DNA of 64,000 bases, taken from Aristolochia californica. Taxonomy: Eukaryota > Streptophyta > Magnoliopsida > Piperales > Aristolochiaceae. The stretch's first letter is position 1. Every line of letters begins with the position of its first letter. Below, piece after piece: positions 1 to 64,000 of this stretch. Location: assembly GCA_029961685.1 (NCBI GenBank), contig JARWKL010000008.1:23159981-23223980 (forward strand). Reading direction: 5' to 3'. Below the pieces are notes generated by a model. It was not told where the DNA came from. It worked only from the letters and a program-made list of their open reading frames with translations, and did no database searches. Position numbers and translations under genes: made by a program.

Positions 1-361
1 TACAATGAATGACAGCATTAGATGTGGCTAAGAAGGGACGTCCTAGGATGACAGGAATTTGGTTGGTCACATTGATTACTGGTTCTATATCAAGAACAAT
101 GAAATCAACCGGGAACATAAATTTGTCCACTTTTATCAAAACATCTTCAACTATTCCTCGTGGTATCTTGACAGAACGGTCAGCTAGTTGAAGTGTGATG
201 GGGGTAGGCTTCAATTCCCCCAAACCTAATTGCTGGTACACAAAGAAAGGAAGCAAATTCACACTTGCCCCTAAGTCAAGAAGAGCTCTCTAGATGGTAT
301 GCTCACCAATGACACATGAAATTGTGGGGCATCCAGGATCTTTAACTTTAGGAGGAGTGTT
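1..361 (-). pseudogene. pol: Element A retropepsin-like protease fragment
   Basis: Minus-strand translation gives an aspartic protease domain. It has the catalytic motif D-L-G-A-S (263-277), followed by V-N-L-L-P, and near the window edge the I-L-G-R-P-F-L-A-T strand typical of Athila/Tat proteases. This enzyme would cut the Gag-Pol polyprotein inside the virus-like particle. A stop codon (290-292) lies just upstream of the active site in the same frame, so it cannot be made as one chain. The rest of pol is beyond position 1. Confidence 0.8.
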
Positions 362-378
362 GTGCTTCATAATTGAGC

Positions 379-954
379 TTACATTCTCAGTAAGAAGACT
401 TTTTTGTTAACATGTTGTTTTCTCTTCTGTGTACAAAGGTCTTTAAAAAATCGGGCATAAGCAGGGAGTTGCCTAATAGCATCAAGAAGTGGAATGTTAA
501 CGTGAACCTTACTAAACAGTTCCAAGGTTTCATGCATGCTATCTCCTTTCCTAGGTGGGCCCGATAACCTCTGCGGAGAAGGAGTTGGTGGGACTTGGTT
601 AGGGATTTGCCTGGCTGTTGGTGGAGAACTTGGAGGTTCTTCACTCAATGATGTGTCCCCATTGTCATCCTTTGACTCCTTAGACTTAGTGGTCCCTACC
701 CCATTGTTCAACTCACGACCACTCCTAAGGGTGGTTATGGCTTTGGCTTGCTCGTGGTGGGGATTGGAACTCCACCCACTCTCATGTGTGCTTTTGGGGT
801 TAGGAATGGTTTGACTCGGGAGTCTATTTTGTGCCTGTTCACTCATGTGGTTGACCAACTGACTCACTTGCATTTCAAGTTTAGCAATGGATGACTGTGT
901 ATTCTGCATGAATAATTGAAGTATATCCTCAAGTGAAGGTTTTTGTGGAATCAA
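379..954 (-). pseudogene. gag: Element A gag C-terminal region fragment
   Basis: Open frame of 191 codons between the gag core (1307-2164) and the protease (1-361). It is rich in Pro, Ser, Gln and Lys, with a PPSSPP-like stretch and an Athila/Tat-type A-I-T-T-L-R-S-G motif. This is the usual linker between Gag and protease. The interval 955-1306 between the two gag pieces is the same polyprotein broken by frameshifts, including a Pro/Gly-rich stretch near 980-1080. No zinc knuckle is visible. Confidence 0.65.
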
Positions 955-1306
955 TGGTTGTTGAGTGAAGTGTGGGCGCGAAGCTTGGGGTTGAGTAAAC
1001 CCTGGAGGACCCCCAACCTATGGGCCCTTGGACCATGAGAAATTTGGGTGCCTAGCCCAACCCGGATTATATGTTTCCGAAAAAGGATCGTTGCGGTTTG
1101 GTTTATGAAAATTTTGGACTGCATTCAAGTCCTCAATGAGCTCCGGGTAGGATGAACTAGATGGACACATTTATGTGGGATGAGATGAACTAGAGCATAT
1201 GGCATAGACAGTAGATGGGTTAAGAGTAGGTGAACTCTTGGACACCATAAGGGCATCAATTTTTCTAGTCAACCCCTCAATCTTGGCCATGAGCATGGGT
1301 GTTTCA

Positions 1307-2164
1307 CTAACCTCGTCCCCCTCTTTTGGCTTCGTGGGATCTCCTATCAACATTAAATGACGAACCCCATTGCTGAGATTGACCACTCAACGTTCCAAAG
1401 AAGTCCCACGCCTCACTAGCACTCTTACCCATCAAACTCCCACCACTAGTTGCATCTACCATGGATCTAACCTGGGGTGTAAGACCTTGATAAAAGTATT
1501 GCACTAAGTGCCATTTCTCAAGCCCATGATGCGGACACCTACGGATCAAATCCTTCCATTTCTCCCAAGCCTCATAAAAGTGTTCACCCTCCTGCGGCAT
1601 AAAGTTGGAGATTTCTCTCCTGAGGGCTGTACTTCTCTGAATGGGAAAGTACTTGGACAAAAATTTCGTGACTAATGTGTCCCATGGAGTAATGCTGCCC
1701 ACCTCTAAGGAATAAAGCCAAGACTTGGCCTTATCCTTAAGTGAAAATGGAAAAAGTCTTAACCGGATAGAGTCATCTGAGAAATTCTTGAATTTGAAAG
1801 TCGCACAGATATCTAAGAAATCCTTGATGTGGTAATAAGGGTCCTCCTTCTCCAACCCATAGAATGTAGGGAGGAGTTGGATCACACCCGGTTTCAACTC
1901 ATAACTGGAAGCGGTAGTGGGTGGCAATATAATGCAAGAAGGTGATGTGAAGTTGGATGGGATAGAATAATCCCTCAGGGCTCCACGGTCACCTGCTGCA
2001 GGTAACTGTAATGGTTCACCCTGATTGGCCATGGTAGCTCCTAACTTGACTTCTAGTGTTTTCCTACAAATATGTTCTACCTCTTCAACAAAGGGAGCTA
2101 ATGGTTCACCTAGGGAGCGGCGCCCGTGCATAAAAACACAAAAAGAAACAAACCTAACTATCAA
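1307..2164 (-). pseudogene. gag: Element A gag core (retrotransposon gag domain)
   Basis: Open frame of 285 codons. The middle (about residues 95-215) is a typical plant retrotransposon Gag core, with a Y-P-F/F-P-F-S-L-K-D-K-A-K-S-W-L block, then W-D-x-L-V-T-K-F-L and an R-x-E-I-S-x-F block. Gag forms the cytoplasmic particle that packages element RNA. The native start is unclear: Met codons at residues 1, 12 and 45 are all possible, and the one at residue 45 begins a conserved-looking N terminus. The frame is lost at 1307 and continues, broken, to about 379. Confidence 0.8.
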
Positions 2165-2318
2165 ATTATGCTAACAAACTAACTACTGAAAATACGAACT
2201 AACTAGAAGCATTAAAAATAACTCCATACAAAATCATCAAGATAAAAAAATTAGGAAATCAGAAAAATAAATCTAACCTAAGACCATGGAGAACAAAGAA
2301 ATACACTTAATAGGTGCC

Positions 2319-2336
2319 TCCCCGGCAACGACGCCA
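2319..2336 (-). other. Primer-binding site of element A (tRNA-Asp)
   Basis: The plus strand here reads as the 3' end of plant tRNA-Asp including CCA, with one mismatch (A for G at 2331). On the minus strand it would therefore anneal that tRNA to prime first-strand synthesis. Six bases separate it from the LTR start at 2343, which fixes the element's orientation. Confidence 0.85.
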
Positions 2337-2342
2337 AAAACT

Positions 2343-3688
2343 TGATGTGAAATTTAATTACATCGGCTTTTATACCTCGCAAGCGTACTAATCATTCATG
2401 TAATCTAGTGGGAAGCGAGGGTCATATCCACAGGGAGGACTGAATTTTGTGTATTCTTCAGTCAACTAGCCTAACCAAATATGATGAATTAATATGAACT
2501 AAACACTGATTATATCCTAAATTATCAAGCAATGATCTAATTAACTACTTGCACAATAGGAAACGTCACCTCTGGATCTTATCGTGATTTGTGCCTCTCT
2601 CGAGTGCCACGTAACCACGAATCCGGATTCTCAATCCTTGCGTCTAGCCCCTCTCGGGCGCCTAGAGTTATGGACAAAGATCGGATTATAATACCAGAAT
2701 CCAACCTAAATTATAATCCTGCCCTAACTAGCTAATTACTCAGAAAATTCGAAACACAAATATTCGATAAGCATCAATTTTCAAATCAAATTTAATAAAC
2801 ATTCAAACCTAAGTTCAAACTATAGGAAACTATTTAAATTACAAAATGACGGATTACTCCCATTCTTCTTCCTCTCACTCAGGCAGCAATTCCGTTCTCA
2901 CGGTTGCTGCAATTTCCAGAAATTAAGGGCTTCAGGTTGTAGGAGCGAGCGGTAGGAAGTGGAGGTGATGCCGGCGAAGAGGAATCGAAATCGGCGTTGG
3001 AGGAGGTGGTGCGGCGGAAGACGAGATGGAAGTGAAATCCTCTGATCGGCTCTCTCGAGTCTCGGTTGGAGTCGGTCTAGGCTCGAGAAGTGGTCGAAAA
3101 TGCGTAAGGGACGCCGGAGGATGGTCGGAATTCGAAATTGGCGTCGGAGGAGCCCTCTCGGGTCACCTCTTGGCCTGGTAAGCAGAAAATGGCAGTGTCA
3201 AACTCGCCGCGACGCAGACTCTCTTGAGCTCTCCTCGGGTCTGTTCTCGGTTGCCGAACGGCGGTGGACGACGATGGCACACGGGTAACGACGACTGGAA
3301 GCAAAATCCTCTCGGGTCCCCCTTCTTTCAGTCGGTGGCTGCCTCTTTCACTCCCCCTGAACTCCCCTTCTTTCAAAACGATTTTGCCCTAAAAATCTAT
3401 CTCCCTTTCACTAATGGAATTTTTTTAAATATCTCCTTCTTTACCAAAATTCTCCTGAAATTCCATAATTGAATCCATAAAAATCATTTTAGGAAGAAAT
3501 AAACCCTAAAAGCAATGAAATATAATTCAGGAGAGAAAAATATGCAATATAGACAGTGATTAATGCCAAATTCAATAAATGCACGTTTCATTTAAAAACC
3601 GATAAATAACCATCTATAACAGAATTATAAGGGCTATTCTATTATAATTAACCTAGTTATCATGTCAGAATCTGGCATCTATCAATCA
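2343..3688 (-). repeat. 5' LTR of element A
   Basis: Begins TGATG next to the primer site. Near its inner end it carries the 'cgcaagcgtac ... gagggtcatatccacaggga' block found in many plant Athila/Tat elements. The right end is placed at about 3688, where homology to the captured kinesin-light-chain fragment of element J starts, so it is good to only about 20 bp. Short ORFs on both strands inside (3077-3472) are not supported as genes. Confidence 0.65.
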
Positions 3689-3689
3689 C

Positions 3690-3863
3690 CCAATTGCATA
3701 TGGCCAGCAAATTTGGCAAGAGCATGCTCCTGACCTTCATGCATGTTGGGAATTTCAATTGAGTGCTCAAGATAGGTGATAGCCTGATTGTACTGTCCCA
3801 AACTGCCGGAGATTGCTGCTACCCCATGCAAACATCACCAGCTCTAAGCTTGGTTTCCCAGCA
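3690..3863 (-). pseudogene. Captured kinesin-light-chain-related (KLCR) fragment in J
   Basis: Minus translation shows the TPR segment G-K-P-S-L-E-L-V-M, then, after frameshifts, L-R-Q-F-G-T-V-Q and an A-K-F-A-G-H-M-Q-L-G-D equivalent. These match plant KLCR proteins, which are TPR proteins linked to microtubule and cellulose-synthase functions. DNA similarity to 45895-46085 of element I is obvious over the whole stretch. The match ends right after the residues equivalent to M-Q-L-G-D, where the LTR of element A starts. It is non-functional. Confidence 0.7.
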
Positions 3864-3894
3864 GCACATTTTGCATCAACATCAGCAGGGCTCC

Positions 3895-4390
3895 ATGGGG
3901 TGGCATATTTCTGCAGTGTATCTCTGTCCAAGTGCATAACATCAGACCACAATTTATTTGACTTTGCCTCCATGGAGTCCAATTGACTTTGTGCAAAATC
4001 ATCTTCAACCATAATTTGAACCATTGAATCCACATCCGAAAGCTAAACCCTGGGGCCTGCACCATCGATGAACATCTGATCATCATCTTATCATCATCTT
4101 TCATGCTCTTGGGAAGAGTTTTCATGGTTCTCTCAAGTTCAAATCTTTGATCGACCCTTCGAAGAAAATAACCATACATTATGGATGCTGCAAAAAGCTT
4201 TCCTAGCTTCAACTTAATGATCCAAACAATGGCGTTGAGGGGAGCCACAGGCCTATCCCTAAGGACAAGGGAGAGATGGCTCTGGATCATCAAGCAGTAT
4301 CCTCACAACTCAACAGCTAGAGCAGTATCTTCTGCAATCTCAAATTTAGCAAATCCAAAATATGTGGCATTTCCATCTCCTTTTCCCATG
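3895..4390 (-). pseudogene. Captured DUF760 (UV-B-induced At3g17800-like) fragment in J
   Basis: Minus translation gives a block with A-S-I-M-Y-G-Y-F-L-R-R-V-D-Q-R-F-E-L-E-R-T-M followed, after a frameshift, by D-V-M-H-L-D-R-D-T-L-Q-K-Y-A-T. From memory both match the plant DUF760 family (chloroplast proteins related to the UV-B-induced At3g17800). An upstream F-E-I-A-E-D-x-x-L-A-V-E-L-R-G-Y-C stretch fits as well. No introns are apparent. The frame changes at least once (about 4025-4060). The fragment runs directly into the KLCR segment. The family assignment is from memory; the protein is certainly of cellular, not retroviral, type. Confidence 0.6.
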
Positions 4391-5102
4391 ACGACAGACA
4401 TGGGACCCAAAAAATTAAGCCCAACGTTGGCAATTAGAGTCAGAACAAACAATAGAAAAAAAATTAATCCACAAAATTATCTCAACCTTGCTCTGAATAC
4501 CCACCAAAATTTTATCACGAATAGCCACCCCTGGTTGAAGAAGATTGATAAATAGTGGACGAGCAGCAGATAAAACAGACAAAGGATTAAACACAAGGTG
4601 GCCAATTGGATAATGGACATGTACACTGTTGCTGTACTTGGCGATAGGGAAATAAAACAACAACCAAAAATATTTTTCTAAAATGCCCAGCACCCCCCAA
4701 AAAATTCCAGCTCGGAATACAGACACACAAGCTCAAATACCTGCAAGAGGGATGGATACCTGTGAGTGGGTATTGGTTCTCCGCCCAATTTTTTTGGAAG
4801 TGCATTTTATGTTGTGCTTCTGAGACCGAGAGTGAAGTTGAGAGGGAGTGTGAAAGGTGGTGGCCGGAAGTCAAATCCCATCGGAGTTGTTTCCGACGAT
4901 GCCGACGGAGCCTCCTCTTCAGTTTTCGGTGGCGAACAACAGCCCTTTGGGGCTTCGCCGCTAGTGGCCTGGTCGAAATAGGCACCGAAAGATTTTTCTT
5001 CTCTAGTTCAGGATGGAGTGTGGCATGTCGTGAGCAGGGCTGGTTTGGTTTCGGAAGTTCTGGGTCCCATTGACCAGCTTTGGATTTTGGCGCATGATGT
5101 CC
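4391..5102 (-). other. Leader/unassigned internal region of J
   Basis: No recognisable domain. Minus-strand frame 4587-4985 holds a very basic stretch (R-H-R-K-L-K-R-R-L-R-R-H-R-R-K-Q) followed by S-x-S-x-S-E-A-Q. A related basic stretch plus S-E-A-Q is seen in element I at about 46450-46600, so this part is shared between I and J and predates their divergence. Plus-strand ORFs over the same DNA (4762-5073) show no homology I recognise. Confidence 0.5.
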
Positions 5103-5705
5103 CTACTCAGAGATTTCCAGTGCCGAAAAATTCGGAATTGCTCCTGTTTGGATTTCAGTGCCATCTGATTTCGGAAATTTGGAGTCCAATTTCGGATTTG
5201 TGTCTCCAATTGTGGAGGTCACCGTCATTGGAGAGACAGAGGGTTCTCTGATGTAGTGCTCAGTGGATTTCTCTAATTTGGTTTCTGCGGCACTACAGGG
5301 ACTAGCAGAAATCCGAGCAATAGATGCTCCAAACCGAAGACAGATTTGAGGAGTTGTGCTCAGAGAAATATCACGGGGCCCGTGAAGTTGGCTAAACTGG
5401 AGCAGAGGTACATTTGTGGTGTTGTGTCCATGAAAGCTCCCCGGAGGGGTATGAGCAGAACGCATAGGAGGCATAGGCGGGAGTGGAGGGTTGGGGTATT
5501 CTGTAGGACTTGATCCACGGCCCGGACGGGGAACCTCCCTGGAACCTAGAGAGTTGAAAAACTAGAGCATGGTCTCCCAAAACTTCTGGATCTTCGTCCG
5601 AAACTCTATTCGAAACTCTTCAATGGTTGTACGCCCATCCCCTGGAGAGGAAGAGTCATCCAAGGTGGTCCGCTCTGATACCAGGTTGTTATGACCCATT
5701 TCCAT
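5103..5705 (-). pseudogene. gag: J gag-like N-terminal ORF initiated in the LTR
   Basis: The frame opens at an ATG at 5705 inside the LTR and reads through the primer-binding site as L-V-S-E-R-T-T-L-D-D-S-S-S-P. It continues as a Pro-rich protein to 5103 with one amber stop near 5565. Chromoviruses B, F and H start the same way, with L-V-S-D-R-S-T-L-G-D-S-S-S. So this is the N terminus of a chromovirus Gag whose core has been replaced by captured DNA. No Gag core or zinc knuckle follows. Confidence 0.6.
5672..5683 (-). other. Primer-binding site of J (tRNA-iMet)
   Basis: GCTCTGATACCA on the plus strand is the complement of TGGTATCAGAGC, the standard initiator-Met primer site. It lies 3 bp from the LTR start, the same spacing as in B, C, E, F and H. 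Confidence 0.85.
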
Positions 5706-6274
5706 GGATCGATTCACCCGACACTCTTCTCTGGGTTCCTAATTGTTATACGTTTGAGATGATGGGTTGAAGTTCTTGTAATTCTAGATCGGATACAAAG
5801 GCTCATAGGCAGGGCACCAGCTGAACCTATAGGGAGACATGGAGATGAAGATGAACAGTCACGGTGATGGCAAACTTGAAAGGGAGAATATGAAGGGTCG
5901 TGGCTAGAAAATAGATCTGGGGAGGACGTGGAGGAATAGGCTTGAAGGGGGAAGGAGCTCAGAAGAGAAGGTGATGACGGTGAGGGATAATCAAGCTTTC
6001 GAAGGAAGCTTGCACCTTGGACGTCGTTGGGGGAGAGAATTCGATCTCAGGCCTCGTGAGAGAGAGAACCGAATCTCATTTACAACTATGCTCAATGCTT
6101 ACTTTCCATTCAAATGACACCCCTATAAATAACAGGAACGCCCCCTTACACAGCTAGCGCAAAATCCAAGTATTGAATGAAATTACATAAATGCCACCTA
6201 TGAGAACATTCAGAAATTACATACATTATCCTCTACGTCTACCTGCTACTCTAGATGCTATGGAGTCCATAACA
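5687..6274 (-). repeat. 5' LTR of J
   Basis: 588 bp, starting TGTTATGACC and ending GGAGTCCATAACA. That terminal block is shared with the LTRs of B, E, F, H and the solo LTR at 20411. The outer flank begins GTATC. With no left LTR, no duplication can be confirmed. Confidence 0.8.
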
Positions 6275-6372
6275 GTATCTCGTACCCTTGAAGTTTCTGC
6301 TTCATGTTGGTTACTACCTCGAAGCATTCTAAAAATTTTACCAAGATCATCTACCTTTTTGTCTTTAGTAGA

Positions 6373-6687
6373 TTAGTCTATTTTCTTGGTATTTTCTATT
6401 ACAACTTCATCAGATTCCCATGCCTCTGGGTCACTGTCTTGTTGTTCTTGTTGTTTACTAGAGGATGGTTTTTTCTCTTGAACATAATTTATCGGTTGGC
6501 GACCAAAAGTATTATATTCTATGTAAACTTCATCACCTGTAGAGGATGATGCTTTTACAGTGATCCTAAAGCCTGAATGTTCTGGATCTTTTGTCCTAGG
6601 TGCTAGGCAAGGTGCTATGTACACTAGGTTTTTAAGCCATCCGATAATGTCAGGAAGGCCTAAAGGTAATGGAGTGTCCATATCCAT
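6373..6687 (-). CDS. Viral segment 1, hypothetical protein (104 aa)
   Basis: Uninterrupted ORF starting 24 bases after the stop of the 71-aa ORF. The N terminus is hydrophobic (I-I-G-W-L-K-N-L-V-Y-I); the C-terminal third is polar and acidic with S-S-S-K-Q-Q-E-Q-Q-D. I recognise no family. It is the last ORF before the LTR of J, so its C-terminal side may continue a longer viral gene set that was lost. Confidence 0.45.
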   Translation of the reverse strand: MDMDTPLPLGLPDIIGWLKNLVYIAPCLAPRTKDPEHSGFRITVKASSSTGDEVYIEYNTFGRQPINYVQEKKPSSSKQQEQQDSDPEAWESDEVVIENTKKID

Positions 6688-6711
6688 TAAAAAGAAAAAT
6701 CAGTCATAGAC

Positions 6712-6927
6712 TTATTTCTTTATTTCTTGAAGCTTTCTTTGAAGTCTTCTTAGAATGCACCGTAGTAGAAGTACAGTACAGTTTAATCTCCTCCATTCAA
6801 CCTGATACTCATTAAAAGCTATCTCGGTCTCATTTCCAGGTCTGAGATTGTCTCTGGCTTGCAGAGTTCTATCTCTGGTTATGCGTACCAGAAGTAGGCG
6901 ATCTAATAGTTTTTCTCTATAGAACAT
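6712..6927 (-). CDS. Viral segment 1, small basic ORF (copy 2 of a tandem pair)
   Basis: 71 codons. The ATG lies one base after the TAA of the preceding 75-aa ORF. The two proteins align along their length: both have K-x-L-D-x-L near the N terminus, a central R-x-x-L-x-P-x-x-x-T, and end L-R-C-x-(I/L)-x-R-(I/L)-(K/Q)-x-K-L. This looks like a duplicated small gene. Function unknown. The C terminus is amphipathic and strongly basic. Confidence 0.5.
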   Translation of the reverse strand: MFYREKLLDRLLLVRITRDRTLQARDNLRPGNETEIAFNEYQVEWRRLNCTVLLLRCILRRLQRKLQEIKK

Positions 6928-6928
6928 T

Positions 6929-7156
6929 TTACAATGCTAAGAGGTTTAGCTTTTGTTTAATTCTTTTGATCTTGCATCTTAATTTGTAGATGTGATCAGT
7001 ATATCTTTCCCAATGGTAATGGGACATCACCATTGATGGGATTGTGTCATCTTCAGGCTGAAGCATTTTTCTTAGTAAGAGAGTAACGACAAGGCCATCT
7101 CTCTTTCTTTGTAGACAATCTAAATGTTTCTTCTTATAGACCATTCTGGAGTCCAA
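6929..7156 (-). CDS. Viral segment 1, small basic ORF (copy 1 of a tandem pair)
   Basis: 75 codons, overlapping the end of the upstream coiled-coil ORF by 37 bases and ending one base before the next ATG. It shares the K-x-L-D-x-L ... L-R-C-K-I-K-R-I-K-Q-K-L layout with the following ORF. Such overlaps suit leaky scanning, reinitiation or shunting on a viral polycistronic RNA. No known family was recognised. Confidence 0.5.
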   Translation of the reverse strand: MDSRMVYKKKHLDCLQRKRDGLVVTLLLRKMLQPEDDTIPSMVMSHYHWERYTDHIYKLRCKIKRIKQKLNLLAL

Positions 7157-7566
7157 GGTGTAAAAGGGGTTTTATACCTTGATGGATTGGAAGAACCTAG
7201 ACGTTCTTTTAATGCTAATACTTTGGTTAGAAGTCCTTGCATTTTATCATTGTTTAGATTATTTAAACCTTGATTTAGTTTTGTTAAATCTTTAAACAAA
7301 ACAGGACTATTTCCATGGTCAATTTTTTCTAGAATATTTTCTAGGATGTTTTGACATTTAATTATTTCACTATGTTTTTTTTCATCATAGAGAAAATCAA
7401 CTTTCTGCTGTAGATTGTCAACACAATTTTCTAATCTAGTAAGGGTCTTTCCATAAAACTCTAAGGTTTGGTTGGAATGGGTGACTATGTCACTGTTTCC
7501 TATTGATAGACCTAAGGCTTTATATGGGTTATGTGCCAACATCGATGTGAAGTGGAACATAGGCAT
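7120..7566 (-). CDS. Viral segment 1, coiled-coil protein (148 aa)
   Basis: Open frame overlapping the tail of the movement-protein frame. Residues about 35-125 show heptad-like spacing of Leu/Ile/Val with many Lys, Glu, Asn and Gln (for example L-E-N-C-V-D-N-L-Q-Q-K-V and I-L-E-N-I-L-E-K-I), predicting a coiled coil. In caulimovirids, small coiled-coil proteins act as virion-associated or vector-transmission factors. That role is only an inference from position and composition. Confidence 0.5.
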   Translation of the reverse strand: MPMFHFTSMLAHNPYKALGLSIGNSDIVTHSNQTLEFYGKTLTRLENCVDNLQQKVDFLYDEKKHSEIIKCQNILENILEKIDHGNSPVLFKDLTKLNQGLNNLNNDKMQGLLTKVLALKERLGSSNPSRYKTPFTPWTPEWSIRRNI

Positions 7567-8485
7567 TGGGCCTTGGGTTTCCTATTCCTTCGAAGCGGGA
7601 ACTGGTTGAGGCTCTACTGGTTGAGGTAGAGGGCCTATCCTGTTCAAGGGAGAAGCTTGATCTAGCATTGGTGATTACTAGTTTTCCTTCTATTTCCTTT
7701 ATGGTTTTTCGGGAGAGGGGAAGATGTCTGGGTGCCAAAGGTTGGACTACCCATTATATTGGCCAAGTTAACTCTCTGGGGTCGAGTTCTTCTATGGTCA
7801 AGTTTTCAGAATAACCAATATTTTTAGCTAATTCTGTGATTTTCTTTGAATCTTTGACTGGAACCTTTCCAATGTTGATTCCTCTGGCTACTACACATAT
7901 AAGTATGCACATAACCCATCTTCCTGGTTGAATACCATTTTTTGACCAGTTGTTTGTGTAGATTTTTAGAGACAAGGTATCCTGGATATGCTTGTCGTCT
8001 AAATCTATTTGAAGATTGGGCCAGGTTGTAAAAGAAACTGGGCCTGATCCTAAATTTGCTCTAACTCGTCCGAGTAGGGCTTTTTCAAAAGTATTCCTCA
8101 CTGAGTTATCTACGATAGCTGCTATGAAGGGAGAATTTTGGTTGATTCGTATTAAGGGGTCTAATCCTATACAAAATAGTCCATAATGGACATATTTGAA
8201 TCGTTTTAGCTTGGCTACATTTGATTCACTTAATAATCTGTAGCAAAAAGTACTTGAGTCGGTATCTTGTATTTCTACAGATAATTCCTTCTGGAAGACG
8301 ATGGATTTCTTTTGGAACTCAATCCAATCTCTATTACAGACTTCAGTTATCCGAGGGATACTGATTGTCCACTCTTGACCATCCTGCATAAGGTTAGGAT
8401 GTTCTTCATATTCTCCCTGTGTTTCATGATGTACATGAATACTATTTTGGAGAGAAGTACAGTCAATTCCTATTTGATCAGACAT
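7529..8485 (-). pseudogene. Viral segment 1, 30K-superfamily movement protein
   Basis: A 243-codon ORF (8485-7754) continues in the same frame past one stop (7754-7756) to 7529. The core (about residues 85-205) has the 30K pattern: K-Y-V-H-Y-G, then L-L-G-R-V-R-A-N-L, then a G-P-V-S-F-T-T-W-P-N-L strand and a D-x-L-S-L-K-I stretch. Proteins of this family open plasmodesmata for cell-to-cell virus movement. The extension after the stop is Ser/Thr/Arg-rich and may be a linker of a polyprotein. The single stop suggests limited decay. Caulimovirid origin is likeliest, but other 30K-encoding plant viruses are not excluded. Confidence 0.65.
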
Positions 8486-8663
8486 TTAGGAATTTTAGAT
8501 GAGACGTTGTCTCTTTTAATTTTCGGAACAAAATTTCAATAAGTCATTCCAATTGATACAAAGTAATGAATGGCAATGTTTGTTGAATAACAAGTTCTCT
8601 TAATTCATCATTTTGAGTTAAGGTGCAGATATCACATATAAGATGATCTTTATCTGTACCCTG

Positions 8664-9005
8664 TTATTTTTTACAGAAGCTACAAATGACTTCCTGTAAT
8701 TCTTTTCTACTTGGTTTGTTATTAACCATTTTAGTTTTCATCTCTCGGATAAGTGCTAATATCCTAGAGTGATTTATTTCTTGATCTAAAAAACTTTGTA
8801 GGTTTGTAAGGAATTTTACTTTTTCTTGAGTATTTCCTGTTTTTAGTACCTCAAGATGGGCATTGATTCCTCTCTTGAGTTTCTGTACTTGTTCATTTAC
8901 GTCGTTTTCTATTCCTACGCATAGGAAGGCAACGTATTCTGAGGTGTACTTTTCACAGTAACTTTTCATGAAGAAACTATGATGCATATCACCAACTAAA
9001 TCCAT
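8664..9005 (-). CDS. Viral segment 1, hypothetical protein (113 aa)
   Basis: Uninterrupted ORF upstream of the movement protein, separated from it by about 180 bp without coding signal. It contains a helical, Lys/Glu-rich middle (E-Q-V-Q-K-L-K-R-G-I-N-A-H-L) and ends C-S-F-C-K-K. A few ORFs upstream of the movement gene are normal in caulimovirids. No family recognised. Confidence 0.4.
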   Translation of the reverse strand: MDLVGDMHHSFFMKSYCEKYTSEYVAFLCVGIENDVNEQVQKLKRGINAHLEVLKTGNTQEKVKFLTNLQSFLDQEINHSRILALIREMKTKMVNNKPSRKELQEVICSFCKK

Positions 9006-9019
9006 TATATTATTTCATA

Positions 9020-9232
9020 TTAGATTATTTTTGTCTTCCATCCATGTTGATAGCCTATTATTGAACAAAAATGGTTATGTCCAGTTTTTAACACTGTGTC
9101 GTATGAAGGACCGTTAAGTTCCTTCTGACTGACCAATTGAGGTCTTTGGTACATTTGTAATATACAAATGTTATTTGGGATGTGACCGCTTTTTGGGTCG
9201 TAACTATTTTGGGAGTATGTAAACCTAAACAA
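9020..9232 (-). CDS. Viral segment 1, hypothetical ORF (70 aa)
   Basis: Most upstream ORF of the segment, ending 14 bases before the next ATG and starting 18 bases from the LTR of element B. Aromatic- and Pro-rich without a recognised domain. It may be the broken end of a longer gene cut by B. Confidence 0.3.
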   Translation of the reverse strand: MFRFTYSQNSYDPKSGHIPNNICILQMYQRPQLVSQKELNGPSYDTVLKTGHNHFCSIIGYQHGWKTKII

Positions 9233-9250
9233 AAAGAACCAAAGCTAATC

Positions 9251-9666
9251 TGTTGGGAATTTCACGAGCTTTGGATCTCATCACCCTTCTTCCCTCTCTT
9301 CCCTCCAAATTGATTGTTGATGCTGGAAGATAACTCATGTTCTTTGAACGTGTAATGGTGGAATCAAAATGGATTGGATTGATCTTTGAAGGAAGCTCGA
9401 CTTGGACCTCTAAGGGAGAATCCGATCTGGACCTCTGAGGGAGAATCCAACCTGGCTAAAATTAATTTACTCAATGCTTGCCTTCATTCAAATTTCCGTC
9501 CCAATAAATATGTTTGGGGACGAAAATACAGCTTAGATCCATGAGTCAATTGGTTCACGCCACATTACATCGAAACCAAACGAAACCAAATTTAACTTAC
9601 ATGAAAAGGGAAATAATTTAATTCCTACGCCTGTTGATAACTCGGGATGCTATGGAGTCCATAACA
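9251..9666 (-). repeat. 3' LTR of B
   Basis: 416 bp from TGTTGGGAATT to GGAGTCCATAACA, closely similar to 14048-14438. The adjoining TCACCCCCC (9667-9675) is the complement of the polypurine tract. Confidence 0.9.
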
Positions 9667-10980
9667 TCACCCCCCTCTTGGAGAAAGAGCTTGTCTTCAA
9701 GCTAGAAAGAGAGGTAGAGAGCTCTGAAAGCAGCTAAGGGCTCCCATGTAGTGTCATTGGGGTCAGCATCAGCCCACTGCACTAGAACCTCCCAATCGCC
9801 TTGAATGCGACGAGCTGCAACACCTGTGCTGGAGTAGAAAGGACCCGACCTTCATGTAGCGGTGGCAGAGGGGTGTGTAGCAATGGGGAGTCTCCCTAGA
9901 AGGCCTTCAATTGGGAGACGTGAAACACATTGCGGATCTTGGTTTCTGGTGTAAGCTGCAAATGGTAGGCGACTATGCCAATGCGGTCCAACACCTGAAA
10001 GGGACCACAATATTTCGGCGAGAGTTTATGACGTTTGGAGGTAGTCAGTGAAAGCTGCCTGTAATGTTGGAGACGCAGCCACACATAATCCCCGGGAGAG
10101 AAGAAGACTGCCAGGTGCTTCTTATCATAATATAGTTTCATAGCATGTTGGGCCTCCTGGAGATGAGTGCGCACCTCACTGAGCATGGCGCCCCTTTCTG
10201 CTAAAGCCTGGTCCAAAGTGGCTACCTTGGATGTACCTAGTTCATACGAGAAAAGCCGAAGTGGATCTCTGCCATATACTACCTTGAACGAAGTAGTGCC
10301 GAGGGCACTATGGTATGATGTATTATAACAGAACTCAGCCCATGCCAGCCACTTAACCCACCTTTTAGGTGACTCCTCCACAAAACAACAGAGATACATC
10401 TCAATCGTCCTGTTAACTACCTTGGTCTGTCCATCAATCTACAGATGGCAAACGGAAGAGAACACCAATTTCTTGCCTTGTAGCTTGAATAGTTCTTTCC
10501 AGAACGTACTGGTAAAGATGGCGTCCCTATCACTGGTAATGGACTCAGGCATCGCATGTAACCAGACAATGTTATCCATGAAGATCTGAGCCATGTGAGC
10601 GGTTGTGTAGGGATGCGCCAAAGGGATGAAATGGCCATACTTGGAGAAGCGGTCAGCCACAACAAATATAATGGATTTAGCGGATGAGGGGGGGAAGGCC
10701 ATCAATGAAGTCCATGAAAATATCTGACCATGCCTGTGACGGTAGCTGAAGTGGTTGGACAAATCCCGCTGGACTTAATGATTCAGCTTTGTTCCGTTGA
10801 CAAGTCTGACAAGCCGCCACATAATCCGTTACATTGCTTTTCATACCCTTCCAATAAAAATCTTTACTGAGGCAAAAATATGTTTTCTGTCTGCCCTCAT
10901 GTGTACTGTTATGGAAAGAGGCTAAAATATTGGGAATAAGTGGTGAGGTGTGGTGCAGAAAAATCATGTTCTTGAACAAG
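9667..10980 (-). pseudogene. pol: B integrase and chromodomain
   Basis: Pieces in several frames. At 10677-10979 the zinc-binding region ends C-Q-T-C-Q-R-N-K, followed by F-M-D-F-I-D-G-L-P (first catalytic Asp). At 10439-10762 there is [11 protein letters not shown] and T-S-D-R-D-A-I-F (second Asp). At 9896-10399 come the C-terminal domain and the [10 protein letters not shown] block. The third catalytic residue is Lys (D-G-Q-T-K-V-V-N-R) instead of Glu. A broken chromodomain (V-Q-W-A-D-A-D-P) follows to the polypurine tract. Integrase would insert the cDNA; this copy cannot. Confidence 0.85.
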
Positions 10981-11039
10981 ATAAGACGATCCTGGATCGT
11001 CCAATGGATATCTGATGTCCCCTGCTGAATATCAAGATA

Positions 11040-12535
11040 TCATGCAATGAGTTACAGATGCTACTGTGTCTCCTCTAGTATAGAATCCAGCAAAAGAACT
11101 TTGGGCTCACTGATAGCATGTAAGTGTGGCTCTGGAACGTCCCAACGAGACAAGGCATCGGCCCCCACATTCAAACTGCTAGGTTTATACTCAACTGTAA
11201 AGTCAAACCCCGTTAGCTTACTCAACCAGTGCTGCTGAGGGGAGGTGGTGAGTCGCTGCTCAAGAAGATACTTCAGGCTGCAATGATGGGTTCAAATAAG
11301 AAATAGGCACCCCGAGAGATAAGGCCGCCAATGCTGGATTGCTTTAGCTAAACCGATTAATTCCCTTTCATAAGCCGCTAGTTTGTGATGGTGTTGGCCA
11401 AGTTGTCGGCTTAAATAAGCGATCGGGTGGCCTTGTTGCTGTAACACTGCACCTATACCTCCGCCCGAAGCATCACATTCCATTACAAACAACTCATCAA
11501 AATTCGGGAGCTGCAAAACTGGCATTGAAGATAATGCTTCCTTAAATTGCTGAAAGGAATGATCCACTGTCTCGGACCAGGTGAAAGCATTTTTCTTGAG
11601 GAGATTGTGGAGTGGCGCTGCAATCTGGCCATAGCTGCGGATAAATTTTCTATAATACCCAGTGAGGCCCAAAAATCCCCTTAATTTGTGATGGAGGTGG
11701 GAGGAGGTCAGTCTGTGACGGCCTGAATCTTGCTCTGGTCAACCTTCACCCCAACTGTTGAAATAACTTGGCCCAAGTATGCCACTCAGAGGTACCCATA
11801 GAACATTTGGACTTGTTTAAAACCAAATGATGGGAGTGGAGAAGAGTAAATACCTGGTGAAGGTGCTGAAGATGCTCGTCCCAGTGTTTGTTATACACCA
11901 ATATATCATAAAAAAAAAACAAGAACATATTTCTGCAAGATAGAGCTAAATACCTCATTCATGAGGGCCTGGAATGTGGATGGCGCATTGGAGAGACCAA
12001 AGGGCATGACGAGGAACTCCAAATGACCATGGTGCGTGCGGAACGTAGTCTTCTCCACATCTATAGGATGAACTCGAATCTGATGATAACCTGACTTCAA
12101 GTCCAGCTTGGTAAATATAGTGGCGCCATGTAACTCATCTAACAGCTCGTCCACCACTGGAATGGGAAATTTGTCTTTAATTGTGGGAGCATTGAGCTGC
12201 TTGTAGACCACACAAAACCTCCACGACTTGTCATGCCTTTTGACCAGTAACACCGGGGAGGAGAAAGGAGACCTGCTGGGCTGAATAATTCCTTGGATGA
12301 GCATATTTTGGCACTGGCGCTCAATTTCATCCTTCTGTGAGTGGGGGTAACGGTAAGGCCAAACCACCATAGGTTTAGTCCCCATTTGCAATCTGATGTG
12401 GTGATCACAGTGGTGAATAGGTGCCTGAAATAAATCTTCAAAGTCTATAAGTAATTGAGATAACTTACAGAGCTCGGTGCTCTGGACCTGAATTGCCTGA
12501 AGTGTGCAAGGCACAGTAGCATGTGTACCATGCAA
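11040..12535 (-). pseudogene. pol: B reverse transcriptase and RNase H
   Basis: RT blocks are clear in 11906-12535: [13 protein letters not shown] and [15 protein letters not shown] thumb and RNase H start are in 11292-11672 (G-L-T-G-Y-Y-R-K-F-I, then V-M-E-C-D-A-S-G-G-G). The RT catalytic F-x-D-D box reads F-F-Y-D-I-L (about 11900-11915), so the first of the paired Asp residues is lost. The two RT halves are separated by frameshifts. Confidence 0.9.
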
Positions 12536-12547
12536 GGTTATCTAACT

Positions 12548-12900
12548 CTAACTCCGGGCCTCTGTGAAGGTCATGGTCAGGGCCTGAAATTCCCATAAAA
12601 TAAGCCCCAACATTTGGAGCCATTTAACTCTGAGTACCAAATCAAATCTTGCCAGAGGAATCACCAAGAAATTGGAAATAAAGGAGTGGCCCTCAATAGA
12701 AAAGGGGGTGGTCGTAGAGATACCCACACTGGCGATTTTGACCCCATTGGCCACTGAGAGTAAAAGGCTTGTGTTCTGTTGGATTACTATCCCAAGCTAT
12801 TCTGCCGCTGGCAGACTGATGAAGTTGTGTGTGCTGCCTGAGTCAACTAAGGCTAGTAACTGTAAAAGGTGCAACTATGCTTGAACTCGCATTGTGTTGG
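12548..12900 (-). pseudogene. pol: B protease
   Basis: The active site A-L-V-D-S-G-S-T-H-N-F-I-S is encoded at 12815-12852. Further downstream come the F-L-V-I-P-L-A-x-F-D-L-V-L flap region and the W-L-Q strand typical of Ty3/gypsy retropepsins (12548-12754). The frame is interrupted between these pieces. Confidence 0.8.
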
Positions 12901-14246
12901 AACTGCACAGGCCACTCATGGCATGGAGTGAAATAGCAGGGCCCTCCTGGTCTGTCTCAACAATGTCTTCCTTAGGTAGTATGTCCTCAGAATCCGGACA
13001 GAGAATTACACTGAACAATTTTTTGCATATGTGACCCTGGACATACTGGTCATCACAATTAAAACAAAGGCCCTTGGCCCTCCTCTATTCCATCTCTTGT
13101 CTATTAAATTTTTTTATGTAAGGGGCTGGTGGCATGGAGGAAAAACTCTTTGCACGCTGGGCTGCAGTAGGACCTATATGTGGAGGCCCTGAATAGGGTG
13201 ATGGCGTAGTGGTATTTGTCCTGCTTGGCCAAGCTGGTTTTCTGATCAGTGATTCCTTTAGAACATGCTGTTTAGTTTCAATTGTCCTGGCAAGATTCAT
13301 AGTGTGGTCCAAATCTCTAGGGCTATGTAATTCAACCTCATACGTAGGGCCTCAGTCAATCTAGCAGTAAAGATTTGAACATACTGGGAGGGCCTGACAA
13401 AATTACTAGCTCTGGCCAAACGTTCCTAGAAGGTCTTTTGGTACACATCCAGTGGACTGTCTATTTAAAATTTATCAATTCGCCCAACGGATTGCTACTG
13501 GTTGGAGGACCAAACCTCATCATGCAAGATTGTCTAAATGTCTCCCAATCTTGAACCAAATGTTCATTTCGGAATTGGAGGAACCATAGGAGCGCTTCAA
13601 CGAGCATATGGTATGTGGCCAACTGGACCCGGTCATCTACCGGTGTTTTTTGATGGTAAAAGAATTGGTCACATTTGTGTAACCAGATCAAGGGGTCCTT
13701 AGACCCATCAAATGTAGGAAAGTCCAGTTTCACATACCTGGGAACCAAATTTGGTCCTTGGGCGTGAGGTGCCATAGGTGGATGGGGGTGGCGTAGCGGT
13801 GGTGGAAGATTTGGTGGTGGCTGGTGGTGATCGGCTAGGAAAGAATAGGTTGCTGGTGATGGTGGTCCTCGACCCCCACCTTCATCAAGGCGTCTGAGAA
13901 TGAGCTCTAGTGTCGTAATCATGGTCTCCATTGAAGTGCAAAGATCATCAATACCTACATTTGATCTTTGATGATTTGCATCAATAAGCTGACACAAATC
14001 CTCTAGGGAAGAGGAATCCCCAAGGGTGGACCTGTCTGATACCAAGATGTTGGGATCTTCCTGAACCATGGATCTCGTCACCCTTCTTCCCTCTCTTCCC
14101 TCCAAATTGACTGTTGATGCTGGAAGAGAACTCCTGTTCTTTGAACGTGTAATGGTGAAATCGGAATGGATTAGATTGAGCTTTGAAGGAAGCTCGACCT
14201 GGACCTCTGAGGGAGAATCCGACCTGGCTAAAATTAATTTACTCAA
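12901..14246 (-). pseudogene. gag: B gag, initiated in the LTR
   Basis: The main frame 13461-14246 (261 codons) opens inside the 5' LTR and reads through the primer site as I-L-V-S-D-R-S-T-L-G. It then gives the Gag core Y-V-K-L-D-F-P-T-F-D-G-S-K-D-P-L-I-W-L. The C-terminal part (13085-13460) is frameshifted. A zinc knuckle, C-F-N-C-D-D-Q-Y-V-Q-G-H-I-C, is encoded at about 13025-13070. Gag packages the RNA. Confidence 0.85.
14035..14044 (-). other. Primer-binding site of B (tRNA-iMet)
   Basis: TCTGATACCA, complement of TGGTATCAGA, 3 bp from the LTR. Confidence 0.9.
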
Positions 14247-14438
14247 TGCTTGCCTTCATTCAACTTTTTATCCCAATAAATATGTTTGGGGACGAAAATA
14301 TAACTTAGACCCATGGGTCAATTGGTTCATGCCAAATTACATCCGAACCAAACCAAACCAAATTTAACATACATGGAAAGGGAAATAATTTAATTCCTAC
14401 GCCTGTTGATAACTCGGGATGCTATGGAGTCCATAACA
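14048..14438 (-). repeat. 5' LTR of B
   Basis: 391 bp, TGTTGGGATC to GTCCATAACA. It contains the start codon of gag (14246). It lacks a duplicated 'gacctctgagggagaatcc' stretch present in the other LTR. Confidence 0.9.
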
Positions 14439-14676
14439 TATTCCTTGGCTTTGACAATTAAAACCTTAACACAAATAGAAGACTAACATAATTAAAACAC
14501 CTTTAAATTGAAACTCTTCTATGACACTTCCTTTCATAATAATTCTAGTTGTGTAAGGACTTCTTGTTGTGATAGTCTTGTGAGACTCTTCTATACCTGA
14601 TCTTCAATAGCCCAAATGAGGACTTGTTTAGCCAGTGTAAAAGGCCAAAATGAGGACTTCACTAGCCCGTGGAAAT
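14439..14676 (-). repeat. Repeat family D, left part of split copy
   Basis: From about 14450 the DNA matches 21480-22080 and 53300-53530, including the pyrimidine-rich stretch after '...cttgtgagactctt' and the 'aaatgaggacttgactagccagtg' block. The copy is interrupted by element C at 14677 and resumes at 21206 with 'aaaatgcatgatgaagactttaagtg'. The first 10 bases next to B are not accounted for. Confidence 0.75.
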
Positions 14677-15564
14677 TTTTTCAGTCCCTCGTCATGGATC
14701 GTGTAACATGTCGTTGGACTTGAGACTCCAGCACTTAGGGTTGAAGTACTACCCTCGCTTAGGTCTATAGGTGAACCCTTCTCTTGATTAGTGCTCGGCC
14801 AAGAGGAAAACTCCCTCTTGGATGATGCCAACGAGTTGTTGTGAAGGATAGAATACCCTAATAGCTATGCTGAACTCGCTAGACAAGAAATTATCTTTTC
14901 TTGATCACGGCAAAGAGGTTTGTGGCCCTCTTGGTTGCTACTCATGATAGGACTGCCAATCTTCTATCTTAATTAACTTTGAGGACAAGTATGATAGAAT
15001 CTTACCTCCTTCTTGTTGCTATTGTCGCCTCCCAAGTTGCACCAAGGCTGCTCGTGAGATGAGGATTAAAATCCTCACTTTTCTGCTCGATGAGGGTTGG
15101 GTCCCTCTCTCTCTCCTGTTGATGAGAATGAGGATGAACCCTCTCCTTGGACTCGGAAAAAGGATAGGAACTTCCATTCCCTTCCTCGATGTGAACTAGT
15201 GGAGAGCAATTCAGGGATGATGAAAAGATTTGATGAAAGGATGTGATAATTCTAAGGGAAAATCCAAAATCGAGATCATCAAGGGAGACCTCAACCCTAG
15301 AGCTCGTCAAGGAGAGCTCTAAGCCTGTTTAACCTAATTTTCAATGCTTGCCTTTTCTCTATTTCCTTTCCCTTTAAATAGGGTTTGACGTCATAAGTGT
15401 TTTAGGGCTAAAAATACCCATACTGCCCCTATGAACATAATCCTTACATACTTAATGAAAAATCATACTTAAAGCAATATAAAATATGAATTATAAAACT
15501 ACTGAACTCATTGAGTCATTGTCTCCTCCTTTGAGTGATTCGGTGTGCGATTGAGTCCACAACA
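14677..15564 (-). repeat. 3' LTR of C
   Basis: 888 bp, from (TG->TT)TTTCAGTCCCTCGTC to GAGTCCACAACA; the terminal G is mutated. Similar to 19951-21205 once the nested solo LTR is removed. The polypurine-tract complement follows at 15565-15580. Confidence 0.85.
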
Positions 15565-16330
15565 TCTGCCTACCCTTGGAGAAAGAACTTGTCCTCAAGC
15601 TCGTAAGTTGGGTACACCTTTTTGAAGATGTCTAACCGCTCCCAAGTAGCTGCCTCTGGCTCTGTTGCTGTCCACTGGACGAGAATCTCCCACTAGTCAT
15701 TGATTAAATGGGCGCGTAACATCGAGGATGGTGTAAGAATAACTTGTCCCTCGGCTACAGTAGGAAGGAACATAGTGGGTGTAGGAGGTGGTTCCTTATG
15801 CGGTTTCAAGAGGGAGACATGGAACACATCGTGCAACTTAGCCGTGTTGGGTAGTTGTAGTTGATAGGCCACCGGTCCCACACGCCGGATAATGGGGAAA
15901 GGCCCAAAAAACTTGGGGGAGAGTTTATTGTGCGACAGTCCCCCAATGGACTGCTGTTTGTGCTGTTGTAGGCGTAACCACACATAGTCACCTATCTCGT
16001 TGGAGACATCACGATGCCCCTTGTCGTAGAGATCTTTCATACGAACATGAGTGTGGCGTAGGCGTTCTACGATAGTCTCCAACACTTGGTCACAATCCCT
16101 AAGTGTCTGATCAATGGCGTGCACGCGGGTGGACCCTGCAATATAAGACAAAAGGCGAGGGGGTTCCCTGCCATAAAGTACCTTGAACAGAGAAGATTGC
16201 AAAGCGGAGTGGAACGAAGTGTTTTAGTAGTATTCGGCCCACGACAGCCATTGAACCCACTGCTTCGGACGATCACCCACCATACACCGTAGATACATCT
16301 CAATGGTACGGTTAACCACCTTGGTTCGCT
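15565..16330 (-). pseudogene. pol: C integrase C-terminal domain and chromodomain
   Basis: Frame 15693-16202 carries the integrase C-terminal block ([29 protein letters not shown]). A chromodomain-like tail follows, beginning after one stop with W-E-I-L-V-Q-W-T and ending Y-E-L-E-D-K-F-F-L. Chromodomains steer integration to heterochromatin. A frameshift near 16205-16225 separates this from the core. Confidence 0.8.
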
Positions 16331-17279
16331 CATCTATCTGTGGATGATATGCGGATGAGAATTTCAATTTTGTACCACTCAGACGAAAAAGTTCCCGCCA
16401 GAAAGTGCTGGTGAACACCGCATCCCTATCACTTACAATGGATTCTGAGATGCCATGTAAGCATACAATCTGATCAAAGAAAATCTGTGCGACCCATGAT
16501 GATGTATACAGATGAGCGATATGAATAAAGTGGCCATACTTGGAAAACCGATCGACCACCACAAAGAGGACTGATTTCCCGAATGACTGTAGCAAACCCT
16601 CAACAAAATCCATCAAAAAATTGACCCATACCTGAGTAGGAAGGGCTAGCGGTTGTAGGAGGCCGGAAGAGCTTAAGTGGTCTGCCTTGTGACGTTGACA
16701 TACCTGACATGCGGAAACATATGTAGCAATGGATGTCTTCATGGCTTGCCAGTAAAAGTCTGCTCGAATACGGGTCAAAGTTTTTTGAATTCCCTCATGT
16801 GCACTGTCATGGTATGCAAAGAGGATGGCAGGAATCAACTCGGACGTGTGTGTAAGGTAAATGTGCCACGTGCAGAAAATAAGTGAATCCTGGATGGACC
16901 ACTTCGACTCCATCGTCCCCTCTGAAATTTTACGGTGTAGCTTCTGTAGGGTCGGAAGAGTGGCATGGGCTTCTCTCACCAAGTCAAGAATGAGGAACCG
17001 AGGCTGATTGATAGCACATACAAGCTGCTGATATTTCAAACAACGTGACAAGGCATCCGTGGTCTTGTTTAATCTTCCTGCAAGGTATTCGACCGAAATG
17101 TCAAATCCCATCAACTTACTGATCCAATGCTGCTGGGGCGAAGTCGTGAGACGTTGCTCCAATAAGAATTTAAGGCTGTAGTGATCCATCCGGATGAGAA
17201 AAGCACGGCCCCATAAGTAAGACTGGCAATGTTGGACCGCCTTGGCCAACCCAATTAATTCCCGTTCATACGCCGCCAA
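16224..17279 (-). pseudogene. pol: C RNase H and integrase core (351-codon ORF)
   Basis: Longest open pol frame of C. Residues 1-80: RNase H end (A-Y-E-R-E-L-I-G-L-A-K-A-V-Q, then D-H-Y-S-L-K-F-L-L-E-Q-R). Residues 120-200: zinc domain H-D-S-A-H-E-G ... C-Q-V-C-Q-R-H-K. Residues 210-340: catalytic core with L-M-D-F-V-E-G and V-S-D-R-D-A-V-F. The third acidic position reads E-R-T-K-V-V-N-R, Lys instead of Glu, so the DDE triad is broken. Confidence 0.9.
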
Positions 17280-18315
17280 GTTGTGATGACGACGACCAAC
17301 TGTCGACTGAAATACGCATTCGGATGTGACTGCTGTTGTAAGACTGCCCCAATGCCTCCACTAGAGGCATCACACTCAACCACAAATAAATCTTCAAAAT
17401 TAGGAAGTTGTACGATGGGGGTTGAAGCGAGAGCTGCTTTGAGGGCCTCAAATGACTCTGTGGCCACCTCATTCCACTGAAAGGAATTCTTCTTCAGGAG
17501 ACTGGTTAAGGGACTAGCCAATGGACCGTAATTCTGAATGAATTTACGGTAGTACCCCGCTAGACTCAAAAATCCCCGTAGAGTGGAGCAATACTATGGT
17601 TGAGGCCAATCCTTAATTACCCGAATCTTCTCAGGGTCAACCGTGACCCCGCATGTGATATAATATGGCCTAGATAAGCAACATGTGAAGCCGCAATGGA
17701 GCATTTGGATTTCTTCAAATAGAGCTAATGTACTCATAGTAGGTAAAAAAAATTCGTAAATGCGCCAAATGCTCGTTGGTGGACTTGCTATATATGAGAA
17801 TATCATAAAAAATAAGAACAAACTTCCAAATATAGGAGCTAAATACCTCATTCATCAGAGCTTGAAAAGTGGAGGGTGCATTTGATAACCCAAACGACAT
17901 GACCACAAACTCAAAGTGACCATGATGCATGCAGAACGCTGTCTTCTCGATATCGGAGGGGTGCATACGGACCTGATGATATCCTGACCATAGGTCCAAT
18001 TTAGTAAATATCCACGACCCATGTAATTCATCCAGGAGCTCCTCCACAACCGGAATCAGAAAATTATCCTTCACCGTCTGATCGTTCAACTCCCGATAAT
18101 CAACACAAAACCTCCATGTCCCGTCATGTTTCTTCACAAGTAAGATGGGTGGGTGAAGAGAACGGGGATCGACTGTTACGAATAAGGCCCTGTTGTAAAA
18201 TCTCCTGGCACTGTCGCTCGATCTCATCCTTCTGAAGGTGTGGGTACCAGTACGGATGAATTACCACCACATCAGAACCTAGTTTTAAACAGATTCTGTG
18301 GACACAGTGCCTCAA
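17255..18315 (-). pseudogene. pol: C reverse transcriptase
   Basis: Three overlapping frames. 17715-18227 has [32 protein letters not shown] and the catalytic box as I-F-Y-D-I-L-I-Y-S, with Tyr replacing the first Asp. 17594-17851 carries the following palm and thumb, frameshifted. 17255-17569 has L-A-G-Y-Y-R-K-F-I and the RNase H start V-E-C-D-A-S-S-G-G. Not functional. Confidence 0.9.
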
Positions 18316-18457
18316 GGGAGGCTATCCCGGAGGCTTATGGAAGAGGTCAGAAAACTCCTCGACCATATTATCAATAGTACTGTCCAGCGGGTCTTGTGTG
18401 TGGATGGTGTGGATGCGGTGGGCCTTGTCCACTTGACAGCCCTACAAAAGCACTTGA

Positions 18458-18991
18458 CTACCGGCCAAGACAAAGCTCATAGTTAAAGCCGAAAAAGTCC
18501 CACAGAATGGGTCCCAATGTTTGCAACCATTTAATGCCTAACACCATATCAAAGCCAACCAAGGGTATGACAAAAAATTCAGCATTAAATAAATTAGAAC
18601 CAATGGAAAAAGTTACTGCCTTACTGATCCCATAGCTAGGGACTTTCTCCCCATTGGCCACTGACACAGTGGCTGTCGGAGGAGGAAGGATCTGTAACTG
18701 AAGATGTTGCACTGCTGTTAAGCTCAGAAAATTATGTGAACTGCCTGTATCCACTAGCCCCACAAGTTCTTGGTCTAGGACTAGAGCTTTGACTTGCATA
18801 GTTTTGGCAGATTTCTGCCCAGTAATAACATGCAAAGAAATCGCCTGTGGTTCCTCCTCAAGAATATCATCTGTCTCCTCTGTATCATTTGATTCATCCA
18901 CTTCAAGCCAAAACAACCTTTTACATTGGTGCCCCACCTGGTACTGTTCATCAAAATTGTAGCATAGATTCTTGGACTTCCGTTCCTCCAT
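18458..18991 (-). pseudogene. pol: C zinc knuckle and protease (177-codon ORF)
   Basis: Residues 9-22 hold a degenerate knuckle, C-Y-N-F-D-E-Q-Y-Q-V-G-H-Q-C, where the second Cys is Phe. The retropepsin site G-L-V-D-T-G-S-S-H-N-F-L-S is at about residues 76-88. The F-F-V-I-P-L-V-G-F-D-M-V-L-G-I-K-W-L-Q segment follows. The frame then runs into RT sequence with stops (18316-18457). Confidence 0.85.
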
Positions 18992-19935
18992 CTCCGCACT
19001 TGTTAATTTTTTGATATATTACGGCGGGGGATTACTAGAGCGTGTATCGGCTATCGGAGCCGTATTCGGATTGTGTCTGGAGGAAGATAATGTAGGGGGT
19101 GTCACTTGAGATGAATTATGGCAGCACCCTTGCCAAGTGGAGGATGTGTTCCTTTCACCTTGCCAACCCGGCTAACGTTGCTCCAACCGTTGTCGTTGTT
19201 CCATTGGCCGGGCTAAATTCATTGCCGAGCCAAACCAAGAGGGAAAAGGAGTTCAACCTCTATCCTCAGAGATTCATTGAGACCCGCTGTGAATAAGGAG
19301 ACCTGCTGGTCGACCCGTACCAACCTGCCAGCACGAGTCAACTTTTCTTGGAACTGGTTTTGATACTGTTCAACTGATCCAGTTTGTCTCAATAGGACTA
19401 AATCCCCCAGGGGGTTGCTGTGGGCTGGAGGGCCAAATCTGATTGTGCATAAATTTTTAAATTCACCCTAATCCAGCACTAGTCTCTCTAGTTCCACCTG
19501 GTGAACCCATAACTGGGCTTCATCTAACATGTGGAAGGAGGCTAGTTGCACCTTATCCCACTTAGCAGTCCCTTGATTTAAAAAAAAAATTCTCACATCT
19601 ATGCAACCAAATTAAGGGATCCACTGACCCATTAAAATTAGGAAAATCTAATTTTGTGTATCTTGGTATTGTGCCTCCATTCTATGGTCCATGGACAGCA
19701 GTGCGCCCAGGCCACTGCTCCCCTCTCCAGTTGTACGGTTGAGTCACCTCCCTCGTCTCTGGGCTATGCTATCTCTCTGCCCATATATTAGATAACATGC
19801 TACTGATACACTTCATCTCTACTTCCAAACCACAAACTTTTCCCAATAGTGGTTTTGCTGCCTCCATGCTATCCTCCATCTTTTGTATCCTGGTTTGAAG
19901 TTCTTCATTGCTGGATATATCCCCCATGTTACCCT
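18992..19935 (-). pseudogene. gag: C gag, heavily decayed
   Basis: No long frame remains. Translations of the three minus frames together give recognisable pieces: the start M-G-D-I-S-S-N-E-E-L-Q near 19928, the core P-R-Y-T-K-L-D-F-P-N-F-N-G-S near 19650, L-I-W-L-H-R-C near 19600, and P-P-P-Y-I-K-K-L-T near 19010. Decay is stronger than in B, E, F or H, so C may be one of the older insertions. Confidence 0.7.
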
Positions 19936-19947
19936 GCTCTAATACCA
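19936..19947 (-). other. Primer-binding site of C (tRNA-iMet, one mismatch)
   Basis: GCTCTAATACCA, complement of the iMet site TGGTATCAGAGC with one change, 3 bp from the LTR start. Confidence 0.8.
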
Positions 19948-19950
19948 CGT

Positions 19951-21205
19951 TGTTTCAGTCCCTCGTCATGGATCGTGTAACACGCCGTGGGACTTGAGAC
20001 TTCAGAACTTAGCCTCAAACCCTCGTCAAGGTCTATAGGTGAACACTTCTCTTGATCAGTGCTCGGCCAAGAGGTAAGCTCCCTCTTGGATGATGCCAAC
20101 GAGTTGCTGTGAAGGATAGAATACCCTAACAACTATGTTGTACTCGCTAGACAAGAACTTCTCTTTTCTTGATCACGGAAAAGAGGGTTTGTCGCCCTCT
20201 TGGTTGCTGCTCATGATAGGACTGCCAAACTTCTATCTTAATTAACTTTGAGGACAAGTATGATAGAATCTTACCTCCTTCTTGCTGTTGTTGTCACCTC
20301 CCAAGTTGCACCAAGGCTGCTCGTGAGATGAGGGTTAAAATCCTCACTTTTCTGCTCGGTGAGGAGGGTTGGGTCCCTCTCTCTCTGCTATTGATGAGAA
20401 TGAGGATGAATGTTAGGATCTGCCCTTGCCATGGATCTCGTCACCCTTCTTTCTCCTCTTTCCTCCAGATTTGCCGTCGATGAAGAGGTGAGCTTTCTAT
20501 GCTTAGTACGTGCAATGATTTGGGAATGAATTGAGCTTTAAAGGAGGCTCGACCTTGGACCTCACAAAGGGAGAATCCGACCTCTAATCTATTTTTGATT
20601 TCAATGCTTGCCTTTCATTCAAGCTGCTTCTCCCATATAAAGAGGATTAGGGATGCAAATAACCAGCCCAAACCAAGGAGAACAAGGTTCACGAGAATTA
20701 AAATTAAACCAACATAACACCTAAAAAGAAATTACATAAATCAATTCCTAGGTCTGTTTATTACCCGAGATGCTATGGAGTCCATAACAATGAACCCACT
20801 CCTTGGACTCGAAAAAGGGACAAGAACTTCCCTTCCCTTCCTCGATGTGAACCAAGGATGATGAAAAGATGTGATCAAAAGATGTGATAATTCTAAGGGA
20901 AAATCCAAACTCGAGATCATCAAGGGAGACCTCAACCCTAGAGCTCGTCAAGGAGAGCTCTAAGCATGTTTAACCTAATTCTCAATGCTTACCTTTTCTC
21001 TATTTTCTTACCCTTTAAATAGGGTTTGACGTGATAAGTGTTTTAGGGCAAAAAATACCCATACTACCCCTACGAACATAATCCTTACATACTTAATGAA
21101 AAATCATACTTAAAGCAATATAAAATATGAATTATAAAGCTACTAAACTCATTGAGTCATTGTCTCCTCCTTTGAGTGACTTGGTGTGCGATTGAGTCCA
21201 CAACA
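19951..21205 (-). repeat. 5' LTR of C, interrupted
   Basis: TGTTTCAGTCCC to GAGTCCACAACA. The sequence at 20410 resumes at 20795 after the solo LTR. Without the insertion it is about 870 bp and matches 14677-15564. Confidence 0.85.
20411..20789 (-). repeat. Solo LTR in the LTR of C
   Basis: 379 bp, TGTTAGGATC to GGAGTCCATAACA, related to the LTRs of B, F and H. It is flanked by exact ATGAA duplications (20406-20410 and 20790-20794). This is the usual product of LTR-LTR recombination that removes the element body. Confidence 0.93.
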
Positions 21206-22229
21206 AAAATGCATGATGAAGACTTTAAGTGGATAGTGTGGTCCAAAAAATGATATAACTTCATATGTTGCATGGCCAATGGGACAGACTACGTTGATCA
21301 ACTCTGAAACTATGTTAAATTGGGGCTCAAATACCATGTAAATTTCAGGAAAAGAGAAAATTTTCACTAAATTCATGTAGTTTGAATACATGAGTCTCTA
21401 TTTATAATAGAGGAAAGAAGTAAAGTCCAGTTAAAATTAAACCACCCTTATCTTATTTACACCCAAAGTTAAACACTGAAAGATTAGTCCTAAAATAATT
21501 AAAAAATGAACAAAAATAGAAGACTAACATAATTAAAACATCTTTAAATTGAAACTCTTCTATAAAACTTCCTTCCATAATAATTCTAGCTCCGTAAGGA
21601 CTTCTTGTTGGGAGAGTCACGTGAGTGGACATTGTGGTCCAACAAATGATACAACTACATATGTTGTGTGACCAATGGGATAGACTAAAATGCTCAACTC
21701 TGATACGTTGTTAAATTTTTGGAAAAGAGAAAAAATTCACTAACTTCATGTTATTTGAATACATGAATCTCTATTTATAATAGAGGAAAGAATTAGAATC
21801 CTATTACAATTAAACCACCCCTATCCTACTTACACCCAAAGTTAAACACTAAAAGATAAGTCTTTGAACAATTACACAACTTAACACAAATAGAAGACTA
21901 ACATAATTAAAACTCCTTTAAATTGAAACTCTTTTATGAGACTTCCATAATAATTCTATCTCTGTAAGGATTTCTTGTTGTGAGAGTTATGTGACACTCT
22001 TCCATACTTTCTCTTCAACGGCCCAAATGAGGGCTTGACTAGCCAAGGCCAAAATGAGGACTTGACTAGCCTAGGGAAAAATGCGTAATGAAGACTTTAA
22101 GTGAAAATTGCGGTCCAATAAATGATATAACTGCATATGTTGCGTGACCAATGGGATAGACTAAGATGCTCAACTCTGATACCAAGTTAAATTAGGCTCT
22201 GATGCCATGTTAAATTTATGGTAAATTTT
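21206..22229 (-). repeat. Repeat family D: tandem LTR-like units
   Basis: Two to three partial copies of one unit in tandem. Each has an LTR-like block starting about TGT(T)AAATTT (21336; 21711), with TATAAATAGAG on the minus strand (a good TATA box) and ending near '...gagagttatgtgaca' (about 21996). A pyrimidine-rich stretch (polypurine complement) and a 200-bp internal part follow, ending in CTCTGATACCA, the iMet primer complement. Short LTRs, almost no internal DNA and tandem arrays resemble TRIM elements. No protein is encoded. Confidence 0.55.
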
Positions 22230-23345
22230 CAAGCACAAGACCTTCCAACATACTATTTTCAATTGTAATAAAATTTAGAGATGAGAGTTCTACCAAGCAT
22301 GTAGGGATAGGTCTAGGAAATCTACTATCCAAGATGCATAAGTAGGCTAGATTTTTTAATGAGAATACCCAATTAAGCATTGACACAATCAGATCTTCAA
22401 AACCTCTTGAGAACAGAGTTTGTAGGTTGTGTAAATTTCTAAATTGGCTTAGAAAGCCCTTCATGGTTTGATTTTCTTTTGATACTCCCAAGTCAAGACT
22501 AGTAAGAGTTGTCATATTGCCAATAGACTCTGGGATTTCTCCATATAGCTGCACTCACTAATGTCCATTGTCTTAATATTCTTCAAACTTCCATTGAATA
22601 GATTTGAGTAATTTATTCCAATGTTATCATTATCTGACAATCGGAGCTCCTCCAAGTGAGGCAACTCTGCAAACTCTAAAAGTCTTAGAAATCATTATGA
22701 TTGAACTCAATTGACACAAGTGCGGTAGTATTAACTAACCAATTAGAAATTTTTGAATAGAAACTGTTATAACTAAGGTCCTAATGACGCAGCTGTGTAA
22801 GATTGAGAAATGAGGGTGTTGGGGAGGGGGGTGGGGGGTGGGGGGCACTTGGATGAAAAGTTTCCGACATTTCAAGTATTTGTAGGGAAGAAAGTGAACT
22901 AATTACTTGAAACCCGCGAGAACCTATCACGAAAAGGTTAACATTGTTCATCTCTAGGTGCTTCAGAGATGGCATATTTAGCATCTAGTTAAGACTATCT
23001 GCATACAAACGTGATGAGGAAACCTTTGGTTCTATGTTGGAAGAAATATCCAAAAAGTGAAGATTAAGAAAGATTTCCAAGATAGAAAGGGAAATTCCTG
23101 CTGAATCCTTCATACGATAAGTCCAAATGCCTCAACTCCTTTTAGGAACCAATAAAATCCAGAGTTTTAACTCCATATAAAGAGTTCCCCCTCAAGTCTA
23201 GGTGTTGGAGATGTTTTAGTTGCAACAATGGTGCATTGATCTGGCCAGTCAAACTTCCTCCCTATGCACCATCATTGCAATTATCTAGTTCAGAGTTGAG
23301 ACCACAAAGGCCGTCAAGATGAATAGGATCTTGTACCCTATTTAA
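22216..23345 (-). pseudogene. LRR receptor-like protein (RLP/EIX2-like) pseudogene fragment
   Basis: Minus translations give extracellular leucine-rich repeats: G-S-L-T-G-Q-I with L-L-Q-L-K-H-L-Q-H-L-D-L-R-G-N (about 23190-23260), a K-E-L-R-H-L-D-L-S repeat (about 23120), M-P-S-L-K-H-L-E-M-N (22940-22980), I-P-E-S-I-G-N-M-T-T-L-T-S-L-D-L (22490-22545) and I-P-T-C-L-V-E-L-S-S-L (22290). Plant receptor-like proteins of this kind sense microbes at the plasma membrane. Frameshifts and stops separate the pieces. There is no signal peptide, transmembrane segment or C terminus. A Pro/Ser insertion from a G-rich stretch lies at 22818-22850. Confidence 0.75.
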
Positions 23346-23347
23346 TT

Positions 23348-23542
23348 ATGGCATGTAAGATCCTTCCATTTTCAGCAATATGGAGCAACATCCCAGGAGG
23401 CAAGAAGATTGAATCGATCGATGAGATTACTTTTGAATTTGGTAAGTGTCTCTCTCCACATTACAACAAATCACTTGTGAAGGATCGATCCCCTTTCATT
23501 AGATACCTAGCAAAAGAAACGCAGCTAACTTATCAGAATTGA
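23348..23542 (+). other. Possible exon of an unrecognised plus-strand gene
   Basis: Reads F-S-A-I-W-S-N-I-P-G-G-K-K-I-E-S-I-D-E-I and then F-E-F-G, directly followed by the donor-like GTAAGTGTC at 23440. A pyrimidine-rich stretch ending TTTTCAG (23629-23635) could be the acceptor. The peptide looks like real coding sequence but I do not recognise the protein. It may be a decayed exon. After 23640 up to 24170 I see only AT-rich sequence with a purine-rich stretch (23800-23930) and a plus-strand TATATATTTATA (23973-23988), possibly an old LTR. Confidence 0.3.
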
Positions 23543-24174
23543 AGTTTCCCACATGTGTTAGACAATAACTTTGTTCCCCTGATGCTTCTTACTTCTTTCA
23601 TCTCTTTATGGTTTATACATACTGTTGATTTTCAGGATTCCATAGCCTTACAATCTTTGATAATGAAGGAAAGAAGGAAGAAAGCATGAGAGATAAAGCT
23701 CATAAGGAGTGAATAAGGGACAAAGATCATAAGATAATTACATCAATGACACCCAAGTTTGCCTATATTTTCTAAAACTCCCCCTTGTTGCCTTCTAGGG
23801 ACAACACTTAAATACAAGATATCTCCAAAGGAAGGAGAGAAGAGAGGAAACTCTAGCTCTTAGGAGGGAGGAGTGAAGAAACCAAGGGAGAGAAAGAAGA
23901 GGAAAAGCGAGAGAGTTTTATGGACGAATTTGAGCCAAGAAAAAGAGGCTTAAATGCACTTCCCCATGCCTTGAGTATATATTTATAGGTGTATGAAGGT
24001 GTTTAAAATGACTACGATGCCGTTAGGGCTACATGCTTTAAAAGTAAAAGGACATAAGAGGATATACACCAACTTGTATAATTATAATTCTATGCCATCT
24101 CGATGAAAATTCTCCTTATTTACTAGCCATGCCGCCCCTACACATGTGGGTGTCTCTTAACAATCCCCATCAAG

Positions 24175-24664
24175 ATGGGTCCCGTCTTTCTTCCCTTACT
24201 AGTTATTGGATGCACATGTTTTGTTCATGTCACATCCCCCCAGAAGAGTATGCTTGATCTTAACTATCTTAAGTGCATCTTCTTGGGTTATTCTCTTACC
24301 CAAAAAGGTTATGTCTTCTATAATCCTTCTCTTCAGATAGTACTTATCTCTAGGGATGTTACTTTTTTTAGGACACATTTTTTTGTTCTAACAACTCCAA
24401 GACCTATCGTGCCACTTGATGTGGATCTCCTTCAACCCCCTAAAGCAACAGTCGATACCACACTTGACTGACAATTTGATACAAGGTCCATATCCATACC
24501 CTCTATATTTGTCCCACGGTCATATCAGAAGGCTTTGAAACATCTAGGATAGAAGGCAGCAATGGAAGAAGATATCAATGCGTTATATGACAATCAAACA
24601 TGCATCTTGGTTCCGCTTCCTTTTGTGAAGAAACCCATGGGCTATAAATGAGTTTTTACCATCA
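24175..24664 (+). pseudogene. pol: Ty1/copia pol fragment, copy 1
   Basis: Plus-strand frame with G-C-T-C-F-V-H, L-K-C-I-F-L-G-Y-S and Q-K-G-Y-V-F-Y-N-P-S, then V-T-F-F, the conserved stretch after copia integrase. After stops it has the RT start L-V-P-L-P-F-V-K-K-P-M-G-Y-K and V-F-T-I-K-H. The 3' part (24336-24664) is repeated at 34115-34375 plus 39697-39771 with about 96-97% identity. It ends where truncated chromovirus E begins. Confidence 0.85.
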
Positions 24665-25541
24665 AGCACACTCGAAAAGGGGTAGTACCCAGTGCGGTGT
24701 GGTATGAGGTATTATAACAATACTCCGCCCATGCTAACCAACGAACCCACTGTCGGGGCGTGTCCCCCACAAAGCACCGTAAATACATCTCCAATGTGCG
24801 GTTAACCACCTTTGTCTGGCCGTCTGTCTGAGGGTGGTATGCTGAAGAAAAGGCTAACTTGGAGCCATGGAGCTTAAATAGTTCCCCCCAGAATTTACTG
24901 GTGAAGATAGCATCACGGTCGCTGGTGATGGTCTCTGGAAGGCCATGGAGGCGGACAATATTATCCATGAAGAGCTGAGTGACTTGTGTTGCTGTATACG
25001 GATGGCTGAGGGCCATAAAGTGGGCATATTTCGAGAACCGGTCTACCAAAACAAGAATAACAGATTTCCTTGCAGAAGGAGGAAGACCATCGATAAAATC
25101 CATTGAAAGATCTGACCATACCTGTGAAGGAAGTTGAAGTGGCTGGAGCAAGCCGGCGGATTGTAAGGATTCAGACTTATTCCTCTGACAGACCTGGCAC
25201 GCTGCAACATAATCAGCAATGACCCGCTTCATACCTCTCCGATAAAACTCCCGACTGAGGCGGAAGTATGTCTTCTGCTGGCCCTCATGTGTACTATCAT
25301 GAAAGGAGGCAATAATGGCAGGAAGGAGTACCGACGAAGGATGAAGATATATGTGCCCTTTATATAGAATGAGACTGTCCTGTAGTGTCCAATTATTGTC
25401 CTTGAAATGGTTTTTTATTTGAGCTTGTAATGCAAGGAGATCCGGATGATGGCTAGTATCCTGACGGATTGTGTCCAGCAAAGGGGACCTGGGGTGGCTC
25501 AGTGCGTACAGGTGTGAATCCCCTAGTTCTCTGCGTGACAA
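24665..25541 (-). pseudogene. pol: E integrase (zinc domain and core, C-terminally truncated)
   Basis: Open frame of about 290 element codons. Zinc domain H-D-S-T-H-E-G ... C-Q-V-C-Q-R-N-K. Core with [19 protein letters not shown] and T-S-D-R-D-A-I-F. The third catalytic position reads D-G-Q-T-K-V-V-N-R, Lys for Glu. It ends G-T-T-P-F-R-V and is then fused to copia sequence read backwards, with the stop at 24642. Confidence 0.92.
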
Positions 25542-25599
25542 GGCGTCTGCTACCCGGTTTGTATTCCACTTGAAAATCGAATCCCATTAATTTGTTGAG

Positions 25600-26580
25600 C
25601 TAATATTGTTGTGGGGATGTAGTAAGGCGTTGCTCCAATAAGTATTTGAGGCTACAGTGGTCTGTCCGGATCACAAAAGGTCTACCCCACAGATACGGCC
25701 TCCAATGCTGCATGGCTTTGGCCAAACCAATCAGTTCCCTTTCATAAGTGGCTAACTTGTGATGGTGAGGAGCGAGATGGCGGCTGAAGTAGGCAATGGG
25801 GTGTCCCTGTTGCTGCAAGACGGCACCTATCCCTCCCCCGGATACATCGCATTCTATGATGAAATTTTTGACAAAGTTTAGCAATTGGAGAACTGGTGCT
25901 GACGCTAATGCCTGTTTTAAGTTGTTAAATGAGGAGTCCGCCAACTGAGACCACTGAACGGCATGCTTCTTCAGTAAATTGTGCAATGGTTCTGCCATGT
26001 GACCATAGTCTTTGATAAATTTTCTATAATACCCTGCGAGACCAAGGAACCCTTTAAAAGCTGTAACGGAGTGAGGTGTGGGCCAATCCATAACCGCCTG
26101 TATCATGCTGAAGTCTGGTTTCACCCCAGAGGCAGCGATCACATGCCCCAAATAAGCTACTTGAGAAGTGGCAAAGTCACATTTGGCTCGATTGAGAAAT
26201 AAATGGTGCGCTCAGAGAATTGTGAAAACCTGTCTCAATTGGTGCAAATGTTCTTCCCAAGTTTTGCTATAGACCAGTATATCGTAAAAAAAAACTAAAA
26301 CATGCTTTCGTAAGAAATGGCGAAATACCTGGTTCATAAGCGCTTGAAAGGTGGACGGGGCATTGGATAGCCCAAATGGCATCACCAGGAACTCGTAGTG
26401 ACCATGGTGGGTGCGGAAGGCAGTTTTTTCGACATCCTCCGAATAAACCCGAATCTAATGGTAGCCAGATTTCAAGTCCAACTTTGTAAATAATTCAGAG
26501 CCGTGTAGCTCATCCAATAATTCATCTACCACCGGAATTGGAAATTTATCTTTGATGGTGTGAGCATTGAGTTCACGGTA
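25600..26580 (-). pseudogene. pol: E reverse transcriptase C-terminal part and RNase H
   Basis: Frame 25600-26151 has [14 protein letters not shown], then I-E-C-D-V-S-G-G-G-I-G-A-V-L (RNase H first Asp), A-Y-F-S-R and R-T-D-H-C-S-L-K-Y-L. Upstream (26152-26580) the palm is broken by stops. The catalytic box reads V-F-F-Y-D-I-L near 26280-26300, with the first Asp replaced by Tyr, as in B and C. Confidence 0.88.
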
Positions 26581-26582
26581 AT

Positions 26583-27407
26583 CTACACAAAAGCACCAAG
26601 ATTTATCTGATTTTTTACCAGCAATACCGGGGACGAAAAAGGAGAATGACTAGGCTGAATAATACCCTGTTGGAGCATTTGTTGACATTGCCTTTCTATC
26701 TCATCTTTTTGCACATGGGGATAGCAGTAGGGACGCACTACCACTGGTTTTGTGCCCATCTTCAAACGAATTCTGTGATCACAAGCTCGTATAGGCGGAA
26801 GGTCTGCAGGTTCCTGAAATAAATTAGCATATTCGGCCAACAATGAGGCTAAGTTATCCCCTTTTGAAGGACCCACAAAAAGTGTTTGGAAGCTGCATGG
26901 CCGCTGGGCGCTAGTGCCCTGGAGGGTGATCGGATGGTTGTCCTGTTTAAAACTTATGGTAAGGGATTGGGAATCCCATAAGATCGGACCCAATCGCTGT
27001 AGCCATTTAATGCCCAATACAAGGTCAAACCCAGCCAGCGGAATGACCAAAAAATCTGCTACAAAGGAGTGACCCTCAATAGTAAAGGGCACTACTGAAC
27101 CGAAACCCACTGTGGTGACCTTGTCACCGTTAGCCACTGAGATTGATATTCCTGATTTCTGCTGTAGTGATAACCCCAACTGTTGTCCTGCCTGGCTGCT
27201 TATAAAATTATGTGTGCCGCCTGAGTCCACAAGTGCAAGCAGAATATGATGGTTCATGGTGGCGTGGACCTGCATGGTATTTGTGCGATGCAGGCCTGTC
27301 ATTGCATGGAGGGAGATTTCTGGTTCCTCCTCCTCGGTTTGGTCCACATCCTCCTGAAAGCATTCTCTGAGGGGTCTTCTATTTCTACCCAAAAGAGTCT
27401 TTTGCAT
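26583..27407 (-). pseudogene. pol: E protease and RT N-terminus (274-codon ORF)
   Basis: Residues about 58-70 are A-L-V-D-S-G-G-T-H-N-F-I-S, the retropepsin site. Residues 115-150 have F-L-V-I-P-L-A-G-F-D-L-V-L-G-I-K-W-L-Q. From residue 205 the RT N terminus: C-D-H-R-I-R-L-K-M-G-T-K-P, then [13 protein letters not shown] and [15 protein letters not shown] frameshift ends the frame at 26583. Codons are otherwise open, so this copy decayed only partly. Confidence 0.9.
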
Positions 27408-28403
27408 TGATGGCCCTTGACGAATTTTTCATCACAATTGAAACATAGGCCCTGAGCCCTTCTCTGATCAATTTCTGCTTTTGTGAGACGTTTGATAAAT
27501 CCCGGTGGTAGTGTAAAGGCTGGTGGTGGTGTTGGAGAGGGGTTGTGGGGTTGAGGCCTTTGGTTAGGGGGAAAATGACCATGGGGTTGTGGGCGAGGTG
27601 ACCAAGGGGGACGTTTGGTTAATGACTCTCGGAAGAGGCGTTGTTTGGTGTCCAATGCTCTTGCCAAATTCATGGCGTGGGCTAGGGAGGTGGGGGCTTC
27701 CAATTCCACTTCTAGGCGAAGGGGTTCTACCAGGCCAGCCGTGAACAAATTGACATAAAGTTCAGGCCACACCAAATGACTTGCACGAGCAAGTTTTTCT
27801 TGGAACAATTTCTGATATTGTTCTATAGTTCTAAGTTGTTTTAGTTTGACCAAATCCCCAACTGGGTCGCTGCGAAGCGGAGGATCAAACCGTAGCATGC
27901 AATTTTCTTTGAAAAATTCCCAATCATATACCACAAACTCGTTTTTGAATTGATGAAACCACGTAAGCGCTTCATCGAGCATGTGGAAGGCAGCTAATTG
28001 AACCTTGCCCTCGGGCAGAGTTCCTTGATTGGAAAAGAAATGATCACACCTGTGTAACCACATTAAAGGGTCGAAGGACCCATCATACGTTGGAAAATTA
28101 AGCTTTGTGTACCTTGGCATGGTAGGGGTGCTGGATTGATGTCCCCACGAGGTGGAGGTGTTTGGCGCAGGGGAGGAGGTGGTGGCGGTGGATGAGGGTT
28201 GAGATGATCTACTGTTTGTGAGGAGGATGCCATCTGGACGGAAAGCTGGGTAAATCCCTCCTCCATTCGGGACATCAACATCTAGCATTTGCCCTCCAGG
28301 CCATTAATTTGAGATTGTAGATCAGCATGGTTCTCTTCCACAAAATTTTGAATTTCTGCAGGGGAAGAGGAATCACCAAGGGTGGTCCTATCTGATACCA
28401 CGA
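27299..28403 (-). pseudogene. gag: E gag
   Basis: Frame 27299-28288 (329 codons) has P-R-Y-T-K-L-N-F-P-T-Y-D-G-S, L-M-W-L-H-R-C-D-H-F-F, the F-Q-E-K-L-A-R-A-S block and the zinc knuckle C-F-N-C-D-E-K-F-V-K-G-H-Q-C (about 27410-27455). The N-terminal codons up to the LTR (28289-28403) contain stops. Pol follows with a frame change at about 27350. Confidence 0.9.
28391..28400 (-). other. Primer-binding site of E (tRNA-iMet)
   Basis: TCTGATACCA, 3 bp before the LTR start at 28404. Confidence 0.88.
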
Positions 28404-28479
28404 TGTTAGGTTCTCTAGCCATGGATCGAGTCACCCGGCGATCTCCTCTAGCTTCCAGATTGAATGACGAAGAGGGGAA
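28404..28479 (-). repeat. 5' LTR of E, inner part
   Basis: TGTTAGGTTCTC to AGAGGGGAA. The last five bases GGGAA are the duplicated target of F. The LTR resumes at 33815. Confidence 0.85.
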
Positions 28480-28927
28480 TGTCTTCCCTTGCCATGGATC
28501 AGGTCACCCTTCTTTCCTCTCTTCCCTCCATGGATGATCTTGACGTTGGAAGAGAAACCTTGTTTCTTGAACGAGTAATGGTGGAACTCAATTTAGAATG
28601 AAGGAGTTTTGGAGGAAGCTCAACCTTGGACCTCACTCAAAGGGAGAATCTGACCTTGACCTCTGAGGGAGAATCAGACCTGTAAAATATAATTTTCTCA
28701 ATACTTGCCTCTCTTTTCCTTCACGTCCCCCTAAATAGGGTTGAGGACGAAAATACAAAGATGACCCATTAGGTCAAGTGGTTCACGCCACATTACACTG
28801 AACCAACCCAAAATAAACCAAACCAAATAAAGTAAACCAAACCGAATTGAAATTACATGAAAAGTAAATTGACATAATTTAATTCCTATGCCTATGGATA
28901 ACTCGTGATGCTATGGAGTCCATAACA
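28480..28927 (-). repeat. 3' LTR of F
   Basis: TGTCTTCCC (TGT plus a 7-bp deletion) to GGAGTCCATAACA. Followed by TCACCTC and 20 consecutive C (28934-28953), the complement of an expanded polypurine tract. Confidence 0.93.
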
Positions 28928-29669
28928 TCACCTCCCCCCCCCCCCCCCCCCCCTAGGAGAAAGAGCTTGTCCTCAAGCTCAAAGTATGGGTAGAGGGTGT
29001 GAAACGCCGCTAATGGCTCCCATGTCGTGTCACTAGGGTCAGCATCTGCCCATTGCACTAAGATCTCCCAATCACCCTGAATACGGCGAGTTTGTAATAC
29101 CTGTGCCGGGGTAGAAAGTACACATCCCTCATGGAGTGGTGGCAGCGGGGTGTGCAGCAAGGACGAATCACCGTGGAAGGCCTTTAATTGTGAGACATGA
29201 AAGACATTGTGAATTCTGGCCTCTGGCGGAAGCTGCAATCTGTAGGCCACCGTCCCAATGCGGTCCATCACCTGAAAGGGACCATAATATTTTGGAGAGA
29301 GCTTGTGGAGGCTGTCAACGATAGCTGCCTGTAGTGTTGGAGACGCAACCAAATATAATCTCCAGGAGAAAAGAAGACTTCTCGGTGCTTCTTGTCATAA
29401 TATTGTTTCATAAAATGTTGTGCCTTCTGTAGATGAGTGCGCACCTCAGTGATGAATGTGTCTCTTTCAGCCAATGCTTGGTCCAAAGTTGCGACTTTAG
29501 AGGCCCCTGGTTCATAGGCTAAAAGACGGGGAGGTTCTCTACCATATACCACCTTGAATGGGGTTGTACCGAGTGCGCTGTGGTACGAGGTGTTGTAACA
29601 AAACTCAGCCCAAGTGAGCCACTTAACCCACCTCTTAGGTGAGTCCCCCACGAAACACCAGAGATACAT
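28879..29669 (-). pseudogene. pol: F integrase C-terminal part and chromodomain
   Basis: Frames 29268-29669 and 28879-29352. The first starts after D-G-Q-T-E-V-V-N-R (catalytic Glu kept) and has [20 protein letters not shown] and D-Y-I-W-L-R-L-Q. The second has K-L-S-P-K-Y-Y-G-P-F and a chromodomain with W-E-I-L-V-Q-W-A-D-A-D-P-S-D-T-T-W-E-P-L, ending Y-F-E-L-E-D-K-L-F-L. It then reads through the poly-G polypurine tract as a Gly run into the LTR, to a stop at 28879. Confidence 0.9.
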
Positions 29670-30342
29670 TTCAATGGTTCTGTTGACGACCTCTGTCTGA
29701 CCATCAGTCTATGGATGGTAGGCTGAAGAAAAGGCTAACGTTGTGCCTTGTAACTTGAAGAGTTCTTTCCATAAGGTACTTGTAAAGATTGCATCCCTAT
29801 CACTGGTAATTGAATTTGGCATCCCATGTAATCGTACAATGTTATCCATAAAGAGTTGAGCGACCTATGTTGTAGTGTAAGGATGTGCCAGAGGAATGAA
29901 ATGCCCATATTTAGAGAAATGATCCACCACTACAAGGATAACAGATTTACCCGACGAAGAAGGAAGTCCATCTATGAAGTCCATAGAAATATCAGACCAG
30001 ACCTGTGACGGAAGCTGAAGTGGTTGGAGCAACCCCGCTGGACTTAATGTTTCAGCTTTATTCCGTTGACAAGTCTGACAAGCCGCCACATAATCAGCTA
30101 TACTGTGCTTCATGCACCTCCAATAAAATTCCCTACTGATTCAAAAATATGTTTTCTGTTGGCCCTCATGTGTACTGTCATGGGAAGAGGCCAAAATGCT
30201 GTTAATCAGAGGGGATGTGTGGTGTAGAAAAATTCTGTTTTTGTAGAGGACGAGATTGTCCTGAACCGTCCAATGTGGTGCCGTTGTGCCCTGCTGGATA
30301 TCCTGGCATAAGGAGATAATCTGGGTACTGTTGTGCCTCTTC
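29670..30342 (-). pseudogene. pol: F integrase zinc domain and core
   Basis: 30113-29865 has [18 protein letters not shown] and V-V-D-H-F-S-K-Y-G-H-F. T-S-D-R-D-A-I-F-T-S lies near 29770-29800. H-D-S-T-H-E-G is at about 30165-30185. Stops at about 29710, 29870 and 30140 break it. Confidence 0.88.
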
Positions 30343-31425
30343 CTATATAGAATCCAACAAGAGAGCTCTGGGCTGACTGATGGCGTTTAATTGCGGCTCT
30401 GGAACGTCCCAGCGAGATAAGGCATCAGCCCCTACATTCAAACTTCTCCGTTTATACTCGACAGAAAAGTCAAACCCCATAAGCTTACTTAACCAATGCC
30501 GTTGTGGTGAAGTAGTGAGACGCTGCTCAAGAAGATACTTGAGGCTGCAATGATCAGTGCGAATCAAAAAACAACGTCCCCAAAGATAAGGGTGCCAATG
30601 TTGTATAGCTTTCGCCAATCCAATCAATTCCCTCTCATAAGCTGCCAACTTGTGGCGGTGTTGGCTCAATTGACGGCTAAAATAAGCAATCGGGTGACCT
30701 TGTTGGTGCAACACTGCGCCAATACCGCCCCCTGAAGCATCACATTCCACTACAAAGGACTCCTCAAAGTCAGGGAGCTGCAAAACTGGGGCTGATGATA
30801 AGGCGTCTTTCAATTGCTAAAAGGAATGAGCTGCTGTCTCTGACCAGGTAAAAGCATTTTTCTTGAGGAGATTGTTGAGCGGAGCTGCAAGCTGGCCATA
30901 GCTACGAATAAATTTTCTATAATATCCAGCTAGGCCCAAAAATCCTCTTAAGGCTGTAATAGATGTAGGAATAGGCCAATCTGTGACCGCTTGTATCTTA
31001 CTCTGGTCTACCTTCACCCCTGATGCTGAAATAACGTGGCCCAAATATGCCACTTCTGATGTGCCCATAGAACATTTTGACTGATTTAAAACCAAATGAT
31101 GTGAACGTATAAGAGAAAATACCTGGTGAAGGTGCTGAAGATGTTCTTCCCAGCTTTTGCTATAGACCAAAATATCGTCGAAAAAGACCAATACATATTT
31201 TCGCAAGAGAGGGGAAAATACCTCATTCATGAGGGCCTGGAAGGTGGAAGGCGCATTTGACAGACCAAATGGCATTATGAGGAATTCAAAATGGTCGTGA
31301 TGCGTTCGGAACGCTGTTTTCTCCACATCTGATGGATGAACTCGGATTTGATGATAGCCAGATTTCAAATCGAGTTTAGTAAATATAGTAGCTCCATGTA
31401 GCTCATCTAACAGCTCGTCGACCAC
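30343..31425 (-). pseudogene. pol: F reverse transcriptase and RNase H
   Basis: 30817-31425 is an open RT frame: [28 protein letters not shown], the intact catalytic [10 protein letters not shown], and [11 protein letters not shown]. After one stop, 30343-30813 has the RNase H: V-E-C-D-A-S-G-G-G, A-Y-F-S-R-Q-L, A-Y-E-R-E-L and R-T-D-H-C-S-L-K-Y-L. One stop in about 1.1 kb makes this one of the best-kept pol stretches in the window. Confidence 0.92.
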
Positions 31426-31464
31426 TGGAATAGGAAATTTATCTTTAATTGTATGGGCATTGAG

Positions 31465-32160
31465 TTATCGGTAATCCACACCGAACCTCCATGACTTATC
31501 ATGCTTGCGGACTAGTAATACCAGTGAAGAAAAAGGAGACCTGCTGGGCTGAATAATACCCTGTGCTAACATCTGTCGGCACTGCCTTTCAATCTCATCC
31601 TTCTGTAAGTGAGGGTAACGATACGGACGTACCACTACCGGCTCGGTCCCCGTTTTCAAATGGATACGGTGATCACAGTGCCTAAGTGGCGGTAAGGCAG
31701 TAGGGTCTTGAAAGATATCCTCAAATTCTGTAAGTAAGTGAGATAATTTACATGTATTTGTGGACTGGACCTGGGCAACGTGTAGTGAGCAGGTGAGTGG
31801 TGCTTGTGTGCCATGCAATATAATCTGATGTTGGTCCTCTATAAAAGACATGGTCAGAGCATGGAAATCCCATAGTATTGGTCCCAACAATTGTAGCCAT
31901 TTAATTCCTAGCACCAAATCGAATTCTGATAGTGGAATCACCAGAAAATCTGCAACAAATTTATATCCCTCAATATCAAAGTGTGTGGCTGGTGATATGC
32001 CTACACTAGTAATTTTAGCCCCATTGGCTAATGATACAGAAAGACCATTCTGTTGCTGTACTACTAACCCAAGTTGTTCTGCCACCTGCTAACTGATGAA
32101 ATTATGTGTACTACCCGAGTCAACTAAAGCCAGTAACTGTAAATGATGTAATTGGGCTTT
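31465..32160 (-). pseudogene. pol: F protease and RT N-terminus
   Basis: The protease site A-L-V-D-S-G-S-T-H-N-F-I-S is at about 32093-32131, followed by a stop. Frame 31465-32085 (206 codons) then has S-V-S-L-A-N-G, F-L-V-I-P-L-S-E-F-D-L-V-L-G-I-K-W-L-Q and the RT start [14 protein letters not shown] nonsense change (TAA in place of a glutamine codon) near 31464 precedes the next RT frame. Confidence 0.9.
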
Positions 32161-33522
32161 AACCTGCATTGTGCTTGCACTGCGTAGACCATTCATAGCA
32201 TGAAGGGAAATCTCTGGACCTTCTTGGTCAGTTTCCACAATTTCTTCCTCTTGTGGTATTTCTTCTCCACCCTCCCACAGACATATACTGCATAATCGTT
32301 TGCAGTGGTGACCAAAAACATACTGTTCATCTCAGTTAAAACAGAGGCCCTTGGCCTTTCTCTGCTCCATTTCCTGTCTAGTAAGTTTTTTGAAGTAAGG
32401 AGCAGGTGGAGCTGAATTACAGATGTCTGGGCGTGGGGCTGCACTGTCTCTAAATCTTGGAGGTCCATAGGAATGGTTTGGCGCAGAGGCATTGTGCCTT
32501 CCTGGCCAAGCTGGTTTTCTGACCAGTGACTCCTTTAGAACACGCTGCTTGTGCTCAATTGCTCTGGCTAAATTCATAGCGTGGTCTAAATCTGTAGGAG
32601 CATGTAATTCAACTTCTAAACGCAGAGCTTCTGTCACACCAGCAGTAAAAATATGAACATACTGTGTGTGGCTAACAAACTGGTTTGCTCGGGCTAACCC
32701 TTCCTGGAAGGTCTTTTGGTACACCTCTAGTGTTCCAGTTTGTTTGTAATTGATTAATTCGCCCAATGGATTGCTACTAGCAGGAGGACCAAATCTCATC
32801 ATGCAAGACTGTCTAAAAGTTGCCCAATCCTGAACCACTTGGTCATTTTGGAATTGGTGGTACCATAGAAGCGCTTCATCGAGCATGTGGTAGGTGGCCA
32901 AATACACTTTCTCATCCGCAGGTGTTTTTTGATGGTAAAAGAACTGATCACACTTGGCTAACCAAATCAAAGGGTCCTTAGACCCATCATACGTAGGAAA
33001 GTCAAGATTTAAATACCTGGGCACAGTGTTTGGTCCTTGAACGGCAGGCCCCAAATGGGAATGGTGTTGACGCATTGGTGGTTGTGGGGGAGGTGGTGGG
33101 TGGAATGGATGGTGTTCGGCCGGTGGAGAGTAGGCAGCTGGAGGTTGGGCTCGTGTATCATGGTCCTCTTGTCGCCGGAGGAGAGCTTGGATGGCAGCAT
33201 CCATTGATTTTATTGCCTCACGCAAATCAGAGGTTGTTTGACGCACCTCTTCCAGGGCATGAGCCTGGTTATCTATCCTTTGCCTATTATCTTCCACTAA
33301 CTGTCTCAAATCGTCAGGGGAAGAGGAATCCCCAAGGGTGGACCTGTCTGATACCAAGATGTTAGGTTCTTCCCTTGCCATGGATCGAGTCACCCTTCTT
33401 TCCTCTCTTCCCTCCATGGATGATCTTGACGTTGGAAGAGAAACCTTGTTTCTTGAACGTGTAATGGTGGAACTCAATTTAGAATGAAGGACGTTTGGAG
33501 GAAGCTCAACCTTGGACCTCAA
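32161..33522 (-). pseudogene. gag: F gag (396-codon ORF), initiated in the LTR
   Basis: The ORF 33522-32332 starts in the 5' LTR and crosses the primer site as I-L-V-S-D-R-S-T-L-G-D-S-S-S. A helical region follows, then a Pro/His-rich linker. The Gag core is P-R-Y-L-N-L-D-F-P-T-Y-D-G-S-K-D-P-L-I-W-L, with F-Q-E-G-L-A-R-A-N. It stops inside the zinc knuckle (C-F-N-stop-D-E-Q-Y), whose rest, G-H-H-C, is at about 32300-32315. The longest Gag in the window; one nonsense mutation separates it from pol. Confidence 0.92.
33347..33356 (-). other. Primer-binding site of F (tRNA-iMet)
   Basis: TCTGATACCA, 3 bp from the LTR, translated in frame as part of Gag. Confidence 0.9.
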
Positions 33523-33809
33523 AGGGAGAATCTGACCTTGACCTCTGAGGGAGAATCAGACCTGTAAAATATAATTTTCTCAATACTTGCCTCTCTTTTA
33601 CTTCATGTCCCCCTAAATAGGGTTGAGGACGAAAATACAAAGATGACCCATTAGGTCAAGTGGTTCACGCCACATTACACTGAACCAACCCAAAATAAAC
33701 CAAACCAAATAAAGTTAACCAAACCGAATTGAAATTACATGAAAATTAAATTGACATAATTTAATTCCTATGCCTATGGATAACTCGTGATGCTATGGAG
33801 TCCATAATA
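33360..33809 (-). repeat. 5' LTR of F
   Basis: TGTTAGGTTCTTCCC to GGAGTCCATAATA (terminal C changed to T). Contains the gag start at 33522. Confidence 0.93.
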
Positions 33810-33814
33810 GGGAA

Positions 33815-34114
33815 GGATTTGGGGGTCTTGGAACGCCCAATGATGAAGGGACGTGAGCCTTTGAAGAAGCTCCAACCTTAGGCCTCTTTAGAGAGAGTAC
33901 CTGATCTCATTTAGACTAATTGATTAATGCTTGCTTCCATTCAATCACTTGACGCCCTAAATAGATCAAGGGAAACATCAAAGGTTCTATAATTACAATT
34001 AGACCCTTATGGAACTTCAAATTACAATTAAACCCCTAAGGTTCTGAAATACAAGTTTACACCATCTCTTCTCTTCTCCGGTTCGCCACTCTTGATGCTA
34101 TGGAGTCCATAACA
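33815..34114 (-). repeat. 5' LTR of E, outer part
   Basis: Resumes the LTR of E after F and its duplicated GGGAA. Ends GGAGTCCATAACA, then copia sequence. Confidence 0.85.
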
Positions 34115-34375
34115 TACTTATCTCTAGGGATGTTACTTTTTTGAGGACACATTTTTTTGTTCTAACAACTCCAAGACCTATCGTGCCACTTGATGTGGAT
34201 CTCCTTCAAGCCCCTAAAGCAACAGTCGATACCACACTTGACCGAAAATTTGATACGAGGTCCATATCCATACCCTCTATATTTGTCCCACAGTCATATC
34301 AGAAGGCTTTGAAACATCTAAGATAGAAGACAGCAATGGAAGAAGATATCAATGCGTTATATGACAATCAAACAT
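34115..34375 (+). pseudogene. pol: Ty1/copia pol fragment, copy 2 (left part)
   Basis: Starts TACTTATCTCTAGGG, identical to position 24336 onward, and runs to CAATCAAACAT where H is inserted. It codes (with stops) for the linker between copia integrase and RT. About ten differences separate it from copy 1 over 330 bp. It continues after H at 39702. Confidence 0.88.
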
Positions 34376-34819
34376 TGTTAGGTTCTTCCCTTGCCATGGA
34401 TCGAGTCACCCTTCTTTCCTCTCTTCAGTCCATGGATGATCTTGACGTCGAATTCTTGTTTCTTGAACAAGTAATGGTGGAACTCAATTAGAACGAAGGA
34501 GCTTTGGAGGAAGCTCAACCTTGGACCTCAAAGGGAGAAATCCGACCTAGACCTCTGAGGGAGAATCTAACCTGTAAAATATAATTTTCTCAATACTTGC
34601 CTCTCTTCTCATTCATGTCCCCCTAAATAGGGTTGAGGACGAAAAATACAAAGATGACCCATAGGTCAAGTGGTTCACGCCACATTACACTGAACCAACC
34701 CAAAGTGAACCAAACCAAATAAAGTAAACCAAACCGAATTGAAATTACATGAAAAGTAAATTGACATAATTTAATCCCTATGTCTATGGATAACTCGTGA
34801 TGCTATGGAGTCCATAACA
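34376..34819 (-). repeat. 3' LTR of H
   Basis: TGTTAGGTTC to GGAGTCCATAACA, 444 bp. Polypurine-tract complement with 13 C at 34823-34835. The pol stop codon TGA (34820-34822) lies exactly at the LTR edge. Confidence 0.95.
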
Positions 34820-36360
34820 TCACCCCCCCCCCCCCTGGAGAAAGAGTTTGTCCTCAAGCTCAAAGTATGGGTAGAGGGTGCGAAATGCCGCTAATGGTTC
34901 CCATGTTGTGTCACTGGGGTCAGCATCTGCCCATTGCACTAAGATTGCCCAATCACCCTGAATACAGGGAGTTTGTAATACCTGTGCCGGGGTAGAAAGT
35001 ACACGTCCCTCATGGAGTGGGGGCAGCGGGGTGTGCAAGAAAGGCGAATCACCTTGGAAGGCCTTTAATTGTGTGACATGAAAGACGTTGTGAATTATGG
35101 CCTCTGGCGGAAGCTGCAATCTGTAGGCCACTATCCCAATGCGGTCCATCACCTGAAAGGGACCATAATATTTAGGAGAGAGCTTCTGACATTTGGAGGC
35201 TATCAATGACAGCTGCCTGTAGTGTTGGAGACGCAACCAAACATAATCTCCAGGAGAAAAGAAGACTTCCCGGTGCTTCTTGTCATAATATTTTTTCATA
35301 GAATGTTGTGCCTCCTATAGATGAGTGTGCACCTCAGTGATGAATGTGTCTCTTTCAGCTAATGCTTGGTCCAAAGTGGCAAATTTAGAGGCCCCTGGTT
35401 CATAGGCTAAAAGATGTGGAGGTTCTCTACCATATACCACCTTGAATGGGGTTGTGCCGAATGCGCTGTGGTAGGAGGTGTTGTAACAGAACTCAGCCTA
35501 GGCGAGCCATTTAACCCACCTCTTAGGTGAGTCCCCCACGAAACAGCGGAGATACATTTCAATGGTTCTGTTGACGACCTCTATCTGACCATCAGTCTGC
35601 GGATGGCAGGCTGAAGAAAAGGCTAACGTTGTGCCCTGTAACTTGAAGAGTTCTTTCCAGAAGGTACTTGTAAAGATTGCATCCCTATCACTGGTAATTG
35701 AATTAGGCATTCCATGTAAGCGGACAATGTTATCCATAAAAGTTTGAGCTACCTAAGTTCCAGTGTAAGGATGCGCCAGAGGAATGAAATGCCCATACTT
35801 AGAGAAACGATCCACCATTACAAGGATAACAGATTTACCCAACAAAGAGGGAAGTCCATCTATGAAGTCCATAGAAATATCATACCAGACCTGTGACGGA
35901 AGCTAAAGTGGTTGGAGCAACCCAGCTGGACTTAATGTTTCAGCTTTATTCCGTTGACAAGTCTGACAAGCCGCCACATAATCAGCTATACTGCGCTTCA
36001 TGCCCCTCCAATAAAATTCCCTACTGATCCGAAAATATGTTTTTTGTCAGCCCTCATGTGTACTGTCATGGAAGGAGGCTAAAATGCTGTTAATCAGAGG
36101 GGATGTGTGGTGTAGAAAAATTCTGTTTTTTTAGAGGACAAGATTGTCCTGAACCCTCCAATGGTTTGTCGTTATCCCCTGCTGGATGTCCTGGCATAAG
36201 GAGATAATATCCGGGTACTGTTGTGCCTCTTCCTGTATAGAATACAACAAGAGAGCTCTGGGTTGACTGATGGCATTTAATTGCCGCTCTGGAATGTCCC
36301 GGCGAGATAAGACATCAGCCCCGACATTCAAACTTCCCGGTTTATACTCGACAGAAAAGT
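34820..36360 (-). pseudogene. pol: H integrase and chromodomain
   Basis: 34820-35299: [20 protein letters not shown], then a chromodomain with W-A-I-L-V-Q-W-A-D-A-D-P-S-D-T-T-W-E-P-L and Y-F-E-L-E-D-K-L-F-L. 35498-35737: T-S-D-R-D-A-I-F, D-G-Q-I-E-V-V-N-R (catalytic Glu kept). Zinc domain near 35960-36080. Stops near 35320, 35495, 35755 and 35905 break the frame. 36131-36331 is the RNase H-integrase linker. Confidence 0.9.
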
Positions 36361-37461
36361 CAAACCATAAGCTTACTTAACCAATGCCGTTGTGGTGAAG
36401 TAGTGAGACGCTGCTCAAGAAGATACTTGAGGCTGCAATGATCAGTGCGAATAAAAAAAGAACATCCCCATAGATAAGTGCGCCAATGTTGTATAGCTTT
36501 CGCCAATCCGATCAATTCCCTCTCATAAGCTGCCAACTTGTGGTGGTGTTGGCCCAGTTGACGGCTAAAATAAGCAATCGGGTGGCCCTGTTGGTGCAAC
36601 ACTGCGCCAATACCGCCCCCCGAAGCATCACATTCCACTACAAATGACTCCTCAAAGTCGGGGAGCTGCAAAACTGGGGCTGAAGATAAGGCGTCTTTCA
36701 ATTGCTGAAAGGAATGAGCTGCTGTCTCTGACCAGGTAAAAGCATTTTTCTTGAGGAGATTGTTGAGCGGAGCTACAAGTTGGCCATAGCTACGAATAAA
36801 TTTTCTATAATATCCAGCTAGGCCCAAAAATCCTCTTAAGGTTGTAATAGATGTAGGAATAGGCCACTCTGTGACCGCCTGTATCTTACTCTGGTATACC
36901 TTCACCCCTGCTGCTGAAATAACGTGGCCCAAGTATATCACTTCTGATGTGCCCATAGAACATTTTGACCGATTTAAAACCAAATGATGTGAACGTATAA
37001 GAGAAAATACCTGGTGAAGGTGCTGAAGATGTTCTTCCCAGCTGTTGCTATAGACCAAAATATCGTCGAAAAATACCAATACATTTTTTTCTCAAGAGAG
37101 AGGAAAATACCTCATTCATGAGGGCCTGGAAGGTGGAAGGCGCATTTGACAGACCAAATGGCATTACGAGGAATTCAAAATGGCCATGATGCATGCGGAA
37201 CGCTGTTTTCTCCACATCTAATGGATGAACTCGGATTTTATGATAGCCAGATTTCAAATCGAGTTTAGTAAAAATAGTAGCTCCATGGAGCTCGTCTAAC
37301 AGCTCGTCCACCACTGGAATAGGAAATTTATCTTTAATCGTATGGGCATTGAGTTGTCGGTAATCCACACAGAACCTCCATGACTTATCATGCTTGGGGA
37401 CTAATAATACCGGTGAAGAAAAAGGAGACCTGCTGGGCTGAATAATGCCCTGTGCTAACAT
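36360..37461 (-). pseudogene. pol: H reverse transcriptase and RNase H
   Basis: 37048-37461: [33 protein letters not shown] one-base shift just before the active site (run of T near 37085) moves to frame 36360-37079, which has [28 protein letters not shown] and R-T-D-H-C-S-L-K-Y-L. So the catalytic residues are intact but one frameshift separates the fingers from the palm. Confidence 0.92.
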
Positions 37462-37470
37462 CTACTCACA

Positions 37471-38040
37471 CTACCTTTCAATCTCATCCTTCTGTAAGTG
37501 AAGGTAACGATACGGACGCACCACTACCGGCTCGGTACCCGTTTTCAAATGGATACGGTGATCACAGTGCCTAAGTGGCGGTAAGGCAGTAGGGTCTTGA
37601 AAGATATCTTCAAATTCTTTAAGTAAGTGAGATAACTTACATGTGTTTGTGGACTGGACCTGCACAACCTGTAGTGCGCAGGTGAGTGGTGCTTGTGTGC
37701 CATGCAATATAATCTGATGTTGGTCCTCTATAAAAGACATGGTCAGAGCTTGGAAATCCTATAGTATTGATCCCAACAATTGTAGCCATTTAATTCCTAA
37801 CACCAAATTGAATCATGATAGTGAAATCACCAGAAAATCTGCAACAAATGCATATCCTTCAATATCAAAGTGTGTGGCTGGTGATATGCCTACACTAGCA
37901 ATTTTAGCCCCATTGGCTACTGATACAGAAAGACCAGTCTGTTGCTGTACTACTAACCCAAGTTGTTCTGCCGCCTGTTGACTGATGAAATTATGTGTAC
38001 TGCCCGAGTCAACTAAAGCCAGTAACTGTAAAGGATGTAA
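37471..38040 (-). pseudogene. pol: H protease and RT N-terminus
   Basis: A-L-V-D-S-G-S-T-H-N-F-I-S at about 37976-38014, then F-L-V-I-S-L and V-L-G-I-K-W-L-Q with stops (for example after G-S-I-L near 37760). Frame 37471-37740 gives the RT start C-D-H-R-I-H-L-K-T-G-T-E-P. A nonsense codon (TAA) at 38041 separates it from gag. Confidence 0.87.
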
Positions 38041-39365
38041 TTAGGCCTTAACCTGCATTGTGCTTGAAATGCGTAGACCAGTCATAGCATGAAGGGAAAT
38101 CTCTGGACCTTCTTGGTCAGTTTCCACAGTTTCCTCCTCTGGTGATATTTCTTCTCCATCCTCCCACAGACATATACTGAATAATCGTTTGCAGTGGTGT
38201 CCAATGACATACTGTTCATCATAGTTAAAACAGAGGCCCTTGGCCTTTCTCTTGTCCATTTCCTGTCTAGTAAGTTTTTTGAAGTAAGGAGCAGGTGGAG
38301 CTGAATTAGAGATGTCTGGGCGTGGGGCTGTACTGTCTCTAAATCTTGGAGGTCCATAGGAAGGGTTTGGCACTGAGGCATTGTGCCTCCCTGGCCAAGT
38401 TGGTTTTCTGGCCGGTGACTCCTTTAGAACACGCTGCTTGTGCTCAATTGCCCTGGCTAAATTCATAGCGTGGTCTAAATCTGTAGGAGCATGTAATTCA
38501 ACTTCTAATCGCAAAGCTTCTGTCAAACCAGCAGTAAAAATATGAACATACTGTGTGTGGCTAACAAACTGGTTTGCTCGGGCTAACCTTTCCTGGAAGG
38601 TCTTTTGGCACACCTCTAGTGTTCCAGTTTGTTGTAATTGATTAATTCTCCCAATGGATTGCTACTAGCTGGAGGACCAAATCTCATCATGCAAGACTGT
38701 CTAAAAGTTGCCCAATCCTGAACCACTTGGTCATTTCGGAATTGGTGGTACCATAGAAGCGCTTCATCGAGCATGTGGTAGGCGGCCAAATACACTTTCT
38801 CATCCGCAGGTATTTTTTGATGATAAAAGAACTGATCACACTTGGCTAACCAAATCAAAGGCTCCTTAGACCCATCATACGTAGGAAAGTCAAGTTTTAA
38901 ATACCTGGGCACAGTGTTTGGTCCTTGAACGGCAGGCCCCAGATGGGGATGATGTTGACGCATTGGTGGTTGTGGGGGAGGTGGTGGGTGGAATGGATGG
39001 TGGTCGGCCGGTGGAGAGTAGGCAGATGGTGGTTGGGCGCGTGTATCATGGTCTTCTTGTCGCAGGAGGAGAGCTTGGATGGCAGCATCCATTGATTTTA
39101 TTGCCTCACGCAAATTAGAGGTTGTTTGACGCACCTCTTCCAAGGCATGTGCCTGGTTATTTGTCCTCTGCCTAGTATCTTCCACTAACTGTCTCAAATC
39201 GTCAGGGGAAGAGGAATCCCCAAGGGTGGACCTGTCTGATACCAAGATGTTAGGTTCTTCCCTTGCCATGGATCGAGTCACCCTTCTTTCCTCTCTTCCC
39301 TCCATGGATGATCTTGACGTTGGAAGAGAATTCTTGTTTCTTGAACGAGTAATGGTGGAACTCAA
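38041..39365 (-). pseudogene. gag: H gag, initiated in the LTR
   Basis: 39365-38616 opens in the LTR, crosses the primer site as L-V-S-D-R-S-T-L-G-D-S-S-S, and has P-R-Y-L-K-L-D-F-P-T-Y-D-G-S. A 1-base loss near 38630 shifts to 38613-38041, with F-Q-E-R-L-A-R-A-N and a knuckle C-F-N-Y-D-E-Q-Y-V-I-G-H-H-C whose second Cys is Tyr. Apart from these it is close to the Gag of F. Confidence 0.9.
39235..39244 (-). other. Primer-binding site of H (tRNA-iMet)
   Basis: TCTGATACCA, 3 bp from the LTR. Confidence 0.9.
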
Positions 39366-39696
39366 TTAGAACGAAGGAGCTTTGGAGGAAGCTCAACCTT
39401 GGACCTCAAAGGGAGAAATCCGACCTAGACCTCTGAGGGAGAATCTGACCTGTAAAATATAATTTTCTCAATACTTGCCTCTCTTCTCATTCACGTCCCC
39501 CTAAATAGGGTTGAGGACGAAAATACAAAGATGACTCATAGGTCAAGTGGTTCACGCCACATTACACTGAACCAACCCAAAGTGAACCAAACCAAATAAA
39601 TTAAACCAAACCGAATTGAAATTACATGAAAATTAAATTGACATAATTTAATTCCTATGCCTATGGATAACTCGTGATGCTATAGAGTCCATAACA
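39248..39696 (-). repeat. 5' LTR of H
   Basis: TGTTAGGTTC to GAGTCCATAACA, 449 bp; contains the gag start codon at 39365. Confidence 0.95.
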
Positions 39697-39701
39697 AACA
39701 T

Positions 39702-39785
39702 GCATCTTGGTTCCGCTTCCTTTTGTGAAGAAACCCATGGGCTGTAAATGAGTTTTTATCATCAAGCACAATGTCGATGGTTCAA
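39702..39785 (+). pseudogene. pol: Ty1/copia pol fragment, copy 2 (right part)
   Basis: Resumes the copia frame after H: L-V-P-L-P-F-V-K-K-P-M-G-C-K, a stop, then V-F-I-I-K-H-N-V-D-G-S, the N terminus of copia RT. It fades out near 39785. Confidence 0.8.
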
Positions 39786-40040
39786 TGGGTCATGGAGAAA
39801 TGGATAATGAATAATTTAAGTGGAGATAGTGGTCCAACACATGATACAACTACATACATAGCGCGACCAATGGGATTGTCTAAGATGCTCAAAGTTTGCA
39901 AACATATCGGCATTAGAATAAAGAGGGCAAATCTATAAAAATATTTATGTATGATCACCTATGAAAACAACATAATATCACTAGCAATGTGTGTTTATGC
40001 CTAGTGAAAATCATAGCTAGGTAAGAAAGGGCAGATGTAA
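39786..40040 (-). repeat. Repeat family D, partial copy
   Basis: Similar to 53530-53760 throughout: the 'taagtgg...gtggtccaacacatgatacaactacata' block, the 'gcaaacatat.ggcattagaat' block and 'tatgcctag.gaaaatcata'. No coding. From 40041 to 40645 I see only AT-rich unique-looking DNA. Confidence 0.65.
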
Positions 40041-40645
40041 TTATTTTTATTTTTATTTTGTTTTGATTCAACTTGCCCCACAAAATTCTTTAATGAGACA
40101 GAAAAACTAGTAAGAATTGCTTTAAAAAAAATAACTATATAAATAATAATACTTATCTTTGAATGTATGTTATATGAAAATAAATATATCATAAGAGAAC
40201 ATAAGAAAGAGGAGTTCCAATGGGAATCAGCTGGGACTTGTGAGCTGGTTTAGTCATGGGTTCTAACTACAATGAATATAATCATCCTGACTATGCCCTT
40301 AACCAGAATCTTGTCGAGCATCCACAGGCGTCAACTTTAACACTATGTCATCATTCACATCACATAGTCAAGAAAGAAAAAAAACAAGATCAAAATAAAT
40401 GAAAATTAAACTATTTTCACACTCAAATGCTATTTTTCATTTCTTGAGCCCCTTGCCTTTATACAAATAAGAGATACTTGAATTAAACCACACCTATCTG
40501 AAGAGCGAGCTTTGAAGAATGGAAAAGCTCAATGTCATCATCATCCTTGATAGGGGAATGACATTTACGACCATCACAACCTCTTTGCCCATGGTTATTT
40601 GTATCATCTTATACGCATTGGGTATTGATTGAGATGTATTGTATA

Positions 40646-41065
40646 TTAGCTAAGAAATCTCAGTTTTTTTGGCATAATATTACAAGTTACACTTCGATAT
40701 AAGGTTAAACTCCACAACTCTTTTAAAAAGTGGAGTATTGAGCATATCTCATTACATACCAGCTGCATTGGGGGTCTGATAAGGTTACTTTTGCCAGAAT
40801 TTAGGCCCGAGGAAGGATCTCCTTGAAAGTTTTTAGAAGAGTATATTTGGGAGATTCCAAATATTTCGCCTCTAGTTTCATTGTCTTTCGTCTCTCTCAG
40901 ATTTACTAAGATATCTTTGCAAAATTTGTTTCTTTTCGAATTTTCCCCAAACAGTACTCTAAAAAGTTGATTTTGTTGTATAGCTAAATGGAGGAGGTCT
41001 ATATGTCCAATATACTTGGAAATCGCTTTAAACAAATTTTCAAAAACTTGTGATTTAGATGTCAA
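40646..41065 (-). other. Unrecognised 139-codon ORF
   Basis: An uninterrupted frame of normal amino-acid composition in otherwise AT-rich DNA. The frame stays open upstream of the ATG for about another 11 codons, so it could be an exon rather than a whole gene. It contains L-F-K-A-I-S-K-Y-I-G-H-I-D-L-L-H-L-A, F-R-V-L-F-G-E-N and E-I-C-S-I-L-H-F-L-K-E-L-W. It reads like a helical cellular protein, not a retroelement. I do not recognise the family. No promoter, intron border or related copy was noticed nearby. Confidence 0.35.
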
Positions 41066-42539
41066 AGGTTTTGCTTGAAAATTTGAATGTAGTGGGTTTT
41101 ATTAATCAAAACTAGATTTGTTAATTAGAATCAACAAAAAAAAAATTCCTATGTTTTAAAAATTATTTTTGCATCTAAAACGTTAATGGATGATAGTTAT
41201 GGACATGTGGTGTTTCCTTAGTATTTTAGGAATAAGTTAATATTTTTGAGTGTGATGGATATAAAGTTTAGAGTTTAGGTTGGTATGTATTGTTTTTATT
41301 TTCCAATATTAGTTGATTTTAAGTTGACATTATGTTAACATCACTAATGATGTGACATTGATAACAATTAAAAATTAATTTTAAATTAAATTAAATTTGT
41401 TTAATATTGAATATCTAATTTTGATACATTATAGTAACAAATAGAAGTTTTAATATAGTATTGTATTTATTTTATATTATTAAATATTATAAAATTATAG
41501 TTCATAGTAAATTGAATAATACTATAATTAATAAAAAATATAATTATAGACATCTATTTAATTTGAATGAGGTAGATAAAATCAGACATTTTTGTACCCC
41601 CAACAATCATATTATGGAAGTAATTATAAAGCATACGATGGATACAATAGAGGTAGTACCTTAATCTCTTATAGTGATCCTTCTCGATTGTATGGGGCAA
41701 ACTCATCTTTGTCCAAACTACGAATTAATGACAATTCGTGTCATGATCGCCTTCTCCTTAAAGATGAGTTGGCTTTCGAATACCTATTTTATGAATAATA
41801 TGTCATCGACCCTTATAATAGTGAATAATTATTTAACTCTACTTTTAATCCATATCGTAAGTCTTCATTTTTTAGTTATTCACTTTATAAGTTTACATTG
41901 TTGATTATTCATAATGATATGTTTTATAATTGTTTGCGGATTTTTACTTTATCACTCATGAGGCCATTGATATACCATTTTGTGTTAAGTTTTTTTTTTT
42001 TTATTTCCTAGATTCTTTTAGATTATTATGATAACTATTGATTAGCATCAGCCCTACTTTCAATAGCTTTTGAGCACACTTTTTAATTGACTATTGATTA
42101 TGGCGGTGAGATTTGTGGCTATGGACTCATCTTATAATCACTATTTCAACCATAAAAACCCATCTTGCTACTATGAAATCAGTCATTAAGCCATTTAAGA
42201 AAATAACTGGTGATAAGAAATATGGCATAATATTTATTCTCTATTTTCATTGAAAAGTTACCATTAGCAGAGATAACCGTTGAGTTAAATTGAGATAAGA
42301 TTTTATGGTTTGATACACTTCATGTATCAAATTATATTTATATAGTAGCCAATAGAAAGACACCAACCCTCGAATGAAAAACTATTCTTAATATCAATTA
42401 AAACTGGAGTTGTAAGGAAGGAGAGAATTCATGTAAAAGGGTGTACATTTGTCAGTTCAAAGATAGAGAGGTTTGACCTCTCTAATTATTCTTATTGCAT
42501 CAACACATAGCATTACACTAGTATATCCTATCACTGATC
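41066..42539. other. AT-rich interval without supported gene
   Basis: Mostly AT-rich. A plus-strand stretch at 41590-41800 (Y-P-Q-Q-S-Y-Y-G-S-N-Y and following) has a Tyr/Ser/Gly-rich, protein-like composition but is broken and matches nothing I know. A T-run lies at 41990-42002. Confidence 0.4.
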
Positions 42540-42800
42540 AATGCATGTCTGAGTTCATGTGAAAGCTACCTCTTTTAAAGTTTTAAGATATGTAGTTATC
42601 AAAAGTGAAAACAAAAACCTTTTATAGTCTAAAACAAGCTTCTAAAGCTTGGTTTGCCCGATTAGCTCTTTCTTCACTGATTTTGGTTTTATACCTAACA
42701 AATTTGATTCTTTCTTATTTTGTTATCACCTAGGATTTGAATGTTTATACTTACTCCTATATGTAGATGACAATAAAATTACAGAAAACTACTCTTGAGG
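42540..42800 (+). pseudogene. pol: Ty1/copia RT remnant
   Basis: Plus translation across frames gives Y-S-L-K-Q-A-S-K-A-W-F-A-R, F-F-T-D-F-G-F-I-P-N-K-F-D-S and C-L-Y-L-L-L-Y-V-D-D. These are the copia RT blocks from K-Q-A-P-R-A-W-F to the catalytic Y-V-D-D. The catalytic pair is present but the frame is broken. It may be the continuation of the copia copy at 39702, now 2.7 kb away. Confidence 0.75.
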
Positions 42801-42908
42801 GGAGTGTTGACAAAGTAGTAGTGGCATTTCTTGAAATTAAATGGTTAAACGGCATATTTTGTAATTACTAAGTGTTTTAATTTTTTCTTTCGTTATCATG
42901 TATTAAGG

Positions 42909-43313
42909 TGTTATGGTCCTGGATCTGACACAAGGATTCTTTAGGAGGATTTGGGATCTGCCACGGGTTACGGGTCTTCCATGTATTACTACAGGGATAG
43001 TAGGAAAACATGGGGAAGACGAAGATCAATGGAGGATGAGAGAATACGTGGGTTTTTGAGGAAAACCCTAACCTCGAGATCAAGAAGGTGATCTCAAGCC
43101 TGTTTACGCTTGATTTAACCTAATTCTCAATGCTTCCATTTCTCATTACTCTTACCCCTTAAATAGGGTCCCCATTAGGGTTTGGGATAAAATATTACAA
43201 AAATACCCCTATAAATAAAATATTCCAAAAATACCCTTGTGGCCTAAACTGAAATAAAATAAAGTAAATTGAAGAAAAATAACTAAAATAATAATATTTT
43301 TATGTGCATAACA
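42909..43313 (-). repeat. 3' LTR of I
   Basis: 405 bp, TGTTATGGTCC to GTGCATAACA; strong similarity to 47124-47442 (about 85-90% by eye), with short indels. Confidence 0.9.
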
Positions 43314-43388
43314 TTACACTCCCCCTGGAAAAACGAGCTTGACCTCAAGCTCGGAAGTAGTGCGAAAAGGCAGATCGAGGGATACTTG
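43314..43388 (-). other. Polypurine tract and pol C-terminal tail of I
   Basis: TTACACTCCCCCTGG is the complement of a polypurine tract next to the 3' LTR. The minus frame leading to it reads L-P-F-R-T-T-S-E-L-E-V-K-L-V-F-P-G-G. It corresponds to the E-L-E-D-K-L-F-L-Q-G-G end of the pol chromodomain in B, C, F and H. This shows that I descends from a chromovirus whose gag-pol was replaced. Confidence 0.7.
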
Positions 43389-44648
43389 CTAGCCCCAAGC
43401 TAGCATATAATCTCGAATCCTATTAATAAAATCGCGTCCACTAGAATCTATGAAAAATACTTTATTGGTCATCATTGTTGTCATAAATTGAGTAACAACT
43501 TCTTTGCCAATGAAATCAGCCGCTGGTAGAGGCCCAACAGGGAACTCAAATTCAGTATGGTCAGTCCCTTGGGACACTCATGTGACACTCATGTGATCTG
43601 TGATATCCATGGTTTAATTCTCTCGTCATCCAAAACTGGGCCCCAAAAAACAGTGAAACCTGCCTTTGGCTCCGGTTTTATAGCAACAGGACCATTTGGG
43701 CAGAATATATAGGCACCAGAAGCCTGAGGATCCGCACCACTGCCATCATCTCCTATATAATATTTATAAGACTGCTGGAGAGATGCCTTCACCGAGCTTG
43801 TGGTATGATGATACTGTATTAGTTTCCCATCAATAGCAGCATAATTAAGTACTAGATGTCCTTGCCCAACACGTATAAAATCACTGTTACGTCCTACAGA
43901 CATTTCAACCTCTGATAGAATCGATTTTGGGCCTGTACTTTCGGAACTTGAAACAACATAGGTTCGGAAACCTAGAGGAGGTACAGTTGCTGCAAAAGCA
44001 AGCCAATCCATGGGAATATCAATTGGCAACACACCCAACTGTGCCTGGAGATAGAAGTTCCGCTTGCCTAATGCTACATTAGCAATTGGTAGTAGCTGTG
44101 ACTCAATTTCTTTTCCCTTAGCATCACTCACAATAATTGTCGCACTGGTGACCGGTATTCTAACAATATCCGCTCTTCCATATAAGAGAATTGTAGACAA
44201 CAACAACCAGATCATTTCCATTGGCAAGTTGTGCCTCCGATGCAGGACAATAGCTAATGTTTAAAAGAGGCCACTGTGCAAATTTAGTTGATGGGTTTCT
44301 GCATCTAGAGCTCCTATTCAACTCTGTCAAGCAAGCAAGTGAAGACTCAACCAACTCTGCAGCCTCTGAATAGCTAATGTAGAGTCTAATTGCATAATCA
44401 ATGGCCACATGCTGCTTTTCAGTTCCACTGACTCCATCATGATGTTGAGCAAGTGCCAGAGCATCAGTCAGAGATGCTATTGTAGGGCATGAAGGCCCTG
44501 AAACATCTCTCCCTTTAAGAAACTCCAATTGACTGGCAGCCAAGTAGTAGCCACACATCATTCTCACATAACCCTTAATAACTGGTCTATTTGTGATGTA
44601 TCCTGCCCAATAAACATTTGCTCGATCTGCATAAGCGAAGTAGTCAGC
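43389..44648 (-). pseudogene. Captured GH38 alpha-mannosidase fragment
   Basis: Starts F-A-Y-A-D-R-A-N-V-Y-W-A-G-Y and continues with G-Y-Y-L-A-A-S-Q-L-E-F-L-K-G-R, A-L-A-Q-H-H-D-G-V-S-G-T-E-K-Q-H-V (the GH38 helical-domain motif whose first His binds zinc), and S-L-A-C-L. After a frameshift near 44165-44190 come E-S-Q-L-L-P and Y-V-V-S-S (43589-44227). A piece E-F-P-V-G-P-L-P and D-S-S-G-R-D-F-I-N-R-I-R-D follows (43389-43577). That is about 420 codons of a plant class II alpha-mannosidase (vacuolar type) without introns, though such genes have many. N- and C-terminal domains are missing. Confidence 0.9.
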
Positions 44649-45434
44649 AGTCTTGAGTCCACTGAAATTCCGCAAATAGTTGGTAGAGCTGCACCTCATT
44701 TCTACAGGCGCCACTGAAGCACTTCGAATGGCAGACACATGTAGTACTGTAATAGCAGCCACCATTGGACCCTTCATCCTACTGTTCAACCCAGCCACAA
44801 AAAAACCATACAACAAGTCACACACTACGAAAATTGTCCGTGCAGGTTCTTTCACGTCTTCAAGTCCACAAAGAACATTTCCACCAGCAGACTCCACACT
44901 GGCCATTAAGGTGTCAACTGGAGGCTGAACATGGTGGTCTATGCAGACATCGTATCCCTTAAGCAAAGCATGTCGGCATGCTTCTGCTCTGAAAACTGCA
45001 TCCTCTACCCCAGACCTATACTTAGGCTCAAAATCTTCATGTTGTAGGACAAACAATGACTCACCAACAGATCTCCCCTCCCGGAAGCTTGTTTTCCACC
45101 AGTCAGGTGAGACTATCCAAGCACCAGAACACAAGGCAGTGCAGAAAGTTATAGTTCTTCTTACTGTTCCTGTGATAACATGGGTGCAAGAACTTCCATG
45201 AGAGGTAATAGAACCCCCCAGGTCCTTAATTATGTTTGGTAGCGGTGCATGCTGCACTTCATCAGTAATATGCATTAACATGACTACTGGATAGTCAAAG
45301 GAAGATCTTTCGGCATTACCAACAACTTTAAAATAAGTCTCTGTATTTCCCTCACCATGACCTACCATAAAAGTAATCTGTTGTGGACTTCCAGGACTTA
45401 CATTTGATATCGATGTATTCCTCACCATACCCAA
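44160..45434 (-). CDS. Chimeric BRCT-linker-mannosidase ORF (424 codons)
   Basis: One uninterrupted frame. Residues 1-46 are unassigned, about 47-205 BRCT-type, 206-262 an unassigned linker with one hydrophobic segment, and 263-424 GH38 mannosidase up to V-V-V-Y-N-S-L. The joins keep the frame, giving a potential fusion protein of two unrelated plant proteins inside a retroelement. Whether it is translated is unknown: nearest upstream ATGs lie in the KLCR part, and no promoter other than the LTR is visible. The catalytic nucleophile region of the mannosidase is absent, so no enzyme activity is expected. Confidence 0.7.
   Translation of the reverse strand: MGMVRNTSISNVSPGSPQQITFMVGHGEGNTETYFKVVGNAERSSFDYPVVMLMHITDEVQHAPLPNIIKDLGGSITSHGSSCTHVITGTVRRTITFCTALCSGAWIVSPDWWKTSFREGRSVGESLFVLQHEDFEPKYRSGVEDAVFRAEACRHALLKGYDVCIDHHVQPPVDTLMASVESAGGNVLCGLEDVKEPARTIFVVCDLLYGFFVAGLNSRMKGPMVAAITVLHVSAIRSASVAPVEMRCSSTNYLRNFSGLKTADYFAYADRANVYWAGYITNRPVIKGYVRMMCGYYLAASQLEFLKGRDVSGPSCPTIASLTDALALAQHHDGVSGTEKQHVAIDYAIRLYISYSEAAELVESSLACLTELNRSSRCRNPSTKFAQWPLLNISYCPASEAQLANGNDLVVVVYNSLIWKSGYC
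44649..44819 (-). other. Unassigned linker between BRCT and mannosidase in I
   Basis: About 57 codons: L-L-Y-G-F-F-V-A-G-L-N-S-R-M, then a hydrophobic M-V-A-A-I-T-V-L-H-V-S-A-I, then A-P-V-E-M-R-C. It fits neither the BRCT protein nor GH38. It may be a fourth captured gene fragment, perhaps a membrane-protein segment. Confidence 0.45.
44820..45300 (-). pseudogene. Captured BRCT-domain DNA-repair protein fragment
   Basis: The frame has I-I-K-D-L-G-G-S-I-T, C-T-H-V-I-T-G, L-C-S-G-A-W-I-V-S-P-D-W-W, S-F-R-E-G-R, then H-A-L-L-K-G-Y-D-V-C-I and S-A-G-G-N-V. This is one BRCT repeat with its Trp in W-I-V-S-P-D-W, and the start of a second. The pattern matches plant multi-BRCT proteins of the PAXIP1/MDC1-like type (At3g21480/At4g03130 group, from memory), which bind phosphorylated proteins at DNA breaks. 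No introns. It is fused in frame to the linker and mannosidase. Confidence 0.85.
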
Positions 45435-45631
45435 AGAGTTCTGGACAAAGTTTGTATCATATTTACATTCACTTTCATCAGCAAGATCTCATGGTAAATC
45501 TTTCTTGAAGTTGATATGATGACCCCCTTTAACTTTGCTTGACTTTAATGAGGACAATGAGGAGTCCCAAACTTTCCGCTCCTCACTTGGCACACCCATC
45601 TGTGCTGCAACCCCAACAAGTGTCTTGGCTG

Positions 45632-46141
45632 ATCTCCTTTTGTATCACAAATCATACCCCTTCTCCTCCTATCAGCAGCCTCTGCAAGAGAGACCGGTGT
45701 ACCATGATCTTTATGGTTATCAAGAGTCGTCTGGCACAAATTCTGGGCCTCATCAAACTGAAGTGCGGGGACAAGGGCCACAGCTACATCACAGCAAGTC
45801 TCCCCCACCCTTGGAGCTGTGTCTCCCAATTCTTGTTGCTAGATTTCCAGGCCCATCTTATAACACTGTACGGAATTGGCAAGTTAGCCGACCATAGCAT
45901 GAGTGTCAACCAATTGTATATGGCTAGCAAATTTGGCAAGAGCATGCTTCTGACCGTCATGCAAGTTGGGATTTTCAATTGAGTGCCCAAGATAGGGGAT
46001 AGCCTAACTGTACTGTCCCAAGTTGCAGGATAGTGTTGCTATCACATGCAAATACAACACCATCTCTAATTTGGATTTCCCAGCACCACGTATTTCAAAA
46101 GAGTTTGCTGCCCGAAGAGCAAGATTTAGAGCCTTCTGGGG
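45632..46141 (-). pseudogene. Captured kinesin-light-chain-related (KLCR) TPR fragment in I
   Basis: Minus frame with N-P-Q-K-A-L-N-L-A-L-R-A-A-N-S-F-E, L-H-V-I-A-T-L-S-C-N-L-G-Q-Y-S, H-A-L-A-K-F-A-S-H-I-Q-L, then L-G-D-T-A-P-R-V-G-E-T-C, A-L-Q-F-D-E-A-Q-N-L-C and S-L-A-E-A-A-D-R-R-R-R-G-M-I-C-D-T-K-G-D. These are consecutive TPR helices of plant KLCR proteins. Two to three stops are present. No introns. It ends at T-K-G-D, where BRCT-side sequence begins. The homologous but shorter copy is in J (3690-3863). Confidence 0.85.
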
Positions 46142-46621
46142 ATTACACGCACATGGACTGTTCGCATCAGCAGCAAAATACGGCCCCTCACAAAAAAAAT
46201 TCAGCAGTCTCCAGGAAAAAAATTCTAGGAATCTCGGCATACCCAGAAAAATTTCATGTCAAAATTCATACACACCAGCCGGAATTCTCTCAATTGGCCA
46301 TCGATGCTCTGCTTCACGACCCAGAGACCCTTTGTCCCCAATTTTCGAGCAGCATTGCTACTGCTCAGCCCCTTTGACCCACATCAACGCCCTGTAAAAC
46401 TTATTTTGATCTAAAAATGGATGAAGTTTCCGAAGCTTACCCCCAATGGCGCTGAAGACGGTTCCCCGCTGGGCTTCTGAGGGTGAGGTTGAGGCAGAGA
46501 ATGAGAATCTGGAAGCCAGCGCCTACCGGATTTGTTTCCGACGGCGCTTCCTCTTTTTCCGGTGGACTCTTGTTTCTGCCGGTGCTTGTAGATGTTTGGA
46601 GACAGAGGAGGGATGCCCTAA
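46142..46621 (-). other. Leader region of I between gag-like ORF and KLCR
   Basis: No domain recognised. A basic K-K-R-K-R-R-R-K-Q stretch followed by S-x-S-x-S-P-S-E-A-Q (about 46450-46590) resembles the leader of J. Plus-strand ORFs here (46023-46397) are antisense to the KLCR part and are not supported. Confidence 0.45.
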
Positions 46622-47131
46622 CTAATTCGCCGTGATCGAGACAGATCGGAATGCTTCCGTCTGCTGTGCAGAAAATTTTTTTGCTGGCCGTGAGAAGGAG
46701 ATTTGGGAGGTTGAACCCAAATCAGCCTGTACCGAGGAGATTTTTGCAGGAAACCACTCCGATTTCCCCAACTCTGCATCGTTGTTGGTCGGCTTTGGAT
46801 TTCCTTGCGCGAAAATCTTGAATTTTGCTGAAGCCTGGCCTTTCCGCCTGTCCGAATTTGAAGTTGCCCCCGCAGGGACTTCGACTGGTACACAGGATAA
46901 AATTTTCAATTTTTCTGGCTCGTCGCTTGTTTTCAATTCTTCTGTGGCTTTTCCTTCGTTGCGTACATATTGCTCGAAAATTTCAGGTCGTGTGACCATT
47001 TTTGCGGTAGCGCGTGGCTCCCCTGTCCGACATTTCATAAAAATTTCATACAATGATCGTGTTTCTCTTGCTTCTCCATGCAAGCTTGTACCTTCTCCCA
47101 ATTTGGGAATACGTCCCCTATTGGGTTCCAT
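46622..47131 (-). CDS. I gag-like leader ORF (169 codons), initiated in the LTR
   Basis: Starts inside the LTR at 47131 and runs uninterrupted to 46622. Polar, rich in Lys, Glu, Ser, Ala and Pro, with no Gag core, zinc knuckle or other known domain. The position, starting in the LTR and leading into the body, matches the Gag N termini of B, F, H and J. The tRNA primer site expected near 47100 is not recognisable, so the 5' LTR edge has been altered. Confidence 0.5.
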   Translation of the reverse strand: MEPNRGRIPKLGEGTSLHGEARETRSLYEIFMKCRTGEPRATAKMVTRPEIFEQYVRNEGKATEELKTSDEPEKLKILSCVPVEVPAGATSNSDRRKGQASAKFKIFAQGNPKPTNNDAELGKSEWFPAKISSVQADLGSTSQISFSRPAKKFSAQQTEAFRSVSITAN

Positions 47132-47442
47132 GCATTACTGTAGGGATAGTAGAAAGATATGGGAAAGACGAGAATACGTGGGTTTTTTAGGAAAACTCTA
47201 ACCTCGAGATCAAGAAGGTGATCTCAAGCCAGTTAACGCTAGATTTAACCTAATTCTCAATGTTTCCATTTCTCATTACTTTTACCCCTTAAATAGGATC
47301 CCCGTTAGGGTTTGGGATAAAACATTAAAAAAAAACCCATATAAATAAATTATTCTAAAAATACCCCTGTGGCCTAAACTGAAATAAAATAAAGTAAATT
47401 GAATAAAAAAACTAAAATAATAATGTTATTGCGTGCATAACA
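47101..47442 (-). repeat. 5' LTR of I (inner end degraded)
   Basis: Clear homology to 42995-43313 from about 47124 to GTGCATAACA at 47442. Weak similarity back to 47101. The first 50-80 bp of the LTR and the primer site are missing or replaced. It is followed by TAAGG. Confidence 0.85.
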
Positions 47443-47447
47443 TAAGG

Positions 47448-50307
47448 TTTTTATTCATCATTATAAATACTATTTGTTTGGAGGGCATGTTAATACACAC
47501 GACCTCCTCTTTGTGAAACCCTAGCTCTCTCTCTCTTCTCTTACTCTTGCTCTCTTTCTCTTAGCTTCTTTATCTCCTTCTCTTTCCTCCTTTTGTTCTA
47601 GTCTATTTTATTTTTTTTGGCATGAAACTCTAGATCTAACAATAATAAAACTAGAATAACATCTAACTTGCCTTTCTTGAAAACTATAAACATAATGAAA
47701 TAGGAGAACACGCATAGCTATTTGGCTAACACTTTTTAACATTTTATGCTTTTGTTTAACATGAGAGTGGTTATTTTACATACATAAAAACAATAGAGGT
47801 GTAGCTCAAATGTAATAACCTTCCCCACATCGAACATGTGAATTACTTGACCTATGACCAGCATTTGTTCTACCAATAGGTCACTCACCCAAAACACTTT
47901 TAGAACCAAAACATTGACGTAACATATTTAAAGCTGAAACAAGAAGACCCTTCAAAGCACAAAATTCACATTTAGAAAAGGAAAAAAAAAATATATATAT
48001 ATATATATAACGAATGATTTAATGTTCCAACAATCTTCATCCCTAGTGGGAGGAGGGGCGTCTTGTGTTGGATTACAGGATTGTACCCTAAGAACTTTTG
48101 TACTTGTATATACATCAGGTCCAAAATCATCCTAATTTTTGACTCTTCAGGCAACATGGTTAAAGTAAAAAAAAAAAGTTTTAAAGATAACAATGATAAA
48201 GTTAAAAATAGAAATAAAGAAATATCTAAATACAAAAAACCATGGTTTTTACTATCATATGAAAAGGTTCTAAGTTTACAGACTATGGAGGAACTTACCC
48301 TATCACATTTCTATTCTAAATTTTTTTCTACTTTAACATTTAAATTTTTTTGGCCTAATAAGAGAAAACATAACTAAACAAGAAATTAGAATACATATTG
48401 CATTAGAGACTAACATGGTAGTAAGTGGAGCCCACTAATAACCCCAAGCAATGCACATAAAGAAAAATCATAAAAAAATATATAATCCATTAGGCTTTAT
48501 ATGGGGGTAAACACCAATTGGTTCAACTCGACTATTTAAATGCTTTACCCAATCCAAAACTAATCTTGACTTTGAAAACAAAACTAGGGTTGGAAAACTG
48601 GTATCCTGTTTCTACTATGTTTCCCTTGTTGTCGACCCTATCCCTGACTTATCTTGTCATGAACAGGTTTAAGAACCAACTCAGACCCCAACCCCACCTC
48701 CAAACCCGATACAAAAAGAGAAAAAAGAGAGGTAGAAAACCAAGCTCAACCTACTTTATTTCCCTTCCCCTCGACCCCAATTGTTGCTGTCGATTATCTC
48801 TCGACTCCAATTTTCTCTCCCATGATTTGCTACAACTTTGGTTACTATCTCTTTATTTTTTGCCTTTTAAGATTATGATAAAACTACCTTCTTATCAATC
48901 TCCAAAGTCTCCCAAATACCAGTTCTCATCTTCCGATTTTCTCTCAACTAGAATGTTCTCTCCCAAAATTTGTTGCAATTTTCTTTATTGTCCCTTTATT
49001 TAACATTTTCTTAGATTATGCTAGATTTTGTCAAATTTTAGATTATTGGGTGAGAAGCTCGTGAGATGAACAAAGAGACCATCCACTTCAAGCACTTAAC
49101 CAATTACAAATGGGGTTTTTGATGAAAAAGCTCAACCCCGTTTCTTTATTATATATTACTAAAGAGATGCAACTACTGTTTGATCTGTACAGCCCGTGAG
49201 AGAAAAAATTGCAAATTTATTTCTCAGAAAGTCTACATAATTGTCATTAATAAAAAAATCTATCATTTTATAAATGTTTCTATTGCCGATAGTTTCTGAA
49301 ACGGAGGATCACTGTAGTTGACTTTCATTATAGAAGTCGACTGCGTTTTTACAGGAGTCCGACGAGGGAGTTAATCCACAGGCATAGATACGAGCACTGC
49401 GTAACTGACCCCTGCAGAGAGTAGATAATGGAAAGAATGGTAAGGAGAACTCCATTCCGTGACTACAGATCTTATAAAAGATTTTCACGATTGGATTTAA
49501 GATAGTGACTTCAGAGAGCAGTGTTGATGCTGAAACGTTGGCGATGGGTGTTTAAATATTATATAATCAGATAATTGAACTAACAAGATAAAAGCTGATG
49601 AACTCCATTTGTCATGAAATGACTCAGTAGAGGAGGCTAAGGGATTTGGACATCCTTTTACTTCCCATTGGGCTGATCCATTTGATCACATGCATCACTA
49701 ACGAGTTTCTTTTAGTGCCGATAGCATTTTAATATGTTTCTGCTGTGGAGGCTGAAACAAATCGAGAGAAGTATTCTTCTCCAAATGACGACGCATTAAC
49801 GAATCTGTTTAAGTGGTTACAGCGGTAAAATAGACATATGCCGTTATAGCAATGACTAAGCTAATGTTAGAGGCTGAAAGATATGTAAAGAATCATTCTT
49901 TTGAGTAAAGTGAAGTAATGCTAATTAGGGTATAGTCAAGTAAGAGAAGCAGAAGCACCAAAGAAGATAACGACTTACGTTGTGAACTCTGATGTCATCA
50001 AGTTGAACTCATGAGCTCTCAAATCAAACTGAAGTTTTCCTTTGTTTCACTAAGGCTGCGTTTAGAACAAGAAACTGGAGAGAAAAGAAAAGCAAAGATG
50101 TTTCTTTTCTCACGTTTGGATGCCCATGAAAAATGAAAGAGAAAATGGAAGATAAATATAGTTTCTCTTGTTTGGATACATGCGGAAAATGGAAAAGAGA
50201 ATAAAATTAGTAGTATTTTAAAATCTCTACGATTAAAATTTTCTTTCAAGTTTCTATTTTTATTTTCTCCCCAAATTCTATCATTTTGTGAGACAAAATG
50301 TGTTAAC
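47448..50307. other. Interval without supported gene
   Basis: AT-rich with a pyrimidine-rich stretch at 47515-47600 and an (AT)n run at 47989-48008. ORFs at 48063-48377 and 48518-49003 have low-complexity, Lys- or Leu/Ser-rich translations and are not supported. Between 49290 and 49990 the composition is more balanced and short phrases recur ('gaggctgaaa' at about 49749 and 49870), but I find no gene or RNA I can name. Confidence 0.5.
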
Positions 50308-50575
50308 TAAGAGAGAAAAGGAAAAAGAAAAGAAAACGAAAGAAAACGAAAGAAAATAAAATAAAATGAAAGAAAAGGAAAGAAAAGAAAAAGAAAGAGA
50401 AAAGAAAGGAAAGAAAGTGGAGAGAAAAGAGAAAGAAAGAGAAAAGAAAAGAAAAGGAAAGAAAAGAAGAAGAGGAAAGTGGAGAGAAAAAAAAAGAGAA
50501 AAGAAAAGAAAAGAAAAGGAAAGAAAGAAAAGAAAAGGAAAAATCAAGAAAAGGAAAGAAGAATAAGAAAGAGTC
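50308..50575. repeat. Polypurine low-complexity tract (GAAA-rich)
   Basis: About 270 bases almost wholly A and G on the plus strand, made of irregular GAAAA, GAAAG and GAGAG units. ORFs across it (50281-50566) are artefacts. From 50576 to 53103 only AT-rich DNA with A/T runs is visible. Confidence 0.9.
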
Positions 50576-53103
50576 TATTCAAAAAAATTTCACCCCCAAA
50601 AATAGCACAAATACCAGAAAATCTGGTCAATGAAAGATTATATCATATAATTTTTTCAACACTTTTCAACACAAATGCACCATCTAGTAAAAAGTAAAAA
50701 CACACAAATTGACAATTGATGTTTGATCTAAAATATGGAAATGTTTCGTATGTCTAATTCTAAAAGAGTCATATTCTAAAAGAGTCAAATTCTGTGACAT
50801 TCAAGGATCTTGGACGTTGCTTCTTTGTGGAAACAAAAAAAATTACTTCATTTTATGTAGAGATGTACAGGTTTGTCACTTTTTACAAGAGAAGATGAAA
50901 AGAAATGAAAACCCCGAAAAGAGCTGGTAACTAGAGTTATCGCCAACCAGCCTTTTAGAGAAAGACTCTTTCTTTATTAAATCAGAAGTCAAAAACCACT
51001 AACACCTTGAAGAATTGGGGAAACTGGTTTATCAAAAAGGCCGAAGAATGGAGGAGGAAACCACCAAAGCTTTTGAAAAAAAAAAAATGACACTCTCATA
51101 GCTGAAAATGTGACACTCGACCAACAATCACAATAAGATCTATACAGTAATTTCACACATAGGTGTCTTCAACTCATGCAAAGAGTGATATTTCTGTAAA
51201 TAATCTACATAATAATTAATCAACATATGTTTGTCTAAGATTTGTTGTAAACAATCTCAAACAACCATCTATAATCACTAGGTTACATATATTAAGGAAC
51301 AAAAGACAGTCACACATAGAGACTAGCAAAACTACTAATATAATACAGTTACATAATCTAACATAGAGAATGCACTCAGCATTGGGTTGCAATGTACTTT
51401 TGGTAGATTAAATAAGATTTTAGAGTTCTGGTCAATATATTGTGAAAATATCTTTTCTATTTTGAAAACTATTCATAAATTGAGTAATGATATGAAACAG
51501 AAAGATCATTTTTAAAATTTTTATTGAAATAAATAGTACTAGAAGAAATAAATAAGTAGAAAAACAAATTTTTTTATCATATAAAATGGAACAATTGGCT
51601 CATAAAAAGTCTATCAAATTAAAACAAACATTTAGATTATTTTGTGATTGAAACTTACAATATGGAATAAGATTAAAAAAACAAAGTAATGTAAATGAAT
51701 TGAAAAAATTTATAACAATTTTATGCCTATTGGTAATTATAATTTTCATTACATAGTTACATAATATTATGATTTTAATTTTTTGTAAACATAATTTTTT
51801 ACAACAAAAAATTTACTCCCATATTGGTTGTTAACGATCATTGTTTTCCTTCATTCTTCCATGAAGTAAGAGAAAAGTTATGAACCCTAGAGTAAGAGCA
51901 CGCCCCAAACGTTGCTTTAAACAGGCCCGGGTTCCTTGGAGTTTTGAAACATGTCACCTAGCTCAAATTTTGAGATGTATCATTTCACCCCCTAGATAAT
52001 ATATTATCGTATATATAATCCATGTATCTACCTCGGGTTTCATAAGGTCACCAACTTATAAAAAAGATTTGTCATCTCTCCTTTACAGTTTTGGACCAAT
52101 CTAGAGGCACTCTATGAGGACCATAGGTTAATCAACCAAGTAGGATCCAAATTGTTTTTATTAAAAAAATTGGATTTAAAACTTGTCTAATTAAAATAAA
52201 ATTAGAAAAAACCAACAGAAGATAAAGGAAGATAAAAATATTAAAAATAAAAATAAAAAACAAAGAATTTTTTTTTATCAAAACTAACCCACAATTTGTT
52301 ACAAATAAAGATCATTGATGAGAAGAAACTTCAATGAACACATGTAAAGTTAAAATAAAAAAAATAAAAAGGAGGGTTAAATTTTCTATTGGATGACGGT
52401 TGAAGTGCTATTAACTTTAAAAAATCATTCACTTTCTTAATTGAGGGATTCACTTTTGTATAAAAAAAGAGACCTCGATATTATCATCATTGTACTAAGT
52501 GATGTATGGGCCACTTTGGATTTTCATAATTGGGAATTAGTTTTTGCTTTTTAAAAAAAAATTAATTTTAAAACTTTATTAAGAGAGAAACTTTACATTC
52601 TCTATTGAATCCGGATATGCCTTTAGTCTAGAAACATAAATGTGGGGTTACACAGGTAGTACCCTAGACAAGGATTATGAAGTTTTTTTTCTTTTTTCCT
52701 TTTTTCTGATTTACAACAATATAACAAACAATGAAATCTAATAGGCAAATGTGTTGGAAATGGAAGCCACCATGACTTGATTTGGGAATGAAAATGGCTA
52801 GCTTGGGTGTGAAAGGGACAAAATGTGGGCTTGACTATTGAGTGGTAAATGCCCATGTTGAATTTCTCGACCAACCAAAGCAATGCACCAAAGGGTTGGC
52901 CAAAAAGGGGGTAAACGAGAGTAAAAAAAAAAAAAAAGGATAGTAGGAAAAAGGTTGCCAAGTAAAAGGTTAATGGGGAATTAAAAGAAAAAAATAACCA
53001 TCACTTTAAGAAGAAGGAGATTATAACGGTAGTAATGAAATAAATAAACAAATTTGACTAAGTATAACTTTTTTGGGGTGTCTACAATTCTTTGGAGTTA
53101 ACT

Positions 53104-53760
53104 AACTTTTGGACTCTGATACCATATTAAATTGGGCCTTGATACCTTGTTAGATTTCTAGAAAAGAGAAAAACTTCACTAACTAGATGTTATTTGAGTA
53201 CATAAGCCTCTATATATAATATAAGAAAAAAGTAAATTCCAATTACTATTAAACCACCATTATCCCAGTTACACCCAAAGTTAAACACTAAAAGATAAGT
53301 TATTAAATAATTATACAACTGAACTCAAATAGAAGACTAACATAACTAAAACTCCTTTAAATTGAAACTCTTTTATGAGACTTCCTTCCATAATAATTTT
53401 TTCTCTGTAAAGACTTCTTGTTGTGCGAGTTATGTGAGACTCTTCCATACTTGCTCTTTAATAGCCCAAATGATAACTTGAGTAAACAGTGTAAATGGCC
53501 AAAATGAGGACTTGACTAGCCTGTGGAAAAATGCATAATGAATTTTTTAAGTGGGCATTGTAGTCTAACAAATGATACAACTACATATGTTGCGTGACCT
53601 ATGGGATAGATTAAAATGCTTAAAGTTCACAAACATATTGCCATTAGAATATAGAGGACAAAACTATAAAAATATTCAAGTATCACTTATGAAAATGACA
53701 TAATATCACTGGGAATGTGTCTTTATGCCTAGAAAAATCATAGATAGGTAAGAAAGTCCA
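53104..53760 (-). repeat. Repeat family D, most complete copy
   Basis: CTCTGATACCA (primer complement, 53114-53124), a short stretch with a second 'ttgatacct', then an LTR-like block from TGTTAGATTTC (about 53148) to about 53436 with a TATA-like region on the minus strand. The pyrimidine stretch and the 'aaatgaggacttgactagcctgtgg' internal part follow, up to about 53760. Similar to 21206-22229 and 39786-40040. No protein. Confidence 0.6.
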
Positions 53761-54685
53761 GAGAGAAATAATTATTCAGTAAAAATTAGTTTACTTGTAA
53801 AATCAATGATAGTTGAGTTTAGTAATTAAATCTGGGTCTATTAATTGAATCCAACAAAACAAAGAGAGACACATGATAATTTTTGTTAATTAATGTGATT
53901 TAATTAAATTATATATTAACACACATAATTTAATTGAGTTAAATTTTATTGTTTTAATTATAATTTAATTATTAAAATTTCTCTAATATTTAGATTAATG
54001 AATTATTATTTATATTTAATCAATTAATTTATAATTTATTATTATTACACAAAATGAAAGGCCGATTTTTATATTTAGGATAATTTCTATTATTAATTTT
54101 CTTTTTATTTCAGTTAAATTTTTTTAAATTATTTAGTTTAAAAAATATAAATTAATTAATTCAATTAAATTAACTAAAAATAATAATTTATTATTATTAT
54201 ATTTTAAATAATTAATATTTTAAAATATTATTGAACTAAATAATTATTTCTATTTTTTATTATAGTTTATTTATTTAATCTATGATTTAATTATTATATT
54301 TTTAATAAATATAGTACAAATTAATATTTCAAAAAATTTATGTGCTTCATGCTTGTTGTGCACTCGAACATGAGCACCCTTGTTCACTCAATTAAGCCCC
54401 TACCCCTACCTATGCTGAATCCCCCCACAAATAGGACCCCACACCGCCAACCTACATGTACCTAAAAATTAGATCACCTTCCACATGAAAAAACAAATAG
54501 AAAATTTTAAACATAAACTCATTGACTTGCCACTACTGATCATCGTATCTCGTTGCCAATTTCCCTCTTGGCCTAGGTCATCACCGATCTCTCTCTCGAT
54601 CTAAGTTATTGCCACCATGCAAGCACTCTTGCTTTCACTCAAATGGTTTGTAAGAAGTAGAGGGGGAGGTGTGTGTGTGTGTGTG

Positions 54686-54687
<2 letters not shown>
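53761..54687. other. AT-rich interval with microsatellites
   Basis: Extremely AT-rich at 53870-54340 (tta/taa-type). No coding sequence seen. (GT)n lies at 54669-54687 just before the poly-G run. Confidence 0.6.

Positions 54688-54725
<38 letters not shown>
54688..54725. repeat. Poly-G run of 38 bases
   Basis: An uninterrupted G homopolymer following (GT)n, 75 bp upstream of copia element K. It is long enough for G-quadruplexes; the exact length may be a sequencing artefact. Confidence 0.95.
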
Positions 54726-54726
<1 letters not shown>

Positions 54727-54799
54727 AGTTGTTGTAGCTGAACGGATGTAGAATTCCACCATAGTAGATGATCTTTCATAGTAGAATTATACTTCCATG

Positions 54800-55404
54800 T
54801 GTTACAATTTGGGACCCACCATGAGGACATGGGACATCAAGAAGAATCCTACAGGACGTGGGACACCAAGAAGAGTCCTCACCCAAAGCAAACACGAGTT
54901 AAGGAATCAAGAAGCACAAGCTGAATTGAGTTAGAAGACTTGAAGATCAAGTGGGACCCACAAATATCTCACGAGCTGATACTCTTATCAAGATGCGTTG
55001 GGAGATCATGAGGGACCCACAAGGATAAGCCTACGAGCTGGCTTATCCCTTATATTCACGTGAATGAAGAAGGACTCCTAGTTCAACTCAAGTTAGTCTT
55101 CTAGTAGTTTAATTTGAATAGATTTATATTAAAGAGTTAGAGTTGGAATGTAAGTAGGATTGAAAGACAAGTTGTATAAGGACTCTACCTCCTCCTCTAC
55201 TATACATAGAGGTGTTTTAATTCGGAATTAATCAAGTTACACATCTCATTTCCGAGTTTCTCTCTCTCTCCCTTTGCTTGGCGCAACCTCTCTTTGCTCT
55301 TTTATTTTTTCTTCTCTCTACCCGAGAGTTCTTCTTCCCTTTTCTCTTTTTTCTTTCTTCTTTCTCTTGCTCGGACTTATGGAAAAGGGATCCTAAATTC
55401 AACA
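54800..55404 (+). repeat. 5' LTR of K
   Basis: 605 bp, TGTTACAATTTGGG to CCTAAATTCAACA. A TATA-like ACTATACATAGAGG lies at 55197-55210 and a pyrimidine-rich stretch after it, as expected for U3-R-U5. Confidence 0.85.
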
Positions 55405-55416
55405 TGGTATCAGAGC
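55405..55416 (+). other. Primer-binding site of K (tRNA-iMet)
   Basis: TGGTATCAGAGC, a perfect iMet site directly after the LTR. Confidence 0.93.
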
Positions 55417-55839
55417 ATTATATTTATGATCCCTCGTCAAAGGAATGCTCTAGAGAAGTGATGATCAACACCACTCAAAGAAGGCTCTTTTATGAAGGAA
55501 GAACACAAACCAAGAAATAAGTGTTCAAATTCTTTTTTTAATGCTACTGGTTTTCGAATTTAGAAGATGATTCAAGGATGAATATATGAATTCTTTCATC
55601 TTATTATGTTATGGATATGCATGCCTCTCTATCTAGAAGGAGCTATCAAAACAGTTTTATTGGTTTGGAAATTTCGTTTATCGAGACCAGTCCATAATCA
55701 GATTATTGGAATTTATTTTTTCGTGGGATAAGAGTGCCCTAATATAGAAGAATTTTATTGAGCCTCTTATAAGTGGTTTTTAGAAAAAAAAATAAGAATA
55801 ATAATTTAGCATTGATGCTAAATTTTCCCATACATAGAG

Positions 55840-56460
55840 TTGATTGAAGAAGTGCTACTTGGTGTTATTATTAGAAAATTATTTTTGAAGAAAGGCCTAT
55901 CATGGCTGACATTGGTTCGGAGGTATCTTATAACAAAAGACCTACTTGGTCACCTCAGTACCCGAGGACCACCTGTTGATGAAGATGATATTTTTTATAT
56001 GAAATGGTTGAAGAATGATACTTTGGTAATTGGTTGGCTAATAAATAGCATGGCAGAACATGTCTCTAGTAATGTTATTTATCTTGATACTGCTAAACAA
56101 ATTTTGGAGACATTTGCTAAACTATACTCATGCCCAGATACACTACATAGACCCTATGATATTCTCCAAAGAATGTTGAATACTAAACAAGGAGAAAATA
56201 TTCATGAGTACTTGGCCCGCTTTAGAGGCTTTCTTCAAGAAGTGCTACTTGGTGTTATTACTACTATTTTTCTTGCAAATGTTAAACCTCATCTTGAGAT
56301 TGCCAAGAGTCAACTTTTGAGTGCTTCTGTTGTCCCAAAGTTTGCTGATGTGTGAGCAACACTACTTTATATTCCAGACACTTCTTCCTCCACTACTAAT
56401 GTATCATCCACTATGTATTATGATCATAGAGGGTCATCATTTGACCGCGGCTGAGGTCGA
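55840..56460 (+). pseudogene. gag: K gag (UBN2-type copia Gag)
   Basis: Frame 55840-56355 has D-L-L-G-H-L, W-L-K-N-D-T-L-V-I-G-W-L-I-N-S-M, T-A-K-Q-I-L-E-T-F-A-K-L-Y-S and N-T-K-Q-G-E-N-I-H-E-Y, the copia Gag core. Interrupted at 56353 by a stop. The first part of gag (55417-55839) is frameshifted. A 22-bp phrase at 55848 recurs at 56238, hinting at a small internal duplication. Confidence 0.85.
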
Positions 56461-56968
56461 AGTAGAGGTTATAGAGGGGGCAGAGGAAGAGGTGGAAGGA
56501 TTGGTGCTCGTAGAACAGATGATGCCAAATGTATTCATTGTAAATTTTTTGGCCACACTATAGATCAGTGTCATTACAGGGCATGCACTTACTATGGAAA
56601 ATATGACCATTATAAAGAAATATGCTATAAAGCAAATGAAAAGTCAGAATTGGCAAGGGCTAATCAAGCCTTTATGAGTGATACAAAAGAAGAACATCCC
56701 ACAACAATAGCTGCACAGAAAAATATCACTGACGAAGAGTATGAGCTATTTTAGAAAATGAAGACAATGTTAGGTTCTTCTCCTAGTTCCTTCGCTGCCA
56801 CTACCGCTTCAGGTATGCTCTCTGCCTCATCTTCATCCTTGATAATTGATTCAGGAGCCTCCGAGCATCTTATAGGTAACAAAAAATTATTACATTTTCT
56901 TTCTCCGAGTCTTTCACACAAGTTTGTTACCATAGCTGACGGTTCTCAAACCAAAGTCCAAGGAAAAT
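56461..56968 (+). pseudogene. pol: K zinc knuckles and protease start
   Basis: Arg/Gly-rich R-G-G-R-G-R-G-G-R, then a zinc knuckle C-I-H-C-K-F-F-G-H-T-I-D-Q-C, a second one with its second Cys replaced by Tyr, and after a stop the protease site I-I-D-S-G-A-S-E-H-L-I-G-N. Ends at Q-G-K-stop, where homology to copia ends. Confidence 0.88.
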
Positions 56969-57333
56969 AACAGCGGGAAGTAGGAAAATAATAGAAGGCA
57001 AATAAATGAAGAAATGGGCAGAGAATAACTTTAACTACTATCTTATTCACTCACTATATCATAAAAGGTACTTATAATAAAACTCCAAGTAAAGCAAACA
57101 CACAAGCAGGCAACCTTGAATACAAAGGAGAAGGTGATTCGAGTGATGCCTTAACAAAATAGAACGACTCCATATATAGAAGGAAGAAACTAAAGTGCAT
57201 TCATAAATTTTTTATATCCACCACTAAGAAAGCGATAAGCCTCTATGATTGAGGCGGCTGTGATAAGTCATCTCTATTATTGAGATTGTCTCCATAATTG
57301 AGATGTTTTTGACTTTGTTGTCCATTATCTCCA
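56969..57333 (-). promoter_or_regulatory. Non-coding tail of pararetrovirus 2 with promoter-like TATA
   Basis: 365 bp without coding signal. CATATATAGA (57171-57180) is a TATATA box read on the minus strand. Caulimovirids have their pregenomic promoter downstream of pol in this position, so it could be the relic of that promoter. No poly(A) signal or tRNA-Met primer site was identified with confidence. Confidence 0.4.
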
Positions 57334-58920
57334 TTATTGTGAAAGAGACCGTTGATGGGCTTGGTCCCAGAGAATCTTTCTTTGTCTAAGAGCTTTAGCT
57401 CTTATCCGATGAAGGTGGCTACATTCGGCATCCCATGATTGTGACTTTATGGAAAATGGCCGACCAAAGATACTGTAGGTGCCTTGATTGATATGACAAA
57501 TAGGCCAATTGTGGGCTGGAGGATAAGATTTCCTCTGGTGCTTTTGGACGGACTTGGCCGACGAATCTAGAACAGATGTGTCTGTCATAGTCATATCTTG
57601 AAACAAATTATTTGCATTTAGACTTTGCTTCGAACATACAAAACATGGCAGCAATATATTCATCATCTTCCAGTGGTTGACTATCTGGTAATGACTCATT
57701 AGCATTATCATCATGCTTGATATTTTCTTCTTCTTCTTCTTCTTCTTCTTCTTCTTCTACAGCAGACGGTTTTGAAATAGACATGTTGTCTTCTGCAGCT
57801 AGCTACGAGGATGTGCCTTCATTGCACTAAGAAACCATAGAATCTTTCATTGATTTTAGTAATTTTTTCATAATATCTTTCTCTGAAATATTCGAAAACA
57901 AACTCCTTAATTGAGTTTTGAATGTGCCAAATAAATTTGCGGAGTCATAATGGACTTCTGGGATTCTATGTAATCCAAGATTATTTTCATTTTGAATGAT
58001 AGTAGACGTAATTTCTGCAATTTTGGTATCAATATTGGGAAATTTTTTCCACCAACGAACATGGAATGTCCGTAATAATACTGGAAGGCCTTTATCATTA
58101 AAGCCTGTAGTACAATCCCATCTCCAAATCTATGGTATAGAAAATACCATAAAGAAGATAAAGATGTTACTATTATTAGGGGGTTTGGTAAAACCCGGAG
58201 CTTTAAGCTCAGGACTGGATTGAGTCCATTTTACAAAATGAACCTTGATTGGTTCGGGTAATATTGAAATGGGTGGCCCAAATTTGTTCCACCATGCAAA
58301 TACCCAACTGGATAGAGGTAATGACCTCTGATAGACATTCTTTTCCCACTAGAAAAACTAGGAATGTCTATGGGAGGGATTTTGGTAATAAAAGGTATTA
58401 TACCAAGAATCCATATAATCCCAATAATTAAATTCCTTATCCTTAGGAAGATTAGCTGCTTTAGCTAAATCAAATTTTCCCCATGTTGAGGGATGCATAA
58501 ATCTTTGAATCGTACATTTACTGTACGCTCTTGGGCTATCCCATTTAGCCACATTAGACAGTGTATGATGCACTGCTATTGAATTGAGATGAACTAAAAT
58601 AGATTCAAATAAATACCATCGTTTTCCTGCACGGATAGGACAGTAGGCTTCTCCAAGCCATTTCTATAACATCTCCCAGGAATCCAAGGTACCATCCAAG
58701 TCCTCTTTATTTAGGATCAAAATTGTATCCGTATCCGAAAGAGTAATGTACTCTGGTTCTTTTTCAAGTGTCTCCTTATACGACACTGGGCCTTTGCTCT
58801 TCTTGTCTGAGGAATTTCCTCTTTCTTGATTTTTGTAGCCTCAGCCTCTAGATTGAGTTCCACGTCCTCTGATTGGGAGTGGTTGGCCCCTTCCTGGGTT
58901 ATACATGATTTTGACCTTGA
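57334..58920 (-). pseudogene. Pararetrovirus 2, region downstream of RNase H
   Basis: Fragments in several frames. 58358-58573 has F-M-H-P-S-T-W-G-K-F-D-L-A-K-A and F-N-Y-W-D-Y-M-D-S-W-Y-N-T-F. 57334-57714 includes Q-R-K-S-Y-P-P-A-H-N-W-P-I-C and Y-S-I-F-G-R-P-F. Such sequences are often the C-terminal part of these endogenous polyproteins in plant genomes, function unknown. A (TTC)n run (57727-57758) would encode poly-Glu on this strand. Confidence 0.6.
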
Positions 58921-59294
58921 CCTTGGAGAAATTTACGGGTTAGAAAATCTAGTAAGGAGTTTAATTCTCCTTTGATATGTTCAATATCAAAATCAAAAGC
59001 GCTTAATTCCGCCTACCTTCTGGCAAAGATTTGTTTGGAATTAAGATTCTTCACATCCTTCATAAGAATCGATTTGGCAGCAGAACAATCAACTCTTAAA
59101 AGGAATTTCTAATTTAATAAATCATCTTGAAATTTATGAATGCACTTAATTATTGCCAAAATTTCCTGTTTAACAGTGGAATAATTAATCTGTGTATCAT
59201 GCCAGTTACCAGAGGTAAATCGAACAAGTTCTTCTTTACCAGCTGGGTTAACCTGTTTTAATATGCCACCATAACCTATATGGGAGGCATCTGT
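58921..59294 (-). pseudogene. Pararetrovirus 2 RNase H
   Basis: Minus translation: T-D-A-S-H-I-G-Y-G-G-I-L-K-Q (first catalytic Asp), F-T-S-G-N-W-H-D-T-Q-I-N-Y-S, R-V-D-C-S-A-A-K, and H-I-K-G-E-L-N-S-L-L-D-F-L-T-R. Stops near 59110 and 59020. It degrades RNA during reverse transcription. Confidence 0.8.
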
Positions 59295-60414
59295 CTATAC
59301 AACCTTTGGATAAGAAGGGTTAGTCAGGTTAAGACAAGGGAGTTTTTTAACCTTACTTTTAATTAATTGGACAACCTGAGTATGTTTAGGAGTCCATGGC
59401 TCAGGATTCTTTCTGAGTCGTTTATGTAATATTCCTGAGTCTTGTGCAAGATGAGGATAATAGTCAGCAATATAATTAAGACTTCCTAGAAATCTCTGAA
59501 GTTGAGTTTTCTCCAGTAATTTATCAGGAAACTTGGAGGCAAACTCAATACTTCGATCAATGGGAACTATTTTTCCCTTATGAATATTGTGACCTAAAAA
59601 TCTAACAGAGGTCTGAAACAATTTCATTTTCGATGCCGATATCACCAAACCATGTTTTCAAATAACTGCTTTGAAAACATGTAAATGCTTAAAATGAGCA
59701 TCAATAGATTCTGAATAAACAAGGATATTGTCAATATAAACAATTGTAAATTCAGAATAAGCAGCAAAAATATCATTCATGATATTCTGAAATTCAGATG
59801 GTGCATTTTTCAAACCAAAAGGCATAACATTCCATTCAAAGTGACCAAAAGGGATAGTGAATGTAGTTTTATATTTATCTTTTTTTTTATTTGAATTTGC
59901 CAATATCCAGATTTCAAATCAAATTTGGAAAAGATTTTAGCAGAAAATAATCTGTCTAATAAATCTTTTTTTTTGGGATAGGATAGCGAATCCATCTCAA
60001 ACAATCATTGAGTGGTTTATAATTAACCACTAATCTAGGAACACCTCATTCCTTCTCTGCATTTTTATTGACATAAAAAGCAGTACAACTCCATGGGGAG
60101 TAAGATTTTCTAATTAATTTCTTATCCAAAAGATTTTGGATTTCCTTTTTGCATAAAGCATGTTTCATTTGACTAGGCCTTGCTTTTGTCGGGATGGTTC
60201 TTTCATTGAACCCATCAATATATGGTAAAGACACAATACATTTATGTCTATCCAAAAAAGCTGTAGGAATGTCACTACAAATTTCTTGGGTAAATATTTT
60301 CTGAAGAGAACTAATTTTCGCTTTTATAGCTGTAGTTTCCACCTGCTGTTCAAGGGTTAAAAATTGAATTTCTTTATGTAGGAAACTAAGATGATGTTCT
60401 TTAATATTTCTCAA
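59295..60414 (-). pseudogene. Pararetrovirus 2 reverse transcriptase
   Basis: 60046-60414: I-Q-N-L-L-D-K-K-L-I-R-K-S-Y-S-P-W-S-C. 59810-60004: F-S-K-F-D-L-K-S-G-Y-W-Q-I-Q. 59658-59903: M-P-F-G-L-K-N-A-P-S-E-F-Q and the catalytic box V-Y-I-D-N-I-L-V-Y-S, with Asn in place of the second Asp. 59295-59648: F-L-G-H-N-I and L-Q-R-F-L-G-S-L-N-Y-I-A. Three frameshifts. The Y-I-D-N change alone should abolish polymerisation. Confidence 0.9.
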
Positions 60415-60606
60415 TTCTGAAATCTCATTAATAAAACTAATTTGAGGAGGAGATTTGAAAGAGAAATATATAGGTTTGTTATTTACCTAACCAAGAATTC
60501 CATGGTTGTCAATGCCTTTAATTGGCATAATTTTCTCCAGAAAAGGAGTGCCTAATATGACTTGTTGAGTCATATTTTTGACTAAAAAAAAGTCAGTAAT
60601 GATGCA

Positions 60607-61332
60607 CTAATTATTAGTGCATATGGAGGCATTGTTTAATTTATATTTAATTTTCATTTTGTCTCCAATAGCATTGGCTAATGTTTGAGTAGTTTTCTCA
60701 AAGTATTGGGTAGGAATTAACCCTTCCTGGATGCAGTTTAAGTCTGCTCCACTATCAATCAGAGTTGTCAGTTTAGGAATGACAAAGTTCTGATCAATAA
60801 CCAAATTAATAATAGTATGCCATCTTTGATGGATGACTTTGGTGACGTGATTAAGAAAAGAATCCTCAACTTTCTTTTCTTGATGCAAAATATTTTGTTC
60901 ATATTTTTGTTCAAGCTTTTTATATAGAGATTTTAATTCTTTTAATTCAAGCTTGATTTCTTTAATTTCTCCTTGTAATGAGGAGATGGATACTGGTTGT
61001 TTTGAAGAATGAGTTTCTTCATAACGACCAATGATTTCCTTCAAAGAATAAGGTTTGACTCTTTCGATGGGAGGTATCTTTGAAGTACTCTGAATTTGTA
61101 AAAGATATTCTTTAATTGAATATCTTTTAGTTTGAGGATCTTCCTCTTGATCAATGTTCTTAAGCATAAGTTGTTGATCATTGGTAAGAACATTAATCTG
61201 ATGTATTTGTGCCACATATTGTAGGTGTGAACAACTGCAATCTGGGTCGTCATCTGATTGACTGGATGAGGCATAATCAATATCATCCCCAGAATCAGAA
61301 TTTAAGAGAATTTTAGCCAACTGGATTCTCAA
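60607..61332 (-). pseudogene. Pararetrovirus 2 coiled coil and aspartic protease
   Basis: 241 codons. Residues about 120-160 form a Lys/Glu/Leu coiled coil (E-I-K-E-I-K-L-E-L-K-E-L). The protease site T-L-I-D-S-G-A-D-L-N-C-I is at about residues 189-200. It is followed by a gap with stops (60415-60606) before RT. It would cleave the polyprotein. Confidence 0.85.
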
Positions 61333-61374
61333 TCCTTCATCAATCTGAAGTTGGTTAAGTTTCTCTTTAGTTTT

Positions 61375-61416
61375 GCATCGTTTGGAATAGTGGCCTAATT
61401 TACCACATTTATAACA
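61375..61416 (-). pseudogene. Pararetrovirus 2 CCHC zinc knuckle
   Basis: Encodes C-Y-K-C-G-K-L-G-H-Y-S-K-R-C, a perfect CX2CX4HX4C knuckle, as at the C terminus of caulimovirid coat proteins. The neighbouring frame 61417-61731 is Arg/Ser-rich and broken. Confidence 0.9.
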
Positions 61417-61731
61417 GAATTTTTTTTTTGTCTGGAGGATTTCTTCTAGGGGGTGGTCCTTGACGAGAAGTCTAACGTGGAGAAGTCTCCTAGATTCATG
61501 ACGAGTCTTCTGATGAGACTGTCATTTTGGATATCTCCTACTCTAGTGTGAATAGGGTTCCTGTCTCCTGGAATGAGAGACTTTACCTTTGCCCTTCCTC
61601 TGATGGGAAGGTGGTGGTCCTATGTCACAAGCAAATTGTTCACAGAATTCACCAAGCTCACGCTTACCAGTAAGGTTTTGCTTCTTAAGCTGAACTTGAA
61701 GCTTTAAATCATTACATAAGGTCAGTCCTTC

Positions 61732-62750
61732 TTAGATGATAGCACTGGTAAGGAGACCATATGTATATTGATGGTAGTTAATAATTCCTACCTCGTTACC
61801 TAACCTTTTTCTTACCTTGCTGGCAAAAAGAGTTGGTAATCCATCAATGAATTTAGCTTTCCAATATTCATTATTGGCATCTGGTCTTTGCATAACCTTA
61901 GTGAGGAATACATCCTTATACCATCGAAAATGGCTAAGTGTTCGACATCTAAGATTTTGCAAAATCTCTCTTCCCTTATCTGTTTGGGAAGTCAAATTTC
62001 CAATGAAATGATGAACAATACATGAAATCAAGGTATAAATTGCATCGTCCTCACCTAGGTAGTCTTGGCTAGATTCAGTTTTGATAACCTTTTTGGAATT
62101 GTAAATTTCATGATGTTGTTCAGGGTGAGGATATTATCCCACCAACCTTTGAGGGCACCAGAAAACCCTACAGTAAGCATTTCTACAATTCCTTGATCGG
62201 AATTCTTTTGTTGCCGACAGATAGTACGATACATAAGCATTCGGCGACAATGTTCCAATATCTGATATTCAGATAATCCATCTATATTCCATTCATAAAT
62301 GGATTTTCCATCATAAGCTTTTTGATCTATATACAAATTCTCTTCATACAATAGGTTCTGAGGTGTAGGCCTATGGTAATAGAGTTTGTTAGGTAGATCC
62401 CATTTCCGAGTAGACTTTTTCACATAATCCAATTTCTGGATACTCGGATCTTGAATCATTTCCTGAAGAATTTCTTCAGTTTGATTGACATTGGTTAAAC
62501 CTAAATCTTGGAGATTAGTGTTGTGACCAACATCAGAATCAGAGTATGCTGAAGGAGTTAAATCTTCAGATGTTTGCGATAAAGAATCTTCTTGAGATTC
62601 ATGAGATTCAAGCATTTGAATACTTTGGAGAATCTCAGCAGCTTTGGCTGCCTTGGCTTGTCGAAGTTGATCTTCAGAAAGATTCAATCTGCCAAGCTGA
62701 GATAATAATTCCTCAATTACTTCAGAATTATTATCCAATTTGAAGTTCAT
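61732..62750 (-). pseudogene. Pararetrovirus 2 coat-protein-like region
   Basis: 62055-62750 (231 codons): acidic N-terminal helix, then Y-E-W-N-I-D-G-L-S-E-Y-Q-I and the G-A-L-K-G-W-W-D-N block characteristic of this Gag/coat group. After a frameshift 61732-62031 continues with C-R-T-L-S-H-F-R-W-Y-K-D-V-F and F-I-D-G-L-P-T-L-F-A. Together they give the capsid core before the zinc knuckle. Confidence 0.8.
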
Positions 62751-63328
62751 AATAGGAACAGGTGGTTTGATGAGTTCATCAATAAAGGTAATTTGCGAGA
62801 AGGTAAGTCATAAGGATTTTGACAATATTTCTCTGGAGTTCCTTTTTCCAATAAATCTTCAATACGAATTAGCTGTTGGCCAATTGTTTTGAGATTTAAA
62901 TTGGTAAAATTGTTTTGTCTCCTGATTTGCCCCATGGGATTGAGATTGGCCTCAGGATTGACAAAAGCAACTGCTTCAACAAAATCAAGTGATTTCCCTG
63001 AGGAGCTTGGAAATTCAAGCTTTATCGGATCAGTCGGAGGATGTATTGATCTGATGGTTGTGCCAGATTGAAGTTGCCATTCTTTCGTTAGGGTGGAAAG
63101 AGTGGGCGATGTGGAAGAAACGAAGGGTCGTTTCTCCGCTTGCTTCAATCTATAACGCATAAACCAATCAATAAAAGACATAATTACCCTATTTGTTTCC
63201 AAATAAAGATAAAAGTCCTTTGAAAATTCCATGCGGTTTGCGTCCCCATAGGTGTCAAAAAACCATCTTTTGAAACCTAGATTATTGGGCTGAAAGAATT
63301 CAACTTTGATTGTTGCTCGATCCACCAC
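62747..63328 (-). pseudogene. Pararetrovirus 2 region between movement protein and coat
   Basis: 193 codons beginning V-E-F-F-Q-P-N-N-L-G-F-K-R-W-F-F-D-T-Y-G, with F-I-D-W-F and later N-L-N-P-M-G-Q-I-R-R-Q-N-N-F-T-N. Its end overlaps the start of the next ORF by 4 bases. This block is common in endogenous pararetroviral polyproteins of plants; its function is unknown to me. Confidence 0.6.
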
Positions 63329-63375
63329 AAAAGGGGGTGGATTCTAGTCAATCTGTTGAGGTGTAAAAATCATAA

Positions 63376-63918
63376 TCACAGATTGAAACCAGTCATTTCA
63401 CTGGGAGTGGGAGAAGTACGTTCATGCTCCCTTTCCTTATAGACACCATGAGGAATTTGGGTGTTTGTTATGTGGATTCCTTTTAATGAGGAATCATCCT
63501 TACAAGATTGTGTTTCATCCACCTCCTCGTGTAGGCACGAGGTTTGGCCTACATCCGAGTATCTGGATGATGGTGGTAAAGAGACTCGGTAGGAAGTCTT
63601 GGATTTAAAATTAATCACCACGTCTCCATCGGTAGATTGAAGAACTTGATCAATATCCTGATTAATCAGGAGTCTTGGAGGAACAGCCTGTGGAATTGTC
63701 CAACTAGCTAGGAAATGAATTTCCTCCCAATTGATCATTCTTGGAGTGGCAACATTTGCACTCATAAGATCTGTTTCAATTAAGACTGTCTTACCCTGAT
63801 CTGGTAAGTGTAATACCTTAGGGACTAAGGTATTCATGATTTTGAAATGAATCCTTGCAATAACTGCAATGGTTTCAGTTCCAGGAATAAAATTGTATCC
63901 CTGTGTTAGAATCCTCAA
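63376..63918 (-). pseudogene. Pararetrovirus 2 movement protein, C-terminal part
   Basis: 180 codons with G-T-E-T-I-A-V-I-A-R-I-H-F-K-I-M-N, L-I-E-T-D, N-V-A-T-P-R-M-I-N-W-E-E-I-H-F and a Ser/Arg-rich tail. This is the C-terminal half of a 30K-type movement protein. A stop (TAG, 63919-63921) precedes the first Met; further upstream sequence runs to the window edge. It is not closely similar to the movement protein of viral segment 1. Confidence 0.7.
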
Positions 63919-64000
63919 CTATATAGATTCTAACAAATTCCTATATGTTAATGATAGGGTAAGGTTTGGATGGACATTAAAGTGAATGAGTCCCCGACTG

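Follow-up and report, generated by a model that had tools for sequence, protein, structure and literature searches.

The window analysed here is a stretch of 64,000 nucleotides of the Aristolochia californica genome, and the element at its positions 42909-47442 is an LTR retrotransposon, which is read on the minus strand because of its pol-tail remnant and its polypurine tract. In the sense direction, which is reversed in plus coordinates, the element consists of a leader, a piece of a KINESIN LIGHT CHAIN-RELATED (KLCR) gene, the BRCT part of a GNAT/BRCT gene, 54 codons and a piece of a GH38 α-mannosidase gene (Table 1). An earlier note on this DNA had described LTRs with exact TAAGG duplications around fragments of these genes, in this order, and a retained C-terminal tail of pol with a polypurine tract. 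All of this is borne out, and it is now added that the order is that of the sense direction of a minus-strand element and that the 54 codons lie between BRCT and GH38. The absence of retroviral enzymes was also correctly noted, as no gag, protease, reverse transcriptase, RNase H or integrase domain is found in the scanned open frames of the window copy; of what characterizes an autonomous Ty3-type element, only the pol-tail remnant is present.

Table 1. Positions, in the 64-kb window, of the parts of the studied element and of the other elements discussed in the text
Feature	Position	Strand	Remarks
Target-site duplication TAAGG, left copy	42904..42908	.	read from the sequence
3' LTR, full, TG...CA	42909..43313	-	405 bp
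pol C-terminal tail remnant and polypurine tract CCAGGGGGAG	43314..43391	-	like the pol tails of the Ty3-type elements of the same window
GH38 α-mannosidase piece	43384..44657	-	P0240 residues 338-754 of 1016, 75% identity
442-codon open frame, from BRCT through P1/P2 into GH38	44163..45488	-	442 codons
P1 and start of P2, 54 codons without assigned origin	44658..44819	-	also in other copies
GNAT/BRCT gene piece, BRCT part	44820..45590	-	P0003 residues 311-569, 78% identity
KLCR piece	45591..46144	-	P0121 residues 245-416, 70% identity
Leader without assigned origin	46145..47127	-	common to other copies
5' LTR, U5 end and primer-binding site lost	47128..47442	-	~315 bp
Target-site duplication TAAGG, right copy	47443..47447	.	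read from the sequence
Second gene-carrying LTR element	3686..6273	-	LTR (5687-6273), primer-binding site TGGTATCAGAGC, leader, DUF760 piece, KLCR piece
Caulimovirus-like remains	7757..8485		endogenous
Ty3-type element	28482..33807		neighbour of the next
Ty3-type element	34384..39694		neighbour of the preceding
Caulimovirus-like remains	60610..63918		endogenous

The outer LTR ends of the element are TG...CA, and the 5' LTR lacks its inner end; given the loss of this end and of the primer-binding site, the window copy is a relic. Its GH38 piece is truncated compared with the enzyme, by a third at the beginning and a quarter at the end, and has two frameshifting indels relative to the parent gene. 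Three in-frame stops are present in the KLCR piece and one in the BRCT piece, and these two pieces are out of phase with each other. Within the KLCR piece, the stretch that matches residues 245-416 of P0121 is followed by about 13 codons that look, by eye, like its residues 570-583. The 54 codons between BRCT and GH38 have no match in Pfam or in the PDB, and their second part, P2, continues further in the class B and class C copies described below.

The LTRs of the window copy can be aligned with 28 differences in 315 columns and three indels, corresponding to 91% identity without gap columns and a K80 distance of 0.095, within the range of 0.031-0.109 found for 16 copies of the family. At substitution rates of 1.3e-8 and 7e-9, which may not be those of this plant, the window copy would be about 3.7 or 6.8 million years old. 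The BRCT tree places the capture after the split from A. fimbriata (support 0.897), and the GH38 tree places it before this split (support 0.864).

Several other elements are present in the window. The second gene-carrying LTR element has a DUF760 gene piece (Pfam 7e-13) and a KLCR piece that overlaps the KLCR piece of the studied element with 84% DNA identity, and, by eye, it is cut at 3685 by another LTR. The leaders of the two elements are weakly alike. As their LTRs differ, it is possible that KLCR was captured twice. The caulimovirus-like remains include a movement-protein domain (PF01107, E 1e-11); those at the far right have open frames that match DUF7588 (E 4e-14) and in which a zinc-knuckle motif can be made out by eye. 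The two neighbouring Ty3-type elements are 94% alike over 5.3 kb, and both have gag, RT and integrase-end domains. The remnant in the studied element is similar to the pol tails and the polypurine tracts of these neighbours, kin of which could therefore be its helper.

When the whole genome was searched with the internal part of the window element, at least 87 matches on at least 12 contigs were obtained, so that the second copy that the earlier note had called for is joined by many more; 34 of the loci found in this way, together with the window, make up the sample of 35 places considered here. The dispersed copies have junctions in common. The single element that had been described is real, and it belongs to a wider family with different cargo in different copies and with pieces of at least nine host genes in the cargo overall. 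Long GH38 pieces are carried by 12 copies, and other copies share the BRCT core, the LTR and the pol tail with the window element and have PRMT, glutamate synthase, PPR, poly(A)-binding protein (PABP), vacuolar sorting receptor (VSR) and EF-2 sequences as cargo.

Four classes can be distinguished by their cargo. Class A (the window element, L009-L019 and the fragment L042) carries GH38. In class B (L020-L031) the order is KLCR-BRCT-P1-P2, and in complete members a PRMT3-like piece comes next, which in L021 matches 2fyt (E 1e-11), and then probably glutamate synthase. The seven loci of class C have the stretch from BRCT to PRMT in common; PPR cargo lies upstream of it in four of them (L032, L033, L034 and L036), L035 and L038 have a different upstream sequence without Pfam matches, and the match of L041 begins only within BRCT. 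The PPR cargo of L033 comprises an E-motif PPR and a P-type PPR in succession, which are taken here to be two genes. In class D (L037, L039 and L040) the piece of the BRCT gene is longer. Six or more host gene pieces are carried by L037 alone, in the order PPR, PABP (E 2e-14), VSR (E 3e-17), GNAT/BRCT, glutamate synthase (Pfam 1e-12), EF-2 (E 4e-54) and perhaps a helicase piece; this last identification in class D (0.014) and that of glutamate synthase in classes B and C (Pfam 0.003) are weak. All recognised pieces are oriented in sense, and a six-frame Pfam scan of L037 gives matches in the sense frames only.

In a tree of the core (31 rows), for which the bootstrap had not settled, class A forms one side of a branch (100/99), as does class D (100/100), and five of the seven class C members cluster inside class B, with the other two elsewhere in B. 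This pattern of the classes therefore points to a replacement of the cargo in steps. Perfect 5-bp target-site duplications are found at 11 of the 35 places, with 10 different sequences, and therefore the family has inserted repeatedly; the motif search behind this count can yield chance pairs (one false second pair was seen at the window), and L027 and L029 were left out of it. L020 and L022 both have GTTTC as well as tandem-repeat surroundings and may represent one event. A primer-binding site of the initiator-Met type, TGGTATCAGAGC, lies behind the 5' LTR in 15 of the 16 copies with LTR pairs, being exact in eight and altered by one or two bases in seven, the window copy being the one that has lost it. 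The polypurine tract is present beside the 3' LTR in the window copy and in 14 of the 15 others, the exception being L014, for which the LTR pair used was cut. Six loci (L013, L020, L022, L032, L034 and L041) lie beside or inside tandem-repeat arrays, as if inserted in satellite DNA, and the tandem-repeat offsets flanking L013, L020 and L022 are near 180 bp.

The reading frame is often preserved where pieces of different genes meet. The phase from KLCR to BRCT is kept in 19 of 23 copies, from BRCT to GH38 in seven of 11, from BRCT to PRMT in nine of 16, from PABP to VSR in one of three and from BRCT to glutamate synthase in one of two. Phase is also lost within single genes, where it is kept in 23 of 31 copies for BRCT and in six of 12 for GH38, and so the losses at the junctions look like later decay. 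In L037, a single 643-codon open frame takes in leader, PPR, PABP and VSR sequence and reaches into BRCT, and downstream of it the second BRCT half, glutamate synthase and EF-2 are in one frame with two stops. In L039, the PPR-PABP, VSR-BRCT and glutamate synthase-EF-2 junctions are in phase, and PABP-VSR and BRCT-glutamate synthase are out of phase, with shifts within the pieces; L040 keeps the phase at VSR-BRCT but not at PABP-VSR. Long open frames are also present in class C, namely 364 codons across PPR and BRCT in L034, 444 codons across both PPR parts in L033, and 469 codons through BRCT, P1, P2, PRMT and the glutamate synthase-like piece in L038 (2638-4044, oriented). The part of L038 upstream of this last frame is unlike L033. 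Altogether, at ten junctions where homology fixes both frames, the phase is kept in the majority of copies or in one copy at least, which by chance would happen about twice in 100,000 if each had a probability of 1 in 3, in a count that was made after the fact and from which the weakly identified glutamate synthase (B and C) and helicase (D) pieces were excluded, as was the DUF760-KLCR junction of the second element, where the frame shifts between the pieces.

The changes in the GH38 piece were obtained by comparing the twelve copies with the spliced parent gene and were considered shared when present in at least 75% of the copies. The shared changes comprise 88 replacements, 63 silent changes and no stop (6.5 stops expected, P 0.005), and all twelve copies have only one indel in common, a frame-preserving insertion of 9 bp. 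The private changes comprise 200 replacements, 73 silent changes and 20 stops (13 expected), with a dN/dS of 0.98, and look neutral. The KLCR and BRCT pieces have 22 and 29 shared replacements, respectively, and none of their stops is common to as many as half of the copies; the stop positions confined to a single copy number 7 in KLCR and 22 in BRCT. When the three genes are pooled, 139 replacements and no stop are shared versus 721 replacements and 49 stops that are private (P 0.0004), a comparison that counts base changes for GH38 but amino-acid differences for KLCR and BRCT and that leaves out the changes present in more than one copy and in less than 75% of the copies (57 replacements, 21 silent changes and 6 stops for GH38, and 8 and 11 stop positions for KLCR and BRCT). 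After polarising the stem by outgroups, the shared set comprises 101 replacements and no stop (P 0.004).

The same 4-bp deletion in GH38 is present in L016, L018 and L019, and two BRCT stop positions recur, one in seven of 31 copies and another in six of 33. Because of these, some copies look as if derived from frame-broken ancestors, so that an open frame is not strictly needed. The simplest reading of the shared and private changes is that the lineages that kept moving held the frame open while the protein sequence drifted, a reading against which this deletion and these recurrent stops count. Almost as probable as not, however, is the reading that the frame has not been under selection at all, the in-phase junctions and the missing shared stops being by-products of the youth of the copies and of a sampling of mainly open copies. 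The existence of frame-broken groups is in agreement with this, as are the modest result of the polarised stop test, the retrospective nature of the phase counts, and junctions such as PABP-VSR, BRCT-glutamate synthase and BRCT-PRMT, which are in phase in some copies only; it is harder to reconcile with the ten in-phase junctions and with the pooled difference between shared and single-copy stops.

A quite different explanation of the element would be that the KLCR-BRCT-GH38 fusion is one domesticated chimeric gene that functions in the plant and that the LTRs merely spread. This is improbable. It is true that three copies are annotated as host proteins by NCBI, namely P0001 (L014 3016-4584, 523 residues at 100%), P0002 (L012 9384-9998, residues 82-286 at 100%) and P0005, named alpha-mannosidase At3g26720-like (L011 4297-5430, residues 28-405 at 99.7%), but these models span different parts of the chimera, and the cargo varies by class. 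The dN/dS of the shared GH38 changes, 0.51 with zero stops, would also fit a functional protein, but the ratio is lowered by the parent gene's own branch, which is part of this set, and the private changes show the near-neutral ratio and the excess of stops given above. The shared GH38 replacements, when considered alone, lean to variable sites (P 0.04); however, when the polarised shared replacements of all three genes are pooled, conserved and variable sites are affected equally (n 101, z 0.4), whereas the parents' own BRCT and GH38 changes avoid conserved sites (n 113, z 8). In this pooled comparison of KLCR, BRCT and GH38, there is no support for purifying selection on the fusion protein having been the dominant force.

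The nearest parent proteins of the GH38, BRCT and KLCR pieces are encoded on three different scaffolds (of 61.3, 51.2 and 42.3 Mb). The GH38 parent gene is at C1:58.637-58.652 Mb, the GNAT/BRCT parent gene is at C111:44.352-44.360 Mb, and the nearest KLCR parent, the KLCR3-like protein P0121, is on the 42.25-Mb scaffold. With the nearest parents on different scaffolds and the copies lying between LTRs, an origin from a host fusion gene, or from genes adjacent at a normal locus, is rejected. When copy L014 is aligned with the GH38 gene by a splice-aware script, which prefers GT-AG ends by construction, 13 GT-AG introns of 78 to 3278 bp are skipped, and a fourteenth gap falls past the captured end. 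Splicing the parent gene at these 13 sites gives the annotated P0240 protein sequence. In the window copy, 12 of the 13 introns are skipped exactly, and the thirteenth is split in two at a rearranged spot. Three introns in the BRCT gene (1054, 879 and 450 bp) are missing from all three copies tested (window, L014 and L037), and the 172 codons of the KLCR piece are uninterrupted by any insertion. Because 13 GH38 introns and three BRCT introns are exactly missing, these two genes were captured via spliced mRNA, as the earlier note had proposed for the captured parts in general. Both ends of the GH38 piece fall within exons, and so the pieces are cuts of mature mRNA and not whole shuffled exons. 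At the start of GH38, a short ACTyAAr stretch is common to class B (GGACTTAAAG) and the parent (CCACTCAAGA), which is what template switching would leave.

Capture by Pack-MULEs or Helitrons is characterized by terminal inverted repeats and by introns that are usually kept. Around the studied element, no inverted repeats of at least 40 nt are found at 42400-48000, and the introns are absent. A DNA route of capture inside the LTR element (Helitron- or Pack-MULE-like, or by nested insertions) has therefore hardly any probability left and is rejected for GH38 and BRCT by the exact loss of 16 introns, the copies moreover being bounded by LTRs, primer-binding sites, polypurine tracts and 5-bp duplications, even though one maize survey attributes more gene captures to Helitrons and other DNA transposons than to LTR elements (PMC2774510).

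The reading that accounts best for these observations, with a probability of roughly nine in ten, is that this family consists of non-autonomous LTR retrotransposons, which have cis parts similar to Ty3-type ones and take up spliced mRNAs of the host. By this mechanism, the element RNA and cellular mRNAs would be packaged together in particles provided by an autonomous helper, and the reverse transcriptase would jump between templates during first-strand synthesis, whereby stretches of mRNA would land in sense between the leader and the polypurine tract. The product would integrate and be transcribed itself, and later rounds would add or replace pieces, with the open frame presumably being selected in those copies that go on transposing. 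The sequences are read here as the result of serial template switching onto mRNAs, in which an open frame, and not a working protein, may have been what selection favoured.

Gene capture by LTR elements is already known. Host genes or gene fragments inside LTR retrotransposons, as in the family described here, have been reported for maize (PMC2774510) and for rice and sorghum (PMC3726574), and the maize report came across no LTR element that combined fragments of two or more genes. The NLR genes of pepper, in the available text of the study of their LTR-mediated retroduplication (PMC5664825), are also similar, with spliced mRNA inside widely spread LTR elements that are mostly without gag or pol; the difference is that what is described there is the retroduplication of single gene families and not a serial fusion of unrelated genes. 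The nearest precedent is maize Bs1, and its mention in the earlier note was apt. Bs1 is the example given in a 2026 review (PMC13317346), according to which an LTR retroelement has taken up pieces of three host genes and joined them in a new chimeric gene. Both cases have spliced pieces of several unlinked genes within one LTR element (splicing being established here for GH38 and BRCT). In A. californica, however, the genes and the lineage are different, the cargo varies among the members with predicted hybrid frames, and, compared with the three genes of Bs1, at least nine are represented in the family and six or more in L037. No prior description of the A. californica family, or of serial cargo exchange in one LTR family, was found in searches of open-licence papers by title and abstract start.

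As the NCBI models P0001, P0002 and P0005 represent parts of a mobile element, they are a trap for surveys of gene families and of fusion genes. With dozens of copies that share or swap pieces, and with the parents in the same genome, the order of capture, the breakpoints and the forces acting on the fused frame can be read, and the A. californica family is a natural workshop for mosaic genes. A more far-reaching proposal, which is tentative, is that gene shuffling in this family renews itself, the RNA being selected as one long open frame almost regardless of its amino acids, for example by escaping nonsense-mediated decay or by being packaged after translation, while pieces of host mRNAs are taken up, joined in phase and replaced repeatedly. 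If this is true, each round of shuffling would make a new multi-domain protein frame.
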